A stretch of 64,000 nt of DNA from Thermoanaerobacteraceae bacterium (GTDB lineage: Bacteria > Bacillota > Thermoanaerobacteria > Thermoanaerobacterales > UBA4877): NCBI GenBank assembly GCA_030016635.1, contig JASEJQ010000004.1:12197-76196 (forward strand), given 5' to 3'. Each line of letters starts with the position of its first letter. The first letter of the stretch is position 1. Both the position numbers and the translations under genes were made by a program. Shown here one piece after another: positions 1-64,000 of the stretch. The notes under the pieces are model-generated. The model was not told the origin of the DNA, ran no database searches, and saw nothing but the letters and a program-made list of their open reading frames with translations.

Positions 1-305
1 TTTGAACTCCAGCATATATACAGGGCCCTTGAGGTCATTGCCAAGGAGGCTGATTTGATACAGTCTTACCTGTACAAAAACAGTCTAAGAATTTCCAAGA
101 GGAATACAGGTGTGCTGTATTACGACTGCACGAATTACTTCTTTGAAATCGAACAGGAAGAGGGGTTGAAACAATATGGTGTTTCAAAAGCACATAGAAA
201 AGAAGCTGAACGGAAAATATACATGTCATGAAATCATTAATGGATTAAGAGATATGAATTTCTTGGAAGTAAAGGGCGAGGGTTACATACCTGTTTACAC
301 AAGAA
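1..305 (+). pseudogene. IS1634/IS4-type transposase remnant, internally deleted
   Basis: The first reading frame runs in from the window edge to a TGA at 229-231 and contains YYDCTNYFFEIEQEEG followed by KQYGVSKAHRK, the DDE-region signature of IS1634-type transposases. Normally several hundred residues follow. Here the frame is abandoned, and the next frame (from about 195) reads NGKYTCHEIINGLRDMNF and ends in GYIPVYTR, which looks like the C-terminal tail of the same family. The middle appears to be deleted and the element is dead. No terminal inverted repeat was identified. The family call rests on remembered motif similarity. Confidence 0.6.
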
Positions 306-389
306 TATTTTTTACTTTTATCTTGAAATATTATACACTTGAATACACATTTACAGTAGGTTATACTAAAGCAGGAGGGGGGGAGAGGA

Positions 390-3107
390 TTGAAACGCAT
401 TGATACTGTCTATGAGACTATAAAGGAATTATGCGATAAGCAGTTGATGAAGGGAAAATGTACAGGTGTATCTGCTTATGAGGTGGCAAAACTTTTAAAT
501 CTTCAGAGGACAAATGTAAGTGCTGACCTCAATAAGCTTTGCAAAGAGGGCAAGTTGATAAAAATTGAAGGTAAACCTGTACTCTTCAGGATAAACAATG
601 GGTTCAAGGAAAACGTTAATCAAAATAACCTGCTTTCTGAAGAATTCAATAACCTGATAGGATATGACGCCAGCTTAAAGGGGCCTATATTAGCTGCTCA
701 GGCTGCTATTTTATATCCGCCAAGAGGGCTTAATACCTTGATTGTAGGAGAAACAGGGGTTGGCAAATCCATGTTTGCAGAATTGATGTATAGATATGCC
801 AAGAAAATAGGACGCATCTCACCAGATGGTGAATTTATTACATTCAACTGTGCGGATTATGCCAACAACCCTCAACTTTTAATTTCTCAGCTCTTTGGTG
901 TGAAGAAGGGTGCATATACGGGTGCAGATAGGGACAGGGATGGCCTGGTGGCCAAGGCTGACGGCGGTATACTGTTTTTGGATGAGGTGCATAGACTACC
1001 ACCTGAGGGACAGGAGATGCTCTTTACCCTTATGGACAAGGGTATATATAAAGCCCTTGGCGAGGTGGACAATACCCGTAAGGCTAATGTACTTATCATA
1101 TGTGCCACAACCGAAAATCCCGAATCTGCTCTCTTAAAGACATTTATACGCAGGATACCTGTTCTGATAAAGCTGCCGCCGCTTAGAGAAAGGACATTAA
1201 AGGAGCGATATGAACTTTTGAAGTTCTTCTTGAAAAATGAGGCTACAAGGATCGGCAGGTATATAATAGTCAGTGCTAACGCTTTAAAATCTCTCCTCTT
1301 ATATGACTGCACAAATAATGTAGGTGGACTTAAATCTGATATACAGCTTGCATGTGCAAGGGCTTTTTTGACAAGCACGATGAAAGGGTTGAGCAGTGTG
1401 GAGCTTAGAAGTGCAGACCTCCCTGAATATGTGAGGATAGCACTCAGGTATGTAAACGGAAAAGAGGCTCAACTTAGAGAGATGGGTATAGGAGAAAACG
1501 AGATTATATTTAAGGGCAATGAGACGATAGAGGTAACACCATCAACCAATATAGAAAATGAGCCAAGTATATATGATATGATAGATAACAAGAGGAAAGA
1601 ACTTATTGAAAAAGGCCTTAGCAGTGAGGAGATAAACTTTCTTATTGGGGTTGATATTAACTCATATTTCAGGAGATTTATAGGCAGATTTGACAGTATC
1701 AATAATGATGAGCTCTATAAGATAGTAGATAAACAGCTTGTTGAAACAGTAAGGAGCTTTTTAAGTGAGGCCTCTAAAAATCTTGATAGGCTTTTTGCCT
1801 CCAAAACATTCTTTGGCCTGTGTATCCATCTGTCTAGTACAATGGAGAGGATGAAAAAGGGTCTACCAATTGTAAACTATCAATTGGAGGAGATACAAAA
1901 GAGCCATCCTGAAGAATACAAAGAGGCATTAAAGCTAAAGGATATGATAAAGCAGGAATGGGATATAGAGCTTCCTGATGATGAGGTTGGCTATATAGCA
2001 ATGTTTCTTACATTGGAAGACACCATAGATGAGAATACACATGTAGGCGTTGTTGTTGCAATGCATGGAAGCTCGACTGCATCTTCTATGGTGGATGTGG
2101 TGAATAAACTCCTTGGTGTAAGCCATGCAAAAGGTTATGATATGCCTCTTGATCAGAAACCCGAGGAAGCTCTTTTAAGACTTAAAGATCTTATAATGTC
2201 AGTCAACAATGGAAAGGGCGTAATCCTGCTCTATGATATGGGTTCGTTTGGAATGATGGGAGATGTTATATACGAAGAGACAGGTATACCAATAAGGTCT
2301 ATGGATATGGTAAGTACTCCCATTGCCCTTGAGGCTACAAGGAAGGCACTGTTCAATACGACACTGGATGAGGTTTTTGACGGTTTAAAACTTGCCAGTG
2401 GCTATGACTCCAGGATACAGCTGGATGTAAGAAGAGAAAAATCGTCTCAAAATAGTATTATTTTGTCTGTATGTGCTACAGGGTTAGGCAGCGCTGTGAA
2501 GTTGAAAAACTATGTAGAGGACAGAATTGACTTGAGGGGTATAGAGATATTGCCGCTGGGTGTAACTAATAAAAAAGTCTTTGTAAATGAAATCAAGAAT
2601 ATAAAGGACAACAGGGAAATCATAGCTGTAATAGGTTCTATAAATCCCGGACTATATGACATACCGTTTTTCTCGGCAGCAGACATATTTAGAAAAGAAA
2701 GGCTCAGTGAGCTGCAGTATTTTATAGATAGCAGTTGCTTTAAAAATGATATATACAAAAATATGGAGGATGTATTAGAAAAAGAAATGGTTCTCTATGA
2801 TGTTACATTTCTAATACAGGAAATCAAAACAATAATTATTACCATTGGGGAAGTAATGAATAGAAAAATAGATGATGACACATCAGTGGGAATCATACTT
2901 CACATAGCATGTCTCGTAGAGAGGATGCTGAAAGACAGCTCATATCATAATACTATGAAAGAAGATGTGAAAAAGAGAGTTATACAAGGAAATGAGGAGA
3001 TTTATGAAAAATTTCAAGGGATTTTCAATCCAATAGAAGAACATTATAATATAAAAATAGGCGAAGATGAAATCTTGTATCTGATGGACATTATACTGCA
3101 GGTTTAA
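390..3107 (+). CDS. LevR/CelR-type sigma-54 activator with PTS regulation domains
   Basis: This 905-residue activator of sigma-54 RNA polymerase starts at a TTG behind a long GGAGGGGGGGAGAGG ribosome site. Domains in order: an N-terminal winged helix (about 10-65); an AAA+ domain with Walker A GETGVGKS (120-127), the sigma-54 contact loop as GAYTGA (174-179) and Walker B GGILFLDE (192-199); a PRD with a conserved His (CIHLSSTMERM); an EIIA-Man-like domain (VVVAMHGSSTA); an EIIB-like domain (VCATGLGSA); and a second PRD (ILHIACLVERM). LevR-family proteins are phosphorylated by HPr and by their cognate IIB, which couples activity to sugar supply. The perfect -24/-12 promoter just downstream fits control of the adjacent PTS genes. 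Length and domain order are normal for the family. Confidence 0.93.
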   Translation: MKRIDTVYETIKELCDKQLMKGKCTGVSAYEVAKLLNLQRTNVSADLNKLCKEGKLIKIEGKPVLFRINNGFKENVNQNNLLSEEFNNLIGYDASLKGPILAAQAAILYPPRGLNTLIVGETGVGKSMFAELMYRYAKKIGRISPDGEFITFNCADYANNPQLLISQLFGVKKGAYTGADRDRDGLVAKADGGILFLDEVHRLPPEGQEMLFTLMDKGIYKALGEVDNTRKANVLIICATTENPESALLKTFIRRIPVLIKLPPLRERTLKERYELLKFFLKNEATRIGRYIIVSANALKSLLLYDCTNNVGGLKSDIQLACARAFLTSTMKGLSSVELRSADLPEYVRIALRYVNGKEAQLREMGIGENEIIFKGNETIEVTPSTNIENEPSIYDMIDNKRKELIEKGLSSEEINFLIGVDINSYFRRFIGRFDSINNDELYKIVDKQLVETVRSFLSEASKNLDRLFASKTFFGLCIHLSSTMERMKKGLPIVNYQLEEIQKSHPEEYKEALKLKDMIKQEWDIELPDDEVGYIAMFLTLEDTIDENTHVGVVVAMHGSSTASSMVDVVNKLLGVSHAKGYDMPLDQKPEEALLRLKDLIMSVNNGKGVILLYDMGSFGMMGDVIYEETGIPIRSMDMVSTPIALEATRKALFNTTLDEVFDGLKLASGYDSRIQLDVRREKSSQNSIILSVCATGLGSAVKLKNYVEDRIDLRGIEILPLGVTNKKVFVNEIKNIKDNREIIAVIGSINPGLYDIPFFSAADIFRKERLSELQYFIDSSCFKNDIYKNMEDVLEKEMVLYDVTFLIQEIKTIIITIGEVMNRKIDDDTSVGIILHIACLVERMLKDSSYHNTMKEDVKKRVIQGNEEIYEKFQGIFNPIEEHYNIKIGEDEILYLMDIILQV

Positions 3108-3120
3108 ACCTGCAGTTTTT
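3095..3120 (+). terminator. Intrinsic terminator overlapping the activator stop codon
   Basis: CTGCAGGTTTAAACCTGCAG is a perfect palindrome at 3096-3115, extended by one A-T pair, and is followed by TTTTT. The activator's stop codon TAA (3105-3107) lies at the centre of the palindrome. It separates the regulator from the sigma-54-driven operon. Confidence 0.85.
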
Positions 3121-3254
3121 GTTTATACGGTATTATACAGATTTCTTATCATTGGGAATCGTTTGCCTATATCAATGATACACATTTATACAATGCACTG
3201 TTTTTAGGATTCTTAAATGAATTTTTTTTGGAAAAACTGTTTACTTTCCTGCTT

Positions 3255-3270
3255 TGGCATGAAAATTGCT
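3255..3270 (+). promoter_or_regulatory. Sigma-54 (-24/-12) promoter of the PTS operon
   Basis: TGGCATGAAAATTGCT matches the sigma-54 consensus TGGCAYG-N4-TTGCW, with GG and GC exactly 12 bases apart. It lies 40 bp upstream of the IIB start codon and downstream of a LevR-type activator. Activator sites should lie further upstream. A small dyad ATAC-G-GTAT near 3126-3134 is a weak candidate only. Confidence 0.9.
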
Positions 3271-3309
3271 TCGATAAATGAGTGATAAAAAAATTTAGGA
3301 GGGTTATTT

Positions 3310-3615
3310 ATGAAAATATTATTGGTATGCGCGGCAGGTATGAGTACAAGTTTAGTTGTAGAAAAAATGAAAAAGGCAGTTAAACCTGAATATGGGGAGG
3401 TGGTGATAGATGCGGTACCTGTAGACCGATTTGAAGAAGTGGTAAAGGACTACGATGTAGTTCTTTTAGGGCCACAGATAAGATATAAAAAGAAAGATTT
3501 TGAAAAGATTACAGGTGAATTTGGCATACCCCTGGAGGTAATTAATCCTACTGATTATGGTATGGTAAGAGGCGATAAAATTTTAGAACAAGCATTAAAG
3601 CTAACCCAAAAATAA
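3310..3615 (+). CDS. celA: PTS lactose/cellobiose-type IIB component
   Basis: A 101-residue cytoplasmic phosphotransfer protein of the Lac/cellobiose PTS family. It opens with MKILLVCAAGMSTSLVVEKM, in which Cys7 is the phosphorylated cysteine of the CxxGMST loop. It accepts phosphate from the IIA protein and passes it to the sugar entering through IIC. The gene has a good AGGAGG ribosome site and is first in the sigma-54-driven operon, 15 bp before the IIC gene. Length is typical. The substrate is inferred from the GH1 gene at the end of the operon: cellobiose or another aryl/beta-glucoside. Confidence 0.93.
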   Translation: MKILLVCAAGMSTSLVVEKMKKAVKPEYGEVVIDAVPVDRFEEVVKDYDVVLLGPQIRYKKKDFEKITGEFGIPLEVINPTDYGMVRGDKILEQALKLTQK

Positions 3616-3630
3616 TAAAGGAGTGATATT

Positions 3631-4953
3631 ATGAATTTTTCTGAGAGATTAAATTCAGTTCTAGAAAACTACCTATTACCAGTGGCTGGTTTAATTGCAA
3701 ACCAAAGGCATTTGAAGTCTATGCGTGATGGACTTATATATACAATCCCATTTACTATAATGGGTGGTCTTGTCCTAATAGTTGCGAACCCGCCTATTGC
3801 CAAAGATGTACTTCCATCCAATTTCTTTTTAAAATTTATGGTGGCATGGAGGGATTGGGCTGCTGCAAATGCATATGCTATTCAACTCCCATTCAAGATG
3901 ACTATGGGGATAATGGCTTTATTTGTAGTAATAGGTGTGGCATACAGTTTGGCAAGAAGCTATAAGATGGATACTCTTTCAGCTTCTACGATAGCAGTAG
4001 CTACTTTTCTTATTGTAGCAGCTCCAATAAAGGATGGTAATATCCCAGCTGGATATATCGATGCAAAGGGTATTTTTACTGCTGTTATTATTGGATTGGG
4101 GAGTGTTGAAATCACAAGGTTTTTAAAATCCAGAAACATTACCATAAAAATGCCAGAAGGTGTACCACCTGCTGTTACATCTTCTTTTGACGCATTAATA
4201 CCGTTAGGTGTAAATGTACTCTTCTTTTATTTTGTAAGTCTTGTAGTGCAAAAACTTTCAGGGATGATAGTTCCACAGGCTATTATGACAATACTTGCCC
4301 CTGCAATAAAAGTCGTTGATTCTGCACCAGCAATATTTTTAGCTGCAACATTGGCACAACTTTTCTGGTTTGTAGGTATACATGGTGCGTCAATTGTAAA
4401 AACTGGGTTACTTCAGCCGTTCTTGGATCAAAATATCTTGGCTAATGCCGAAGCTGTGCTTAGTGGAAATTCTCTTCCATATGTCTTTACTAATCCGTTC
4501 TGGGCATATTTTATGGTACTGGGAGGCTCGGGTGCTACCCTTGGTTTTACTTTAATGTGTGTAAGGAGTAAGTCAAAGCAGCTAAATGCTCTAGGGAAAG
4601 TAGCACTTCTACCCGCATTATTTAATATTAATGAACCAATTATTTTTGGAACCCCTATGGTTTTAAATCCCATAATGTTTATACCGTTTGTGTTCGTCCA
4701 GGGCATTAATGGGGTAATTGCGTTTTATTTAACAAAACTAAATTTTGTAAATGCAGCTTTTATCAATGTGCCATGGACTACTCCAGCACCCATAGGAGCC
4801 TTTTTAGCTACAATGGATTGGAGGGCCATTATACTGGTGTTTGCATTACTTATACTTGATATGGTCTTGTATTATCCATTCTTTAAAATATATGAAAAAC
4901 AGTTGATTGAACAAGAGGGTGAGGAAGAGGGTATTCAAGAAGAAGTCGTATAA
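3631..4953 (+). CDS. celB: PTS lactose/cellobiose-type IIC permease
   Basis: A 440-residue integral membrane protein, full length for the family, with about ten hydrophobic segments. The conserved IIC features are present: the FNINEPIIFGTPMVLNP loop (about residues 330-345, containing NEPIIFG) and the GIHGASIV segment near residue 250. It forms the channel through which the beta-glucoside is taken up and phosphorylated, working with the IIB gene before it and the IIA gene after it. The C-terminus is acidic, ending in EEEGIQEEVV. No anomaly seen. Confidence 0.95.
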   Translation: MNFSERLNSVLENYLLPVAGLIANQRHLKSMRDGLIYTIPFTIMGGLVLIVANPPIAKDVLPSNFFLKFMVAWRDWAAANAYAIQLPFKMTMGIMALFVVIGVAYSLARSYKMDTLSASTIAVATFLIVAAPIKDGNIPAGYIDAKGIFTAVIIGLGSVEITRFLKSRNITIKMPEGVPPAVTSSFDALIPLGVNVLFFYFVSLVVQKLSGMIVPQAIMTILAPAIKVVDSAPAIFLAATLAQLFWFVGIHGASIVKTGLLQPFLDQNILANAEAVLSGNSLPYVFTNPFWAYFMVLGGSGATLGFTLMCVRSKSKQLNALGKVALLPALFNINEPIIFGTPMVLNPIMFIPFVFVQGINGVIAFYLTKLNFVNAAFINVPWTTPAPIGAFLATMDWRAIILVFALLILDMVLYYPFFKIYEKQLIEQEGEEEGIQEEVV

Positions 4954-4980
4954 AATTTTCAATAGTGAGGGACGAGGCGA

Positions 4981-5304
4981 ATGGACTTTGAACAGATTGT
5001 GTTTGAGATCATAGTGCATGCGGGAAATGCCAGGAGCGATGCCTTTGAGGCATTAGCATCTGCAAGAGAGGGTAATTTTAATGAAGCCTATAAATTAATA
5101 GATAAGGTTAAAGAAGAACTACAGAAAGCTCACGAAATTCAAAATGATCTAATTAGTTCAGAGGCAAAAGGCGAACATATACAACCAAACCTACTTTTAG
5201 TCCATGCTGAAGATCATTTAATGAATGCTATATTGGCCAAAGACTTAATTATAGAGCTTATTCATCTATATGAGGATAATCAAAAGTGTATGGTTAAGAA
5301 ATGA
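4981..5304 (+). CDS. celC: PTS lactose/cellobiose-type IIA component
   Basis: A 107-residue, mostly helical IIA protein of the Lac/cellobiose family. Helices forming the usual trimeric bundle are predicted from the sequence. The motif LLLVHAEDHLMNA contains His75, the probable phosphorylation site, and His79. It takes phosphate from HPr and donates it to IIB Cys7. It lies 27 bp after the IIC gene in the same operon. Confidence 0.93.
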   Translation: MDFEQIVFEIIVHAGNARSDAFEALASAREGNFNEAYKLIDKVKEELQKAHEIQNDLISSEAKGEHIQPNLLLVHAEDHLMNAILAKDLIIELIHLYEDNQKCMVKK

Positions 5305-5386
5305 GTGGCGAGAGTTAATAATAATGTTTCTAATACATGATAAACTGCATTAAGATAATGTATTTCGAAAAGATAATACATTTTAA

Positions 5387-5416
5387 TTGAGACAACCTAT
5401 AAAATATAAATATAAT
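5387..5416 (+). promoter_or_regulatory. Possible sigma-A promoter upstream of the 6-phospho-beta-glucosidase gene
   Basis: TTGAGA (5387-5392) and TATAAT (5411-5416) are separated by 18 bp in an AT-rich 220-bp gap between the IIA gene and the GH1 gene. It would let the hydrolase be made independently of the sigma-54 promoter. The match is fair, but AT-rich DNA gives chance matches. Confidence 0.4.
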
Positions 5417-5509
5417 AATTTTACAGTGGCCGCTGTATAAAAGATAAACTGGAAATGATTTAAATTTTTAGTTTATAAAAGATTGTAGAATTATTGTTCT
5501 CAATTATGA

Positions 5510-6934
<1,425 letters not shown>

Positions 6935-6986
6935 TTAAATTGTTTTGATAAATTAAGTAAAACAGGAAAGTAAAATAAGACTCATT

Positions 6987-7028
6987 ATGATAGCCTTATA
7001 TAAATAATATATAGGGCTATCATTTTTT
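6987..7028 (+). terminator. Intrinsic terminator after the 6-phospho-beta-glucosidase gene
   Basis: ATGATAGCC (6987-6995) pairs with GGCTATCAT (7015-7023) around an AT-rich loop and runs into TTTTTT. Confidence 0.8.
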
Positions 7029-7122
7029 AATGCAATATGTATTCCTGTAAAAGACAAATTTTTAATTTGTATCCCTCATATATGGACTATTCTAAAATTT
7101 TTTTAAGACGAATAAAATACTA

Positions 7123-7151
7123 TTGACTACAGCAAAATATATTTCTATAAT
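7123..7151 (+). promoter_or_regulatory. Sigma-A promoter of the branched-chain amino acid transport operon
   Basis: TTGACT (7123-7128), a 17-bp spacer and a perfect TATAAT (7146-7151) lie about 210 bp upstream of the binding-protein gene. This implies a leader RNA of about 200 nt. Confidence 0.75.
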
Positions 7152-7225
7152 TATATCATCAAGTATAAATATAAATGACATAATTGTTCGACATAACTTA
7201 TTTAGTACGGTACGATGGGCAGGTA

Positions 7226-7294
7226 ATGGATAAAAACAATTGGGTTTTTATCCGATTTTTATTAGGTTTGTTTTTATATATGATTGGGGGGTGA
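7226..7294 (+). promoter_or_regulatory. Leader with terminator hairpin and possible 22-residue leader peptide
   Basis: GGATAAAAAC (7228-7237) and GTTTTTATCC (7244-7253) form a 10-bp hairpin followed by GATTTTTATT. This resembles an intrinsic terminator lying between the promoter and the transport genes. An open frame from ATG at 7226 to TGA at 7292 overlaps it and encodes a short, very hydrophobic peptide rich in Leu, Ile, Phe and Trp. A second inverted pair, AGATTTTTT and AAAAAATCT, lies near 7303-7332. This could be an attenuator of the importer operon. No known riboswitch or T-box motif is visible, and the ribosome site of the peptide is weak. Confidence 0.4.
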
Positions 7295-7359
7295 AATAGA
7301 GGGTAAGATTTTTTGCTTGTTATGAAAAAATCTAAATTTAGAAACGAGGGGGGAAGTTT

Positions 7360-8553
7360 ATGAAGAAACGTTTTTTAGTAGTAATGTCTTTGCTAATGGT
7401 TTTGTCATTGGTCATTGCTGGATGTGGTGGACAGCAGGCGCAGCAGTCACAGAGCGGCGGTGGACAGAGCACCGGGGAAACTATTAAGATAGGTGCTAAC
7501 TTTGAGTTAACCGGTACCATGGCTGCATACGGAAGGACTTCAGTCAATGCAGTAAAGATGGCTGCCGATGAATGGAATGCCAACGGCGGTCTTCTTGGGA
7601 AACAAATTGAGGTTATTGAAGCCGATAATAAGTCCCTTCCTGATGAGTCAACCAATGCAGCAACAAGGCTTGTAACACAGGACAAGGTTGTTGCCATAGT
7701 GGGTACTTCTGCCAGCACGACCACTCTGGGTATGGTGCCTGTGGTGCAGCAGTATAAAATTCCTACCATTGCTACTACAGCTACAAACCCTGACGTAACA
7801 GTGGACCCGAAGAGCAAGGAGACATACAAGTATATGTTCAGGGCTTGCTTCATTGACCCATTCCAGGGTGTTGTAGGTGCTAACTTTGCATACAATGACT
7901 TAGGTGCCAGAAATGCCGTTCTCTATATAGATGACAAGGATGCTTTCTCAGTCGGCCTGGCCAAGTTCTTCAAGGAAAACTTTGAGAAGCTCGGCGGCAA
8001 GATACTCTCAGAGGAGCATTATGTGGCAGGCGACCAGGACTTCAGGTCTACCCTTACAAAGATACAGTCAATGAATCCAGATGTTATATATGAGCCTGGC
8101 CATTATCAGGAAACTGGTATGATTATTAAGCAGGCCAGAGAGATGGGCATAACCACACCAATAGTTGGTGGTGATGGTTGGGATTCACCGGACCTTGTAA
8201 AGATAGCAGGGCCGGAGAACATGAACAATGTGTTCATGAGCAATCACTTCATACCATCTGACCCTGATCCAAAGATCCAGAACTTTGTGAAGGCATACAA
8301 GGATAAGTTCGGTGAGGTACCGGACGCCAAGGCTGTCCTGGCTTATGAAGCAGCAAATATTATGTTTACCGGTATAAAGAATGCCAACTCTACCAAAGGC
8401 GACGATATTGTAGCTGCCTTAGAAGGGCTAAAAGACTATCCTGGACTTACAGGAAACATCACCTTTGATGGCCAGCACAATCCTGTAAAGCCAGCTATAA
8501 TCATTGAGTTTAAGAATGGCGAACAGGTAATGAGGGGTAGGGTTAACCCATAG
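7360..8553 (+). CDS. livK: Branched-chain amino acid ABC transporter, substrate-binding lipoprotein
   Basis: A 397-residue extracytoplasmic binding protein. It has a lipoprotein signal peptide ending in VIAGC (lipidated Cys22), followed by a Gln/Ser/Gly-rich linker and a type-1 periplasmic-binding fold (KIGANFELTGTMAAYG; later VAIVGTSASTTTLGMVPV). It captures Leu/Ile/Val or related amino acids and delivers them to the LivHM channel. It is first gene of a five-gene liv operon, and its start is set by a strong GAGGGGGGAAG site. A stable hairpin just after its stop codon probably favours its expression over the permease genes. Exact ligand is inferred from operon context. Confidence 0.94.
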   Translation: MKKRFLVVMSLLMVLSLVIAGCGGQQAQQSQSGGGQSTGETIKIGANFELTGTMAAYGRTSVNAVKMAADEWNANGGLLGKQIEVIEADNKSLPDESTNAATRLVTQDKVVAIVGTSASTTTLGMVPVVQQYKIPTIATTATNPDVTVDPKSKETYKYMFRACFIDPFQGVVGANFAYNDLGARNAVLYIDDKDAFSVGLAKFFKENFEKLGGKILSEEHYVAGDQDFRSTLTKIQSMNPDVIYEPGHYQETGMIIKQAREMGITTPIVGGDGWDSPDLVKIAGPENMNNVFMSNHFIPSDPDPKIQNFVKAYKDKFGEVPDAKAVLAYEAANIMFTGIKNANSTKGDDIVAALEGLKDYPGLTGNITFDGQHNPVKPAIIIEFKNGEQVMRGRVNP

Positions 8554-8590
8554 CTGAGAGTCTAAACATATATCATAATAAATTCATATT

Positions 8591-8618
8591 CATAGGCGAG
8601 GTTCATGCCTCGCCTATG
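8591..8618 (+). promoter_or_regulatory. Intercistronic hairpin between livK and livH
   Basis: CATAGGCGAGG (8591-8601) pairs perfectly with CCTCGCCTATG (8608-8618) around TTCATG. There is no T-run, so it is more likely an mRNA-stabilising or partial-termination structure than a full terminator. An equivalent hairpin follows tctC at 47761-47787. Confidence 0.65.
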
Positions 8619-8645
8619 ATAAGTTTTAAGGAGAGGAGGAAATAT

Positions 8646-9530
8646 ATGCAGCAATTTTTGCAGCAGATGGTTAATGGTCTCTCTCTGGGAAGCATATATG
8701 CACTTATTGCCCTGGGTTATACCATGGTTTATGGAATCATCAGGCTTATCAATTTTGCTCATGGCGACATATACATGCTGGGTGCCTTTGCGGGCTTTTT
8801 TGCCATATCCGCCTTTCATTTGAGCTTTATACCGTCTCTAATCATTTCGATGGCCATATGCGCACTTGCAGGTATGCTTATCAAGAGGGTTGCCTATAAA
8901 CCCCTAAGGACAGCACCAAGGATATCTATGCTGATTACGGCTATTGGTGTATCACTGTTTCTGGAAAATGGTGGGCTCATGGTATTCTCTCCATCAATAA
9001 GGACCTTTCCTACGGTTTTCCCGGTTAAGACCTTTTCCTTTTTTGGCGGTCTTGTTAAACTTACTGTAAAAGATATAGTGGTGCTTACAGTAATGATAGT
9101 GATGCTCATATTGCTGCAGTACCTGGTATATCGCACAAAGATAGGCAAGGCTATGAGGGCAGTTTCATTTGATAAGGATGCTGCAAGCCTTATGGGTGTA
9201 GACGTTGACACAACCATTTCATATACATTTGCCATAGGTTCAGCTCTTGCAGCCGTTGCCGGTGTACTGGTAGGCATTTACTATAACTCTGTATGGCCGC
9301 TTATGGGCATTATGCCTGGCCTTAAAGCGTTTATAGCAGCTGTCTTAGGGGGCATAGGCATAATACCCGGTGCTGTGCTGGGAGGACTTTTGATTGGTGT
9401 TACAGAGACCCTTGTGGCCGGTTATGGCAATTCCCTTTACAGAGATGGCGTAGCTTTTGCAATACTGATTATTGTCCTTCTTTTGAGGCCGTCTGGACTC
9501 CTTGGCAAAAACCAGAGGGAGAAGGTGTGA
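8646..9530 (+). CDS. livH: Branched-chain amino acid ABC transporter permease LivH
   Basis: A 294-residue inner-membrane permease with about eight hydrophobic segments and the family motif NGLSLGSIYALIALGYTMVYG at the N-terminus. The ATG at 8646 is chosen because it sits correctly behind AAGGAGAGGAGG. An in-frame ATG at 8616 lies inside the intercistronic hairpin and lacks a ribosome site. LivH pairs with LivM to form the channel. The coding end and the livM start are one base apart, so translation is coupled. Confidence 0.94.
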   Translation: MQQFLQQMVNGLSLGSIYALIALGYTMVYGIIRLINFAHGDIYMLGAFAGFFAISAFHLSFIPSLIISMAICALAGMLIKRVAYKPLRTAPRISMLITAIGVSLFLENGGLMVFSPSIRTFPTVFPVKTFSFFGGLVKLTVKDIVVLTVMIVMLILLQYLVYRTKIGKAMRAVSFDKDAASLMGVDVDTTISYTFAIGSALAAVAGVLVGIYYNSVWPLMGIMPGLKAFIAAVLGGIGIIPGAVLGGLLIGVTETLVAGYGNSLYRDGVAFAILIIVLLLRPSGLLGKNQREKV

Positions 9531-9531
9531 T

Positions 9532-10503
9532 ATGGATAAGAATTCATTAAAAAAAGATTTGATAGTCTTTGCAGCTGTTGTAATATTTTACGCTTTGGTT
9601 CAGGTGTTTATCCAGACTGGTATTATTGGCCCATATTATTCCTTAAACCTTATACTGATGTGTATTAATATCATGCTGGCAGTGAGCTTGAACCTTATAA
9701 ATGGTTTTCTTGGCCAGTTTTCCATAGGCCATGCAGGACTGATGTCAGTGGGAGCATATACCTCTGCTATACTTACCTATTATTATGATTTGCCCCTTGT
9801 AGTGGCCTTGATTGTGGGTGCACTGGCTGCTTGCCTTGCAGGTCTTGTGGTTGCAATACCTACCTTGAGGTTAAAGGGCGACTACCTTGGTATTGCTACT
9901 CTTGGTTTTGGAGAGATAATCAGGGTGGTTTTCCTTACCAATGAAACTGTGGGCGGGGCTAAGGGTTTTTTCGGTATACCTAAACTTACCACATGGACGT
10001 GGGCATTTTTCCTAATGGTTTTAACCATAATTGTCATCAAAAACTTTATTGATTCAAGCTATGGCAGAAGTTGCATAGCTATAAGGGAAGATGAGATAGC
10101 TGCGGAGGCCATGGGAATCAATACTACAAAATATAAGATACTGGCATTTACTATAGGTGCATTTTTCGCTGGCGCGGCAGGTGCATTATATGCCCATAAT
10201 TTTTATACCATTCAGCCCGAGCAGTTTAACTTCATGAAATCCTTTGATATAATGACAATGGTGGTGCTTGGTGGACAGGGGTCTATAACCGGAAGCATTA
10301 TTGGCGCTATTGCTGTAACTGTGCTTAATGCTGCACTATCCAGTTTGGCTGCCATGAGGATGGTTTTCTACTCACTATTACTTATTATTATGATGCTCTT
10401 CAGGCCGCAGGGATTGTTTGGCACCACTGAGTTTACGCTGGATCAGGTCCTTGGAAGGAGGGGCAGGCTTGGAAAATCTGCTGGAAATAAAGCATCTGTC
10501 TAA
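9532..10503 (+). CDS. livM: Branched-chain amino acid ABC transporter permease LivM
   Basis: A 323-residue membrane protein, the second channel subunit. It has the LivM hallmarks INGFLGQFSIGHAGLMSVGA and LKGDYLGIATLGFGEI (the cytoplasmic coupling region) and VVLGGQGSITGSIIGA. The start at 9532 follows GGGAGAAGGTG and lies immediately after the livH stop. Its 3' end overlaps the first 35 bases of livG. Confidence 0.94.
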   Translation: MDKNSLKKDLIVFAAVVIFYALVQVFIQTGIIGPYYSLNLILMCINIMLAVSLNLINGFLGQFSIGHAGLMSVGAYTSAILTYYYDLPLVVALIVGALAACLAGLVVAIPTLRLKGDYLGIATLGFGEIIRVVFLTNETVGGAKGFFGIPKLTTWTWAFFLMVLTIIVIKNFIDSSYGRSCIAIREDEIAAEAMGINTTKYKILAFTIGAFFAGAAGALYAHNFYTIQPEQFNFMKSFDIMTMVVLGGQGSITGSIIGAIAVTVLNAALSSLAAMRMVFYSLLLIIMMLFRPQGLFGTTEFTLDQVLGRRGRLGKSAGNKASV

Positions 10504-11260
10504 GAACTTTGGGGGTATTGAGGCTCTTAAAGATGTCAATATAACTGTAGAAAAAGGTGGGCTGGTCGGGCTCATAGGGCCTAATGGTGCGGGTAAGACC
10601 ACGATATTCAACCTTCTAACCGGTGAATATGTGCCAACTTCAGGCAGCATGATATTCGATGGCAGGGAACTTACCAATCATCACCCGTATCAGGTAACGG
10701 CCTTTGGTATAGCCAGGACATTCCAGAATATAAGGTTATTTTCCAACCTTTCGGTCCTTGACAATGTCAGGATAGCATGTCACATTCATGTAAAGTATGG
10801 TGTTTTTGATTCTATAATTCATGGCAAGAGATTTGTGGGTGGTGAAAAAGAGATTTACGAGAAGTCTATAGAGCTTCTCAGGATATTTAAACTGGAAGAT
10901 AAAAAAGATGAGCTGGCTAAAAACCTGCCATATGGAGAACAAAGGCGCCTTGAGATAACCAGAGCTCTGGCAACAAATCCAAAGTTGCTTTTGCTGGATG
11001 AACCTGCGGCAGGTATGAATCCCCAGGAAACAGAGGAGTTAATGGAAACTATCAAATTTTTAAGGGATAAAATGGGGATAACTATATTCCTTATTGAGCA
11101 TGATATGCATCTGGTCATGGGTATATGCGAGAAGATATATGTACTGGATTTTGGCAAGGTGATAGCTGAGGGAGACCCCACCGCCATACAGCACGATCCA
11201 AAGGTTATTGAGGCATATCTGGGGACAGCTTATCTTGAAGGGGGCAAAGTAAATGCTTGA
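10469..11260 (+). CDS. livG: Branched-chain amino acid ABC transporter ATPase LivG
   Basis: A 263-residue ABC ATPase with Walker A GPNGAGKTT, an ABC signature of the LivG kind (LPYGEQRRLEITRAL) and Walker B LLLLDEPAAGMNP. A TTG start at 10469 is chosen because GGAAGGAGGGG lies six bases upstream and the product then begins with MENLLEIKHLSKNFGG, typical of LivG. The longer in-frame ATG at 10418 lies well inside livM without a ribosome site. It powers transport together with LivF, whose gene overlaps by 8 bases. Confidence 0.92.
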   Translation: MENLLEIKHLSKNFGGIEALKDVNITVEKGGLVGLIGPNGAGKTTIFNLLTGEYVPTSGSMIFDGRELTNHHPYQVTAFGIARTFQNIRLFSNLSVLDNVRIACHIHVKYGVFDSIIHGKRFVGGEKEIYEKSIELLRIFKLEDKKDELAKNLPYGEQRRLEITRALATNPKLLLLDEPAAGMNPQETEELMETIKFLRDKMGITIFLIEHDMHLVMGICEKIYVLDFGKVIAEGDPTAIQHDPKVIEAYLGTAYLEGGKVNA

Positions 11261-11954
11261 GGTTAAAGACCTGCATGTATATTATGGTGCAATACATGCC
11301 TTGAAGGGAATTTCATTTAAGGTTGAGGATGGAGAAATAGTTACAATCATAGGGGCTAACGGTGCCGGAAAGTCAACGACACTCCGGACCATCTCCGGAC
11401 TTTTGAGGCCTAAAAAGGGTGAGATACTTCTAAACGGTGTGCATCTGGAGAAGATGAAGGCCAAAGATATTGTAAAGATGGGTGTCTGCCAGGTGCCTGA
11501 GGGAAGACGTATCTTTGCGAATATGAGTGTTTTGGAGAACTTAGAGCTGGGTGCTTATCTTAGAAATGATAAAGATGGTATAAAAAATGATTTTGACAGG
11601 GTTTTTTCATTATTTCCCCGTCTTGCCGAGAGAAGGACACAGCTTGCGGGAACCCTTTCAGGTGGTGAGCAGCAGATGCTGGCTATTGGCAGGGCTCTTA
11701 TGTCCAGGCCAAAGATAATACTCATGGATGAACCGTCCATGGGCCTGGCCCCAATCCTCGTAGAGCAGATATTTAATGTAATAAAAGAGATAAACAGCGA
11801 AGGTACAACTGTACTTCTGGTGGAACAAAATGCATACATGGCATTGACCACAGCCAAAGAGGCCTATGTCATTGAAACAGGCAATATAGTCATGGGTGGC
11901 CAGGCCATGGACCTTTTGAACAATGAACAGGTGAGAAAAGCATATCTGGGATAA
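11253..11954 (+). CDS. livF: Branched-chain amino acid ABC transporter ATPase LivF
   Basis: A 233-residue ABC ATPase with Walker A GANGAGKST, signature LSGGEQQMLAIGRAL and Walker B IILMDEPSMGLAP. The sequence CQVPEGRRIFANMSVLENL is characteristic of LivF. It forms a heterodimer with LivG. It is the last gene of the liv operon, ending in a bidirectional terminator shared with trpP. Confidence 0.94.
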   Translation: MLEVKDLHVYYGAIHALKGISFKVEDGEIVTIIGANGAGKSTTLRTISGLLRPKKGEILLNGVHLEKMKAKDIVKMGVCQVPEGRRIFANMSVLENLELGAYLRNDKDGIKNDFDRVFSLFPRLAERRTQLAGTLSGGEQQMLAIGRALMSRPKIILMDEPSMGLAPILVEQIFNVIKEINSEGTTVLLVEQNAYMALTTAKEAYVIETGNIVMGGQAMDLLNNEQVRKAYLG

Positions 11955-11986
11955 TAAAAGGGTGGCATCGTGCCACCCTTTTATTA
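11952..11986. terminator. Bidirectional terminator between livF and trpP
   Basis: AAAAGGGTGGCA (11956-11967), loop TCG, TGCCACCCTTTT (11971-11982), extended by four further A-T pairs. It has an A-run on one side and a T-run on the other, so it can terminate both converging transcripts. Confidence 0.88.
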
Positions 11987-12493
11987 AGCCCCACCAATCG
12001 CCTTTTGTGCCTGGTATGCTACATTGTATGCGGCATAGGTAACAACAGTATTTATTAAAGCGGCAGGGATGACTACCGTGGCTACAAGTACAGTAAAGGC
12101 AAGCGGCAGCCCACCTACAACAAGGGAAGCTATGCTTAAGAATACTATGCCGCTTTCCATAGTCCCTATGAAGGCAATTATTGGTACGGCAATGTGCCTG
12201 TTAAATCTTGCAGTAAGCCTTATCAGGGTAACAACAACTAAGGCTGTTATTATCTCTTCAATAAAGTTTGCAATCTGGCCGCCAGGGAAGGTTGTAGTCA
12301 GGGCTGCAAATATGCCTCCTAAGAAACCACCCAGTAGCGCATTTTGATATATGGGATTAATAAATAGTGATACAAAAAGCATGGCAAGCAGGAAATTAGG
12401 CCTCATTCCACCCATTATCGGCGGTGTTATCTGATGCAGGACAAGGCCTATGGCCATCAGCAGGGCAGTTGTGATGCTATCTCTTAATTTCAT
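11984..12493 (-). CDS. trpP: Tryptophan transporter TrpP
   Basis: A 169-residue membrane protein with five or so hydrophobic segments, beginning MKLRDSITTALLMAIGLVLH and containing PPIMGGMRPNFLLAMLF, which is characteristic of the TrpP (YhaG) family of Firmicutes. It imports tryptophan. The start ATG has AAGGAG about nine bases upstream. About 335 bp upstream on the same strand is a T-box leader whose specifier codon reads UGG (Trp), which independently supports the substrate. A repeat element sits between the T-box terminator and the gene. Imported Trp could also feed the indolepyruvate oxidoreductase encoded at 54752-57085. Confidence 0.92.
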   Translation of the reverse strand: MKLRDSITTALLMAIGLVLHQITPPIMGGMRPNFLLAMLFVSLFINPIYQNALLGGFLGGIFAALTTTFPGGQIANFIEEIITALVVVTLIRLTARFNRHIAVPIIAFIGTMESGIVFLSIASLVVGGLPLAFTVLVATVVIPAALINTVVTYAAYNVAYQAQKAIGGA

Positions 12494-12551
12494 AAATCAA
12501 CACTCCTTTACATGATAATTGGATTGTTATGAGAATATATAGTCATTTTGC

Positions 12552-12757
12552 GAATGATAGTAACATCCATGCACCTGATCGCTTGTCTTGATACTCTAAT
12601 AATTTGTGCTTCACTACGCCGGGTACGCCTCCATTCGGCGTCCTTGCCTCAGGTCGGCTCATTTGGCGTCCTTGCCAAATGCCCCGGCTACACTTGCCAC
12701 TCATTGTAGAGTATCATAGACTCGCTTTAAGGTTGCATTTGATGTTTACTATCATTC
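12552..12757. repeat. Intergenic repeat element, copy A
   Basis: The core is bounded by GAATGATAG (12552-12560) and its inverted copy CTATCATTC (12749-12757). Nested inverted pairs follow inward: GATACTCT with AGAGTATC, then GCCGGG with CCCGGC, plus a local hairpin ATTTGGC/GCCAAAT. The same element occurs at 17037, 26500 and 34114. Similarity extends about 25 bp outward at both ends (a TTTTACA..GGAATC-like tail). This copy lies between the T-box terminator and trpP. Confidence 0.85.
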
Positions 12758-12828
12758 TCCAAGTGGCTTTTACAGTGGAATCCATTCTTTTTTCCTTCAC
12801 GTCATAGGCCATCAACCCCATGTCCGAT

Positions 12829-13089
12829 AAAATAAAAAAGCCCTTCGTCCCGATAGGGACGAAAGGCTTTGCTTCCGTGGTGCCACCCTTATGAGGTTTC
12901 CCTCACTCATCCAGGTACTAACATACCCTGTCCTTATGATAACGGAGGACACATCCGTGATGAGCTACCTGTATTTCGCCCATCCTTCTAAGGAGCCCAT
13001 TCGCCCATAGATAAGGTATCGCACTCTCACCAGCGGCGACTCTCTTTGACCTAACATATGGGGTACTATTCTCCCTCATCGAATTTATT
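12829..13089 (-). promoter_or_regulatory. T-box leader, tryptophan specifier
   Basis: Read on the minus strand, Stem I contains AGTA, AGAGAG and GCTGGTGAGAG. The lower helix brings CCCATA against TATGGG, leaving a specifier loop CGAATGGG in which the codon is TGG at 12999-12997. The conserved T-box sequence AAGGGTGGCACCACGG is at 12890-12875. The terminator AAAGCCTTTCGTCCC/GGGACGAAAGGGCTTT ending in TTTTTT lies at 12870-12829. Uncharged tRNA-Trp should stabilise the antiterminator and allow read-through into trpP. All canonical parts are visible by eye. Confidence 0.93.
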
Positions 13090-13095
13090 TTCTAT

Positions 13096-13124
13096 AATTT
13101 ATCACTTTATTATTACGATGTCAA
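13096..13124 (-). promoter_or_regulatory. Promoter of the trpP T-box transcript
   Basis: On the minus strand a perfect TTGACA (13124-13119) is followed after 17 bp by TAAATT (13101-13096). The start would be near 13089, just before the T-box Stem I. Confidence 0.7.
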
Positions 13125-13188
13125 GAAAAATTTTCTTTAAAAATTGGCTGATAGAGTTATAATATATAAGGTATTACTTCGAGGGGGG

Positions 13189-14340
13189 ATGACATTGACT
13201 CTTTTGGAACTGGCAATTGTCCTCGGTGTTGCGAGGCTGGGCGGTTATATAGCTGCCAGGTTTGAACAACCCAACGTCTTAGGACAAATAATAGCAGGTA
13301 TTATTGTAGGGCCTTCACTCTTGAATATTGTCAGCAATTCCGATGTGCTGGAGGGCATGGCTGAAATTGGTGTGATACTCCTGATGTTTCTTGCTGGGGC
13401 AGAGACTAACCTGGATGATCTGGTTTCTTCTGGTGTATCATCTACAATAATAGCCATGGGTGGTGTACTTCTGCCATTTGCTTTAGGTTTTGGTGCATCG
13501 ATGGTAGAGGGTGTATCCTTAAGTGAGGCCTTATTTATAGGCACCATACTTACAGCTACATCAGTCAGTATAAGTGTGCAGACCTTGAGGGAGATGCATA
13601 AGCTCAACTCCAGAGAGGGAATTGCTATAATGGGCGCGGCTGTTATTGATGATGTTATCGGCATTATATTCCTTACCGTGGTGGTGGGTTACGTTTCTGG
13701 CAACTCTGGTATAGTGCCAATGATTGAAAATCTTCTTTTATTTTTTGCACTGGTTATAGTAATCGAGTTTCTTGTATCCAGATATTTAGATAAACTGGAT
13801 ATGGTTCTCAGACAGGGCGACAGGATAGTAACAATAGCTTTAGTATTTTGCTTTGTCATGTCTTACATTGCAGATAAATCCGGGATAGCAACTATTACTG
13901 GAGCCTACATAGCAGGTATTATCCTGTCTACGACGCCGTATAGAGAGAAGGTTATACACGGCATTGACCCTATAGCCTATCTTGTCTTTACTCCTATATT
14001 TTTTGTAAGCATAGGTCTTAAGGCAGATGTAAAGACATTGACAGAGGGTATTGTCTTTAGCCTCATAATAATAGCTGCCTCCGTAGTTGGTAAAATTGTA
14101 GGCTGTGGCCTTATGGCAAAGGCTGTTGGATTTGATTGGAAAGGTGCACTCTCTGTAGGTATCGGCATGATACCCAGGGGTGAGGTGGCCCTGATCATAG
14201 TTAACCTTGGCTTGAAGATGGGCATTGTTACACCCAGGCTTTTTACAACTTCAGTACTTGTGGTGCTTGTTACAACGCTCATTACACCACCTCTTTTAAA
14301 AATGTCTTTCTCACGGGAATTGTCAAGCGAGGGTGAATAA
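13189..14340 (+). CDS. Cation:proton antiporter, CPA2 family
   Basis: A membrane antiporter of about 383 residues with some twelve hydrophobic segments. It has the CPA2 landmarks FEQPNVLGQIIAGIIVGPSLL near the N-terminus, GAAVIDDVIGIIFLTVV (the ion-binding DD pair of electrogenic family members) and a late GMIPRGEVALII. It exchanges Na+ or K+ for H+ across the membrane. The ATG at 13189 directly abuts GGGGGG. A TTG at 13195 has better ribosome-site spacing and is an alternative start, while the ATG at 13144 has no site. The gene after it encodes a PII-like protein, probably a regulator of this transporter. Confidence 0.88.
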   Translation: MTLTLLELAIVLGVARLGGYIAARFEQPNVLGQIIAGIIVGPSLLNIVSNSDVLEGMAEIGVILLMFLAGAETNLDDLVSSGVSSTIIAMGGVLLPFALGFGASMVEGVSLSEALFIGTILTATSVSISVQTLREMHKLNSREGIAIMGAAVIDDVIGIIFLTVVVGYVSGNSGIVPMIENLLLFFALVIVIEFLVSRYLDKLDMVLRQGDRIVTIALVFCFVMSYIADKSGIATITGAYIAGIILSTTPYREKVIHGIDPIAYLVFTPIFFVSIGLKADVKTLTEGIVFSLIIIAASVVGKIVGCGLMAKAVGFDWKGALSVGIGMIPRGEVALIIVNLGLKMGIVTPRLFTTSVLVVLVTTLITPPLLKMSFSRELSSEGE

Positions 14341-14354
14341 AGGAGGGGACATAT

Positions 14355-14729
14355 ATGTATCTTTTTGTTGTAGTGTTAAACAGGGTGGAGTATCTTGACA
14401 AATTACTTATCACCATTAGGGAACACGGGGCTAAAGGTGCTACGGTATTGGATTCGGTAGGTTCTGGCAGGATTATCAAAAACTTCGACGAGGCCAGGCC
14501 TATGATAGCTAGTATAAGGAAACTTAGGGAAGAGGAGTTTTCTACCAATAAGACAATATTTTCAGTTCTGGAAACCAGGTCTCAGGTAGATGAAATAGCT
14601 GATGCCATAGAAAAATCCATTGGTGATTTTTCGGATAAGGAAATGGGCATAATGTTTTCCATCCCTCTGGACATGGTTAGGGGTGGCGCACTGGAGCGGT
14701 ATATAAGAAGCAAGGGTCATTTTGAATGA
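14355..14729 (+). CDS. PII-like nucleotide-sensing protein paired with the antiporter
   Basis: A 124-residue protein of the PII/CutA-like ferredoxin-fold superfamily: MYLFVVVLNRVEYLDKLLITIREHGAKG is a beta-alpha unit in which a classical PII would read KCVIRP..L..I...L. The conserved uridylylated Tyr loop of GlnB is not apparent, so classical nitrogen control is unlikely. It lies 14 bp after the CPA2 antiporter gene with a GGAGGGG site. The linkage suggests that it senses a nucleotide or ion and gates the transporter; that role is inference from linkage. Confidence 0.75.
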   Translation: MYLFVVVLNRVEYLDKLLITIREHGAKGATVLDSVGSGRIIKNFDEARPMIASIRKLREEEFSTNKTIFSVLETRSQVDEIADAIEKSIGDFSDKEMGIMFSIPLDMVRGGALERYIRSKGHFE

Positions 14730-14772
14730 ATATATAATCCCATCTGCGAATAGATTAAGGTGAGGTGTTAAC

Positions 14773-15498
14773 ATGGATCCTTTGTCTATTTCGTTGATGG
14801 GACTTTTTATAGGTATAATCGGTACAGGACTTGGTGGCACACTTGCTCTTTTTTACAGAAATCCATCGAGAAGGTTTTTGAGCCTGGCCATAGCGGTTTC
14901 CGGCGGGCTTATGCTTTCTGTGGTCTGCTTTGACCTGCTGCCTGAGGCATTTGATATATCAGGTCTTAGTTATACCTTGATAGGAGTAGTCATTGGTGTT
15001 ATTATTGTTATGATAATGGAGCAAAAGATGCAGGAGCAGAATGGCAACCAGGGCTTTGAGTATTTAAGGACGGGTTTTTTGATGGGTGTAGCTATAGCGC
15101 TGCATAATCTGCCTGAGGGCCTGGCCGTAGGTTCCTCTTTTGTGGCATCTCAAAGCGTGGGCCTGAATATGGCTCTGGTGATTGGACTGCATGACTTCCC
15201 CGAGGGGCTTTCCATGGCAGTTCCTCTCATGGCAGGGGGTATGAGAGGAGCTATGGTACTTTATTATACCATATTATCAGGGATACCAACAGGAATTGGT
15301 GCTTTTATAGGTGCATATCTGGGTGAAATATCACCTGACCTGATTGCTTTAAATATGGGGATAGCAGCAGGGTGCATGCTGTATATAACATGCGACGAAA
15401 TGTTCCCCATGGCAAGAGACCTCCACAAGGGAAGGCTCACGGCCGTTGGCATACTCTTTGGCATAATACTCGGGATAATAATTACGGAGATGTTGTAG
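14773..15498 (+). CDS. ZIP-family divalent metal transporter
   Basis: A 241-residue membrane protein of the ZIP family (ZupT-like) with about eight hydrophobic segments. The metal-binding helices are evident: ALHNLPEGLAVG (H-N-x-P-E-G) and GLHDFPEGLSMAVP (H-D-x-P-E-G). It probably imports Zn2+, possibly Fe2+ or Mn2+. The stop codon TAG is directly followed by the ATG of ywlC, so the two genes are cotranscribed and probably translationally coupled. Confidence 0.9.
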   Translation: MDPLSISLMGLFIGIIGTGLGGTLALFYRNPSRRFLSLAIAVSGGLMLSVVCFDLLPEAFDISGLSYTLIGVVIGVIIVMIMEQKMQEQNGNQGFEYLRTGFLMGVAIALHNLPEGLAVGSSFVASQSVGLNMALVIGLHDFPEGLSMAVPLMAGGMRGAMVLYYTILSGIPTGIGAFIGAYLGEISPDLIALNMGIAAGCMLYITCDEMFPMARDLHKGRLTAVGILFGIILGIIITEML

Positions 15499-16554
15499 AT
15501 GACTGAGATTTACTGGATTGATGAAAATAATATTGACGATAACCTGCTTTTTAAAGCGGCTAAGGTTTTAAGAGATGGCGGCATTGCCGCCTTTCCTACA
15601 GAGACGGTTTATGGTTTGGGAGCAAATGCATTGGACAGTAAAGCAGTGAAGAAGATATTCCGGGCCAAGGGAAGACCCAGTGATAATCCACTGATTGTCC
15701 ATGTGGCAGACTATGAGGGCATTTTTCCTCTTGTTGCTGAAATAAATGAAGCAGCTGAAGCGCTCATACACCGGTTTATGCCCGGGCCTATAACAATTGT
15801 AATGAAAAAATCCACAGCTATACCAGATGAGGTGACTGCAGGGCTGGATACGGTTGGCATAAGGATGCCATCTCACAGGATTGCCTCAAGGCTTATAAAG
15901 CTGGCCGGCGTCCCTGTGGCTGCACCCAGTGCTAACCTTTCAGGAAAGCCCAGCCCTACGAGGCCTGAACACGTTATACATGATATGGACGGCAGGGTAG
16001 ACGTGATAATAGCTGATGGAATATGCGACGTAGGGGTTGAATCAACTGTCATAGATGTTACGGGAGATATACCGATGATATTAAGGCCTGGTGGTGTTAC
16101 TTTTGAAGAGCTGCAATCCGTCCTTGGGAAGGTAGAGATAGACCCTGCCATATTAAAGAAGCCAGAAAAAGATATGATTGCCAGGGCACCGGGTATGAAG
16201 TATACCCACTATTCGCCTGATGCAGAGGTTGTTATTGTCTCGGGACCTTCTGATATGGTGGTCAGGGAGATAAACAGGCTATCCAAGGAAGATATGGCCA
16301 ATGGGAAAAAAGTCGCTGTCCTGGCCAGTGATGAAACAAAGGGATTATATGATATAATGGTGATACCGATAGGCTCAAAAGAGGACAAGCTATCCATATC
16401 CGGGAATCTCTTTGCAGCCTTGAGAAAACTGGATGATATGGGTATCGATAAGGCCTACGCAGAGGCTGTTGACGAAGAAGGGTTGGGCCTGGCCATTATG
16501 AACCGCATGAAAAAGGCGGCCGGCTATAGAATTATAAAGGTGGGTGAAAAATGA
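15499..16554 (+). CDS. ywlC: L-threonylcarbamoyladenylate synthase (Sua5/YwlC)
   Basis: A 351-residue two-domain protein. The N-terminal YrdC/TsaC domain (about 1-210) contains FPTETVYGLGANA, KGRPSDNPLIVHV and PSANLSGKPSPTRPEHV and makes threonylcarbamoyl-AMP for the t6A modification of ANN-decoding tRNAs. The C-terminal Sua5 domain begins after the linker RAPGMKYTHYSPDAEV. Full length for the Sua5 form. It overlaps the ywlE start by four bases (ATGA), the same ywlC-ywlE order as in Bacillus. Confidence 0.95.
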   Translation: MTEIYWIDENNIDDNLLFKAAKVLRDGGIAAFPTETVYGLGANALDSKAVKKIFRAKGRPSDNPLIVHVADYEGIFPLVAEINEAAEALIHRFMPGPITIVMKKSTAIPDEVTAGLDTVGIRMPSHRIASRLIKLAGVPVAAPSANLSGKPSPTRPEHVIHDMDGRVDVIIADGICDVGVESTVIDVTGDIPMILRPGGVTFEELQSVLGKVEIDPAILKKPEKDMIARAPGMKYTHYSPDAEVVIVSGPSDMVVREINRLSKEDMANGKKVAVLASDETKGLYDIMVIPIGSKEDKLSISGNLFAALRKLDDMGIDKAYAEAVDEEGLGLAIMNRMKKAAGYRIIKVGEK

Positions 16555-16994
16555 AGGTACTTTTTGTCTGTACAGGCAATACATGCAGGAGCCCTATGGC
16601 TGCCGGAATTCTAAAAAAATTACTCAGGGACAGGGGAATAGAAGATGTTGAGGTGGATTCCTGCGGTTTTGTTGAAGAGGGTGTGCCTGCCACCTATTAT
16701 GCAGTGGAGGTTGCCAAAGGGCACGGGGTGGACATTGAAAGCCATAGGTCAAAGGTTATAAACAAAAGTCTGATAGACGATAGTACAATTATCCTTACCA
16801 TGTCAAAACGCCATAGGGATGAGATTATAAAGATTTACCCGGGTGCAGAAGAAAAGACATTTACTATTACAGAGTTTGCAGGTGAAGAGGGAGAAATCGA
16901 AGACCCCATAGGTATGGGAAAGGATGTATATGAGAGGACTTTTAATAGACTCTATAAAATACTGGAAAGGATTATAGATAAGATGATTGAGTGA
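16551..16994 (+). CDS. ywlE: Low-molecular-weight protein phosphatase, probable protein-arginine phosphatase YwlE
   Basis: A 147-residue phosphatase starting MKVLFVCTGNTCRSPMA. The P-loop is C7-T-G-N-T-C-R13, and the Thr at the fourth variable position is the residue reported to favour phospho-arginine in YwlE rather than phospho-tyrosine. The general acid Asp lies in the late EIEDPIGMG segment. It is coupled to ywlC by a 4-base overlap. Downstream is a 470-bp gap containing repeat copy B. Arginine specificity is inferred from the P-loop and synteny. Confidence 0.9.
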   Translation: MKVLFVCTGNTCRSPMAAGILKKLLRDRGIEDVEVDSCGFVEEGVPATYYAVEVAKGHGVDIESHRSKVINKSLIDDSTIILTMSKRHRDEIIKIYPGAEEKTFTITEFAGEEGEIEDPIGMGKDVYERTFNRLYKILERIIDKMIE

Positions 16995-17036
16995 TGGGAA
17001 ATCATATATTAATTCCGGCGCAAAAAGTATATATAC

Positions 17037-17331
17037 GAATGATAGCAACGTCCATGCACCTGATCGCTTGTCTGGATACTCTAATAATTCGTGGCTGCTA
17101 TTTAGCCGGGTGCACCTCCATTCGGCGTCACAAGCCTTAAGGTCGGCCTCTTAAGTCCATGCCAGATGCCCCGGCTACACTTGCCACTTATCAAGAGTAT
17201 CATAGACTCTCTTTAACCGTCCATGCTTATTTTAAGCACAACCAATAATGAAAATAGGATGATGTGTTGTAAATCTTACCATGAGTAGTCTATTTTCGTG
17301 TTAAGGCTGCATTTGATGTTACATATCATTC
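17037..17331. repeat. Intergenic repeat element, copy B, with an 88-bp insertion
   Basis: The ends are GAATGATAG (17037-17045) and ATATCATTC (17323-17331). The interior aligns with copy A (TGCACCTGATCGCTTGTC, GCCGGGTGCACCTCC, GCCCCGGCTACACTTGCCA). After ACTCTCTTTAA it is interrupted by 88 bp (17217-17304), and the element resumes after a second TTAA with GGCTGCATTTGATG. Without the insertion the copy is 207 bp, matching the others. The rest of the 16995-17465 gap shows no gene. Confidence 0.85.
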
Positions 17332-17465
17332 TCAACATGGTTCTTACACTGGAATCACATATTGCCATGCCAGTATTAAGTTCAAATGTTACAAAAGTGT
17401 TACATTTTTAAAAACCTATAGAAAAATCGTCCCAAATCATTTACAATAGAAGGGAGTGTAGGTAC

Positions 17466-18568
<1,103 letters not shown>

Positions 18569-18578
18569 GGTATGTATC

Positions 18579-19028
18579 ATGCGTCCTTCCTGGGATGATT
18601 ACTTCATGGAAATACTTGATATAGTAAAAACCCGCTCCACATGCATAAGAAGGCATGTTGGAGCGCTTATAGTAAGGGATAACAGGATACTTACCACAGG
18701 ATACAACGGAGCACCCAGCGGCATGGCCCACTGTGAGGATGTAGGTTGCCTCAGGGAAAAGATGGGTATACCATCCGGTGAGAGGCAGGAATTCTGCAGA
18801 GGGCTTCATGCTGAACAGAATGCTATCATTCAGGCGGGCTTATATGGGGTGAATATAAAAGGGTCTACCATATATTGTACCCATAAACCATGTATTACCT
18901 GTACCAAAATGATCATCAATGCTGGTATAATGAGGGTTGTGTATAAAGAGGACTATCCGGACGCACTTTCTGAGGAGTTTTTTAAAGAAGCAGGAGTAAA
19001 GGTGGATATTTATCCGCAAATGAGGTGA
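18579..19028 (+). CDS. dCMP deaminase family protein
   Basis: A 149-residue zinc-dependent deaminase of the deoxycytidylate deaminase family (ComEB-like) converting dCMP to dUMP for thymidylate synthesis. Zinc ligands are visible as GLHAEQNAI (H-A-E with the catalytic Glu) and CTHKPCITC (C-x2-C type). The ATG at 18579 gives the standard start [12 protein letters not shown]. An upstream in-frame ATG at 18537 lies within upp. It lies 10 bp from the upp stop and is cotranscribed. Confidence 0.92.
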
Positions 19029-19033
19029 TATAA

Positions 19034-20065
19034 ATGAAATACCTGTTACTAATAACTTTTTCCTTTTTGATTGCGTATATGACTACACCATTAGCAAAAG
19101 GCTTAGCTATAAAACTTGGTGCAATTGATATGCCAGGTGAGGAGAGAAGGATTCATTCCCGTCCAATACCCAGAATGGGAGGCCTGGCCATATATACAGC
19201 CTTTATTTTATCCATTCTGGTGTTTATGCCAATGGATAAAAAGATGTTGGGGCTTATATTGGCCAGCAGCCTTATTGTGCTTGTGGGCATAGTAGACGAC
19301 ATAAAAAGTCTTTCAGCGGTAGTTAAAATGGGAGGGCAGATAGCAGCAGCCATAATACTGGTACTCTTTGGGTTCAGGATTGAGTGGCTTACCAGTCCTC
19401 TGGACGGCATGATATACCTGGGATGGCTTTCCATACCTGCTACCATATTCTGGATAGTTGGCATAACCAATACATTTAACCTTATAGATGGATTAGATGG
19501 TTTGGCCGCAGGTATTTCGGCCATATCCTCAGTCACAATGTCTGCAGTTGCGCTGCTGAATGGTAGATACACTGCAGCTATGCTTTTACTGATAGTTGCC
19601 GGAGCGGCTCTTGGTTTTTTGCCCCATAATTTCAACCCGGCAAAGATATTTATGGGAGATACAGGCTCACTGTTTCTTGGGTTTGTACTTTCTGCAATAT
19701 CAATACAAGGAACAATAAAGGGAGCTACTGCTATAGCCATAGTTATACCGGTACTGGCCATGGGCCTACCTATATTTGATACTGCTATAGCTATAATCCG
19801 CAGGGCTAAAAGTGGCATGCCTATAATGCAGCCCGACAGGGGGCATCTGCACCACAGGCTCCTTGATATGGGCTTTACACAAAGACAGGTTGTTATGATA
19901 CTGTATTTTATCAGTGGAATTTTGGGGGTTGTGGCTATAGCTATTACCGAGGTTACACCGCTCTGGTCAATTGTACTGTTTCTGTCTGTATGCCTTGCAG
20001 CTTTTGTGGGAACTAAGAGGATGGGACTTTTAAATCCTGTAGAGGAGAAAAATATAAATGCATAA
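19034..20065 (+). CDS. tagO: Undecaprenyl-phosphate GlcNAc-1-phosphate transferase (TagO/WecA type)
   Basis: A 343-residue polytopic membrane enzyme of the MraY/WecA family with about ten hydrophobic segments. Landmarks are RIHSRPIPRMGGLAIY, the aspartate cluster VGIVDDIKSL, NLIDGLDGLAAG, GDTGSLFLGF and PDRGHLHHRLLDMG. It transfers GlcNAc-1-phosphate to undecaprenyl phosphate to start teichoic acid or other wall-polymer synthesis. It overlaps wecB by eight bases, so the pair supplies lipid-linked precursor and UDP-ManNAc together. Confidence 0.92.
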   Translation: MKYLLLITFSFLIAYMTTPLAKGLAIKLGAIDMPGEERRIHSRPIPRMGGLAIYTAFILSILVFMPMDKKMLGLILASSLIVLVGIVDDIKSLSAVVKMGGQIAAAIILVLFGFRIEWLTSPLDGMIYLGWLSIPATIFWIVGITNTFNLIDGLDGLAAGISAISSVTMSAVALLNGRYTAAMLLLIVAGAALGFLPHNFNPAKIFMGDTGSLFLGFVLSAISIQGTIKGATAIAIVIPVLAMGLPIFDTAIAIIRRAKSGMPIMQPDRGHLHHRLLDMGFTQRQVVMILYFISGILGVVAIAITEVTPLWSIVLFLSVCLAAFVGTKRMGLLNPVEEKNINA

Positions 20066-21209
20066 AATAAAGCTGATGACTGTGTTTGGCACCAGGCCAG
20101 AGGCTATCAAGATGGCACCGCTGATTTTAGAGTTTAAAAGGCATGAGGCCTTTGAACCCCTTGTTTGTGTCACGGCACAGCATCGAGAGATGCTTGACCA
20201 GGTGCTTGATATATTCAAGATTGAGGCTAATTACGACCTGGATATAATGCAGGAGAAACAGACTCTCACAGATATAACGACAAAGAGCCTCAAGGGTCTG
20301 GAGGATGTATTTACAAGCGTAAAACCTGATCTTGTACTTGTCCATGGAGATACCACCACTACCTTCGCCGCATCTCTGGCTGCCTTTTATCATAAAATAG
20401 AAGTGGCGCATGTGGAGGCGGGACTCAGGACACATGATAAATGGTTTCCGTACCCTGAGGAGATGAATAGAAAGCTTACTGCTGCACTTGCAGATATCCA
20501 TTTTGCTCCAACAAATAGGGCTAAGGAAAATCTTTTAAATGAAAATATAAGTGCAGATAATATATTTGTTACAGGAAATACTGTAATTGACGTTTTGCCA
20601 TATACTATTAAAAGGGATTATCATTTTAAGGCTGCAGTTTTAAATGAATTAGATTATGAAAAAAACAGGGTTATTGTGGTCGAGGCGCACAGGAGGGAAA
20701 ACTGGGGTGCACCAATGGAAAACATATGTCGTGCAATAAAGAGGATATTGAATGATTATCCTGATACCATGGTTATCTATCCTGTGCATTTAAATCCAGT
20801 TGTTAGAGATACGGTATTTAAAATGCTTGATGGAATTCAAAGGTGCTTGCTCATAGACCCGCTGGATATAGACGACATGCACAATCTGCTGTTCAGGTCT
20901 CATATGGTAATGACGGACTCGGGCGGTCTTCAGGAGGAGGTACCGTCTATGGGAAAACCGGTACTGGTGTTGCGGCGTGAGACTGAGAGACCAGAAGCAG
21001 TGGAAGCAGGTACTGTGAAGCTGGTAGGTCTTGAGGAAAAGGACATTTATAGCGAAGCGTCCCTGCTTTTATCTGATGCCAGAGAGTATTTAGCTATGGC
21101 TAACAGCGTAAATCCTTATGGAGATGGGTATGCCTCAAAAAGAATTGCTGGATACCTTTTAAACCATTTTGGTTTTACCGGTCACAAACCAGAAGAGTTT
21201 AATCCTTAA
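20058..21209 (+). CDS. wecB: UDP-N-acetylglucosamine 2-epimerase
   Basis: A 383-residue GT-B-fold epimerase interconverting UDP-GlcNAc and UDP-ManNAc. The sequence shows TVFGTRPEAIKMAPL at the start, VHGDTTTTFAASLAAFY, AHVEAGLRTHD, GNTVIDVL, and the C-terminal nucleotide-binding TDSGGLQEEVPSMGKPVLVLR. It supplies ManNAc for wall polymers along with the preceding tagO-like gene. Full length. Confidence 0.96.
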   Translation: MHKIKLMTVFGTRPEAIKMAPLILEFKRHEAFEPLVCVTAQHREMLDQVLDIFKIEANYDLDIMQEKQTLTDITTKSLKGLEDVFTSVKPDLVLVHGDTTTTFAASLAAFYHKIEVAHVEAGLRTHDKWFPYPEEMNRKLTAALADIHFAPTNRAKENLLNENISADNIFVTGNTVIDVLPYTIKRDYHFKAAVLNELDYEKNRVIVVEAHRRENWGAPMENICRAIKRILNDYPDTMVIYPVHLNPVVRDTVFKMLDGIQRCLLIDPLDIDDMHNLLFRSHMVMTDSGGLQEEVPSMGKPVLVLRRETERPEAVEAGTVKLVGLEEKDIYSEASLLLSDAREYLAMANSVNPYGDGYASKRIAGYLLNHFGFTGHKPEEFNP

Positions 21210-21221
21210 GGAGGGTTTATA

Positions 21222-21428
21222 ATGTGGGAGATGCTCTCACTTTTTACATATCTGGGGCTTTACCTCGGCCTGCCTGTAGTTCTGGGTGTGGTACTTGGCA
21301 GGATGCTGGATGTGAATTTCGGGACGCAGCCGATTTTTTTAATAATCTTTTTGCTGCTTGGCATTTCAGGAACATTTTTTAACATGTATCAGTATATTAA
21401 AAAGGGAAACAAAATAAGAAAAAAATAA
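21222..21428 (+). CDS. AtpZ/AtpI-family membrane protein
   Basis: A 68-residue protein with two hydrophobic segments: YLGLYLGLPVVLGVVLGRMLD and PIFLIIFLLLGISGTFFNMY. This matches the AtpZ/AtpI family, which is normally encoded just upstream of the F-type ATP synthase structural genes and is thought to help in c-ring assembly or Mg2+ supply. Here no atp gene follows. After 131 bp comes ywmB, which normally lies just after atpC. The gene may be an orphan left after loss of the ATP synthase operon. Confidence 0.8.
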   Translation: MWEMLSLFTYLGLYLGLPVVLGVVLGRMLDVNFGTQPIFLIIFLLLGISGTFFNMYQYIKKGNKIRKK

Positions 21429-21559
21429 ACTGCCGGTGTATAAATTCCTCATTTACGGTAAATAATTTATAACAGAGGGCGGATGGAGGCTTGGATATAT
21501 TGTCCCCCTTATATATCTGAGAGTCCTCCGCTCCTTATTTATAAGAGGAGGATGGAAAA

Positions 21560-22303
21560 ATGAGGAAGTTTTTTATACCGGCATTATTACTTTTAGTTAT
21601 AACAGTATTCATTTATCCTGGAGTGGGAGATACACAGACATCCATGAAACCAGCCATGGAATCAATGCAGCAAAGTGGTGCAGCCTTTGATGGGGCGGAG
21701 ATAAACGGTTTTAGCATGATAAATAAAAAATTTATGGACTATGAGGAAATGAAGGATACAGCAGCCGGCCTGGCCGAATATATTGGGTCAAATCCAAACC
21801 AGTTCAAAATAACAGGCCAGGACGGGAAAGACTACAGACAGATAACACTTGAGGACCAAAATGATAGAAATCCATTTGTCATCTCACTTCAAAGCTATAA
21901 CCTACCATCCGGTGAGGAAAGCTATTTAATAGTAAACTATTATAACAATGACAACAGCGAGGATCTTGACAGCATATATACAAAAGTTGAGGACTGTTTT
22001 AAAGAGTTAAATGTCAAAAAACCACAAATATCGGTAATATTGACGGGCCATTTTGACAAAAAGCTGGCAGAAAAAGACATGGAGGAGATAATGGGTTCTA
22101 TAATGAGCTATCTTGACGCCTCATACCAGAAAAACGAGCTGTATGACAATATGCTCACAATGACAGGCTATAGTGAAAAATTAAGCGAATATATACAGCT
22201 CGGAAGTGAAAAAATAAATGTAGACCTGGCTATGAGGTATTCGGATACCGATGGCAAAACATACCTGTGGCTGGGCACTCCTGTTATAACGACAGATTAT
22301 TAA
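21560..22303 (+). CDS. ywmB: YwmB-family exported protein
   Basis: A 247-residue protein with an N-terminal signal or anchor (FFIPALLLLVITVFIYPG) and then a soluble domain with features of the YwmB/TATA-box-like fold family (FSMINKKFMDYEEMKDTA; YTKVEDCFKELNVKKPQISVILTGHFDKKL). In Bacillus and many Clostridia ywmB sits between atpC and murA; here it still precedes murA. Function is unknown. The ribosome site AAGAGGAGG can pair with an upstream CTCCTTAT, which might affect translation. Confidence 0.8.
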   Translation: MRKFFIPALLLLVITVFIYPGVGDTQTSMKPAMESMQQSGAAFDGAEINGFSMINKKFMDYEEMKDTAAGLAEYIGSNPNQFKITGQDGKDYRQITLEDQNDRNPFVISLQSYNLPSGEESYLIVNYYNNDNSEDLDSIYTKVEDCFKELNVKKPQISVILTGHFDKKLAEKDMEEIMGSIMSYLDASYQKNELYDNMLTMTGYSEKLSEYIQLGSEKINVDLAMRYSDTDGKTYLWLGTPVITTDY

Positions 22304-22322
22304 AAAATAAGAGGTGAAGTTA

Positions 22323-23564
22323 ATGGATAGGCTCATTGTGGAAAAAAGCCCGCCGCTTAACGGAATAATAAATATAAGTGGTTCTAAAAATGCAGTGCTG
22401 CCTATTATGGCGGCGTCAATACTCTCCAGCGGTGAGGTAAAACTGGAGGAAATACCAAGACTTGAAGACGTCCTTGTTATGGAGCAGACGATAAATGCAA
22501 TTGGACTGGAAGTGGAAGAAGAAGGAAACAACCTGTATATAAAGAGCACAAATAATATAAAATGTGAGGCTCCATACGAACTGGTACGCAGGATGAGAGC
22601 CTCTTTTCTTGTTATGGGACCCATTCTATCCAGGAAAGGGAGAGTAAAGATAGCCCTGCCGGGTGGTTGCAATATAGGCACGAGACCCGTAGACCTGCAC
22701 CTTAAAGGGTTTAGTGCACTGGGGGCAGATATTGAGATGGGGCATGGTTTTGTAGAAGCTTCAGCATTCAGACTCAGTGGTAGTAAGGTATATCTGGATT
22801 TTCCCAGTGTAGGAGCCACAGAAAATATAATGATGGCAGCTACCCTGGCAAAAGGGATAACAATAATAGAAAATGCCGCAGAAGAACCGGAAATAGTAGA
22901 CCTGGCCAATTTTCTCAACGAAATGGGTGCAAGGGTAATAGGGGCCGGTACCGACTGTATAAGGATTGAGGGAGTGGAAGAACTCAAGGGTACCAGCCAT
23001 ACCGTTATACCGGACAGGATAGAGGCGGGCACATATATGATAGCCGCTGCAATGACAGGAGGTAGGGTTACCATCAGGAATGTGGAAATTGAACACCTCC
23101 GGCCTATAATCGCCAAGCTCACAGAAGCAGGAGTCATAATAACCATAAACGAAAATGAGATTGTGATTGACGGCAGCAACGGCATAAGGCATGTAGATGT
23201 AAAGACCCTGCCCTACCCCGGATTTCCAACGGACCTTCAACCCCAGATGATGTCAATGCTTTCTGTGGCTGAGGGTACAAGTATTATTATAGAGACCGTA
23301 TTCGAAAACAGGTTTCAGCATGTACCGGAGTTAAAGAGGATGGGCGCTGACATTAAAATAGAAGGAAGGAGTGCAGTGGTGCAGGGGGTTGACAGCCTTA
23401 CTGGAGCTGAAGTCAGGGCCACTGACCTGAGGGCGGGCGCATCTTTAGTACTGGCAGGGCTTGTGGCCGAAGGGCGTACAGAGGTAATAGAGGTGCAGCA
23501 TATCCAGAGGGGATATGTGGACATGAAAGGGAAGTTGGAACGGGTTGGTGCTAAAATAAGATAG
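22323..23564 (+). CDS. murA: UDP-N-acetylglucosamine 1-carboxyvinyltransferase MurA
   Basis: A 413-residue enzyme of the EPSP-synthase fold catalysing the first committed step of peptidoglycan synthesis: enolpyruvyl transfer from PEP to UDP-GlcNAc. The catalytic loop is [19 protein letters not shown] with Cys116, the fosfomycin target. The [18 protein letters not shown] and [16 protein letters not shown] segments are also conserved. The ATG at 22323 fits the AAGAGGTG ribosome site better than the in-frame GTG at 22314. It lies 20 bp after ywmB and is followed by a terminator. spoIID, its usual neighbour, is not adjacent here. Confidence 0.96.
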
Positions 23565-23572
23565 GCTGTATT

Positions 23573-23612
23573 AAAGCGTATTATCTTTTTGGATAATATG
23601 CTTTTTTTATTT
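23573..23612 (+). terminator. Intrinsic terminator after murA
   Basis: AAAGCGTATTATC (23573-23585) pairs with GATAATATGCTTT (23592-23604) with one G-T pair, followed by a T-run. Confidence 0.85.
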
Positions 23613-23669
23613 TAAATACCTATATATGATTTTCTCACCCTATATATATGAGTGAAAGGGGGTGAGAAC

Positions 23670-23879
23670 ATGGGTGAGATGGTAGACTCCAGGGTGCAGA
23701 TAAGATATGTGATCGGGACAGACGAAAACGGCAGGAAGCAAACCAGGACTGTAACTTACTCCGGAGTGAAAACTGGGGCTTCGGATGAGCAGATACTCAA
23801 TGTGTCTGCAAAAATAGCAAATTTGAGCAGCCATAACGTGGACGGCTTATTCAGGGTAAATACCGTAAGCCTGGCTTAA
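23670..23879 (+). CDS. DUF1659-family small protein
   Basis: A 69-residue protein with the pattern of DUF1659: RVQIRYVIGTDENGRKQTRT, then TYSGVKTGASDEQILNVSAKIANLSS and a C-terminal FRVNTVSLA. The ATG at 23670 follows GGGGGTGAG. The function of the family is unknown. It is the first of three tiny genes (DUF1659, DUF2922, YvrJ) that commonly occur together in Clostridia and Bacilli. Confidence 0.85.
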   Translation: MGEMVDSRVQIRYVIGTDENGRKQTRTVTYSGVKTGASDEQILNVSAKIANLSSHNVDGLFRVNTVSLA

Positions 23880-23908
23880 GAAATTGATGAATGAGAGGAG
23901 GTGAAGGA

Positions 23909-24124
23909 ATGAGACAGCTGCAAATGCTCTTTAAGAATAATCTTGGTAGAAGCTTCAGGGTGAACATTGATGACGTAAAGGACGGTGTCACACCTGAAGA
24001 AATTAAAGACTGCATGGATGAGATCCTTGCGTCGGATATATTTGATGCAAATGGCGGAGGCATAGCGGAAATAGCAGGCGCCCAGATAGTCACTACCGAT
24101 GTGGAAGAAGTAGAACTTCCTTAG
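23909..24124 (+). CDS. DUF2922-family small protein
   Basis: A 71-residue protein with features of DUF2922: MRQLQMLFKNNLGRSFRV, then VTPEEIKDCMDEILASDIFDA and a C-terminal GAQIVTTDVEEVEL. The start is set by GAGGAGGTGAAGG immediately before ATG 23909. No function is known. It lies 29 bp after the DUF1659 gene and 16 bp before yvrJ. Confidence 0.85.
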   Translation: MRQLQMLFKNNLGRSFRVNIDDVKDGVTPEEIKDCMDEILASDIFDANGGGIAEIAGAQIVTTDVEEVELP

Positions 24125-24140
24125 GAACTGAAGTGATAGC

Positions 24141-24290
24141 ATGGATGAACTATTTTCACAGATTGCCAATATTGGATTTCCCATAGTAGTAAGCGTTTAT
24201 TTGCTGGTCAGGGTTGAAGCCAAATTGGACAATCTTACAGTATCAATAACAGAGCTTACCAAAGCCATTGAAAGCATCAAAAGGGCCTGA
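24141..24290 (+). CDS. yvrJ: YvrJ-family small membrane-associated protein
   Basis: A 49-residue protein beginning MDELFSQIANIGFPIVVSVY and continuing LLVRVEAKLDNLTVSITELT, ending in KAIESIKRA. This is one N-terminal hydrophobic helix with a short coiled-coil-like tail, the form of the YvrJ family. It completes the DUF1659-DUF2922-YvrJ trio. The stop codon lies within the stem of the terminator that ends the unit. Function unknown. Confidence 0.82.
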   Translation: MDELFSQIANIGFPIVVSVYLLVRVEAKLDNLTVSITELTKAIESIKRA

Positions 24291-24314
24291 GTAAAAAACT
24301 CAGGTCCTTTTTTA
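24281..24314 (+). terminator. Intrinsic terminator after yvrJ
   Basis: AAGGGCCTGAGT (24281-24292) pairs with ACTCAGGTCCTT (24298-24309), followed by a run of T. The yvrJ stop TGA is inside the 5' arm. Confidence 0.85.
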
Positions 24315-24389
24315 AAAAATTTTAATACAAAAGCTTCAGTTTATTGATATAATATAATTGATATAGTAGTAGTAATGGGGTGAACGTGA

Positions 24390-25208
24390 TTGTTTCAGGA
24401 CTTAATAAATCTTTTTCGTATGATAAGAATAATGGACATCATAGATATGGCAATCATAGCTTATGTCCTTTACAGGATTTTTGTATTTATAAGAAATACA
24501 AGAGTAGAGCAACTGGTAAAGGGTCTTTTTGTTCTTTTATTTGTGACATGGGCCAGCGGCTGGATGGGCCTTAGAACCATAAACTGGATATTGAGAAATG
24601 CAATGACTGTTGGTGTTATTGCACTTCTCATAGTTTTTCAGCCGGAACTGAGAAAAGCACTGGAGACATTGGGTAGAGGTGAATTTATAAGACGGACGCT
24701 GCTGAATGAGGAAAACAGCGGCGAGGCCACTATTGATGGCATAGTAGACGCAGTAGCTTACCTCTCGCGGGCAAAAATAGGTGCTCTGATAGTGATGGAG
24801 AGGGATATGGGCTTGAATGAGGTCATTGAGACAGGAATAAAACTGGATTCCCTGGTAAGCAGTGAGCTTCTTATAAACATATTTATACCCAATACCCCGC
24901 TGCATGATGGGGCGGTTATAATACGAGGAGACAGGATTATGGCAGCTTCTTGCTTCCTGCCGCTTTCAGAAAACCCGAATCTCAGCAAAGAATTGGGGAC
25001 AAGACACCATGCAGGCATAGGCATAACTGAGACTTCAGATTCAGTAGCGGTCATAGTTTCTGAGGAAACAGGCACCATCTCTATTGCACAGGAGGGCAGG
25101 CTCTCAAGATACTTAGATTCTAAGACCTTAAAGGAACTATTGAAGAGCATATTTTTAAAACAGAAGGAAACCAAGGCTTCAAGCTGGACAAGGTGGGTGA
25201 AGAAATGA
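24390..25208 (+). CDS. cdaA: Diadenylate cyclase CdaA
   Basis: A 272-residue membrane-bound enzyme making the second messenger c-di-AMP from two ATP. Three N-terminal hydrophobic segments (roughly 12-80) are followed by the DAC domain, with the catalytic DGA motif in TPLHDGAVIIRGDRI and the RHR-like motif GTRHHAGIGITE. A TTG start at 24390 sits about six bases after GGGGTGA. It overlaps cdaR, its regulator, by four bases. c-di-AMP controls K+ and osmolyte balance and wall homeostasis in Firmicutes. Confidence 0.95.
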   Translation: MFQDLINLFRMIRIMDIIDMAIIAYVLYRIFVFIRNTRVEQLVKGLFVLLFVTWASGWMGLRTINWILRNAMTVGVIALLIVFQPELRKALETLGRGEFIRRTLLNEENSGEATIDGIVDAVAYLSRAKIGALIVMERDMGLNEVIETGIKLDSLVSSELLINIFIPNTPLHDGAVIIRGDRIMAASCFLPLSENPNLSKELGTRHHAGIGITETSDSVAVIVSEETGTISIAQEGRLSRYLDSKTLKELLKSIFLKQKETKASSWTRWVKK

Positions 25209-26404
25209 TGAGTAGAGACTTGCCATTGAAACTTTTTTGTGTTCTTGTAGCATTTATTTTATGGCTATATGTCATAGGTGAAGAAAACCCACAGATTACC
25301 TATAACTTTAACAATATTCCTGTCCAGCTTTCTAATGAAGATTTACTTGTTAGATCAGACCTCATACTGGAGGATTTAAAGCAGGATGAGGTCAATATCA
25401 AAGTAAAGGGTAGGAGAAATGATATTCTGAAACTGAATTCTTCAAAGATAAAAGCGGCAGTGGACCTGCGTGGTATAAATGGGCCAGGTTCTACTACATT
25501 GCCAGTACAGGTAACCGGTTTGCCCGCCAATATTGAATTGGCATCAGTTACTCCTCAGATGATAACCGTAAATATAGATAGGCTGGTAAGCCGTAGTTTT
25601 GATGTGGAGTTAATACCCGATGGCACACTCAGAGAGGGTTTTGTGCTTCAAGAGTATAATGTAAACCCTTCAAAAGTAACTGTAAAGGGACCCGAAAAGC
25701 TTATGAATACAGTCAGGAGAGCTGTAGTCGATGTAAATATAGACAAGATGGACAAAAACTTCAGTGGTAGATTTGAAGTCAAACTGCTGGATCCATCAAA
25801 TAAGCATGTTAATGGTTTAACGATAGCCCCTCAGGAGGCATTTGTCACCCTTGATGTCTCATTTGCAAAAGATGTGCTGGTAAAACTGGTCACGACAGGA
25901 GAGCTGCCAGAAGGATACAGATTGTTTAATGCGGATGTGGTACCTACAACAGTTACAATTATGGGTGATAAAGAAACTATAGAAAAAATTAATGAGATAA
26001 ATACGAAACCGGTAGACATGAGTGGACTTAAAAATAAGGTTTCATATAATCTACAGCTTGATTTGCCGCCCGGGGTTGCTATAAAGGATAACCTGAATGA
26101 GGTAAAAGTCAATCTCGATATAGACAGGGTGGCAGAAAAGGAACTGGAAGTAGATAATATATCTGTAGTTGGCCAGGACCCGCAGAAACTGGACTACAAC
26201 TTCACCACTGCAAAGGTTGTAGTAGAAGGCCGGGCCGATGTCGTTGAAAAACTTAGCAAGGATGACATCTTCCTTAAAGCAACAGTATCACCTGAACCCG
26301 GCTCGTATGATGTGGAAATTTTTGGCTCATTAAAGCCTGGGATAGAAGATGTAACCATTAAGTCAGTAGAGCCTTCTACAGTAAAAATACAGGTATTAAG
26401 GTAA
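25205..26404 (+). CDS. cdaR: YbbR-domain regulator of diadenylate cyclase (CdaR)
   Basis: A protein of about 399 residues with a single N-terminal membrane anchor (LPLKLFCVLVAFILWLYVIG) and an extracytoplasmic region of about four YbbR repeats, recognised by repeating patterns such as VTVKGPEKLMNTV, VTIMGDKETIEKI and VVVEGRADVVEKL. CdaR binds CdaA and modulates its activity. ATG 25205 follows AAGGTGGGTGA and overlaps the cdaA stop. An adjacent ATG at 25208 is equally possible. glmM, the usual third gene of the cluster, is absent here; repeat copy C follows. Confidence 0.93.
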   Translation: MMSRDLPLKLFCVLVAFILWLYVIGEENPQITYNFNNIPVQLSNEDLLVRSDLILEDLKQDEVNIKVKGRRNDILKLNSSKIKAAVDLRGINGPGSTTLPVQVTGLPANIELASVTPQMITVNIDRLVSRSFDVELIPDGTLREGFVLQEYNVNPSKVTVKGPEKLMNTVRRAVVDVNIDKMDKNFSGRFEVKLLDPSNKHVNGLTIAPQEAFVTLDVSFAKDVLVKLVTTGELPEGYRLFNADVVPTTVTIMGDKETIEKINEINTKPVDMSGLKNKVSYNLQLDLPPGVAIKDNLNEVKVNLDIDRVAEKELEVDNISVVGQDPQKLDYNFTTAKVVVEGRADVVEKLSKDDIFLKATVSPEPGSYDVEIFGSLKPGIEDVTIKSVEPSTVKIQVLR

Positions 26405-26499
26405 ATTATAGCCTTTGGATGTTATATGACATGCTTAAAAGATTTATTAAATTAATTTTTGATTATTAATTTTTGATTACGTGTAAAAACCCTTACGAA

Positions 26500-26703
26500 G
26501 AATGATATGCAACATCAAATGCAACCTTAAAGCGAGTCCATGATACTCTTAATGAGTGGCAAATGCAGCCGGGGCATCTGGCATGGACTTAAGAGGTCGA
26601 CCTGAGGCATGGACGCCGAATGGAGGCGTACCCGGCGGAACACAGCCACGAATTCATAGAGTATCAAGACGAGCGATCAGGTGCATGGATGTTGCTATCA
26701 TTC
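26500..26703. repeat. Intergenic repeat element, copy C (inverted relative to A and B)
   Basis: It is bounded by GAATGATAT (26500) and CTATCATTC (ending 26703). It contains the reverse complement of the core: CAAATGCAACCTTAAAGCGA, GATACTCTTAATGAGTGGCA, AGCCGGGGCATCTGGCATGG, GAATGGAGGCGTACCCGGCG and GAGCGATCAGGTGCATGGAT. It fills most of the 345-bp gap between cdaR and mtnP. No gene is seen in that gap. Confidence 0.85.
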
Positions 26704-26749
26704 ATAAAACGCCTTTTTACATATATTAAATGGAAGGGAGTAAATTAAA

Positions 26750-27505
26750 ATGGAAAGAAAAGCTGACATAGGTGTCTTTGGTGGCACTGGACTTTATTCT
26801 TTTCTCGAGGAAGTAGATGAAATTGAGGTGGATACCCCTTATGGGAAACCCAGCGACAGTATTGCCATTGCCAATGTGGATGGCAAGTATGTAGCATTCA
26901 TCCCGAGGCATGGCAAGGACCATCGCTACCCGCCTCACCGGATTCCATACAGGGCTAATATTTATGCCATGAAACAGCTTGGAGTAAAATACATAATAGC
27001 ACCTACTGCCTCTGGAAGTTTAAAAGCGGAGATAGCACCCGGTGATTTCTGCGTGCCCGACCAGTTGATAGACAGGACATGGGGGCGGGAGAGCACCTTC
27101 TTTGAGGGGCCGGAGGTAAATCACATCACTTTTGCGGACCCATATGATGAGGATTTGAGAAAACTTGCAGTTAAAACCTGCAGAAATAACGGCCTGACTG
27201 TCCATGATGGAGGGGTCATGGTAGTGATACAGGGGCCGAGGTTTTCTACCAGGGCTGAAAGCAGATGGTATTCTTCAATCGGTGGTACAGTAATCAACAT
27301 GACCCAGTATCCTGAGTGTGTGCTGGCAAGAGAGCTGGATATGGCCTATGTAAATATATCCATAATTACAGATTATGATGCAGGACTTGAAGGACATCCC
27401 GAAGTAAAGCCGGTAAGCCATGAAGAGGTGCTGAAGGTTTTTGCTGAAAACAACGAAAGAATTAAAAAGGTGCTCTACGACATGATAAAGGAGATAGATA
27501 TATAG
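26750..27505 (+). CDS. mtnP: S-methyl-5'-thioadenosine phosphorylase
   Basis: A 251-residue purine nucleoside phosphorylase of the MTAP family (IGVFGGTGLYSFLE; RHGKDHRYPPHRIPYRANIYAM; GGTVINMTQYPECVLAREL). The segment IITDYDAGLEG carries the Asp pair associated with adenine-type bases. It phosphorolyses methylthioadenosine to adenine and methylthioribose-1-phosphate, the substrate of MtnA encoded at 29896. Adenine versus hypoxanthine preference is inferred. It is first in a mtnP-regulator pair with a GGAAGGGAG site. Confidence 0.92.
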   Translation: MERKADIGVFGGTGLYSFLEEVDEIEVDTPYGKPSDSIAIANVDGKYVAFIPRHGKDHRYPPHRIPYRANIYAMKQLGVKYIIAPTASGSLKAEIAPGDFCVPDQLIDRTWGRESTFFEGPEVNHITFADPYDEDLRKLAVKTCRNNGLTVHDGGVMVVIQGPRFSTRAESRWYSSIGGTVINMTQYPECVLARELDMAYVNISIITDYDAGLEGHPEVKPVSHEEVLKVFAENNERIKKVLYDMIKEIDI

Positions 27506-27517
27506 GAGGCGGGCATT

Positions 27518-28519
27518 ATGCCTGGAGATTTGGAGGAGATTGAAAGGCAGCTTATGCTGATTACCATGCTTTCTCAGGAAAAAGAAGGGCTTACTGCGGA
27601 TGAAATAAAAAACAGGTTTCTCCGTATGGGTATAGATTTGAATATCAGGACCATAAAGAGAGATATGGATACCTTGAGTGAAGCCTATTTGCCTGTCTAT
27701 GAAGAGGAAGAGGGACGAAAAACCCGATACTTTATCGATAAATATACATTAAAGGATGTTACATTTACTGTATCGGAGGTCCTGGGACTTTATTTCTTAA
27801 AAGAACTTATAGAACCAATAAAGAATGTTGAACTTGCAGATGATGCATATGCCCTGATAGACAGGATGATTGTATCAGTTCCGCCTATAAGCCGCAGCTA
27901 TATAGACCAGATAAAGGACACCTTTAAGGTAGATAGCGGTTACCTTATACCCGATGAAGAGACTGATATGAAACTCTTAGATGACCTTCAGGATGCTGCC
28001 AGGGTTAAGAGAAGTGTTGAAATGGTCTATTATTCATATTCATCTAATAATACAGGCAGGCGCATAGTTGACCCTTATGTTGTTTATTTCAGGGATGGAA
28101 ATTATTATCTTGTTGGGTACTGCCATAGCGATAATGACATCAGAGAGTTTAAGCTAACACGGATTAAGGAGCTTAAGAGAACAGAGAACGCATTTGAGTA
28201 TATAGAAGGATTTGACTTTGATGAATACAGGAAATACAGCTTTAATAGGCTCAGAGGCGATGGACATTACATGGTAAAGGTGCGTTTTACAGGGGAAGCT
28301 GCCAGGCTTGTAAAAGAGTTTGATAGATACAGGGCGGATAAAATAGAGGATATGGGAAGTGGAGATATATTGTTTATAAAGGAGGTCTCCACGTTGGATG
28401 AGATAAAGAGATGGGTCCTTGGCTACGGAAAAGATGCCTTTGTCTTAGAGCCGGAGGAACTGGTGAAGGAGATCAAGGATGATGTCGATTGTTTAAGAGA
28501 ACAATATAGTAAAGTATAG
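27518..28519 (+). CDS. WYL-domain transcriptional regulator
   Basis: A 333-residue DNA-binding protein. The N-terminal winged helix (about 8-55) reads LMLITMLSQEKEGLTADEIK and IDLNIRTIKRDMDTLSEAYL. The central WYL domain (about 155-225) reads MVYYSYSSNNTGRRIVDPYVV...NYYLVGYCH...REFKLTRI, and a C-terminal WCX-like extension follows. WYL regulators bind a nucleotide or other ligand. It lies 12 bp after mtnP and before the terminator at 28521, so it may control the adjacent sulfur-salvage genes; that is inference. Confidence 0.88.
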   Translation: MPGDLEEIERQLMLITMLSQEKEGLTADEIKNRFLRMGIDLNIRTIKRDMDTLSEAYLPVYEEEEGRKTRYFIDKYTLKDVTFTVSEVLGLYFLKELIEPIKNVELADDAYALIDRMIVSVPPISRSYIDQIKDTFKVDSGYLIPDEETDMKLLDDLQDAARVKRSVEMVYYSYSSNNTGRRIVDPYVVYFRDGNYYLVGYCHSDNDIREFKLTRIKELKRTENAFEYIEGFDFDEYRKYSFNRLRGDGHYMVKVRFTGEAARLVKEFDRYRADKIEDMGSGDILFIKEVSTLDEIKRWVLGYGKDAFVLEPEELVKEIKDDVDCLREQYSKV

Positions 28520-28520
28520 A

Positions 28521-28547
28521 AGTGCACAGAACCTGTGCGCTCTTTTT
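28521..28547 (+). terminator. Intrinsic terminator after the WYL regulator
   Basis: AGTGCACAG (28521-28529), loop AAC, CTGTGCGCT (28533-28541, one T-G pair), then CTTTTT. It starts directly after the stop codon. Confidence 0.8.
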
Positions 28548-28573
28548 ATGGATAAAAATGGGAGGGAGAGTTT

Positions 28574-29845
28574 ATGGATTTCATAAGGGTTTTAAAAGAG
28601 CAGGTTGTGCCATCACTGGGGTGTACTGAGCCTGCTGCAGTTGGCTTGGCTGCAGCATGGGCAAGGAGTGTGGCGGATGGTAAGATACAGAATATGGAGG
28701 TATATGTCTCCCGAAATGTCCTTAAAAACGGTTCGGGGGTGGGGATACCCAATGCTAAGGGCCGGGGGATTGGCCTGGCCGCTGCTCTTGGTGCCATAGG
28801 CGGCAACAAGGATGCAGCCCTTGAGGTATTTAAGTATATAAACGAATCCGATGAGGAAGAGGCCAGAGATCTTTTACGGGGCAAGAAAATAAAGGTGTCT
28901 GTTAAGAGGGACGTCCCCTCCCTCTATGTAGAGGTTAAGATAACTACCGACATGGTGGAGGGCCAGGCCATACTCAGCGGCAGCCACACAAACCTGGTAT
29001 CACTTACAAGAGATGGTGTAGAGATGATAAAACCAGCTGATAACTCCGGGCCTGGGGCGGGCCTGGCCAGTATAAAGGACTCCAGCCTGAAGGAGATATA
29101 CGAATTTGTAAACTCGGTAGATGCAGGAGAACTGGAATTTCTCTTAGAGGGTATCCGCATCAATGAAGAGGCCGCTCAATATGGACTGAAAGAAATGTGT
29201 GGTGCCGGTATTGGCAGAAATGTAGAAAAGCGTATAAAAACAGGAATAATACCTGATAATGTAGAAAACTATGCCAAGATGCTCACCTGCGCTGCCTGTG
29301 ATGCCAGGATGTCAGGGGGCAGGATAGCTGTGATGAGTAGTGCCGGTTCCGGAAACCATGGTCTTATGACATTCCTTCCTATTGCCGCATACTGTGAGAA
29401 AAATAATATTGATAAAGCGAGGGAATTAAAGGCATTGGCCATGTCAAACCTTATAACTGTATATATAAAGGAATACTCGGGGAGACTGTCATCAATCTGT
29501 GGCTGTGCCATAGCTGCTGCCACCGGCGCATCATGTGCCTTATGCTACCTTATGGGCGGCAGTTTTGAGAACATATGCCTTGCTATAAACAACATGATTG
29601 GTGACATGGCCGGCATGATATGCGATGGCGGTAAGGAAGGCTGCTCGTTTAAACTTCTAACCAGTATAGATGCAGCCTTTGACAATGCTTATCTTGCCAT
29701 GGAGGGCGTCTCTATCCCTGAATACAACGGCATTGTTGCAAAGGATGCCGAAACTACCATAAAGAATCTGGGCAGGATTTCCATTGAAGGAATGAGTACA
29801 GCCGAGGACGTGGTCATAGATATTATGGAGAAGGTTAATGACTGA
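28574..29845 (+). CDS. cyuA: L-cysteine desulfidase (CyuA/UPF0597 family)
   Basis: A 423-residue cytoplasmic iron-sulfur lyase of the CyuA/serine-dehydratase-alpha superfamily. The N-terminal VPSLGCTEPAAVGLA (Cys17) and the late SSICGCAIAAATGASCALCY contain the expected cluster cysteines. SGSHTN and MSSAGSGNHG match the substrate-binding loops. It should convert L-cysteine to pyruvate, ammonia and sulfide. A serine deaminase role is the alternative. The gene lies between methylthioadenosine salvage genes mtnP and mtnA, which suggests a sulfur-recovery locus. Confidence 0.88.
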   Translation: MDFIRVLKEQVVPSLGCTEPAAVGLAAAWARSVADGKIQNMEVYVSRNVLKNGSGVGIPNAKGRGIGLAAALGAIGGNKDAALEVFKYINESDEEEARDLLRGKKIKVSVKRDVPSLYVEVKITTDMVEGQAILSGSHTNLVSLTRDGVEMIKPADNSGPGAGLASIKDSSLKEIYEFVNSVDAGELEFLLEGIRINEEAAQYGLKEMCGAGIGRNVEKRIKTGIIPDNVENYAKMLTCAACDARMSGGRIAVMSSAGSGNHGLMTFLPIAAYCEKNNIDKARELKALAMSNLITVYIKEYSGRLSSICGCAIAAATGASCALCYLMGGSFENICLAINNMIGDMAGMICDGGKEGCSFKLLTSIDAAFDNAYLAMEGVSIPEYNGIVAKDAETTIKNLGRISIEGMSTAEDVVIDIMEKVND

Positions 29846-29895
29846 TTCCACATTGTAATAAGACTTTTTATGACTGATAAATGGAGGGAGATAAC

Positions 29896-30921
29896 TTGAG
29901 AAGCCTGTGGTTTGAAAATGATTCACTTATGATAATAGATCAGACACTGCTTCCGGGAGAATTTGAAATAGTTAAACTTAAATCCTGCGACGAGGTGGCG
30001 CATGCCATAAAGACACTTATGGTGAGAGGTGCACCGGCTATTGGTGTAGCTGCAGCTTATGGGCTTTATCTGGGCATAAAGGATTCTGATGAGATGGATA
30101 TCGATGAGAAATTAAATAGGTCTTATGAATTATTGAGGAGTACAAGGCCCACGGCGGTAAACCTCTTCTGGGCGCTGGAAAGGACAAAGAATGCGGCCAT
30201 CAAGGCCAGGCCGGATGGAGCCGATGCGGCAAAGGCCGCATTATTAAACGAAGCCAATGAAATGGCTGATGAGGATGTGGAGACAAACAGGAAAATTGGT
30301 GAATATGGGAATGCCCTTGTAAAGGATGGCTTTAATATACTCACTCACTGCAACGCCGGTGCTCTTGCCACGGTAGACTATGGGACTGCTGTAGGCGTAA
30401 TAAGGGCTGCCCATGAAAGCGGCAAGATGGTCCATGTATATGCCGATGAGACAAGGCCACTGCTGCAGGGAGCAAGGTTGACGGCATGGGAGCTAAAAAG
30501 AGACGGCATACCCGTTACCCTGATAACTGACAATATGGCCGGATTTTTAATGAAACAGGGCAGAATAGATATGGTCGTTGTGGGGGCTGACAGGATTGCA
30601 AGGAATGGTGATACTGCAAACAAGATAGGCACATATTCGGTGGCAGTGCTGGCAGCCAAGAACAACGTCCCATTTTATGTAGCTGCTCCGCTTTCCACTA
30701 TAGATATGAATCTGAAGAACGGTTCTGAAATACCCATAGAAGAAAGAAACCACGAGGAGGTCACCACTATAAGGGGACAGAGGATAGCGCCGGAAGGCAT
30801 AGAGGTATATAACCCTGCCTTTGATGTCACAGAGGCAGAACTTATAAAAGGTATCATAACAGAGAAGGGTATTGCATATCCTCCTTATGGGGAAAGCCTA
30901 CAAAAATTTTTTAATAGTTAG
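29896..30921 (+). CDS. mtnA: S-methyl-5-thioribose-1-phosphate isomerase
   Basis: A 341-residue isomerase of the eIF2B-alpha superfamily converting methylthioribose-1-phosphate to methylthioribulose-1-phosphate. The sequence shows LMVRGAPAIGVAAAYGLYLG, HCNAGALATVDYGTAVGVI (with the catalytic Cys), VYADETRPLLQGARLTAWEL and VVGADRIARNGDTANKIGTY (with the catalytic Asp). A TTG start at 29896 is preferred: GGAGGG is seven bases upstream, whereas the ATG at 29881 overlaps that site itself. Later salvage enzymes (mtnB, mtnD, mtnK) are not in the window. Confidence 0.93.
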   Translation: MRSLWFENDSLMIIDQTLLPGEFEIVKLKSCDEVAHAIKTLMVRGAPAIGVAAAYGLYLGIKDSDEMDIDEKLNRSYELLRSTRPTAVNLFWALERTKNAAIKARPDGADAAKAALLNEANEMADEDVETNRKIGEYGNALVKDGFNILTHCNAGALATVDYGTAVGVIRAAHESGKMVHVYADETRPLLQGARLTAWELKRDGIPVTLITDNMAGFLMKQGRIDMVVVGADRIARNGDTANKIGTYSVAVLAAKNNVPFYVAAPLSTIDMNLKNGSEIPIEERNHEEVTTIRGQRIAPEGIEVYNPAFDVTEAELIKGIITEKGIAYPPYGESLQKFFNS

Positions 30922-31013
30922 AAGGAAATTTTATAATTTTGTCGAATGTATACACTATAAAAAGATTTTAAGGCTTAAATTTTTTGTGTAACAAAATTTT
31001 GGAGGTAATAAGA

Positions 31014-32078
31014 ATGGGTATCTTTGAAAAGATGGAAAAGGAAGGCCATGAGGAAATCATTTTCTGCCAGGAAAAATCTACAGGTTTGAAGTCAATCATT
31101 GCCATCCATGATACCACGCTGGGGCCTGCATTGGGTGGCTGCAGGATGTATCCATATCTCACAGAAGAGGATGCACTGAATGACGCATTGAGGCTGTCAA
31201 AGGGTATGACATATAAGAATGCCATATCAGGTTCCAATAACGGCGGCGCCAAAGCTGTAATATGGGGAGACCCAAAAAACAAGACAGAAATGCAGTTTAG
31301 AGCATTTGGACGCTTTGTTGGTTCTTTAAAGGGCAGGTTCAACACTGGTACTGACGTGGGGACATATCCCAATGATTTTGTATGGGCATCATTTGAAGCA
31401 CCATATTTCGTTGGTCTGCCTGAATCATATGGCGGGAGCGGTGATACCTCCATATTGACAGCGGTGGGAGTAATGAAGGCAATTGAGGCTTGCTGTGTTG
31501 AGGTATTCGGAAGTGCTGAAGTAAAAGGGCTGACAGTTGCTATACAGGGTGTCGGCAAGGTCGGCTCAAAGCTTGCTGATAAACTTATAGATAAAGGGGC
31601 AAAAGTAATAGTATCTGACGTTTCACGGGAAAACGTTAATTCAGTGCTGGAAAAGCATCCAGATGTAACCGTTGTATCGCCTGATGAGGTACTCGGAGTA
31701 AAATGTGATATACTAGCCCCATGTGCCCTCGGAGCTGTATTAAATGAAAATACAGTGAATAACCTGAAATGCAGGATAATATGCGGCTCTGCCAACAATC
31801 AGCTATCTGATGAAAGTGTTGGTGATAAAATCCATGAGATGGGTATACTTTATGCACCGGATTTCCTTGTAAATGCCGGTGGGGCCATTCAAGTGGCTGA
31901 TGAACTGGAAGGATTCAATAAAGAAAGGGCTACACACAAGGTAGAGAGGATATATGATAATCTCCTTGAGGTATTCAGGATAGCTAAGAGGGACAACATA
32001 CCTCCATATAAGGCAGCAGACAGGTTTGTGGAGGAAAGGATAGCTGCTGCTGCTAAGATAAAGACAATAAAGTTATGA
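31014..32078 (+). CDS. Leucine/valine dehydrogenase family protein, copy 1 (divergent)
   Basis: A 354-residue NAD-dependent amino acid dehydrogenase of the Glu/Leu/Phe/Val family. Catalytic Lys68 (GMTYKNA) and Lys80 (GGAKAVIWGDP) sit exactly where they do in Bacillus leucine dehydrogenase, and the Rossmann motif is VAIQGVGKVGSKLADKLID. It deaminates branched-chain amino acids to 2-oxo acids. Compared with copy 2 the active-site surroundings differ (SGSNNGGAK instead of [17 protein letters not shown] instead of ITAEDVGT), so substrate preference may differ. ATG 31014 follows GGAGG and precedes a butyrate kinase gene. Confidence 0.9.
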   Translation: MGIFEKMEKEGHEEIIFCQEKSTGLKSIIAIHDTTLGPALGGCRMYPYLTEEDALNDALRLSKGMTYKNAISGSNNGGAKAVIWGDPKNKTEMQFRAFGRFVGSLKGRFNTGTDVGTYPNDFVWASFEAPYFVGLPESYGGSGDTSILTAVGVMKAIEACCVEVFGSAEVKGLTVAIQGVGKVGSKLADKLIDKGAKVIVSDVSRENVNSVLEKHPDVTVVSPDEVLGVKCDILAPCALGAVLNENTVNNLKCRIICGSANNQLSDESVGDKIHEMGILYAPDFLVNAGGAIQVADELEGFNKERATHKVERIYDNLLEVFRIAKRDNIPPYKAADRFVEERIAAAAKIKTIKL

Positions 32079-32090
32079 AGGGTGGAATAT

Positions 32091-33185
32091 ATGGAAGTAA
32101 TGATACTGGTTATTAATCCTGGATCAACATCAACCAAGGTAGCCGTATTCAAAAGTACAGAAAACTATAAGGCAAAAACTATCTCCTATTCCTCGGATGT
32201 TTTAAAGGGGTTTAACAGCGTTATTGAGCAATTTGACATCAGGCTCAATGACATTTTGAAATGGCTGGATGAAGAAAATATAGATATAAAAGATTTAGCT
32301 GCCGTTGTAGGCAGAGGCGGCATGGTAAGGCCTATACCAAGCGGCACCTACACAGTAACTGATGCTTTGGTAGAAGATCTTAAAAACCAGGTAGGTGGAG
32401 AACATGCTTCGAACCTTGGTGGGCTATTGGCAAGGAATATTGCTGACAGGGTAGGCATACCCGCTTTTATAGTAGACCCGGTGGCTGTAGATGAATTTGA
32501 AGATATTGCCAGGATTTCAGGAATGCCAGAATTGCAGAGGATGAGCCATTCTCATGCCCTCAATATAAAAGCAGTGGCAAGAAGAGTAGCCAAAAAGATG
32601 GATAAACCTTTAACGGAATTAAACCTTATCATTGCACACCTTGGCGGTGGGATATCTGTTGGCGCACTGAGGGGTGGCAGACAGATTGATGTAAACGATG
32701 CAAATGAAGGTGGCCCATTTTCTCCTGAGAGGACGGGTTCACTGGCTGCCATGGACCTTATGAAGCTATGCTATTCTGGGAAATATACCCATACCCAGAT
32801 GAAGAAAAAAATACTGGGACAGGGTGGTATGACAGCTTATCTGGGTACCAATGACATCAGGGAGGTTGAAAAGAAGATAGATACTGGAGATAAATATGCA
32901 GAGCTTATCTTTACCGCCATGGCCTATCAGGTAGCCAAGGAGATAGGTTCTTTGTCCGCCGTGTTGTATGGGAAGGTGGATGCCATAGTATTGACCGGTG
33001 GTGGAGCCTACTCAAAGAAACTGGTAAGTGAGATAGAGGATAGGGTAAAATTCATTGCACCTATAGTTGTAGAACCTGGTGAGGATGAGATGAGGTCCCT
33101 TGCTGAGGGCGCTTTTAGGGTAATAAATGGTGAAGAGGTACCAAAAGTATACGAGGATGAGGTGATAAACATTGAACTCTTTTAA
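32091..33185 (+). CDS. buk: Butyrate / branched-chain fatty acid kinase, copy 1
   Basis: A 364-residue acetate-kinase-superfamily enzyme ([59 protein letters not shown]). It converts acyl phosphate and ADP to the free acid and ATP. In this context the substrates are probably isobutyryl-, isovaleryl- or 2-methylbutyryl-phosphate. ATG 32091 is chosen for its spacing to GAAGGGTGG; a GTG at 32082 and an ATG at 32100 are alternatives. It overlaps ptb by 14 bases. Confidence 0.93.
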   Translation: MEVMILVINPGSTSTKVAVFKSTENYKAKTISYSSDVLKGFNSVIEQFDIRLNDILKWLDEENIDIKDLAAVVGRGGMVRPIPSGTYTVTDALVEDLKNQVGGEHASNLGGLLARNIADRVGIPAFIVDPVAVDEFEDIARISGMPELQRMSHSHALNIKAVARRVAKKMDKPLTELNLIIAHLGGGISVGALRGGRQIDVNDANEGGPFSPERTGSLAAMDLMKLCYSGKYTHTQMKKKILGQGGMTAYLGTNDIREVEKKIDTGDKYAELIFTAMAYQVAKEIGSLSAVLYGKVDAIVLTGGGAYSKKLVSEIEDRVKFIAPIVVEPGEDEMRSLAEGAFRVINGEEVPKVYEDEVINIELF

Positions 33186-34071
33186 TGATATACTGGAGGC
33201 ACTTAAGGTTTCAGAAAAAAGGATTATTTCGGTAGCCTGTGCTCATGATGATGATGTTCTCTTAGCTGTAGAAAACGCCAGAAGATTGGACGTTGCTGAT
33301 GCCATACTCGTGGGGGATGCTGATAAGATAAAGCAGATAGCAGACGAAAATGGGATAGACCTTAATAATTATAAGGTAATAGATATAAAGGATAAGAATG
33401 AAGCAGCCAGAGAGGCTGTGAGACAGGTATCTGGCGGCCAGGCCGACATGCTGATGAAAGGTATAATAGGTACAGCGGACTTTTTAAAGGCTATTCTGGA
33501 TAAAGAGATTGGCCTTCGGACAGGTAGAGTATTGAGCCATGTGGCTGTCTTTGAGATACCCGGCTTTAACAGACTCATGCTTTTGACCGATGCTGCCATG
33601 GTAGTAGCACCAGACCTTAAGACTAAGATAGACATCATACAGAATGCTGCTGAGGTTGCAAGAAAGGTTGGCATAGTAAAACCAAAGGTAGCAGTCCTGG
33701 CGGCAGTTGAGGTAGTAAATCCCGACATGCCAGCAACCCTGGATGCAGCAGCGCTTGCCAAGATGTCTGATAGGGGACAGCTTAAGGATATATTGGTTGA
33801 CGGACCATTAGCCCTCGACAATGCTGTGTCAGTGGAATCAGCAAGGCATAAGGGCATAGTAAGTGATGTAGCCGGTATGGCTGATATCCTTCTTGTACCT
33901 GATATAGAGGCAGGAAATGTCCTTTATAAGTCAATAACATATTTTGCCAGAGGTATGATTTCAGGGATTGTAATGGGGGCAAAGGCGCCAATAATTCTGA
34001 CATCCAGGTCAGACAGTGATGAGGCAAAGCTCAATTCCATTGCGCTGGCAACCTTGGTTTCTTTAAAATAG
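33172..34071 (+). CDS. ptb: Phosphate butyryltransferase, copy 1
   Basis: A 299-residue phosphotransacylase of the Ptb/Pta family (GGQADMLMKGIIGTADFLKA; PKVAVLAAVEVVNPDMPATL; GPLALDNAVS; PDIEAGNVLYKSITYF). It converts acyl-CoA to acyl phosphate, the substrate of the preceding kinase. The TTG start at 33172 lies eight bases after GAGGTG. This module is dehydrogenase-kinase-transacylase. Repeat copy D follows. Confidence 0.93.
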   Translation: MNSFNDILEALKVSEKRIISVACAHDDDVLLAVENARRLDVADAILVGDADKIKQIADENGIDLNNYKVIDIKDKNEAAREAVRQVSGGQADMLMKGIIGTADFLKAILDKEIGLRTGRVLSHVAVFEIPGFNRLMLLTDAAMVVAPDLKTKIDIIQNAAEVARKVGIVKPKVAVLAAVEVVNPDMPATLDAAALAKMSDRGQLKDILVDGPLALDNAVSVESARHKGIVSDVAGMADILLVPDIEAGNVLYKSITYFARGMISGIVMGAKAPIILTSRSDSDEAKLNSIALATLVSLK

Positions 34072-34113
34072 TATTCAGACCCAATGATGATTATACTGTA
34101 AGAAGTATAGGAA

Positions 34114-34320
34114 GAATGATAGCAAGCATCAAATGCAACCTTAAAGAGAGTTTATGATACTCTTGATAAGTGGCAAGTGGAGCCGGGGCATCTGGCATGG
34201 ACGCCAGGTGAGCCGACGCTGAGGCATGGACGCCGAATGGAGGCGTACCCGGCGGAAGGCAGCGACGAATCATTAGAATATCAGGACGAACGATCAGGTG
34301 CATGGATGCTGCTATCATTC
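34114..34320. repeat. Intergenic repeat element, copy D (same orientation as C)
   Basis: The core runs from GAATGATAG (34114) to CTATCATTC (34320). Outer similarity makes the whole element symmetrical from about 34089 (GATTATACTGTAAGAAG) to 34346 (inverse of GATTCTAATGTAAGAAG). Internal hairpin CTGGC-ATGGAC-GCCAG is at 34193-34208. It occupies most of the 317-bp gap between ptb and the second dehydrogenase. No gene is seen there. Confidence 0.87.
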
Positions 34321-34388
34321 GTAGAATGCCTTCTTACATTAGAATCAATACGGGTTTGATATAAATTTAAAATAGGGGGTATTTATAA

Positions 34389-35453
34389 ATGGAACTTTTC
34401 AGCTATATGCAAAAGTATGATTATGAGCAGGTGGTTTTCTGCCACGACAAGGCATCTGGTTTAAAGGCAATTATTGCTGTTCATGACACCACACTTGGCC
34501 CTGCACTGGGTGGATGCAGGATGTGGACCTATTCATGTGAAGATGATGCCATAATGGACGCCTTGAGGCTTGCCAGGGGTATGACATATAAGAATGCTGC
34601 TGCTGGTCTCAATCTCGGAGGTGCAAAGACAGTTGTCATAGGTGACCCAAAGAAGGATAAATCCGAGGCACTATTCAGAGCTCTTGGCAGATTCATACAG
34701 ACATTAAACGGCAGGTACATTACAGCCGAAGACGTGGGGACCAATGTAAGAGATATGGAGTACATCAGGATGGAGACCAAATATGTTGCAGGTCTTGGTG
34801 AAGGCAGTGGTGATCCATCTCCATTTACAGCATTGGGTGTGTTTCAGGGAATAAAAGCTGCCTGCAAAGAGGTATATGGAAGTGATGACCTTACCGGCAA
34901 GAAGGTTGCTATACAGGGTGTAGGAAATGTGGGATATAACCTTGCAAAGCTCTTAAAAGGAGCTGGAGCAGAGCTTATTGTAACAGATATTTTTGAAGAA
35001 AATGTGAGAAGGGCAGTTGAGGAATTGGGCGCAAAGGCTGTAAAAGCAGATGAAATATTCGGGGTAGAATGTGACGTATTTGCTCCATGTGCCCTGGGAG
35101 CTATAATAAATGATGACACTATAGACCAATTAAAATGTAAGATAGTTGGAGGGTCTGCCAACAACCAGCTCAAAGAGGATAGGCATGGCGACATACTGCA
35201 GCAAAGGGGCATCCTCTATGTCCCTGACTATATAATCAATGCTGGCGGCGTAATCAATGTTGCAGCAGAGTTTGAGCCGGGTGGATACAGAAAAGAGAAA
35301 GCCACAAGAAAAGTTGAAGCACTTTATGATGCTGTTATGGGGGTTATTGAGATTTCCAAGAAAGAGAATATACCGACATACAAAGCTGCTGATAGGCTTG
35401 TGGAGAACAGGATTAATGTTATAGCAGGTGTCAGAAATAATTATATAGGCTAA
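34389..35453 (+). CDS. Leucine/valine dehydrogenase, copy 2
   Basis: A 354-residue NAD-dependent dehydrogenase with the canonical leucine dehydrogenase active site: [20 protein letters not shown] (Lys68 and Lys80), [17 protein letters not shown], and Rossmann motif [17 protein letters not shown]. It should convert Leu, Ile and Val to their 2-oxo acids with NADH production. A GGGGG ribosome site precedes it. It heads the second module, followed by butyrate kinase 2 and the vor genes. Confidence 0.93.
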
Positions 35454-35532
35454 AAAGTTTTTTGATATAGAGTTTATTGTGATATAATATATTTGACAGC
35501 AGGGGATAGTCCAACTTAGAAAACTATAAACC

Positions 35533-35572
35533 ACATAGCAGGAATCCTATAACTTAGGTATTCCTGCTATGT
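35533..35572 (+). promoter_or_regulatory. Long hairpin upstream of butyrate kinase 2
   Basis: ACATAGCAGGAAT (35533-35545) pairs with ATTCCTGCTATGT (35560-35572), with an inner CCTA/TAGG pair. The following sequence CTTAATAC is not T-rich, so it is not a standard terminator. It may modulate expression between the dehydrogenase and the kinase. Confidence 0.55.
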
Positions 35573-35611
35573 CTTAATACATCCTATTTATAAAGAAAGG
35601 GGGGATAATGT

Positions 35612-36688
35612 TTGAATGACGTGTATACAATACTCACAATTAACCCAGGTTCCACATCGACAAAAATAGCTATTTTCCAGAATGAGAATCCGATTTTCAC
35701 TGAAACAGTAAGGCACAGCGCAGAAGAGTTATCGAAATATCCACATATCATTGACCAATATGAATTAAGACGGGATGCAATTTTAAAACTTCTGGGGGAT
35801 AAAGGTTATTCCATTTCTGACCTGGATGCCGTAGTGGGACGTGGCGGACTTCTAAAACCAATACCCAGCGGTACCTATCTCGTCAATGAGAGAATGATAG
35901 AAGACTTGAAAATCGGTGTACAGGGCGAGCACGCATCCAATCTTGGTGGTCTTATCGCCTATGAGATAGCGAGAAAAGTAAATATACCAGCCTATATAGT
36001 CGACCCAGTAGTGGTTGACGAATTGGATGACATAGCCAGGGTATCAGGAATGCCCGAGCTTCCCAAGGCAAGCATATTCCATGCCTTAAATCAAAAGGCT
36101 ATTGCCAGAAAAGCAGCTAAAAACATGGGAAAACGATATGAAGAACTGGACCTTATCATTGTTCACCTGGGTGGGGGCATTTCTGTAGGGGCTCATCATC
36201 ATGGAAGGGTAATAGATGTAAACAATGCCTTAAATGGTGAGGGACCGTTTTCGCCTGAGAGGACAGGCGGTCTGCCTGTAATGCAACTTGTGGATTTGTG
36301 TTATTCGGGTAAATATACTCAACATGAGATGGAAAAGAAGATAGTAGGCAAAGGCGGCTTGGTAGCGTACCTCGGTACGAATAATGCACAGGAAGTTCAT
36401 AAAATGGTGGAAGATGGAGATAAAAAAGCAAGGCTGGTTTATGAGGCAATGGCATATCAGGTAGCCAAGGAGATAGGGGCAATGGCAGCAGTGTTAAAAG
36501 GACATGTGGATGCCATAGTGTTTACGGGCGGCATAGCCTATGATGATATGTTTGTAAACTGGGTTACGGAGAGGGTTAAGTTTATAGCACTAACAATGAA
36601 ATATCCGGGAGAAGACGAACTGGCGGCTCTGGTACAGGGTGGCCTGAGGGTATTGAGAGGAGAAGAGAAAGATAAGGTCTACGAATAG
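35612..36688 (+). CDS. buk: Butyrate / branched-chain fatty acid kinase, copy 2
   Basis: A 358-residue kinase with the same motifs as copy 1 ([57 protein letters not shown]). It produces ATP from branched-chain acyl phosphates. A TTG start at 35612 follows GGGGGG by about seven bases; the nearby ATG at 35608 is out of frame and stops at once. There is no ptb beside it, so it would depend on the transacylase of module 1. Confidence 0.92.
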
Positions 36689-36705
36689 AACCGGAAGGTG
36701 ATTAA

Positions 36706-37377
36706 ATGAACTATAAAAGGCTCACAGTGATTACCGGCTATTTTGGAAGCGGTAAAACTGAGATTTCAATAAACTATGCAATCCAACTTAAAAAAACTGA
36801 GGATAAGGTTGCCCTAGTCGATCTGGATATAGTAAATCCCTATTTCAGGTCAAGAGAGCAGAGAGAGTTTTTGAGGAAAGACTATGGTATAAAGGTTGTG
36901 TGTACTGAGGAAGAGTACATGAATGCTGATATACCGGCCCTCTCTCCAGAGATTTATGGTGTACTCCAGGATAAGAACTGGAATACTGTGGTTGACCTGG
37001 GAGGGGATGATGTGGGTGCTACAGCCCTTGGCATGTTCAGTAAATATTTCAGAGACGAATCATATGAGATGATATTTGTGGTTAACATAAACAGGCCCTT
37101 CACATCAACAAAGGATGGTATTATCAGGCGAATTAAGGCCATAGAAAGGTCATCCAGGCTTAATGTTACTCATCTTGTCAACAATACTCATCTGAGCTAT
37201 GAGACCACGGTAGATGATGTATTAAAGGGACAGATGGTTACCGATGAGGTATCAAGGGAGACAGGTTTACCCATCAAGTTTATTTCTGGCAGGAGAGATA
37301 TACTGGAAAAGTTGCCAGAGGATATAGAGGCTGATCTTTTCCCAATAGATTTATTTATGAAACCACCATGGAGATAA
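36706..37377 (+). CDS. P-loop ATPase of the MinD/CobQ-like type, function unknown
   Basis: A 223-residue nucleotide-binding protein. The Walker A region is VITGYFGSGKTEISINYA (GxFGSGKT), followed by VALVDLDIVNPYFRSREQ, a deviant-Walker A-prime-like segment, and VVDLGGDDVGATALG. It ends in a basic PPWR. It is coupled between butyrate kinase 2 and the vor genes (16 bp from each neighbour), so it probably serves the 2-oxoacid oxidoreductase or its cluster assembly, but no precise role can be assigned from sequence. Confidence 0.7.
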   Translation: MNYKRLTVITGYFGSGKTEISINYAIQLKKTEDKVALVDLDIVNPYFRSREQREFLRKDYGIKVVCTEEEYMNADIPALSPEIYGVLQDKNWNTVVDLGGDDVGATALGMFSKYFRDESYEMIFVVNINRPFTSTKDGIIRRIKAIERSSRLNVTHLVNNTHLSYETTVDDVLKGQMVTDEVSRETGLPIKFISGRRDILEKLPEDIEADLFPIDLFMKPPWR

Positions 37378-37393
37378 AAGGAGGGATTTTCTA

Positions 37394-37615
37394 ATGGCTG
37401 CAAGAGGTAATGTTATTTTTGATAATGAACGTTGCAAGGGTTGTGAACTCTGTACTACAGTCTGCCCTGTTGGCATTATAGAGATGTCTTCAAGGTTGAA
37501 CAGCAGGGGTTATCATTTTTCTCAGGTTAAAGAGGGAATGATGGAAAAATGCATAGCGTGCGGATTCTGTGGTATGACGTGTCCGGATTTTGTTATCAAA
37601 GTGGAGAGATTGTAA
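37394..37615 (+). CDS. vorD: Ferredoxin-like delta subunit of 2-oxoacid:ferredoxin oxidoreductase
   Basis: A 73-residue protein with two [4Fe-4S] motifs: CKGCELCTTVCPVGI and CIACGFCGMTCPDFVI. It carries electrons from the thiamine-diphosphate subunit of the oxidoreductase to free ferredoxin. It is the first of four vor genes. Length and motif spacing are typical. Confidence 0.9.
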   Translation: MAARGNVIFDNERCKGCELCTTVCPVGIIEMSSRLNSRGYHFSQVKEGMMEKCIACGFCGMTCPDFVIKVERL

Positions 37616-37642
37616 ATTGTAAATACGGGAGGGAGAACTGAA

Positions 37643-38710
37643 ATGGCGAGGATTTTGATGAAAGGTAATGAAGCCCTTGGTGAAGCGGCCATCAAGGCCG
37701 GTGCGAAATTTTACTTTGGCTATCCAATAACACCTCAAAACGAGGTATCAGCATATATGGCAGAGAGACTTCCTGAGGTGGGCGGCGTGTTCTTGCAAGC
37801 GGAAAGTGAAGTATCAGCCATAAATATGGTATATGGTGCTGGCGGTGCTGGAGCCAGGGTGCTTATAACTTCCAGTAGTCCGGGTATCAGCCTTATGCAG
37901 GAGGGTATTTCATATATAGCAGGTGCTGAGATACCTGCGGTTATAGTCAATGTAATGAGAGGTGGGCCAGGCCTTGGTGGTATTCAACCCGGCCAGGCGG
38001 ACTATTTCCAGGCCACAAGAGGTGGCGGCCATGGGGACTACTTCATGGTAGTTTTAGCCCCTGAATCCATCCAGGAAATGGTTGACATAATGCAGGAGGC
38101 TTTTGACATAGCAGACCAGTACAGGAATCCTGTCATGATACTGGCGGATGGCATGATGGGTCAGATGATGGAGGCAGTGGACCTGGACAATGTAGAGAAG
38201 TCTGACAGGAATTTACCACCTAAGACATGGGCAACTACCGGGATGGCACATCATCAGGGCAAAAATATTATAAACTCTTTGGAGCTCGACCCTGCAAAAC
38301 TAGAGAAACATAACCTTGACCTGAAGAAAAAATATGATGAAATGGCAAAAAATGAAGTCAAATATGAAATGTATAAATGTGACGACGCTGATATTATAGC
38401 GGTTGCTTATGGTACAACAGCCAGGATAGTAAAGAATACTATTGATATGGCTTCTAGAGAAGGCATAAAGATGGGGTTGATAAGACCTATATCCTTATGG
38501 CCATTCCCACAGGAACCCTTTGACCGGACTGCAGATAGGGCAAAAGCATATATCTCTGTGGAGATGAGCATGGGACAAATGGTAGAGGATGTAAGACTGG
38601 CAGTAAACGGCAGAAAACCAGTGCACTTCTACGGCAGGACAGGAGGAATGATACCTGAGCCGAAGGATATACTGGCGGAAATAAAGAACATCTTGGGAGG
38701 TGTTAAGTAA
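37643..38710 (+). CDS. vorB: 2-ketoisovalerate-type:ferredoxin oxidoreductase, alpha subunit (VorB)
   Basis: A 355-residue subunit with the transketolase pyrimidine-binding-like domain and a C-terminal domain (MKGNEALGEAAIKAGAKFYF, GYPITPQNEVSAYMAERLPE, SEVSAINMVYGAGGAGARVL, TSSSPGISLMQEGISYIAGA, RPISLWPFPQEPF). It forms the CoA and 2-oxoacid site. In context its substrates are the 2-oxo acids of Leu, Ile and Val; 2-ketoglutarate is the alternative that sequence alone does not exclude. The stop overlaps the vorA ATG by one base. Confidence 0.9.
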   Translation: MARILMKGNEALGEAAIKAGAKFYFGYPITPQNEVSAYMAERLPEVGGVFLQAESEVSAINMVYGAGGAGARVLITSSSPGISLMQEGISYIAGAEIPAVIVNVMRGGPGLGGIQPGQADYFQATRGGGHGDYFMVVLAPESIQEMVDIMQEAFDIADQYRNPVMILADGMMGQMMEAVDLDNVEKSDRNLPPKTWATTGMAHHQGKNIINSLELDPAKLEKHNLDLKKKYDEMAKNEVKYEMYKCDDADIIAVAYGTTARIVKNTIDMASREGIKMGLIRPISLWPFPQEPFDRTADRAKAYISVEMSMGQMVEDVRLAVNGRKPVHFYGRTGGMIPEPKDILAEIKNILGGVK

Positions 38711-39459
38711 TGGCTAAAGTAATTTATGAAAAACCAAAAGGCATTACAGACGCTATAACTCACTACTGTCCAGGATGTACCCATGGTATAATACATGGAT
38801 TGGTGGCTGAGAGCCTTGAGGAACTGGGTGTACTGGGTGAGAGTATAGGCGTTGCACCTGTTGGATGTGCAGTCCTTGCATATAACTATTTTAACTGTGA
38901 TATGCAGGAGGCTGCCCATGGTAGGGCTCCGGCCGTTGCAACCGGTATAAAGAGGGTACTTCCGGACAGGACTGTCTTTACGTATCAGGGCGATGGCGAT
39001 CTTGCAGCCATAGGCACTGCAGAGATAGTACATGCAGCAGCCAGAGGGGAGAACATTACTGTTATATTTGTGAATAATGCCATCTATGGCATGACCGGAG
39101 GACAGATGGCCCCCACAACCCTTTTGGGTCAGGTGACCACAACCACTCCTTATGGGAGAAAGCCAGAGGCCAACGGATTTCCAATAAGGATATGCGAGAT
39201 GCTCTCAACCTTAGAAGGCGCAGCATACGTGGCGAGGGTATCTGTCCACGATATAAATAATATAAGGAAGGCCAAGAAGGCAATAAAAGAGGCATTTCAG
39301 ACCCAGATAGATAGAAAGGGATTCTCCATAGTGGAGGTCTTATCCACATGCCCAACCAACTGGGGTCTTACGCCGGCGGAGGCTATCAAATGGCTTAAAA
39401 ACAATATGATTCCACATTATCCTCTTGCAACCTTCAAATCTCCATGGGGGGTGAAATAA
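38710..39459 (+). CDS. vorA: 2-oxoacid:ferredoxin oxidoreductase, thiamine-diphosphate beta subunit (VorA)
   Basis: A 249-residue subunit carrying the TPP-binding site: YCPGCTHGIIHGLV at the N-terminus, then FTYQGDGDLAAIGTAEIVHA and NNAIYGMTGGQMAPTTLLGQ (GDGD...N Mg-TPP motif). It performs oxidative decarboxylation. Its stop TAA overlaps the vorC ATG. Full length for the family. Confidence 0.92.
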   Translation: MAKVIYEKPKGITDAITHYCPGCTHGIIHGLVAESLEELGVLGESIGVAPVGCAVLAYNYFNCDMQEAAHGRAPAVATGIKRVLPDRTVFTYQGDGDLAAIGTAEIVHAAARGENITVIFVNNAIYGMTGGQMAPTTLLGQVTTTTPYGRKPEANGFPIRICEMLSTLEGAAYVARVSVHDINNIRKAKKAIKEAFQTQIDRKGFSIVEVLSTCPTNWGLTPAEAIKWLKNNMIPHYPLATFKSPWGVK

Positions 39460-40010
39460 TGGAAGAGAGAGTAATAATGGCTGGATTTGGCGGCCAGGGT
39501 CTTATGACCATAGGCCAGCTTTTGGCCTATGCGGGTCTTGAAGAAGACAAGAATGTTTCCTGGATGCCGTCCTATGGACCGGAGCAGAGGGGTGGCACAG
39601 CCAACTGCCATGTAATAGTGTCTGATGGCCCTGTCGGCTCACCGGTTATTTCAGAAGCTACCGGTGTCATTGTGATGAACAGGCCATCTCTTGAAAAGTT
39701 TGAAAGTTACCTTATACAAGGTGGGGTGCTGGTAATTGATTCTACTCTGATAGATGTTAAAGCATCAAGGACAGATGTCGAGGCTATTTATGTGCCTGCA
39801 GATGAAATGGCCAATGAGATGGGAAATTCCAAAATGGCCAATATGATAATGTTGGGTGCATATGTACAAAAAACAGGTGTTGTAAAGTTAGAATCCCTCT
39901 TTAATGCACTACGGCATGTATGGGGAAATACTGCTAAGGAAAGGTTTGTAGAGCCAAACATCGAGGCCATTAAAAAAGGTGCCGGGCTTATAGGTGAATT
40001 AGTAAAGTAG
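39459..40010 (+). CDS. vorC: 2-oxoacid:ferredoxin oxidoreductase, gamma subunit (VorC)
   Basis: A 183-residue subunit of the oxidoreductase (ERVIMAGFGGQGLMTIGQLL; SYGPEQRGGTANCHVIVSD; NMIMLGAYVQKTGVV). ATG 39459 follows GGGGGTGA and overlaps the vorA stop (TAATG). The in-frame ATG at 39444 lies within vorA upstream of that site. Completes the DBAC gene order. Confidence 0.92.
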   Translation: MEERVIMAGFGGQGLMTIGQLLAYAGLEEDKNVSWMPSYGPEQRGGTANCHVIVSDGPVGSPVISEATGVIVMNRPSLEKFESYLIQGGVLVIDSTLIDVKASRTDVEAIYVPADEMANEMGNSKMANMIMLGAYVQKTGVVKLESLFNALRHVWGNTAKERFVEPNIEAIKKGAGLIGELVK

Positions 40011-40026
40011 ATAATATTAACAAAAA

Positions 40027-40085
40027 TCCTCCATCATGAATATTATATATCAGAAAATATTCAAGGAGGTAATCATGATGGAGGA
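40027..40085 (+). promoter_or_regulatory. Long inverted repeat enclosing the start of the 30-residue gene
   Basis: TCCTCCATCATG (40027-40038) is a perfect 12-base inverted complement of CATGATGGAGGA (40074-40085), which contains the start codons of the small gene. Inside it, GAATATT (40038-40044) pairs with AATATTC (40056-40062). In the folded RNA the ribosome site AAGGAGGT sits in the bulge between the two helices, and the start codons are paired. This would restrain translation. Confidence 0.6.
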
Positions 40086-40167
40086 AAAAGGATTTGGTGG
40101 CGGCATCTGGTGGATTATAATACTTCTGTTCATAGTATTTCTATGTTGTGGCTGGGATAAGTGTTAA
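40075..40167 (+). CDS. Small hydrophobic protein, YjcZ-like
   Basis: A 30-residue protein, MMEEKGFGGGIWWIII followed by LLFIVFLCCGWDKC: a Gly-rich start, one membrane helix and a Cys-containing end. It resembles the YjcZ-type small sporulation membrane proteins of Firmicutes. AAGGAGGT lies at 40063-40070, four bases before ATG 40075 (seven before the second ATG). A terminator follows directly, so it is a genuine transcription unit. Confidence 0.65.
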   Translation: MMEEKGFGGGIWWIIILLFIVFLCCGWDKC

Positions 40168-40177
40168 ATAAGTGGTA

Positions 40178-40215
40178 CAAAAATAGAGCTGAGATTTCGG
40201 CTCTATTTTTGTTTT
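40178..40215 (+). terminator. Intrinsic terminator after the 30-residue gene
   Basis: CAAAAATAGAGC (40178-40189) pairs with GCTCTATTTTTG (40200-40211), followed by further T residues. Confidence 0.85.
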
Positions 40216-40284
40216 TATATTTCAATTAAGTGATGTTAATTATGACAAGCCGTGAAAATACATAAAAAAACATTTTCCTATAGC

Positions 40285-40331
40285 AGGATTCTGGATACAA
40301 ATATAGAATATTATATAATAAAATCCGGGAT
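40285..40331 (+). promoter_or_regulatory. Probable promoter and operator region of the gntR gene
   Basis: A good -10 TATAAT is at 40314-40319. Overlapping the expected -35 position is CTGGATACAA (40291-40300), which contains one exact half (GGATACAA) of the palindrome found at 41049-41067. Just after it is ATCCGGGAT (40323-40331), sharing the ATCC-N-GGAT core. This suggests autoregulation. Confidence 0.5.
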
Positions 40332-40355
40332 ATAGGATGCAGGAGGTAATCTGGT

Positions 40356-41033
40356 TTGGACTCAATATTTAAACCGATAGGTCAGGAGATCTTTAAACCT
40401 GTAAGAGACATAGTCTTTGAGGAGTTAAGGAACGCCATATTTAAAGGGGAGTTAAAACCTAACCAGAGGCTTATTGAAGAAGATATAGCAAAGCAGATGG
40501 GCATATCTAGGACACCTGTAAGAGAGGCCCTGAGGATGTTGGAGAATGAAGGACTTGTTGTGCATGTACCAAGGAAAGGGGTACTGGTTACAGGTTTCTC
40601 TAACGAGGATATTGATGAGATTTACAGGATAAGGGGGGTTTTGGAGGGCCTGGCCGCGAGCCTTGCTGTTGATCATATAACACTTAAAGAGCTAACTGAG
40701 TTGGAGGTTATTTTAAGAAAGATGAAAATACTTATTGATGAGGATAGATTTAATGAGCTCATGGATTTACACAACAGGTTCAACTATGTGCTCATAAGAG
40801 CCAGTAGAAGTCCAAGGTTATGCAGTATGATTGATACCATGCAAGAGTACCTGGAGAAGACAAGAATGATATCACTCTCGTCTAAGGAGAGGCAGGTCAA
40901 GGCACATGAAGAGCATGAGGCTATAGTAAATGCAATAAAGTCAAAGGACAAATTAATGACAGAAAAGCTGGTAAGGGAGCATACTGAAAAAGCGAGAGAA
41001 GCGTATTTTCAATATGTAAAATTTAAAAAATAG
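40356..41033 (+). CDS. GntR/FadR-family transcriptional regulator of the tricarboxylate operon
   Basis: A 225-residue repressor-type protein. The N-terminal winged helix (about 20-85) reads RDIVFEELRNAIFKGELKPN, QRLIEEDIAKQMGISRTPVR and EALRMLENEGLV. The C-terminal FCD ligand domain contains the metal-binding pattern LMDLHNRFNYVLIRASRSP and KAHEEHEAIVNAI. FCD-type regulators commonly sense carboxylates. The TTG start at 40356 lies eight bases after AGGAGGT. It sits directly upstream of citD with a 19-bp palindrome in the gap, so it most likely controls the whole operon. Confidence 0.92.
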   Translation: MDSIFKPIGQEIFKPVRDIVFEELRNAIFKGELKPNQRLIEEDIAKQMGISRTPVREALRMLENEGLVVHVPRKGVLVTGFSNEDIDEIYRIRGVLEGLAASLAVDHITLKELTELEVILRKMKILIDEDRFNELMDLHNRFNYVLIRASRSPRLCSMIDTMQEYLEKTRMISLSSKERQVKAHEEHEAIVNAIKSKDKLMTEKLVREHTEKAREAYFQYVKFKK

Positions 41034-41048
41034 TTTTTATTAAACAAA

Positions 41049-41067
41049 ATTGTATCCAGGATACAAT
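41049..41067 (+). promoter_or_regulatory. Putative GntR operator upstream of citD
   Basis: ATTGTATCCAGGATACAAT is a perfect 19-bp palindrome lying between the gntR stop and the citD start. Its form suits a dimeric FadR-subfamily GntR repressor. Related half-sites precede the gntR gene. Confidence 0.75.
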
Positions 41068-41104
41068 GAAAATCATTATATCTATCTCATGGGAAGGTGG
41101 TAAT

Positions 41105-41380
41105 TTGAAAAGAAGTGTGGCTGGTACAGAAGAAAAAAATGACGTTCTTGTTGAGCTGGTTCCATTGGGTAAGGGAGATGGAACGAGGATAGAAATAATA
41201 AGTCCTGTGAAAAAGCAGTTTGGTAGGCTTATAGAAGAATCTGTAAGGGATGTATTAAATAGGCGTGGCGTAGATGATGTACAGGTTATTGTAAAAGATA
41301 ATAAGGCTCTTGACTTTGCTTTAAGGGCCAGGCTGGAAGCAGCTATAGACAGGGCTGGGGGTGAACACTTTGCGTCTTAG
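41105..41380 (+). CDS. citD: CitD-like protein lacking the prosthetic-group serine
   Basis: A 91-residue homologue of the citrate lyase acyl carrier subunit (gamma). The scaffold is clear: AGT near the start, SPVKKQFGRLIEESVRDVL and KDNKALDFALRARLEAAIDRA. Canonical CitD proteins read AGTLESSD or AGTLESGD, where the first Ser (Ser14) carries the phosphoribosyl-dephospho-CoA group. Here the segment is AGTEEKND, so that Ser is Lys11 and no Ser is nearby. TTG 41105 is the start that aligns with the family; an ATG at 41066 lies inside the operator. The protein cannot be a conventional acyl carrier. It may be structural, or the lyase may use free CoA esters. Confidence 0.85.
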   Translation: MKRSVAGTEEKNDVLVELVPLGKGDGTRIEIISPVKKQFGRLIEESVRDVLNRRGVDDVQVIVKDNKALDFALRARLEAAIDRAGGEHFAS

Positions 41381-42260
41381 GAGAACGCTTTTATATGTTC
41401 CGGGAAACAGTCCCAGTATGATTCAGGACTGTATGATATATGGTGCGGATACCGTGCTTTTGGATCTAGAGGATTCAGTGGCTATTTATGAAAAGGATGC
41501 TGCCAGATATCTGGTAAGGTATGCTCTGCAAAGTCTTGATTTTAGAGATACCGAACTTGCAGTCAGGATAAATAGTATGGACACACCTTTCTGGTATGAT
41601 GACCTAAAGATGGTAGTCCCGGCAGGTGTGGATATTATCAGGTTGCCAAAGGCAGAGACATCAGAAGATATTAAAAGATTGGATGAGGCAATTTCAGAAA
41701 TAGAGAAGAATAATGCCATAGAATGCGGCAAGGTAAGGATAATGGTATCTATTGAAAGCGCAAAAGGCCTTATAAATGCCTATGACATTGCTACAGCAAG
41801 CCCTCGTATGGTGGCTATAGCCATTGGCGGAGAGGACTTTACAGCCGACCTTAGAGTAAAAAAGACAAGAGAGGGAAGAGAACTATTTGTAGCCAGGAGT
41901 GAACTGGTTATTGCAGCCAGGGCAGCCGGGATTGATGCCATTGACTCAGTATTTTCTGATGTCAATGATGAAGAAGGACTTAAAAAAGAGACTGAAATGG
42001 CAAAAGAATTGGGGTTTGATGGTAAATCAGTAATAAATCCAAGACAGATACCAGTAATACATGAGGTGTTTACCCCTACAAAGGAAGAGATAGATGAGGC
42101 TATAAGGATAAATAATGCGATAAAAGAGGCTGAGGCTAAAGGCTCAGGGGTCATATCACTGGATGGGAAAATGGTGGATAGGCCTATAGTTAAGAGAGCA
42201 GAGAGGGTATTAAAATTGGTTGAACTCCTGGGGCTTAATGAGGAGGAGAGGATATGCTGA
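41370..42260 (+). CDS. citE: Citrate lyase beta subunit-like (CitE), citryl/malyl thioester lyase
   Basis: A 296-residue TIM-barrel lyase of the CitE/HpcH family (LRRTLLYVPGNSPSMIQDCM; GADTVLLDLEDSVAIYEKDA; VRIMVSIESAKGLINAYDI; AIAIGGEDFTADLRVKKT). The catalytic Glu (IES) and the Asp that binds Mg (GGEDF) are present. It cleaves a citryl thioester to an acetyl thioester and oxaloacetate. A TTG at 41370 gives the typical MRLRRT start and sits six bases after GGGGGTGA; GTG 41361 is an alternative. It overlaps citD and citF. Confidence 0.9.
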   Translation: MRLRRTLLYVPGNSPSMIQDCMIYGADTVLLDLEDSVAIYEKDAARYLVRYALQSLDFRDTELAVRINSMDTPFWYDDLKMVVPAGVDIIRLPKAETSEDIKRLDEAISEIEKNNAIECGKVRIMVSIESAKGLINAYDIATASPRMVAIAIGGEDFTADLRVKKTREGRELFVARSELVIAARAAGIDAIDSVFSDVNDEEGLKKETEMAKELGFDGKSVINPRQIPVIHEVFTPTKEEIDEAIRINNAIKEAEAKGSGVISLDGKMVDRPIVKRAERVLKLVELLGLNEEERIC

Positions 42261-43777
42261 ATGCTATAAACAGAGAGATACCGGAGGGATTTGGAGTTCC
42301 CTATAGCGGTGATATGATTGAGCCTGGGGGAAGGGCTGTAGGGCATCTGGTAAAATCGGTCAGGCCCCACGAGGATAAGGTCTTGAAAAGTTTAAAGGAT
42401 GCTATCATAGCAAGCGGACTTAAGGACGGCATGACCATATCATTTCACCATCATTTCAGAGAAGGCGATTATATTTTGAATATGGTCCTCGAGGCTATTG
42501 ATGAACTTGGAATAAAAAATTTAAAACTTGCACCCAGTTCATTGAACTCCTGCCATGAACCGGTGGTGGACTATATAAAAAAGGGGGTCATCACATCTAT
42601 AGAGACCAGTGGTCTCAGGGGCAGACTTGCAGTGGAAATATCTAAGGGAATACTGGGAAAACCTGTAATCATACGTTCACACGGTGGTAGGCCAAGAGCA
42701 ATAGAGTCAGATGAGCTTCATATAGATGTGGCCTTTATTGGGGCACCATGTGCAGATAAATATGGAAACCTTAATGGGGTATATGGATCTTCAGCATGTG
42801 GTGCATTGGGATATGCTATGGTAGATGCCAGGTATGCGGACTGCGTTATAGCCATAACCGATAACCTTATGGATTACCCTATTGAACCCATAAGTATACC
42901 ATCCACACTGATTGATTATGTGGTGTGTGTAGATTCTATAGGAAATCCTGAGGGAATAATGTCGGGAGCAACCCGATTTACCCGAAGCCCAAAAGAACTA
43001 TTGATTGCGGAATATGCCAGCAAGGTCATTATCAACTCTGGACTTTTTAAAGATGGGTTTTCGCTTCAGATGGGGTCTGGCGGGGCCTCCCTGGCTGTTG
43101 CAAGGTACTTGAGTAAAGTAATGAGGGAAAAGAATATAAAGGCCAGTTATGGTTTAGGTGGAATAACGGGGCCCTTTGTAGATATGCTGGAAGAGGGTCT
43201 GGTCGAAAAGCTTTTAGATGTTCAATGTTTTGACCTTAAGGCTGTGGAATCTATAAGGGATGATAAAAGGCATATGGAGATAGACGCCTCATATTATGCT
43301 AACCCATTTAATAAAGGGTGTGCCGTAAATAACTTAGATGTTGTTATTTTAAGTGCGTTGGAAGTGGATACAGATTTTAATGTTAATGTAATGACCGGTT
43401 CTGACGGAATCATAATGGGTGCTTCAGGCGGTCACTCTGATGCAGCCTATGGAGCTAAGTTAACAATTATAACCACTCCACTCATAAGGGGGAGACTGCC
43501 TATAGTTGTAGATAAAGTGCAGACTGTAATAACACCTGGAAGCAGTATAGATGTTGTAGTGACAGAAAGGGGAATAGCTGTCAATCCCAAAAATAAGGAA
43601 CTGATGGACAGACTCAAGGAGGCCAGGCTCCCATTATACAGCATCGAGGAATTAAAGCATATGGCAGAAAAAATGACAGGCAGACCTGATGAGGTGATGT
43701 TTGGAGATAAGGTTGTTGGAGTAGTGCAGTACAGGGATGGCTCGATAATTGATGTTATTAGAAATGTGGTTGATTAG
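42254..43777 (+). CDS. citF: Citrate lyase alpha subunit-like (CitF), acyl transferase
   Basis: A 507-residue CoA-transferase-superfamily protein, full length for CitF. Characteristic segments are EPGGRAVGHLVKSVRPHEDK, TISFHHHFREGDYILNMVLE, CHEPVVDYIKKGVITSIETS and GSDGIIMGASGGHSDAAYGA. In standard citrate lyase it exchanges acetate for citrate on the acyl carrier protein. With the carrier serine missing here, it might act directly on CoA thioesters; that is inference. It overlaps citE by seven bases. No citC, citX or citG gene is present in the operon or window. Confidence 0.9.
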   Translation: MLNAINREIPEGFGVPYSGDMIEPGGRAVGHLVKSVRPHEDKVLKSLKDAIIASGLKDGMTISFHHHFREGDYILNMVLEAIDELGIKNLKLAPSSLNSCHEPVVDYIKKGVITSIETSGLRGRLAVEISKGILGKPVIIRSHGGRPRAIESDELHIDVAFIGAPCADKYGNLNGVYGSSACGALGYAMVDARYADCVIAITDNLMDYPIEPISIPSTLIDYVVCVDSIGNPEGIMSGATRFTRSPKELLIAEYASKVIINSGLFKDGFSLQMGSGGASLAVARYLSKVMREKNIKASYGLGGITGPFVDMLEEGLVEKLLDVQCFDLKAVESIRDDKRHMEIDASYYANPFNKGCAVNNLDVVILSALEVDTDFNVNVMTGSDGIIMGASGGHSDAAYGAKLTIITTPLIRGRLPIVVDKVQTVITPGSSIDVVVTERGIAVNPKNKELMDRLKEARLPLYSIEELKHMAEKMTGRPDEVMFGDKVVGVVQYRDGSIIDVIRNVVD

Positions 43778-43788
43778 GAGGTAAAATA

Positions 43789-45696
43789 ATGGGCCTAACT
43801 CTTTTTAAAAAGATTATATCGACTCATCTTGCCGAGGGAGAAATGATAAGTGGTAGTGAGATAGGCGTAAGGATAGATCAGACACTTACTCAGGATGCCA
43901 CAGGAACAATGGCCTATTTGGAGTTCGAGGCCATGGGCATCCCAAGGGTTAAGACAGAGCTATCTGTAAGCTATGTAGACCACAACACCCTTCAGACAGG
44001 TTTTGAAAACGCTGATGACCATAGATTTTTGCAGGATATAGCGGCAAAGTATGGCCTTGTTTTTTCAAGACCGGGAAACGGTATCTGCCATCAGGTACAC
44101 CTTGAGAGGTTTGGCGTACCAGGGAAGACACTCTTGGGCTCTGACAGCCACACACCTACCGGTGGAGGCATCGGTATGGTTGCCATAGGCGCAGGTGGGC
44201 TGGATGTAGCCTTAGCCATGGCAGGCAAGCCTTTTCATATGATAATGCCTGAAATTATAAAGGTAAACCTCATTGGTAGGTTAATACCTATGGTAAGTGC
44301 CAAGGATATCATACTGGAGCTTTTAAGGAGATTGAGTGTAAAGGACGGAGTAAATAGGGTCTTTGAATATGCAGGTGATGGAGTAAAAACACTATCAATC
44401 CCTGAGAGGGCTACTATAACCAATATGGGTGCAGAGCTTGGGGCTACCACATCGATTTTCCCCAGTGATGAGGTCACATATGAGTTTTTAAAGGCTCAGG
44501 GGAGAGAAAGGGATTTTGTTGAACTCCAGGCTGATGATGACGCTCTATATGATGGTGTAATTGAAATAAACCTATCTTCACTGGAGCCTCTTGTGGCAAA
44601 ACCTCACAGTCCGGACAATGTGGTAAGGGTAAAGGATATAGAGGGATTGAAGATAGACCAGGTGTTCATAGGCAGTTGTACCAATTCATCTTTGAGAGAC
44701 CTTATGATGGTTGCTGAGATTTTGAAGGGAAAAACTATTGCCCCTAATGTAAGTCTTAGTATTGCACCAGGTTCAAAGCAGGTCTATGAGATGATTGCGG
44801 AAAATGGTACCTTGAAGAAACTGGTAGCTTCTGGCGCCAGGATGCTGGAATCAGCATGCGGGCCGTGTGTTGGTATGGGCCAGGTCCCGCCCTCCGGCGG
44901 CATATCCTTAAGGACGTCCAACAGAAATTTTGAAGGCAGGAGTGGCACAAAAGATGCTCAGGTTTATCTTGTAAGTGCCGAGACAGCAGCAGTATCAGCG
45001 ATTAAAGGAGTCCTTACAGATCCAAGAGTATTGAATGAGAGGATAGAGATAAGACTTCCACAGAAATTTAATATAAATGACAACATGATAATTCTTCCCC
45101 CTCCTGAAGGCACTCAGGCAGAGGTCAGAAGAGGACCAAACATCAAGCCTCTGCCTGAGTTTAAGCCACTGCCCGATGAAATAGAGGGTGAGGTTTTGAT
45201 AAAGGTAGGAGATAACATAACTACTGACCATATAATGCCTGCAGGTGCAAAGGTGTTGCCCTATAGGTCGAATCTTCCTAAGATATCTGAGTTTGTATTT
45301 GAAAGGGTTGACCCTACATTTGCAGGAAGGGCGCAACAAAAGGGCGGCGGGTTTATAGTAGGTGGTGCCAACTATGGCCAGGGCTCCAGCAGAGAACATG
45401 CAGCATTGGCCCCGTACTATCTGGGTATAAGGGTAGTCATAGCAAAGTCCTTCGCAAGGATTCACAGACAAAATCTTATAAACTTTGGGATACTTCCCCT
45501 GATTTTTGATGATGAGAAAGACTACGAGGATATAGAGCAGGGAGATATTTTAAGAGCTGTTAATTTAATAAGTCAACTGGATAATGAGATAATCAGCATT
45601 GAAAATGTCTCTAAAGGCAGGACTTACAAGTTGAGACATGACCTTTCAGATAGACAGATACAGATGGTCAAGAAGGGAGGTGCATTAAAATATTAG
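43789..45696 (+). CDS. acn: Aconitate hydratase (monomeric, about 635 residues)
   Basis: A 635-residue aconitase-superfamily [4Fe-4S] hydro-lyase interconverting citrate, cis-aconitate and isocitrate. Cluster ligands are seen in FIGSCTNSSLRDLMM and ESACGPCVGMGQVPPSGG. The swivel domain includes DNITTDHIMPAGAKVLPYRS, NYGQGSSREHAALAPYYLG and a late FARIHRQNLINFGILPL. It is the shorter type common in anaerobic Firmicutes. Homoaconitase or methylaconitate hydratase activity is an alternative. It is cotranscribed with citDEF and followed by a relic of isocitrate dehydrogenase. Confidence 0.92.
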   Translation: MGLTLFKKIISTHLAEGEMISGSEIGVRIDQTLTQDATGTMAYLEFEAMGIPRVKTELSVSYVDHNTLQTGFENADDHRFLQDIAAKYGLVFSRPGNGICHQVHLERFGVPGKTLLGSDSHTPTGGGIGMVAIGAGGLDVALAMAGKPFHMIMPEIIKVNLIGRLIPMVSAKDIILELLRRLSVKDGVNRVFEYAGDGVKTLSIPERATITNMGAELGATTSIFPSDEVTYEFLKAQGRERDFVELQADDDALYDGVIEINLSSLEPLVAKPHSPDNVVRVKDIEGLKIDQVFIGSCTNSSLRDLMMVAEILKGKTIAPNVSLSIAPGSKQVYEMIAENGTLKKLVASGARMLESACGPCVGMGQVPPSGGISLRTSNRNFEGRSGTKDAQVYLVSAETAAVSAIKGVLTDPRVLNERIEIRLPQKFNINDNMIILPPPEGTQAEVRRGPNIKPLPEFKPLPDEIEGEVLIKVGDNITTDHIMPAGAKVLPYRSNLPKISEFVFERVDPTFAGRAQQKGGGFIVGGANYGQGSSREHAALAPYYLGIRVVIAKSFARIHRQNLINFGILPLIFDDEKDYEDIEQGDILRAVNLISQLDNEIISIENVSKGRTYKLRHDLSDRQIQMVKKGGALKY

Positions 45697-45708
45697 GGTT
45701 TATCTTAA

Positions 45709-45822
45709 GAGGTACTTAAAGAAGGCAAGAAGGTAACATATGATATTGGCGGGAGTGCCTCTACAGTAGAAATGGCAGAAGAGATTGCAAAGAGGGTAAT
45801 TAATTATGAGTCAGAAGATTAA
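45709..45822 (+). pseudogene. icd: 3' relic of an NAD-isocitrate dehydrogenase gene
   Basis: An open frame without start codon reads EVLKEGKKVTYDIGGSAST and continues VEMAEEIAKRVINYESED before TAA at 45820-45822. This is the C-terminal tail of the isocitrate/isopropylmalate dehydrogenase family (KEGK-VTYD-GG-A-T-EMA). A stop codon lies just upstream at 45706-45708. Only about 37 codons remain, so the rest was deleted. The next gene starts inside it in another frame. The tail is intact enough to suggest a fairly recent loss. Confidence 0.75.
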
Positions 45823-46672
45823 GGCGTTAAGGCAATTACTGAAGGATAGAGAGATCATTATAGTGCCGGGAGCATCTACTGCTCTATTAGCCAGGATAAT
45901 TGAAGATATAGGGTTTGATGCAGTCTATGCTACCGGGGCAGGAATATCTAATATGAATTTTGGCTTTCCAGATGTAGGCCTCACGACAATGAATGAGATA
46001 CTCGAGGCATGTAAGAGGATAAACGATGCTGTAAATCTGCCAGTTATAGCAGATATAGATAATGGCTATGGCAATCCATTGAATGTTTACCGGACAGTTA
46101 AAGAATTTTCAAGGGCAGGCATGGCCGCCATACAGATAGAAGACCAGGTTTCACCTAAGCGGTGTGGCCACTTTGAAGGCAAGGATGTTATATCACCTGA
46201 GGAAATGGTTTATAAGATTAAGGCAGCTAGAGATGCAGGCAACGATGTCGTGATAATAGCAAGGACTGATTCCATCGCAGTAAATGGGTTCGAGGATGCC
46301 ATAGAAAGGGCAGGGTTATATGCAGAAAATGGTGCTGATATGATTTTTGTTGAAGCACCCCGTAATATAGAAGAACTGAGGAAAATACCAGAGAATATTA
46401 CTGTACCATGCGTAGCCAATATGGTGGAAGGTGGTAAAACGCCAATAATTTCAGCTGATGAACTAAGCCATATGGGTTACAAGATGGTTATATATGCAAA
46501 CCTATCATTACGGGCAGCGGTAAAAGCAGCCCACGATGCACTTCTGGTATTAAAAGAGGAAGGCTCATCCACATATGTAATGAATAAGATCATTACTATG
46601 GATGAAAGGAATATGATAACAAAATTACATGAGGTTGTGAGAATTGAAAGGAGGTATGGTATAAGGGAATAA
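45806..46672 (+). CDS. Isocitrate lyase/PEP mutase superfamily lyase (PrpB-like)
   Basis: A 288-residue TIM-barrel lyase. The N-terminal IIIVPGASTALLARIIEDIG, the substrate-binding YATGAGISNMNFGFPDVGL, the metal site PVIADIDNGYGNP and the catalytic loop SPKRCGHFEGK (K-R-C-G-H, required for C-C lyases) are all present. Candidate reactions are cleavage of 2-methylisocitrate, isocitrate or 2,3-dimethylmalate; oxaloacetate decarboxylation is less likely with KRCGH. Next to aconitase and a tricarboxylate importer, an isocitrate-type substrate is favoured. ATG 45806 lies inside the icd relic. Confidence 0.82.
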   Translation: MSQKIKALRQLLKDREIIIVPGASTALLARIIEDIGFDAVYATGAGISNMNFGFPDVGLTTMNEILEACKRINDAVNLPVIADIDNGYGNPLNVYRTVKEFSRAGMAAIQIEDQVSPKRCGHFEGKDVISPEEMVYKIKAARDAGNDVVIIARTDSIAVNGFEDAIERAGLYAENGADMIFVEAPRNIEELRKIPENITVPCVANMVEGGKTPIISADELSHMGYKMVIYANLSLRAAVKAAHDALLVLKEEGSSTYVMNKIITMDERNMITKLHEVVRIERRYGIRE

Positions 46673-46719
46673 AGATTAGTAATTCTTAAAAAAATATTTT
46701 AAAAATAGGAGGGGTAATA

Positions 46720-47760
46720 ATGTCAAACCTTAAAAAAGTACTTTTGGTTTTGCTTAGTGTATTGCTTGTACTTTCTTTGACAGCATGTGGTTCTGGGAGC
46801 TCAAATCAGCAACCACAACAGGGTTCATCTCAGCAGCAGGATTCTGAGAAGACATGGAAGCCAGAGTCCACAGTGGAGATCGTGGCGCCAGCCAATCCAG
46901 GCGGTGGATGGGACCTCCTTTCAAGGAATATTCAGAGCGTTGTTACAGAACAAAAACTGGTTGATCAACCGATAATCATCACCAATAAACCGGGCGGAGG
47001 GGGAGCAGTAGGTTGGACTTATCTCAAAGGTAAAAAAGGGAATGGCAGTGTATTGGCTGTCAACTCCAGCCTGATACTTTTGAACAATCTCCTCGGCAGC
47101 AGTGAACTTTCGTACAAAGATTTTACACCGCTGGCAAATCTGACGACTGAGTGGGAGGTTGTAGCGGTAGCCAAGGATTCACCTTATACGACCGGTAAAG
47201 AACTCTTAGATGCATTGAAGGCAGATCCTTCCAAGTTATCAATAGGTGTTGGACCAACACTGGGTAATGATGACCACATACAGTTCTTACAGATATGCAA
47301 AGCCTATGGGATAGATGTATCAAAGCTTAATTTTATTGTTTATCCGGGTGCCGGTGGGGAAGAGATAACCAACCTTCTCGGCCATCACATAGACCTTATA
47401 ACCATTTCAATGGCGGAGACTTTGGAACAATATAGGGCAGGTAATCTCAGGATACTTGGTGTATCATCTCCTGAGAGGGTACCAGAGTTGCAGGATGTTC
47501 CAACCTGGAAGGAGCAGGGAATAGATGTAGTGTTTGCTCACTGGAGAGGCATAATGGGGCCACCTGATATGACACCTGAGCAGGTTAAATACTGGAGCGA
47601 TGTGTTTGCTAAAATGGTCCAGTCTGACAAATGGAAAGAGCTCTTAAAGAATCAGGGACAGTATGACTACTATATGCCTGCCGATGAGTATACTAAATTC
47701 TTAGATGATCAGAACAATACTTTCTCTTCACTTCTAAAGGAAGTTGGGCTGACAAAATAG
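46720..47760 (+). CDS. tctC: Tripartite tricarboxylate transporter, substrate-binding lipoprotein
   Basis: A 346-residue TctC/Bug-family solute-binding protein. It has a lipoprotein signal peptide (lipobox LTAC, Cys23), a Ser/Gln-rich linker, then the family motif VEIVAPANPGGGWDLLSRNI and ITNKPGGGGAVGWTYLKGKK. It binds a di- or tricarboxylate outside the cell for the TctAB permease. A GC-rich hairpin follows its stop codon. Ligand is unknown; the operon suggests citrate, aconitate or a methylated analogue. Confidence 0.92.
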   Translation: MSNLKKVLLVLLSVLLVLSLTACGSGSSNQQPQQGSSQQQDSEKTWKPESTVEIVAPANPGGGWDLLSRNIQSVVTEQKLVDQPIIITNKPGGGGAVGWTYLKGKKGNGSVLAVNSSLILLNNLLGSSELSYKDFTPLANLTTEWEVVAVAKDSPYTTGKELLDALKADPSKLSIGVGPTLGNDDHIQFLQICKAYGIDVSKLNFIVYPGAGGEEITNLLGHHIDLITISMAETLEQYRAGNLRILGVSSPERVPELQDVPTWKEQGIDVVFAHWRGIMGPPDMTPEQVKYWSDVFAKMVQSDKWKELLKNQGQYDYYMPADEYTKFLDDQNNTFSSLLKEVGLTK

Positions 47761-47787
47761 TATGTGCGCCCTTCATGGGCGCACATA
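47761..47787 (+). promoter_or_regulatory. Intercistronic hairpin between tctC and tctB
   Basis: TATGTGCGCCC (47761-47771) pairs perfectly with GGGCGCACATA (47777-47787) around TTCAT. It begins directly after the tctC stop and has no T-run, so it probably stabilises the upstream message or causes partial termination. Confidence 0.65.
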
Positions 47788-47805
47788 TAAAAAGGAGGGC
47801 AAAAG

Positions 47806-48273
47806 ATGACAAAGGATCTGATTTCAGGTTTAGTTTCACTTATTCTGGGGATAGGTTATTTATTATACACATTCCTTCTCCCAAAAATAAACATAAGCGA
47901 TCCAGTTGGACCATACCTGTTTCCAGAACTAATTGGTATTGGAGCAGTAATATGCGGCATTATCTTGATATATCTGGATTTGAAAAAGACAAATAGAATA
48001 AAAATATCTGCTTATGAAATTTTTGGTGGCAAAGATGTGACATATAGAATTATACTTACTACTGTTGCAGGGCTTATCTATGGCGTTATATTGGATCCCA
48101 TTGGCTATATAATCTCAACAGTTGTATTTATGATGATGGTAATGTCAATTATAAATGGCCTGAATAGAATATTAGAAAATGTTGGTATATCTATAGCTTT
48201 TTCTGTAATAACATATCTATTCTTTGGCACATTCTTAAAATTAAGCATACCACGCGGCATATTCTGGTTTTAG
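47806..48273 (+). CDS. tctB: Tripartite tricarboxylate transporter, small membrane subunit
   Basis: A 155-residue protein with four hydrophobic segments (LISGLVSLILGIGYLLYTF; YLFPELIGIGAVICGIILIY; IILTTVAGLIYGVILDPIGY; ISIAFSVITYLFFGTFL), ending in IPRGIFWF, which is typical of TctB. It works with TctA and TctC for sodium-dependent uptake. A GGAGGGC site precedes ATG 47806. Confidence 0.9.
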   Translation: MTKDLISGLVSLILGIGYLLYTFLLPKINISDPVGPYLFPELIGIGAVICGIILIYLDLKKTNRIKISAYEIFGGKDVTYRIILTTVAGLIYGVILDPIGYIISTVVFMMMVMSIINGLNRILENVGISIAFSVITYLFFGTFLKLSIPRGIFWF

Positions 48274-48283
48274 GAGGTAGACT

Positions 48284-49789
48284 ATGGGAGATATTTTCAG
48301 TAACCTTGCATATGGTTTACAAACTGCACTAACATTTAATAATATATTATGGGTGGTTATAGGTGGTTTACTTGGGACTATTGTCGGGATGTTGCCAGGT
48401 CTTGGGCCTGCAACAGGCATAGCTGTGCTTTTACCAATAATATTTGGGATGAACCCGTCCACAGCAATGATAACAATGGCCGCTATATATTATGGCGCAA
48501 TGTTTGGCGGCTCTAGGGCGTCCATAATGATAAATACCCCGGGAGATGCCTCGGCCATAGCCACATGCTTTGATGGTTATCCAATGACAAAAAACGGAGA
48601 GGGTGGAAAGGCCCTGGCCATGTCAGCCATCGCTTCATTTGTTGGGGGATTGATAGCGACCGTGTTGATGATATTTCTAACTCAACCCATAGCCGGCCTT
48701 GCCCTGGATTTTGGACCTGCAGAGATGTTTTCTATACTTTTATTTGCTTTAACAGCGACCGTAACACTTTCACAGGGGAATATATTGAAGGGATTTGTCT
48801 CAATATTTACAGGCTTTATGCTGAGCACGATTGGCATTGATTCTCAGACCGGATTGTTGAGGTTTACCTTTGGACTGGTGGAATTACAGGAAGGTATTGA
48901 ATTTTTGGTTGTGATGATAGGAATGTATGCCATAGCTGAGGTATACAAGAACTATAATAATATAAATACGAAATATGATTTTGACAGTAAATTCATAGGT
49001 AGTATCTGGATTTCAAAGGAAGAATTCAAGAAATGTCTGCCAGCCATGTTAAGAAGTACACCACTTGGTTTTGTTATTGGTGCACTGCCTGGTCTTGGCG
49101 GTTCTGTAGCGGCCTTGACAGCATATGCCATTGAAAAACAGTCAAATAAACATCCTGAAAGATTTGGCAAAGGTGCTATAGAAGGTGTGGCGGCGCCAGA
49201 AGCTGCTAATAATGCAGCATCTACGGGAGCTTTGATACCAATGCTTACACTGGGTATACCAGGATCTGCTACTACTGCTGTTATGGTTGGGGCTCTAATG
49301 ATGATAGGTGTCAAACCAGGGCCGCTGCTATTTACTGAACACCCTGATGTGGCATGGGGAGTAATAGCCTCTATGCTAATAGGTAATGTAATATTGATAA
49401 TTATAAATCTGCCACTTGTTGTTCCTTTGGTTCAACTACTAAGGATACCGCAGAGGATATTGCTGCCACTTATTTTAGGACTTGGTTTTATGGGTGCATA
49501 TTTCTTAAGCTATAGTTCCTTTGACTTCATACTTCTGGTCATTTTTGGATTTTTAGGCTATTTGATGTCTAAACTTGATATACCAGTTGCACCATTGGTA
49601 CTGGCGCTGATTCTTGGAAGCGATACAGAGCAATATTTTAGAAGGGCAATGGGAATTTCCCACGGCAGCCTGAGTATATTCTTTACAAAACCTATATCGT
49701 TGGTGTTTTTAATATTGGCTGTTGTTTCATTTATTTACTCCATAAGAAGGGAGCAGAGTCTCAAGAAAAATATGCAGGAAGGTGCTTAA
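48284..49789 (+). CDS. tctA: Tripartite tricarboxylate transporter, large permease subunit
   Basis: A 501-residue membrane protein with about twelve hydrophobic segments. TctA signatures are GTIVGMLPGLGPATGIAVLL, MFGGSRASIMINTPGDASAI, VIGALPGLGGSVAALTAYA and MLTLGIPGSATTAVMVGALM. It forms the translocation pore. The stop codon overlaps the ribosome-binding region of the following prpF-family gene. Confidence 0.94.
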   Translation: MGDIFSNLAYGLQTALTFNNILWVVIGGLLGTIVGMLPGLGPATGIAVLLPIIFGMNPSTAMITMAAIYYGAMFGGSRASIMINTPGDASAIATCFDGYPMTKNGEGGKALAMSAIASFVGGLIATVLMIFLTQPIAGLALDFGPAEMFSILLFALTATVTLSQGNILKGFVSIFTGFMLSTIGIDSQTGLLRFTFGLVELQEGIEFLVVMIGMYAIAEVYKNYNNINTKYDFDSKFIGSIWISKEEFKKCLPAMLRSTPLGFVIGALPGLGGSVAALTAYAIEKQSNKHPERFGKGAIEGVAAPEAANNAASTGALIPMLTLGIPGSATTAVMVGALMMIGVKPGPLLFTEHPDVAWGVIASMLIGNVILIIINLPLVVPLVQLLRIPQRILLPLILGLGFMGAYFLSYSSFDFILLVIFGFLGYLMSKLDIPVAPLVLALILGSDTEQYFRRAMGISHGSLSIFFTKPISLVFLILAVVSFIYSIRREQSLKKNMQEGA

Positions 49790-49790
49790 G

Positions 49791-50864
49791 GTGCAGTATA
49801 AGATAAAGAGTGTTTTAATGCGCGGCGGTACAAGCAGGGCGCTGTTTTTTAAACGAGAGGACCTACCTGATGATCCGGAATTGCAAAAGAAGATTTTTAT
49901 TTCAGCTATTGGTACCCCTGACCCAAAACAGATAGACGGAGTTGGGGGTACCACATCATCAACCAGTAAGATAGCGATTATAGAAAAGTCGACCAGGCCG
50001 GGCATTGACATAGATTACACTTTTGTCCAGGTTGGTGTAACAGAGCCGATAATAGATATAAATGGAAACTGTGGCAACATATCATCAGCAGTAGGTCCTT
50101 ATGCGGTAGATGAAGGACTGGTTATAGCTAAAGAGCCATATACTGAAGTTAAAATATATAATACAAACACCAACAAATTATTTACATCTTCTTTTAAAGT
50201 TAAGAATGGAAGATTTGCCCCTGAAGGAAACTTTTCTATACCGGGTCTGATACAAAATGGGTCAGAAATAAGATTAACTTTCTATAATCCAGAGGGCAGT
50301 ATAACAGGTAAAATATTTCCAACAGACAAAACCATTGATCGTATTGTAGTTGAGAGAAAAGAATATCAGATTACTTTGATAGATATTACTAATCCGTATA
50401 TATTTATGGACATGGGAAATATTGGGTTTAATGGCATTGAATCAACGGATTTCATTGACGGTAGCTCTGGACTTAAGGTATTGCAACTTATCAGGGACTC
50501 TGTTTCAGAAAGGATCGGCCTTAATTCCAAGGCATTTCCTAAAATAATGATGATTAAAAAAAATGAAGAGAAATCGGAGATAATTACAAGGACAATCTCC
50601 ATGGGTAAAACTCATAAAACCATACCATTGACAGGCGCTATGTGTCTGGCTGCAGCTACCGGTATCCCTGGGACACTCCCAAATATGATCGCAGGAATAG
50701 AATTTACGGAGGGATATAAAGAATTTAATATTGGATATCCTGGAGGGACCACTAAGATAGGAGTCGAATTTGCATACGATAATAATAATTATACTATAAA
50801 GAGCATAACATGCAGTAGAACGGCAAGAAGAATAATGGAAGGCTTTGTCTATGCAACTATATAG
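49791..50864 (+). CDS. prpF: PrpF-family isomerase (methylaconitate/aconitate isomerase-like)
   Basis: A 357-residue protein of the PrpF/diaminopimelate epimerase-fold family: MQYKIKSVLMRGGTSRALFF, GVGGTTSSTSKIAIIEKS, DINGNCGNISSAVGPYAVDE and PYIFMDMGNIGFNG. Family members shift the double bond or geometry of substituted aconitates (2-methyl-cis-aconitate, trans-aconitate, oxalomesaconate). GTG 49791 gives the standard start and lies six bases after AGGAAGGTG; the earlier GTG at 49782 overlaps tctA. With an importer and aconitase it would turn an incoming aconitate isomer into one aconitase accepts; the exact substrate is inference. Confidence 0.85.
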   Translation: MQYKIKSVLMRGGTSRALFFKREDLPDDPELQKKIFISAIGTPDPKQIDGVGGTTSSTSKIAIIEKSTRPGIDIDYTFVQVGVTEPIIDINGNCGNISSAVGPYAVDEGLVIAKEPYTEVKIYNTNTNKLFTSSFKVKNGRFAPEGNFSIPGLIQNGSEIRLTFYNPEGSITGKIFPTDKTIDRIVVERKEYQITLIDITNPYIFMDMGNIGFNGIESTDFIDGSSGLKVLQLIRDSVSERIGLNSKAFPKIMMIKKNEEKSEIITRTISMGKTHKTIPLTGAMCLAAATGIPGTLPNMIAGIEFTEGYKEFNIGYPGGTTKIGVEFAYDNNNYTIKSITCSRTARRIMEGFVYATI

Positions 50865-50878
50865 CACTTTACACATAA

Positions 50879-50907
50879 TTGACAACATAATCCAATAGAT
50901 ATATGCT
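50879..50907 (+). promoter_or_regulatory. Possible promoter before the AbrB-family gene
   Basis: TTGACA (50879-50884), 17-bp spacer and TATGCT (50902-50907). The -35 is perfect and the -10 is weak. Confidence 0.4.
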
Positions 50908-50955
50908 TTTCATATATTACATTATAGTGGGGGACATTGTATAGATAAGGTAGTT

Positions 50956-51438
50956 ATGACTGTCACTCTGGCCATGATAGGTGGTTTTATTGGTAATGAA
51001 CTTAAGATTCCTGCTGGGGCATTACTCGGGGCTATGGTGGCTGTGGGTGCGGCTAACCTATTAAACTTAGAGCCGGATATGCCTGGCTCATTTAACACCA
51101 TAGCCCAGATTATTATTGGTGGATTTCTGGGATTGTCATTAACTAAAGAGGTTGTACTGGGACTGAAGGATTATCTCATTCCTTCACTTATGGTTGTTGT
51201 ACTCCTGGCCATATTTGGCGTCATAACTGGAGTTATTGTGACTAAGCTGACCGGTGTGGAGCTTTTCACTTCACTCTTTGGTAGTGTACCCGGCGGCATG
51301 CAGGAGATGATCATCCTTTCAGAGTCCTATGATGTGAACCATCCTGCCGTGGTTGTTATACAGACAGTGAGGAGGATTTTAATTGTTATAATATATCCAT
51401 TGCTGGTGAATATAATCCTGAAGTATGTTAAGGGTTAA
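50956..51438 (+). CDS. AbrB-type membrane protein (putative transporter family)
   Basis: A 160-residue, very hydrophobic protein with about five membrane segments (AMIGGFIGNELKIPAGALLG; ATM-like repeats; FGSVPGGMQEMIILSESYDV). The motif GSVPGGMQEM is characteristic of the AbrB/PF05145 membrane family, sometimes labelled ammonia monooxygenase. Many members contain two such halves; this has one. It follows the tct and prpF genes and may be an auxiliary carboxylate transporter. Substrate unknown. Confidence 0.75.
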   Translation: MTVTLAMIGGFIGNELKIPAGALLGAMVAVGAANLLNLEPDMPGSFNTIAQIIIGGFLGLSLTKEVVLGLKDYLIPSLMVVVLLAIFGVITGVIVTKLTGVELFTSLFGSVPGGMQEMIILSESYDVNHPAVVVIQTVRRILIVIIYPLLVNIILKYVKG

Positions 51439-51439
51439 T

Positions 51440-51778
51440 CTATTTTAGCGGCGAGAACACTGCATATAGCAGTATTTCCTTATCGGTGTCGTTTATTACT
51501 CCATGCTCACATCCTGCAGGGGCGTTGACGAGCTGGCCTTCTTTTACCCTGATTCTCTCGCCGTTTACAAGGGCCAGGCCTTCCCCCTCTAAGAAATAGA
51601 AAGTCTCCTGGTTTTCGTGGGTGTGTGGGACTATCTCACCACCGGGCATAATCCTTGCAAGCCTAACCACTATGTTTTCATTGTCGTTTTCATCAAGTAT
51701 GGTCTTTAAGTAGGTTTCCTTATGAATGGGATTTTTTACCCATGCCAGTTCCCTTGAGTTTTTAACAATTGTTTTCAT
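51440..51778 (-). CDS. Small cupin-domain protein
   Basis: A 112-residue single-domain cupin. The metal-binding motif is visible as IVPHTHENQETFYFLEGEG (H-x-H...E), followed by PAGCEHGVIND (G...H). Function ranges from isomerase to sensor in this family and cannot be fixed. It converges on the AbrB-family gene with only one base between them and no obvious terminator. ATG 51778 has AAAGGTGG upstream. Confidence 0.85.
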   Translation of the reverse strand: MKTIVKNSRELAWVKNPIHKETYLKTILDENDNENIVVRLARIMPGGEIVPHTHENQETFYFLEGEGLALVNGERIRVKEGQLVNAPAGCEHGVINDTDKEILLYAVFSPLK

Positions 51779-51934
51779 ATTTTTGCCACCTTTCTATAAA
51801 TTAATAAAATTATCAACAATTCCCACAAGTTTTTCCACATCTTTACTGTATATATCTACAAATTTTTAGGTAATCCCATTTTATGTAGCTCTATCATTAT
51901 ATTTATTCACCTCTTTTTTTCATCGTGTATATGT

Positions 51935-52006
51935 CTAAAATATTATTGCCATAAGCACATTATCTTTATTGCTAAAAAACTCTTTGAGTCGTTCTAACAT
52001 ATTCAT
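51935..52006 (-). pseudogene. Possible remnant of an MntA-like nucleotidyltransferase (MntA/HepT pair)
   Basis: On the minus strand an open frame encodes MNMLERLKEFFSNKD and then NVLMAIIF before TAG. This resembles the N-terminus of minimal nucleotidyltransferase antitoxins, which normally continue FGSYAKG. Further along the strand, MIELHKMGLPKNL (near 51880-51840) recalls a HepT-type partner, also interrupted. The 51779-52124 gap has no other gene visible. The call is tentative because only short stretches match. Confidence 0.35.
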
Positions 52007-52124
52007 ACTCATCACATGGGTATATTTTAACACATTATAATAAGTTTTGAAATCATGGAATAATTATTTTACAACCTGCCTGGTGAGGGTTAAAATTAAG
52101 TTAGAACTAATCAAGGGGGAGATT

Positions 52125-53189
52125 GTGTTGAACTATGATGAACTGAGGAAAAATGCCAGAATAAACATGAATAATATATGCCGCGGATGCAAAAGATGTG
52201 ATGGGATAGCATGCGCTGGAGAGGTGCCGGGGATAGGAGGCGTAGGCTCTGGTGAAGGGTTTATAGAGAATGTACGGGCTTTATCAAAAGTAAAGCTGGA
52301 GCTGAAAACACTACATAATGTCAAAAAACCTGATATTTCCTTGGAAATATTTGGCGAAAATGTGAATTTTCCTGTACTTCCGGCACCTATGGCAGGCATG
52401 AAGAGCAACTTTGGTGGATATTTTACTGAATATGAGTTTGCGTCGATTCTGGCCAATGCCTGTAAAGAATTAGGACTGATGTATACATCGGGAGATGGGC
52501 CAGACCCAAACATGTTTAACGCTGGTATCGAGGCCATAAAGGAGACAGGCGTGCCAGCAATGGTGTTTATAAAACCGAGAGGGGTAAAAGAGGTAATAGA
52601 GAAGATTAAGATAGCAGAAGAGGCTGGTGCTAAGGCAGTGGGCATGGATGTGGATGGAGCAGGTCTTATCCTGATGGTGAGGAGCGGACAGGAGGTAGGG
52701 CCAAAGAGCATTGATGAGCTTAAGGAGATAATATCCTCCACTAGTTTGCCGGTTGTGCTGAAGGGTATAATGACGGTGGAAGAGGCAAGGATTGCTTATG
52801 AGGTCGGCGCAAAGGGTACAGTGGTCTCCAACCACGGCGGCAGGGTGCTGGATGCTGCCCTGGCTACATGCGATGTCCTTCCAGAGATAGCAGAGAAATT
52901 TAAAGGAAAGATGACGATTTTTGCGGACGGCGGCGTGAGGTCTGGTGTAGATGTATTAAAGATGCTGGCTCTGGGTGCCGATGCTGTGATAGTAGGAAGG
53001 CCGGTAGCCATAGCTGCCCATGGCGGTAAGATAGATGGTGTCAAATGGCTTTTAAAGAATTATGCAGATGAGCTCTATCAGGCCATGATACTTACTGGGA
53101 CACCTGATGTGCATATTAAGAGTGAAATAGAGTGCTTTGGGAATAATACCCTTGTAAAGATAAGGGAGAGAGGTACATGGAGAATTTGA
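52125..53189 (+). CDS. FMN-dependent alpha-hydroxyacid oxidoreductase with N-terminal Cys cluster
   Basis: A TIM-barrel flavoprotein of about 354 residues in the lactate/glycolate oxidase family. LPAPMAGMKSNFG binds FMN; VVLKGIMTVEEA, VVSNHGGRVLDAA (catalytic His and Arg) and FADGGVRSGVDVLKMLALGA, then DAVIVGRP, complete the site. Before the barrel is NICRGCKRCDGIACAGEVPG, a cysteine-rich segment (C-x2-C-x2-C-x4-C) not found in aerobic oxidases. This may bind a metal or iron-sulfur centre and route electrons away from oxygen. GTG 52125 or the adjacent TTG 52128 follows AAGGGGGAGA. Substrate unknown. The next gene encodes a peroxiredoxin. Confidence 0.85.
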   Translation: MLNYDELRKNARINMNNICRGCKRCDGIACAGEVPGIGGVGSGEGFIENVRALSKVKLELKTLHNVKKPDISLEIFGENVNFPVLPAPMAGMKSNFGGYFTEYEFASILANACKELGLMYTSGDGPDPNMFNAGIEAIKETGVPAMVFIKPRGVKEVIEKIKIAEEAGAKAVGMDVDGAGLILMVRSGQEVGPKSIDELKEIISSTSLPVVLKGIMTVEEARIAYEVGAKGTVVSNHGGRVLDAALATCDVLPEIAEKFKGKMTIFADGGVRSGVDVLKMLALGADAVIVGRPVAIAAHGGKIDGVKWLLKNYADELYQAMILTGTPDVHIKSEIECFGNNTLVKIRERGTWRI

Positions 53190-53204
53190 AGGGAGCTGAG
53201 ATAT

Positions 53205-53666
53205 ATGGAGTTAAAGGAAGGTATGGAGGCGCCGGATTTTACACTACCATCCACTGATGGGAACGTGACGTTATCAGGCCTTCGGGGTAAGAATGTTGTT
53301 CTCTATTTCTATTCCAAGGATAATACATCCGGCTGAACCAATGAGGCGATAAGCTTCAGGGACAAGCTTAGGGATTTTGTGGAACTTAATACGGAGATAT
53401 TGGGTTTAAGCAGGGACAGTGTAAAGTCCCATGAGAACTTTGCCTCTAAGTACGGACTGCCCTTTAAACTGCTTTCAGACAGTGAAGGTAAGGTGTGTGA
53501 ACTCTATGGGGTGTTGAAGGAGAAAAATATGTATGGCAAGACCTCCATAGGCATTGAACGCACTACATTTGTCATTGACAAGGATGGCTATATAAGGAAG
53601 ATTTTTAACAAGGTAAAGGTTGATGGGCATGTGGATAATGTTCTGGAGGCTATACGCAATCTATAA
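53205..53666 (+). CDS. Selenocysteine-containing peroxiredoxin (Bcp/AhpC-TSA family)
   Basis: Reading from ATG 53205 gives MELKEGMEAPDFTLPSTDGN, then VVLYFYSKDNTSG, an in-frame TGA at 53334-53336 (residue 44), then TNEAISFRDKLRDF to a TAA at 53666, 153 residues in all. In Bcp peroxiredoxins the segment is KDNTPGCTTEA with the peroxidatic Cys where the TGA falls. Homology continues unbroken on both sides, so TGA most likely encodes selenocysteine. A hairpin suited to a bacterial SECIS follows. The resolving Cys five residues on is absent (Ser/Ile), implying a 1-Sec mechanism. A standard gene caller would report only a truncated 95-residue product. Confidence 0.88.
53350..53370 (+). promoter_or_regulatory. 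Putative SECIS hairpin
   Basis: TAAGCTT (53350-53356), loop CAGGGAC, AAGCTTA (53364-53370). The loop contains GG and lies about 23 nt after the TGA, within the distance used by bacterial SelB-recognised hairpins. Confidence 0.7.
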
Positions 53667-53689
53667 GGCCGTATGGCCTTATTTTTTTG
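53663..53689 (+). terminator. Intrinsic terminator after the selenoprotein gene
   Basis: ATAAGGCC (53663-53670), loop GTAT, GGCCTTAT (53675-53682), then a T-run. It begins at the stop codon. Confidence 0.85.
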
Positions 53690-53787
53690 CATAATTAAAG
53701 AAGGAAATTTACATTTTATATAGAATAATATATAGTATACAAAAAAATTGTAAGCTTTATAAAAATTTTAAAGCCGGAGGTGATACC

Positions 53788-54693
53788 TTGATAAAAAACT
53801 TTGAAGAACTTAAGAACAAGGCATTGAACTCTGGTAGGATGGTATTATCGGTAGCTGCAGCCGCAGATGACGCAGTGATTGCGGCTGTTGAGGAAGCCCG
53901 TAAGATTGGTATCATAGATGCCTACTTGGTTGGTGATAAGGAGAAAATAGTGTCTATAGCGGAAGAAATGGGCGTGGATATCAAGAATTATGAGGTCATA
54001 GATGAAAAGGATGTAACCGGGGCAGCCAGGACTGCAGTAAAGTTCGTGCATGATGGCCAGGCCGATTTTGTGATGAAGGGCATCCTGGGTACCTCAGACC
54101 TGCTAAGAGCTGTCCTGGATGAGGAGATTGGCCTTCGTGGGGAAAACCTGCTTTCCCATGTAATGGTATACAATATACCTGCTTATCATAAACTTTTAAT
54201 GGTCACAGACGGTGGCATGGTTATAAGTCCTACCATGGAAGAAAAGGCAGGCATAATACAAAATGCTGTAGAGGTAGGTAGGGCGCTGGATATAGAGCCA
54301 TTGAAGGTGGCTGCCCTTTGTGCTGTGGAAACCGTTAACCCCAAGATGCAGGCGACCATTGACGCAAAAGAGCTTTCAGAGAAGTCAAAGAGGGGAGAAA
54401 TAGAAGGCGCAATTGTGGAGGGCCCTCTTGCCTTTGACCTTGCTATAAGTAGGGAAGCGGCAAAACACAAGGGGGTTGCCGGTGAGGTGGTAGGAGATGC
54501 CGACTGCCTGCTTGTACCCTATATTGAGGTGGGCAACGGTATAGGCAAATGCCTGGCCTATTTTGGAGGAGCCCAGTGCGCAGGTATAGTTATGGGGGCA
54601 GGGAAGCCAATAGTGCTGGTATCAAGAGCAGATCCGCCGGAGGATAAGTTTAACTCTATCCTTTTAGGCTGTGTAATTGCATCGAATCGATAA
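53788..54693 (+). CDS. ptb: Phosphate butyryltransferase, copy 2
   Basis: A 301-residue phosphotransacylase closely resembling copy 1 at 33172 (GQADFVMKGILGTSDLLRAV; VAALCAVETVNPKMQATIDA; GPLAFDLAISREAAKHKGVA; PYIEVGNGIGKCLAYFGG). TTG 53788 follows GGAGGTGA. It lies upstream of iorAB, so it probably converts arylacetyl-CoA (phenylacetyl-, indoleacetyl-) to the acyl phosphate. No kinase is beside it; a butyrate kinase from 32091 or 35612 could complete the ATP-yielding step. Confidence 0.92.
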   Translation: MIKNFEELKNKALNSGRMVLSVAAAADDAVIAAVEEARKIGIIDAYLVGDKEKIVSIAEEMGVDIKNYEVIDEKDVTGAARTAVKFVHDGQADFVMKGILGTSDLLRAVLDEEIGLRGENLLSHVMVYNIPAYHKLLMVTDGGMVISPTMEEKAGIIQNAVEVGRALDIEPLKVAALCAVETVNPKMQATIDAKELSEKSKRGEIEGAIVEGPLAFDLAISREAAKHKGVAGEVVGDADCLLVPYIEVGNGIGKCLAYFGGAQCAGIVMGAGKPIVLVSRADPPEDKFNSILLGCVIASNR

Positions 54694-54751
54694 CTGAAAT
54701 AATTTGTAGAGTATGTCAAATCAATAAACCTTTAGGAGAGTGAGAAATAAT

Positions 54752-56494
54752 ATGAAGGAGCTTCTTACAGGCAATGAAGCAGTGGCCAGGGGTGCCTATG
54801 AATATGGCATCACCATTGCTGCTGCATATCCGGGTACACCCAGTACCGAGATACTGGAAAATATAGCACCATATGATGAGATATATGCCGAGTGGTCACC
54901 CAATGAAAAGGTAGCATTAGAGGTGGCTCTCGGAGCAGCCTTTGCAGGGGCAAGGAGCCTTGCAGCCATGAAGCATGTGGGTCTCAATGTGGCAGCGGAC
55001 CCCATGTTTACTTCAGCCTATACGGGGGTCAACGGTGCTTTTATTATCATGACCGCAGATGACCCGGGCATGCATAGCTCTCAGGACGAGCAGGACAACA
55101 GATACTATGCTAAGTTTGCAAAGATACCCATGCTGGAACCATCGGACAGCCAAGAGTGTAAGGAATTTGTTGGTGAGGCGGTTAGGATATCCGAAGAGTT
55201 CGATACCCCGGTCATACTGAGACTGACAACCAGGATATCCCACAGCAAGAGCCTGGTAGAGCTGGGCGAAAGAGAAAGTGTACCGATGAAGTCCTACAAA
55301 AGGAATGCACCCAAGTATGTAACAATTCCAGGTAACTCCAAGGTGCTGAGGGTTAAGCTGGAAGATAGGCTTAAGAAATTGAAGGAGTACAGCGAGAAAT
55401 CACCCCTCAACCGCATTGAATGGGGAGATAAAAAGATAGGCATAGTCACCTCCAGCGTTTCCTATCAGTATGCCAGAGAGGTTATGGGCGATAGTGCTTC
55501 GTATCTGAAACTGGGTATGACCTATCCTCTGCCTGATGAGCTTATCAAAGAGTTTGCATCGCAGGTGGAAGAGGTGTATGTTGTAGAGGAACTGGAACCA
55601 TATCTGGAGGAACATTTAAAAGCCCTTGGGATTAAATGCCATGGTAAGGACCTTATACCCATAGTTGGTGAACTAAATCCGGAGATTGTGGCAAAGGGAC
55701 TTCTGGGCAAGGAGCCTGAGACGATAAAGGTGAGTATCAAGCCTGCGGCCAGGCCACCACTAATGTGTCCCGGATGCCCTCACAGGGGAGTGTTCTTCGT
55801 CCTATCCAATAAGGATGCAGTAGTAACCGGCGATATCGGCTGCTATACATTGGGTTCACAGGAGCCTTTAAGCGCCATGGATACAACCATATGCATGGGA
55901 GCCAGTGTATCTAACGGGCATGGTTTCCAGAAAGCCTTTGAAAAGAACGGGATAAATAAGAAGGTATTTTCTGTTATAGGCGACTCTACATTCTTCCATT
56001 CAGGTATGACAGGGCTTCTTGACATTGCATATAACAAGGGCAATTCTACCCTTATAATACTGGATAACAGGATAACAGCCATGACAGGACAGCAGGAAAA
56101 CCCTGGTACAGGGTATACTTTAAAGGGTGAGCCAACATTCCAGGCTGACCTGGCAAAGATTTGCAATGCCATGGGCATAGAAAAGGTAAGGGAGGTAAAC
56201 TCTCTTGACCTTGAGCAGGTAGAGGCTGCCATAGACGAGGCCATGAACACAACAGATCCCATGGTTATAATCGCTAAAGCCCCATGTGCCCTCTTAAAGA
56301 GAGAAAAACAGCCGGAGGGGAAGAGCAGGATAGATGTGGATATATGCCTGCAGTGTGGACTGTGTCTGCAGCTCGGTTGTCCGGCCATATACAGGGACGA
56401 GAATGATAATATCATAATAGATGAATATCAGTGCAATGGCTGCACACTCTGCCAGCAGGTGTGCGAATTTGACGCCATTGAGACCATAATGTAG
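54752..56494 (+). CDS. iorA: Indolepyruvate:ferredoxin oxidoreductase, alpha subunit
   Basis: A 580-residue fusion of pyrimidine-binding, TPP-binding and ferredoxin domains. Segments in order: LLTGNEAVARGAYEYGITIA, AAYPGTPSTEILENI; MCPGCPHRGVFFVLSNKDAV and VTGDIGCYTLGSQEPLSAMD; FSVIGDSTFFHSGMTGLLDI (TPP/Mg site); and C-terminal [4Fe-4S] motifs CLQCGLCLQLGCPAI and CNGCTLCQQVCEFDAI. It oxidatively decarboxylates aromatic 2-oxo acids from Trp, Phe and Tyr to aryl-CoA, reducing ferredoxin. ATG 54752 is chosen; a GTG at 54740 overlaps the ribosome site. Confidence 0.94.
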   Translation: MKELLTGNEAVARGAYEYGITIAAAYPGTPSTEILENIAPYDEIYAEWSPNEKVALEVALGAAFAGARSLAAMKHVGLNVAADPMFTSAYTGVNGAFIIMTADDPGMHSSQDEQDNRYYAKFAKIPMLEPSDSQECKEFVGEAVRISEEFDTPVILRLTTRISHSKSLVELGERESVPMKSYKRNAPKYVTIPGNSKVLRVKLEDRLKKLKEYSEKSPLNRIEWGDKKIGIVTSSVSYQYAREVMGDSASYLKLGMTYPLPDELIKEFASQVEEVYVVEELEPYLEEHLKALGIKCHGKDLIPIVGELNPEIVAKGLLGKEPETIKVSIKPAARPPLMCPGCPHRGVFFVLSNKDAVVTGDIGCYTLGSQEPLSAMDTTICMGASVSNGHGFQKAFEKNGINKKVFSVIGDSTFFHSGMTGLLDIAYNKGNSTLIILDNRITAMTGQQENPGTGYTLKGEPTFQADLAKICNAMGIEKVREVNSLDLEQVEAAIDEAMNTTDPMVIIAKAPCALLKREKQPEGKSRIDVDICLQCGLCLQLGCPAIYRDENDNIIIDEYQCNGCTLCQQVCEFDAIETIM

Positions 56495-56506
56495 GAGGGC
56501 TGTAGT

Positions 56507-57085
56507 ATGAGCGATACAAAGAGCATTCTACTGGTTGGAGTTGGAGGTCAGGGTACCATCCTTGCCAGCCGTGTCCTTACCAAGGGATTGGTGGCAGCAG
56601 GATACGATGTAAAGATGTCTGAAATACACGGCATGTCTCAGAGGGGCGGCAGCGTATCAACCCAGATAAGATTTGGTGAAAAGGTATATTCCCCTATCAT
56701 AGGCAGGGGTACAGCGGATGCCATAGTGGCCTTTGAACAGATGGAGGCATTGAGATATACAGATTTCTTAAAGACCGATGGTATGATGGTTATTAATGAC
56801 TATAAGCAGCCGTCATTGCCCATAATGATTGGTGATGCTGAATACCCCGATGGCATTATAGATGAACTGAGTTCAAAGGTTAAGACTGTTGTTTTTGATG
56901 CTGCTGATGTGGCAAATAACCTTGGTAACCTAAAGGTGCAGAATATAGTCCTCCTTGGGGCCTTGATTAAAGTAATGGGCCTTGACAATCTGGACTGGGA
57001 GGCAATTATATCTCGGGAGGTACCTGCTAAATTTAAAGATATGAACATTGAGGCTTATCATAAAGGGCTTGAGCTTGCATCATAA
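56507..57085 (+). CDS. iorB: Indolepyruvate:ferredoxin oxidoreductase, beta subunit
   Basis: A 192-residue gamma-like subunit (SILLVGVGGQGTILASRVLT; SEIHGMSQRGGSVSTQIRFG; NIVLLGALIKVMGLDNLDWE). It pairs with IorA. It lies 12 bp after iorA with a GGAGGGC site. Together with ptb copy 2 it forms an aromatic amino acid fermentation module, possibly fed by the TrpP transporter. Confidence 0.94.
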   Translation: MSDTKSILLVGVGGQGTILASRVLTKGLVAAGYDVKMSEIHGMSQRGGSVSTQIRFGEKVYSPIIGRGTADAIVAFEQMEALRYTDFLKTDGMMVINDYKQPSLPIMIGDAEYPDGIIDELSSKVKTVVFDAADVANNLGNLKVQNIVLLGALIKVMGLDNLDWEAIISREVPAKFKDMNIEAYHKGLELAS

Positions 57086-57164
57086 ACTATCCACCAGGAT
57101 TTTCGGTGTATAGGTTCATATTCCCACCTTTAATAACATAAGGATTATATGGGTGGGATGTTAA

Positions 57165-57941
57165 ATGAGAGTAATAATTATAAAGAGAACCCTGATTGTG
57201 GTTATCGTTATCGTAATCCTATTGGTGACTGGGCTTTATGGTGCCTATACTGAGGTATTTAATAATAATGAGCAAAAGGTGATAGCCATAATAATAGATG
57301 ATTTTGGCAACAATGGTAAAGGAACGGAAACCTTTTTTAAAATTAAAGAGAGGCTTACTGTAGCTGTGTTGCCTAATTTACCATATACTGTACAAGATGC
57401 TCAAAAGGCACATGAAAACGGGTTTGAGGTAATAGTACACCTCCCCATGGAACCGTTAAAAGGTGAAAAGAACTGGCTTCCACCTGATTCAATTACATCT
57501 GACCTCAGTCCCCAGGAGGTATTGGGAAGAACCAGTAAAGCCTTTGATCAGGTACCCTATGCGGTTGGCTTTAATAATCATATGGGTTCTAAGATTACTT
57601 CTAATAGGGATATGATGTACGTCATACTGAAAGAGGCTAAAAAACGTAATTTCTACGTTGTAGACAGCAAGACGATTGGAAATTCACTAATAGATGAGGT
57701 ATCTGAAGCATTGGGAGTGAAACATTATGATAGAGACCTGTTTTTAGATAGGAAGAATGAGTATGGTGTCTACAAACAGGTTTTAAAACTGGCAAAGATA
57801 GCAGAAAAAAAGGGGTACGCCATTGGAATAGGGCACGTAGGACCTGAGGGTGGAGCAATTACCGCCAGTGGGATAATGGATGCACTGTTAGAGCTTGAAA
57901 AGATGAATATTAAAATAGTATATGTGTCTCAATTAAAATAG
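57165..57941 (+). CDS. Divergent polysaccharide deacetylase family protein
   Basis: A 258-residue protein with one N-terminal hydrophobic anchor (LIVVIVIVILLVTGLYGAY), suggesting an exported or membrane-tethered enzyme. The catalytic-like segments are IAIIIDDFGNNGKGTETFF, VIVHLPMEPLKGEKNWLP, GFNNHMGSKITSNRDMMYVI and IGIGHVGPEGGAITASGIMD, matching the divergent deacetylase (DUF610) family. It may act on a surface polysaccharide; the substrate is unknown. It ends in a terminator shared with the convergent gene. Confidence 0.85.
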   Translation: MRVIIIKRTLIVVIVIVILLVTGLYGAYTEVFNNNEQKVIAIIIDDFGNNGKGTETFFKIKERLTVAVLPNLPYTVQDAQKAHENGFEVIVHLPMEPLKGEKNWLPPDSITSDLSPQEVLGRTSKAFDQVPYAVGFNNHMGSKITSNRDMMYVILKEAKKRNFYVVDSKTIGNSLIDEVSEALGVKHYDRDLFLDRKNEYGVYKQVLKLAKIAEKKGYAIGIGHVGPEGGAITASGIMDALLELEKMNIKIVYVSQLK

Positions 57942-57964
57942 GGGTCAGATTGACCCCTATTTTA
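57934..57964. terminator. Bidirectional terminator between converging genes
   Basis: TAAAATAGGGGTCA (57934-57947), loop GAT, TGACCCCTATTTTA (57951-57964): a perfect 14-bp stem. Both genes' stop codons lie within the stem. Confidence 0.9.
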
Positions 57965-58430
57965 CATATACGTTCCTTGCACCCTCTGCTCTGAGCTGTT
58001 TAGCGGCTTCATCAACCTTTTGCCTTGTTGATTCAACAGATACCACAGCTCCGCCGGCTTTTATGTCTTCTTCATATTTCCTGGCCTGCTCAGCAGGTAT
58101 ACCCCAATCTACCAGGCTGCCCACTATACCACCGCCTACTGCTCCGGTGATTGTGGCGGCCAGAGGACCCATGGCTACGATGGGGCCTATGCCGGGTATC
58201 ATCAGTGCACCAGCACTGGCGGCCAGGCCAGCAATACCGCCCAGGACACCGCCTGTCGTCATGCCGGCGCTAAGGTTGTTATCTGCACCTCCATTGCCCT
58301 GCCTATCATCGCCCTTGGCTATTATAGACATCTCATTATCGGTTAAGCCTTTAGCTCTCATGTCCCTTATGGCTTTTTCTGCCATATCCCTGGATGGGAA
58401 AGAACCTATAACCTTGGCCTTGTCTACCAT
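57957..58430 (-). CDS. General stress protein with glycine-zipper region
   Basis: A 157-residue protein. An N-terminal ferredoxin-like domain (AKVIGSFPSRDMAEKAIRDM; GLTDNEMSIIAKGDD) is followed by a Gly/Ala-rich hydrophobic stretch (TTGGVLGGIAGLAASAGALM and ATITGAVGGGIVGSLVDWGI) and a C-terminal domain with VVSVESTRQKVDEAAKQLRA. It resembles the general stress protein 17M / YflT-like family. Role unknown, probably membrane-associated stress response. The GGAGGTTTTTAC site precedes ATG 58430. Confidence 0.75.
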   Translation of the reverse strand: MVDKAKVIGSFPSRDMAEKAIRDMRAKGLTDNEMSIIAKGDDRQGNGGADNNLSAGMTTGGVLGGIAGLAASAGALMIPGIGPIVAMGPLAATITGAVGGGIVGSLVDWGIPAEQARKYEEDIKAGGAVVSVESTRQKVDEAAKQLRAEGARNVYVK

Positions 58431-58525
58431 GTAAAAACCTCCTTTTTTTGTTTATGATCAGTATTTATTTTTCACAAATTGGAGTAAAATATGTATATGA
58501 TAATTTTGCTATAGCGAGGGTGTAA

Positions 58526-59125
58526 ATGTTTTATATAGTCTTCAAACATATTTGTTATGCAATATTTAAAATCCTATTCCGGCTAAAGTTTGAAGGTCTT
58601 GAGAATATTCCAGACAAAGGGGCCTGCATTATTGCAAGCAACCACAGGAGTATACTTGACCCCTTTCTTATAATTGCCGGATCAAAAAGGAAAATAATCT
58701 TCCTTGCCAATCAATATCTTTTCGATATTCCGGTAATAGGGGCACTGATAAGGAAATTAGATGCCTTACCTCTTAACAAGGAAAAAGTTGATATAAAAGC
58801 GTTAAGAACCGCTTTAAAGATACTGCAGGATGGTGGTATAATAGGTATATTCCCTGAGGGTGGGGTTAGAGAATCAGGCGACAGCAACATTGAAGAAGGA
58901 GTCCTTTTTTTAGCCAGTAAATCGAAATCCCCAATTGTTGCATGTACCATTGAAGACAGTGGTGAAGCCTTGCCTCCAGGCAAATATATACCAAAATTCA
59001 AGAGAATATATATTAAATTTTTCAACCTGATAGATTGTAAAGATATAACTAAGGATAAATATGATGATTACAAAAAATTGATATATAAATATATAAACAA
59101 TATCCAGGAGGTAAAAGATGCATAA
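58526..59125 (+). CDS. plsC: 1-acylglycerol-3-phosphate acyltransferase family protein
   Basis: A 199-residue acyltransferase with the catalytic HX4D motif in ASNHRSILDPFLI and the acceptor-binding FPEGG in GIFPEGGVRESGDSNIEEG. An N-terminal hydrophobic segment anchors it to the membrane. It should acylate lysophosphatidic acid to phosphatidic acid. It overlaps the following patatin-like gene by eight bases, so the two act on membrane lipid together. Confidence 0.9.
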   Translation: MFYIVFKHICYAIFKILFRLKFEGLENIPDKGACIIASNHRSILDPFLIIAGSKRKIIFLANQYLFDIPVIGALIRKLDALPLNKEKVDIKALRTALKILQDGGIIGIFPEGGVRESGDSNIEEGVLFLASKSKSPIVACTIEDSGEALPPGKYIPKFKRIYIKFFNLIDCKDITKDKYDDYKKLIYKYINNIQEVKDA

Positions 59126-59978
59126 GAAAACAGCTCTTGTACTTGGAGGAGGAGGGGCAAGGGGGTATGCCCATATAGGGGTCATTAAAGCGTTGGAGGA
59201 AGCAGGTATAAAAATAGACATGATTGTAGGCACCAGTATAGGCGCCATAATTGGGGCTGGTTATGCTTCAGGCCTTACTGTAGAAGAAATGGAGTCCATA
59301 GCAGGATCTATGACCGTAAGAAAATTTGTTGAACTAATGGACATCTCCATTTCATCTCAGGGACTCATCAAAGGGGATGGAATTAGCGGTTTTTTGAATC
59401 AAGCAATCAAAAAGAAAAATTTTTATGAGCTTGATATACCCTTTTATGCGGTAACCACGAATATTCTGACAGGCGAAAAGATAGTAATAGACCAGGGAAA
59501 TTTGATAGATGCTGTAAGGGCAAGCATGGCAATTCCAGGTTTATTTACCCCTATACGATATGATGACAAAATCTTAGTTGATGGCACTCTTGTAGACTTT
59601 CTGCCCATAAACGTGGCGATACAAAACGGTGCTAACCGTGTGATTGCTGTAAATGTCTCATCAGAGGTCGATGGCGTATCGACATTGAACAAGATCTATA
59701 TATATCTGAGACGAGCATTAGATAAAGTAGAGGTGGCTGCAATACCAGAGAATTTTAGAGATGTACTTAAGAAATACCCCAATGCCATTTATTTTACCAT
59801 GAAATCCCTTGAGATATTAAACACATGCAAACAGAGCATCTCTCCGGCTCCGAATGTACTTATACTCACACCTCCTGTACAGAACATTAAATGGTACAGC
59901 TTTCACAAGTCAAAGGAAGGGATTGAAAAAGGCTATCTTGCAACAATGGAATTCTTAAACCGCAAATTAGAGGCATGA
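59118..59978 (+). CDS. Patatin-like phospholipase
   Basis: A 286-residue serine hydrolase of the patatin/RssA family. The oxyanion hole is LGGGGARGYAHIGVI, the nucleophile Ser is in IVGTSIGAIIGAG (GXSXG), and the catalytic Asp is in LVDGTLVDFLPINVA (DG-T/G). It probably hydrolyses acyl ester bonds in phospholipids. Cotranscribed with plsC. ATG 59118 follows GGAGG. Confidence 0.9.
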   Translation: MHKKTALVLGGGGARGYAHIGVIKALEEAGIKIDMIVGTSIGAIIGAGYASGLTVEEMESIAGSMTVRKFVELMDISISSQGLIKGDGISGFLNQAIKKKNFYELDIPFYAVTTNILTGEKIVIDQGNLIDAVRASMAIPGLFTPIRYDDKILVDGTLVDFLPINVAIQNGANRVIAVNVSSEVDGVSTLNKIYIYLRRALDKVEVAAIPENFRDVLKKYPNAIYFTMKSLEILNTCKQSISPAPNVLILTPPVQNIKWYSFHKSKEGIEKGYLATMEFLNRKLEA

Positions 59979-60042
59979 AATGTTTTACAAAGCTTGAAAA
60001 AATCATATTCATATGATATAGTATTTAATGTTAAATAAAAGT

Positions 60043-60119
60043 GCGCCCATAGCTCAGCTGGATAGAGTAACTGACTACGAATCAGGAGGTCGGGGGTTCA
60101 AATCCCTCTGGGCGCACCA
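60043..60119 (+). tRNA. tRNA-Arg (anticodon ACG)
   Basis: A 77-base cloverleaf with encoded CCA. Acceptor arms are GCGCCCA (60043-60049) and TGGGCGC (60109-60115), with D arm GCTCAGCTGGATAGAGT and T arm GGGGGTTCAAATCCCTC. The anticodon loop CTACGAA carries ACG at 60077-60079, which reads CGU/CGC/CGA after A34 modification. One weak pair (A27-G43) is seen at the top of the anticodon stem. Confidence 0.95.
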
Positions 60120-60136
60120 GTAAAATAGCAGGTTCT

Positions 60137-60165
60137 ATGGCATTATTTAAGATGCCATTTTTTTC
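60137..60165 (+). terminator. Intrinsic terminator after tRNA-Arg
   Basis: ATGGCAT (60137-60143), loop TATTTAAG, ATGCCAT (60152-60158), then a T-run. Confidence 0.8.
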
Positions 60166-60896
60166 TTTGGGTGCAAAAATTTTTAATAGTTACAAAGTGC
60201 ATTTCAAGAAGTTTTAAAATATATATATTTGTAGGAGTGGACCCATAAGGCATAAAATGGTCTACTCTTTATTTTTTTTATGCCCAAAATTGTACCATTT
60301 TTTATTGAATAGTTGGTGATTCTAATACCTCATAAACTCCGATTTATTCCTTTACTTTCCAACAATAATACAAAAACTTACATCAGTAATAATGTGACCT
60401 TTTAGACCACCACTGAGGATTACTTTTTTGCCAGGAGTAAAATCATCTTAGGTTATGGTGTAAACAGGGTATGTGGCTTAACAATGTGCATTTTTATGTA
60501 CTTTTCCCACGTCCTGTTTTTTATATATCCTGATTTTAGACATCTGTGTAGATAAGAGTATATTTACAGACTCACCAACATAATATTTTTTTGAGTAAGC
60601 AGGAAATTTACAATAATTGTAGAATAACATATAAAATTGAATTTTTAATTTGTAAAAAATGGAGAAGCGTTATCTATAGATTGACAAAAATTAAAGGTAA
60701 AGTGAACCTTTATAGAAATGTCAATATCGGTATGTGGTGCATTTATGTACAGAGAGTTTTCTGAAATATTGTAAAATCATGTGAAGATAAAAAATGGAGG
60801 TGATATATACATATATCTTAATTATTATATGCTTGTTTACTAATTTTGACTGATAAGAGATTGATAGCAAGTGATATATTAGGGAGGGATGAAAAT
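60166..60896. other. Gene-poor AT-rich stretch with a second terminator-like hairpin
   Basis: No convincing gene is seen on either strand. GAGTGGACC (60235-60243) pairs with GGTCTACTC (60259-60267, one G-T pair) before a long T-run, which is a terminator form. Broken frames on the minus strand around 60350-60580 hint at a decayed coding sequence, but no family was recognised. Confidence 0.5.
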
Positions 60897-60989
60897 ATGA
60901 ATAGTGGATTTAACTTTTTGAATGTCATGTTATTTTTTATGCCATTAGCTATAAGCCTGATTATCAGTGTAATATTCTATTTCAGATGA
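60897..60989 (+). CDS. Small membrane protein upstream of the symporter
   Basis: A 30-residue peptide, MNSGFNFLNVMLFFMPLAIS followed by LIISVIFYFR, forming one hydrophobic helix with a basic end. AGGGAGGGAT is just upstream of ATG 60897, and its stop overlaps the GGAGGAA ribosome site of the symporter gene. Such tiny proteins often precede sodium/solute symporter genes in Firmicutes as accessory subunits. It would now be orphaned, because the symporter is broken. Confidence 0.6.
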   Translation: MNSGFNFLNVMLFFMPLAISLIISVIFYFR

Positions 60990-61002
60990 GGAGGAAATTG
61001 GA

Positions 61003-62470
61003 TTGATTAATTTAATTGTATTTTCCATTTATCTTCTTGTATTGGTAGGTATTGGCTATTTTACATATCTTAGAACCAATACCTTAAGTGATTACACCTT
61101 AGCGGGTAGAAGTAATAATAAATGGATAACTGCAATATCTGCTGAATCCTCAGACATGAGCGGATGGCTTTTGTTGGGATTACCTGGAATGGCTTTTTTA
61201 TCAGGTTTTGGTGCAATATGGACCATCACAGGAATACTTCTCGGTACTTTATTTAATTGGACTGTTATTGCTAACCGGTTGAGAACTGCCAGTGAGTATT
61301 ACGGGGCACTTACTATACCGGAATATATTGATAAAAGATTTAATGATAAAAATGGTATACTCGGTTTAATAGCAGGGATTGTAATAGTGATATTTATGAT
61401 AATAAACTCCTCGGCAGAAATAATAGGTAGCGGGAAATTATTAAATGCAGCATTCGGATTTGACTATAATGTTGGTATAATTATAGGACTGCTTATTGTG
61501 CTTATTTATACATTTTTGGGTGGATTTTTGGCGGTGAGCTGGAGCAACTTTTTGCAGGGTTCATTGATGTTTATAGCATTAATTTTAGTTCCGGTTGTGG
61601 CCCTACTGGATATTGGAGGGTTAACCAATCTAAGTAATAGCCTTATTATGCAGGATGTTAATTTATTTAGTTTTTTAGGAGGAGAAAACAATTTTTGCTC
61701 TTATAATGGGAGGAATAGGTATTGGTATTGGTATTGGTTATCCAGGTCAGCCGCACATTTTAGCTAATTTTATGTCAATAAAAAATCCAAGAGAAATAAA
61801 AGATTCTACACTCATAGCCATGATATGGGTAGGGCTTACTACATACGGCGCTGTAATAGTAGGGCTGATAGGCAGAGGTTTATATAAAAATCTTGAAGAC
61901 CCGGAGCAGGTGTTTCTTGTAATGATAAAGGATTTGTTCCCGAATTATATGGTCGGATTGTTTGCAGCTGCAGTGATGGCAGCGATTTTATCGTCAGTAA
62001 GTGCTTATTTACTTGTTGCAGCCGCATCTTTTGCAACCAATGTTTATAGAAAATTTGCCAGAGTTGAAAATGAGAAACAGTCTATCTGGATTGAAAGAAT
62101 CACATTAGTTGTAGTGGCGATACTAGCATATGCCTTATCTCAATCGGGTGGTTTAGTATTTGAAGTAGCTTTATATGCTTGGGGTGGACTTGCAGCTTCC
62201 TTTGGCCCCATCATAATATTTTCACTGTACTGAAAAGGGGCTAATAGGACAGGAGCCCTGACAAGCATGATTGTTGGTATGTTTACTATATTAATATGGT
62301 ACAATAGCAGCCTATCACAATGGCTCTACGAACTTGTACCCGGGTTTGCATTCAGTATAATTGCACTTGTTGTGGTAAGTTTTATTACTGGAGGGTCAGA
62401 CAAAGAAACAGCTGTGTCTTTTACTAAATACTTGGAAAGTATAAGAGGTGTGGATGATGACAGATCATGA
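61003..62470 (+). pseudogene. Sodium:solute symporter (PutP/PanF type), frameshifted and nonsense-mutated
   Basis: The three pieces together read as a full SSS-family transporter: MINLIVFSIYLLVLVGIGYF at a TTG start behind GGAGGAA, SAESSDMSGWLLLGLPGMAF, then after a +1 shift at about 61685-61700 (an extra base in an A- or T-run) IFALIMGGIGIGIGIGYPGQ and PHILANFMSIKNPREI. A TGA at 62231-62233 falls where the family has Trp (FSLY-W-KGANRTGALTSMIVG). Two independent lesions make a pseudogene more likely than sequencing error. TGA as selenocysteine is not supported, since the position is a Trp. The substrate would be proline, pantothenate or another small solute. Confidence 0.85.
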
Positions 62471-63110
62471 TGTTATTATACCAATGGATAGGTTAGGTGT
62501 TGTAAATGTACAGAAAAAGCCCATGGAAGCAGTGAATTATATAAATGGGTTGATTAAGAAGAACATAAATGTAAATTGGATTATGAATCCTACGGTTTTA
62601 AAAACATCCGATTTTCCAGAAGGACACATATATGGTCCAGGAGGTTTTTTAGCGAATTTAAATGAAGAAGAATATTCAATGTTACACGGGACCGATCTTA
62701 AGTATTCGGACATAGTAGAGTATATTTCTGGTGGCTATTCTAAGTTGAACAAAAAGAAAATAGCCCTGTATGTAGGGATTGGATCTGCTGAGTTTTGTTT
62801 TAAACCACTTATGGAGGTTTTAAATCTTTCAGTGTTTGAATTCAAAGAAGTAAATGATAAAGATATCAGAGAAAATCTGCTAGACGATTTTGATATCTTC
62901 ATAGTTCCTGGTGGACCCGATGCAGGAGAATCGTTTTATCATGGCTTAGGAGATAGAGGTTATGATAATATTAAGAGGTTTCTGCACAATAAAGGACAGT
63001 ATTTGGGTATTTGTGCTGGAGCATATCTGCCGCTGACATCCAATGATGAGAATAATATCTGGCTGAACATTGTAGATGCAACTGATGACAATGAATTAGA
63101 CTATATTTAG
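62457..63110 (+). pseudogene. BPL_N-domain (glutamine amidotransferase-like) protein, C-terminally truncated
   Basis: About 217 residues starting MTDHDVIIPMDRLGVVNVQK. The class I amidotransferase-like fold is recognisable in IALYVGIGSAEFCFKPLMEV, FDIFIVPGGPDAGESFYHGL and GQYLGICAGAYLPL, where the nucleophile-elbow Cys is in GICAGAY. The frame stops at ELDYI just where the family continues for roughly another hundred residues, and the next 670 bp are degenerate. It overlaps the end of the symporter gene and was probably cotranscribed with it. Function unknown. Confidence 0.65.
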
Positions 63111-63780
63111 CGTCCTAATTTCATCTGCTATGGCTTTACCGAAAGCCAGCAACATGGTCCTGAATGTACTATTGAAAATCAATCCTGATAATTGATTGCT
63201 TCAACCCATACAATTACTTGATGTTTAGCAAAAAGTCCTGTACATGTGACGGTAGTGTACCAGCACGAGATGAAGTTTGATCTAACTGTATACAAAGATC
63301 TGATAGTTTCTACACGAGCAAACAAGGCATGGCTGAAAACCACTGTAGAATTTGACATGAAATAGAAACGGACAAAAAGCTATTGATAGATTATAGGAAG
63401 AGATTTTTAATGGACATAAGGAAAAGCCATTTGCTAATAATTATAAGCTTTATAAAAAATACAAAACACTAGACCTGGATGTCAATTACCCAACATTTAA
63501 AAATGCAGGACTTAATCTCAAGTTAACCTAACTAAGGAGATAATTTAGGGTCTACGTTAGCAGCAAAACTAAAAAACACATCCGTTGGTGTTTCTATAAA
63601 CTTGTACTGATAGAGTGAAAATCGAAGCACTGGGAAAAGGGGTAGGGATTTATTCTGTATGTTATCTTACTGAGCGCTTTTGAATATATTCTTAAATTAT
63701 TGATAGCAAAATTTTAATAACCATAAGCTAATATTTTGTCACAATTTGCGCACAGCAATACTTTGGGAAGGAGGATTATC
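63111..63780. other. Degenerate DNA with no intact gene
   Basis: Short broken frames are present (for example FDLTVYKDLIVSTRANKAWL near 63270-63330), with many stops in all frames. This fits decayed mobile or phage-like DNA that truncated the BPL_N gene, but no family could be recognised. A good ribosome site GGAAGGAGG at the right end belongs to the next gene. Confidence 0.45.
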
Positions 63781-64000
63781 ATGCTCGAGGATAGCACAGA
63801 AGATCTCGATCCAGAAATTGCAAAGCTTATTATAGATCATTTAGATGGAGTGGCCATAACCGATCCACAAGGAAGATACCTATATGTGAATGAAATGTGG
63901 ACAGAATTGATGGGAGGGATAAAATTACAAGATATAAAAGGTAAATATGTTCATGATATAATTCCTGATACAAAGATTGATTATGTATTAAAAACAAAAA
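63781..64000 (+). CDS. PAS-domain regulator, N-terminal part (cut by window edge)
   Basis: Seventy-three residues are visible from ATG 63781 behind GGGAAGGAGG. They form the start of a PAS domain: DPEIAKLIIDHLDGVAITDP, GRYLYVNEMWTELMGG, then KGKYVHDIIPDTKIDYVL. This form is typical of sigma-54-dependent activators with an N-terminal PAS sensor, but the AAA+ part would lie beyond the window, so the full identity is open. Confidence 0.75.
   Translation, partial: MLEDSTEDLDPEIAKLIIDHLDGVAITDPQGRYLYVNEMWTELMGGIKLQDIKGKYVHDIIPDTKIDYVLKTK

Follow-up and report, generated by a model that had tools for sequence, protein, structure and literature searches.

The window, a stretch of 64,000 nucleotides from the genome of a Thermoanaerobacteraceae bacterium, carries an unbroken citD-citE-citF set (41105-43777), which forms the front part of a longer unit extending from the gene of a GntR/FCD-family regulator (40356) to that of an AbrB-like membrane protein (51438) and larger than stated in the preliminary description (Table 1). 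Judging from its gene families, the unit most likely serves to import a tricarboxylate and to interconvert aconitate, isocitrate and citrate ahead of cleavage. The inverted repeat between the regulator gene and citD is a candidate operator of the citDEF operon, putatively bound by GntR; no second copy of this palindrome was found within the window, and none in L113, a related locus of another genome.

Elsewhere in the window, the regions 30984-40010 and 53788-57085 were dense in genes of branched-chain/2-oxoacid fermentation, as read by eye from ORF translations, with two Leu/Glu-dehydrogenase-like, two butyrate-kinase-like and phosphate butyryltransferase-like genes and those for ferredoxin oxidoreductase subunits. 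It should also be added that a sodium:solute symporter-like gene (61003-62233) appeared split between two overlapping frames, 61003-61767 and 61706-62233, by a frameshift or an assembly error.

Table 1. Features of the citDEF unit in the window and the evidence for their assignment.
Feature	Coordinates	Strand	Evidence
GntR/FCD-family regulator	40356..41033	+	PF00392 and PF07729; equivalent site upstream of the operon in L113
Perfect 9-bp inverted repeat, ATTGTATCC-A-GGATACAAT, one-base spacer	41049..41067	.	Between gntR and citD
CitD, Lys-type citrate lyase gamma subunit	41105..41380	+	AGTEEKND; TIGR01608, PF06857; AlphaFold model with MdcC fold
CitE, citryl thioester lyase (beta) subunit	41361..42260	+	TIGR01588, 415 bits, below cut-off of 443.4
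CitF, acyl/CoA transferase (alpha) subunit	42254..43777	+	TIGR01584, 780 bits, cut-off 501.45; relatives 2hj0, 1xr4
Aconitase (PRK07229 type)	43789..45696	+	NF005558, 999.7 bits, cut-off 612
Isocitrate-lyase/PEP-mutase family lyase, methylisocitrate lyase-like	45806..46672	+	Below prpB cut-off
TctC-like tricarboxylate-binding protein	46720..47760	+	PF03401
TctB-like small membrane subunit	47806..48273	+	PF07331
TctA-like permease	48284..49789	+	Sequence and position; 73% identity to L113 counterpart; no NCBIfam match
PrpF-family isomerase, candidate trans-/cis-aconitate isomerase	49782..50864	+	PF04303; below prpF and OMA_tautomer cut-offs
AbrB-duplication membrane protein, final gene of the unit	50956..51438	+	TIGR03082; L113 has a similar protein, by eye, in the corresponding position

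Attachment residue of CitD and its distribution

Citrate lyase normally requires CitD, its small carrier subunit, to bear a phosphoribosyl-dephospho-CoA cofactor on a serine, and this arm, together with three helper genes, is regarded as indispensable for the bacterial enzyme. The CitD of the window reads AGTEEKND in place of the canonical AGTLESSD, and the codon of the attachment position (41135-41137) is AAA, which confirms the lysine reported there in the preliminary description. The protein passed the citD model TIGR01608 (72.6 bits, cut-off 63.5) and PF06857 (76.3 bits, cut-off 25.1), and the CitD orthologue in L113, 67-72% identical, carries the same Lys, so that a frameshift or misreading at this site can be discounted. 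CitF passed its model. That CitE missed the cut-off of TIGR01588 counts against its being a citrate lyase subunit, although this cut-off discriminates poorly, since the CitE of the genome's canonical operon scored lower still (232 bits) and failed as well. CitE did not pass the RipC_Ccl model either (182 bits, cut-off 375), and it is encoded alongside CitD and CitF. A sequence search of the PDB returned no CitD.

Every CitD read had Ser (81) or Lys (28 distinct loci) as its attachment residue, and no third residue turned up across 110 citDEF triples; the Lys-type motif is AG[TF][DEN]EK[NQ]D. When 80 loci were fetched by similarity to the CitF of the window, with CitD not used as a criterion, the 78 readable CitDs comprised 76 of Ser type and two of Lys type, both from Megasphaera. 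We further screened 398 genomes of the phylum and 381 of the class Negativicutes with a degenerate DNA pattern that encodes the Lys motif; as the pattern demands Lys, it gives the spread of the Lys type and not the frequency of other Ser replacements. Three of the phylum genomes (G290, G224 and G456) were positive, as were 27 of the 381 Negativicutes after removal of chance hits, and 23 of these 27 belonged to a single genus of roughly 2-Mb genomes, probably Veillonella to judge from their size, GC content and position beside Megasphaera; a full citDEF locus was read in 20 of them, and the other three are counted by the motif. Altogether the same Lys was read in at least 26 genomes. Pattern matches in G494, G395, G576, G579 and G839 proved to be unrelated proteins, and behind those in G319, G513 and G515 a CitD reading was sought and none found. 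No plasmid with Lys-type citDEF genes was detected at megablast level, and no description of a serine-less CitD was found in the open-licence literature.

The operon of G456 has the gene content of the window unit with an additional IDH gene and a changed order, and sits on a 3.40-Mb contig, close to the whole listed genome size. A Megasphaera MAG (G102) was found to possess three citDEF sets (L098, L099 and L100); one is of Ser type and accompanied by citC and a citXG fusion, the others are of Lys type.

The genes of the Lys type are under purifying selection, with dN/dS, where measurable, mostly between 0.02 and 0.14; for CitD pairs with unsaturated synonymous sites it was about 0.06-0.14, one fast pair reaching 0.36. 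Lys-type CitE keeps 34 of the 35 positions invariant in Ser-type CitE and CitF all 86 of 86, and the catalytic residues of both subunits are retained, as read from the alignments. Over D, E and F together, the Lys is the sole residue common to both Lys lineages and missing from the Ser types; CitD also varies at a second site, 9 of the 15 Lys rows having another residue in place of the Gly of DKGALD. Decay of the operon, with the Lys as a loss-of-function mutation, would account for the loss of an essential attachment residue; nevertheless, the recurrence of the same Lys in so many genomes, the purifying selection, the intact frames and the preserved catalytic residues make this explanation hardly credible.

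Accessory genes and evolutionary history

Neither the operon nor the window contains citC, citG or citX, as had been stated. Another contig of the same genome, C70, nevertheless carries genes for a sensor pair and a citS-like transporter together with citD, citE, citF, citC, malic enzyme, citX and citG, with a CitD of Ser type (AGTLESSD). In this canonical operon (L003:3039-10650) the malic enzyme gene sits between citC and citX. A second, canonical citD had been named in the preliminary description as a finding that would refute it, and one, along with citC, citX and citG, lies on C70. Its inference that the lyase belongs to a genome devoid of the machinery is therefore wrong for this organism, because C70 holds the complete canonical operon; what stands is that a serine-less group with genomes free of citC, citG and citX is real.

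Within about 8 kb, citC, citX or citG accompanied 59 of 71 Ser loci and none of 26 Lys loci, these rows not being independent. Absence from the flanks alone means little, because Ser-type operons of Sporomusaceae and relatives (L016, L018, L028, L030-L032, L035 and L037) also lack all three genes over that distance. Six genomes were searched with a profile (A1) that joins CitC, CitX, CitG and CitD; G000 and G102, both with canonical operons, were positive for all parts. In G101 (Megasphaera paucivorans), G224, G290 and G456 the profile revealed no citC, citX or citG and CitDs of Lys type only, two of them in G290; weak CitC-like matches in Lys-only genomes were, by eye, short proteins resembling CoaD or GNAT enzymes. 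Neither CitX nor CitG was found by Pfam search in G101. The chromosome of G860, a member of the probable Veillonella genus with a GC content of 38.5%, was searched piecewise with our own profiles (2,116,915 bases, of which 15 kb masked, a small gap in the absence result) and gave no CitX or CitG at E < 10. It has one CitD, with Lys, and one CitF, and for CitC just a short CoaD-sized match and weaker ones. As a positive control, the same profiles recovered the held-out canonical locus L098.

The presence of the window-type operon in G456 without citC, citX and citG argues that it does not need this machinery. The genome of the window itself could be a different case: the use of canonical holo-CitD in trans is possible there, since the full canonical machinery is present, and this counts against the reading that we prefer. 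The corresponding alternative, in which CitE and CitF of the window borrow the holo-CitD of C70, and their own CitD is an accessory with a regulatory or structural role, draws on the complete operon with its Ser-type CitD; we consider it improbable, as G456 has the same operon and no other CitD, and there is no donor CitD in G101, G224, G290 or G860 either.

The Lys rows formed two groups in the CitF tree, one of the window and G456 and another of Negativicutes beside Ser-types of Sporomusaceae. A single Lys clade was rejected for CitF (AU p 0.0007); CitE gave the same topology without rejection of one clade (p 0.20), and CitD, with 82 columns, was uninformative (p 0.51). Since the CitF tree rejects one origin, the swap from Ser to Lys probably occurred twice, and two origins of the Lys type appear likely from these sequences; transfer of citD alone is possible. 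The serine-less clade predicted to co-occur with the loss of citC, citG and citX was recovered in as far as five Lys-only genomes were found, and is probably two lineages instead of one. A more far-reaching scenario, offered tentatively and with some doubt, is that the covalent arm was shed at least twice independently through the same change from Ser to Lys, that citrate lyase thereby became an enzyme of diffusible CoA, that the Lys of the former carrier docks CoA non-covalently and that the cofactor pathway was lost thereafter.

Proposed mechanism and its alternatives

In the AlphaFold model of CitD (pLDDT 92), the residue in question, Lys11, sits in the loop joining strands one and two. Among the matches listed, the best TM-score was to MdcC, the carrier of malonate decarboxylase (5vit_C; TM 0.76, rmsd 1.8, 19% identity), the Foldseek top matches to EF-G having been discounted because of low target coverage and rmsd of mostly 4-6. 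In MdcC the attachment Ser lies at the loop tip, about 10 Å from the ribose of a modelled CoA; the protein bridges subunits, and MdcD-MdcE acts on malonyl-CoA (PMC5534430). The predicted fold of the Lys-type CitD is alike, with the attachment residue in an exposed loop, whereas MdcC carries its arm on Ser25.

Free CoA thioesters are the substrates of the characterised stand-alone relatives of CitE (PMC3832036). Malyl-CoA lyase, CLYBL and RipC/Ccl share the fold family of CitE, and the use of free CoA thioesters is what we propose for Lys-type CitE; unlike it, they act without CitD, and by model scores it is far nearer to CitE, with 415 bits, than to RipC_Ccl, with 182. The isolated subunits of canonical citrate lyase, as reported by Dimroth and Eggerer in 1975, are said to act on CoA esters.

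We infer that Lys-type CitDEF is probably a citrate lyase without the covalent phosphoribosyl-dephospho-CoA arm, using free CoA thioesters. CitF would transfer CoA from acetyl-CoA to citrate, yielding citryl-CoA and acetate, and CitE would cleave citryl-CoA to oxaloacetate and acetyl-CoA, the latter returning to CitF, so that acetyl-CoA would be catalytic. In the window, TctCBA would provide uptake, and PrpF and aconitase would interconvert aconitate, isocitrate and citrate for the lyase. With the arm dropped, citX and citG, which serve its synthesis and attachment, and citC, which serves its acetylation, would be unnecessary. CitD would be retained as a bridging subunit; the earlier suggestion that it is merely reduced to a structural one does not hold, since the replacement is always Lys. 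As a guess from geometry, this Lys may contact a phosphate of bound CoA.

The constancy of the Lys and its place in a loop between strands could also indicate another covalent arm, lipoyl or biotinyl, for such a position is reminiscent of biotinyl and lipoyl domains. The EK[NQ]D context, however, differs from those known for biotin (MKM) and lipoyl (DK[AV]), and G860 gave no match to lipoate ligase, a weak argument in view of the approximate E. coli LplA query; we regard this arm as highly improbable.

Less easily dismissed, albeit unlikely, is an enzyme which uses free CoA and whose natural substrate or direction, at least in Negativicutes, is not citrate cleavage, such as one acting on citramalate or another 2-hydroxyacid, or in net synthesis. 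According to a review, veillonellae metabolise neither citrate nor isocitrate (PMC8757872), which would mean another substrate there or a role in co-metabolism; in V. dispar, citrate lyase is among the genes that change in a transcriptome study (PMC10100942). The transporters encoded next to the Lys-type operons examined belong to citrate or dicarboxylate families, in favour of the reading as a citrate lyase; their wide variation (2HCT, CitMHS, DcuC, Na_sulph_symp) speaks for another substrate. Against it stand the aconitase and tricarboxylate transporters in the operon of the window lineage, and the conservation of every invariant position in CitF. G860 furthermore showed no E. coli-type citrate synthase (by an approximate gltA query, hence weak) and only leuCDB-like aconitase/IDH homologues, which also disfavours a route from citrate to 2-oxoglutarate in that genome.

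Under NCBI models, most proteins of the Lys type are named citrate lyase acyl carrier protein, and the known arm is impossible on that residue; annotations of citrate use in Lys-type bacteria may therefore mislead, because the named carriers cannot hold it. If the free-CoA reading is true, these operons show the reversion of a carrier-protein enzyme to free CoA and represent a simple three-gene citrate lyase for which no maturation genes are needed.

With the ATP-independent citrate lyase CitDEF (EC 4.1.3.6) the Lys type shares the three subunits, the gene order, the CitF and CitD models and the catalytic positions of CitE and CitF; it differs in that the prosthetic-group serine is always replaced by Lys and that citC, citX and citG lie outside its operon and are absent from the Lys-only genomes searched. 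The passage from aconitate through citrate to oxaloacetate proposed for the window is likewise that of trans-aconitate and citrate fermentation by Acidaminococcus fermentans, for which a table in the genome paper gives citrate lyase alpha, beta and gamma subunits only (PMC3035267).
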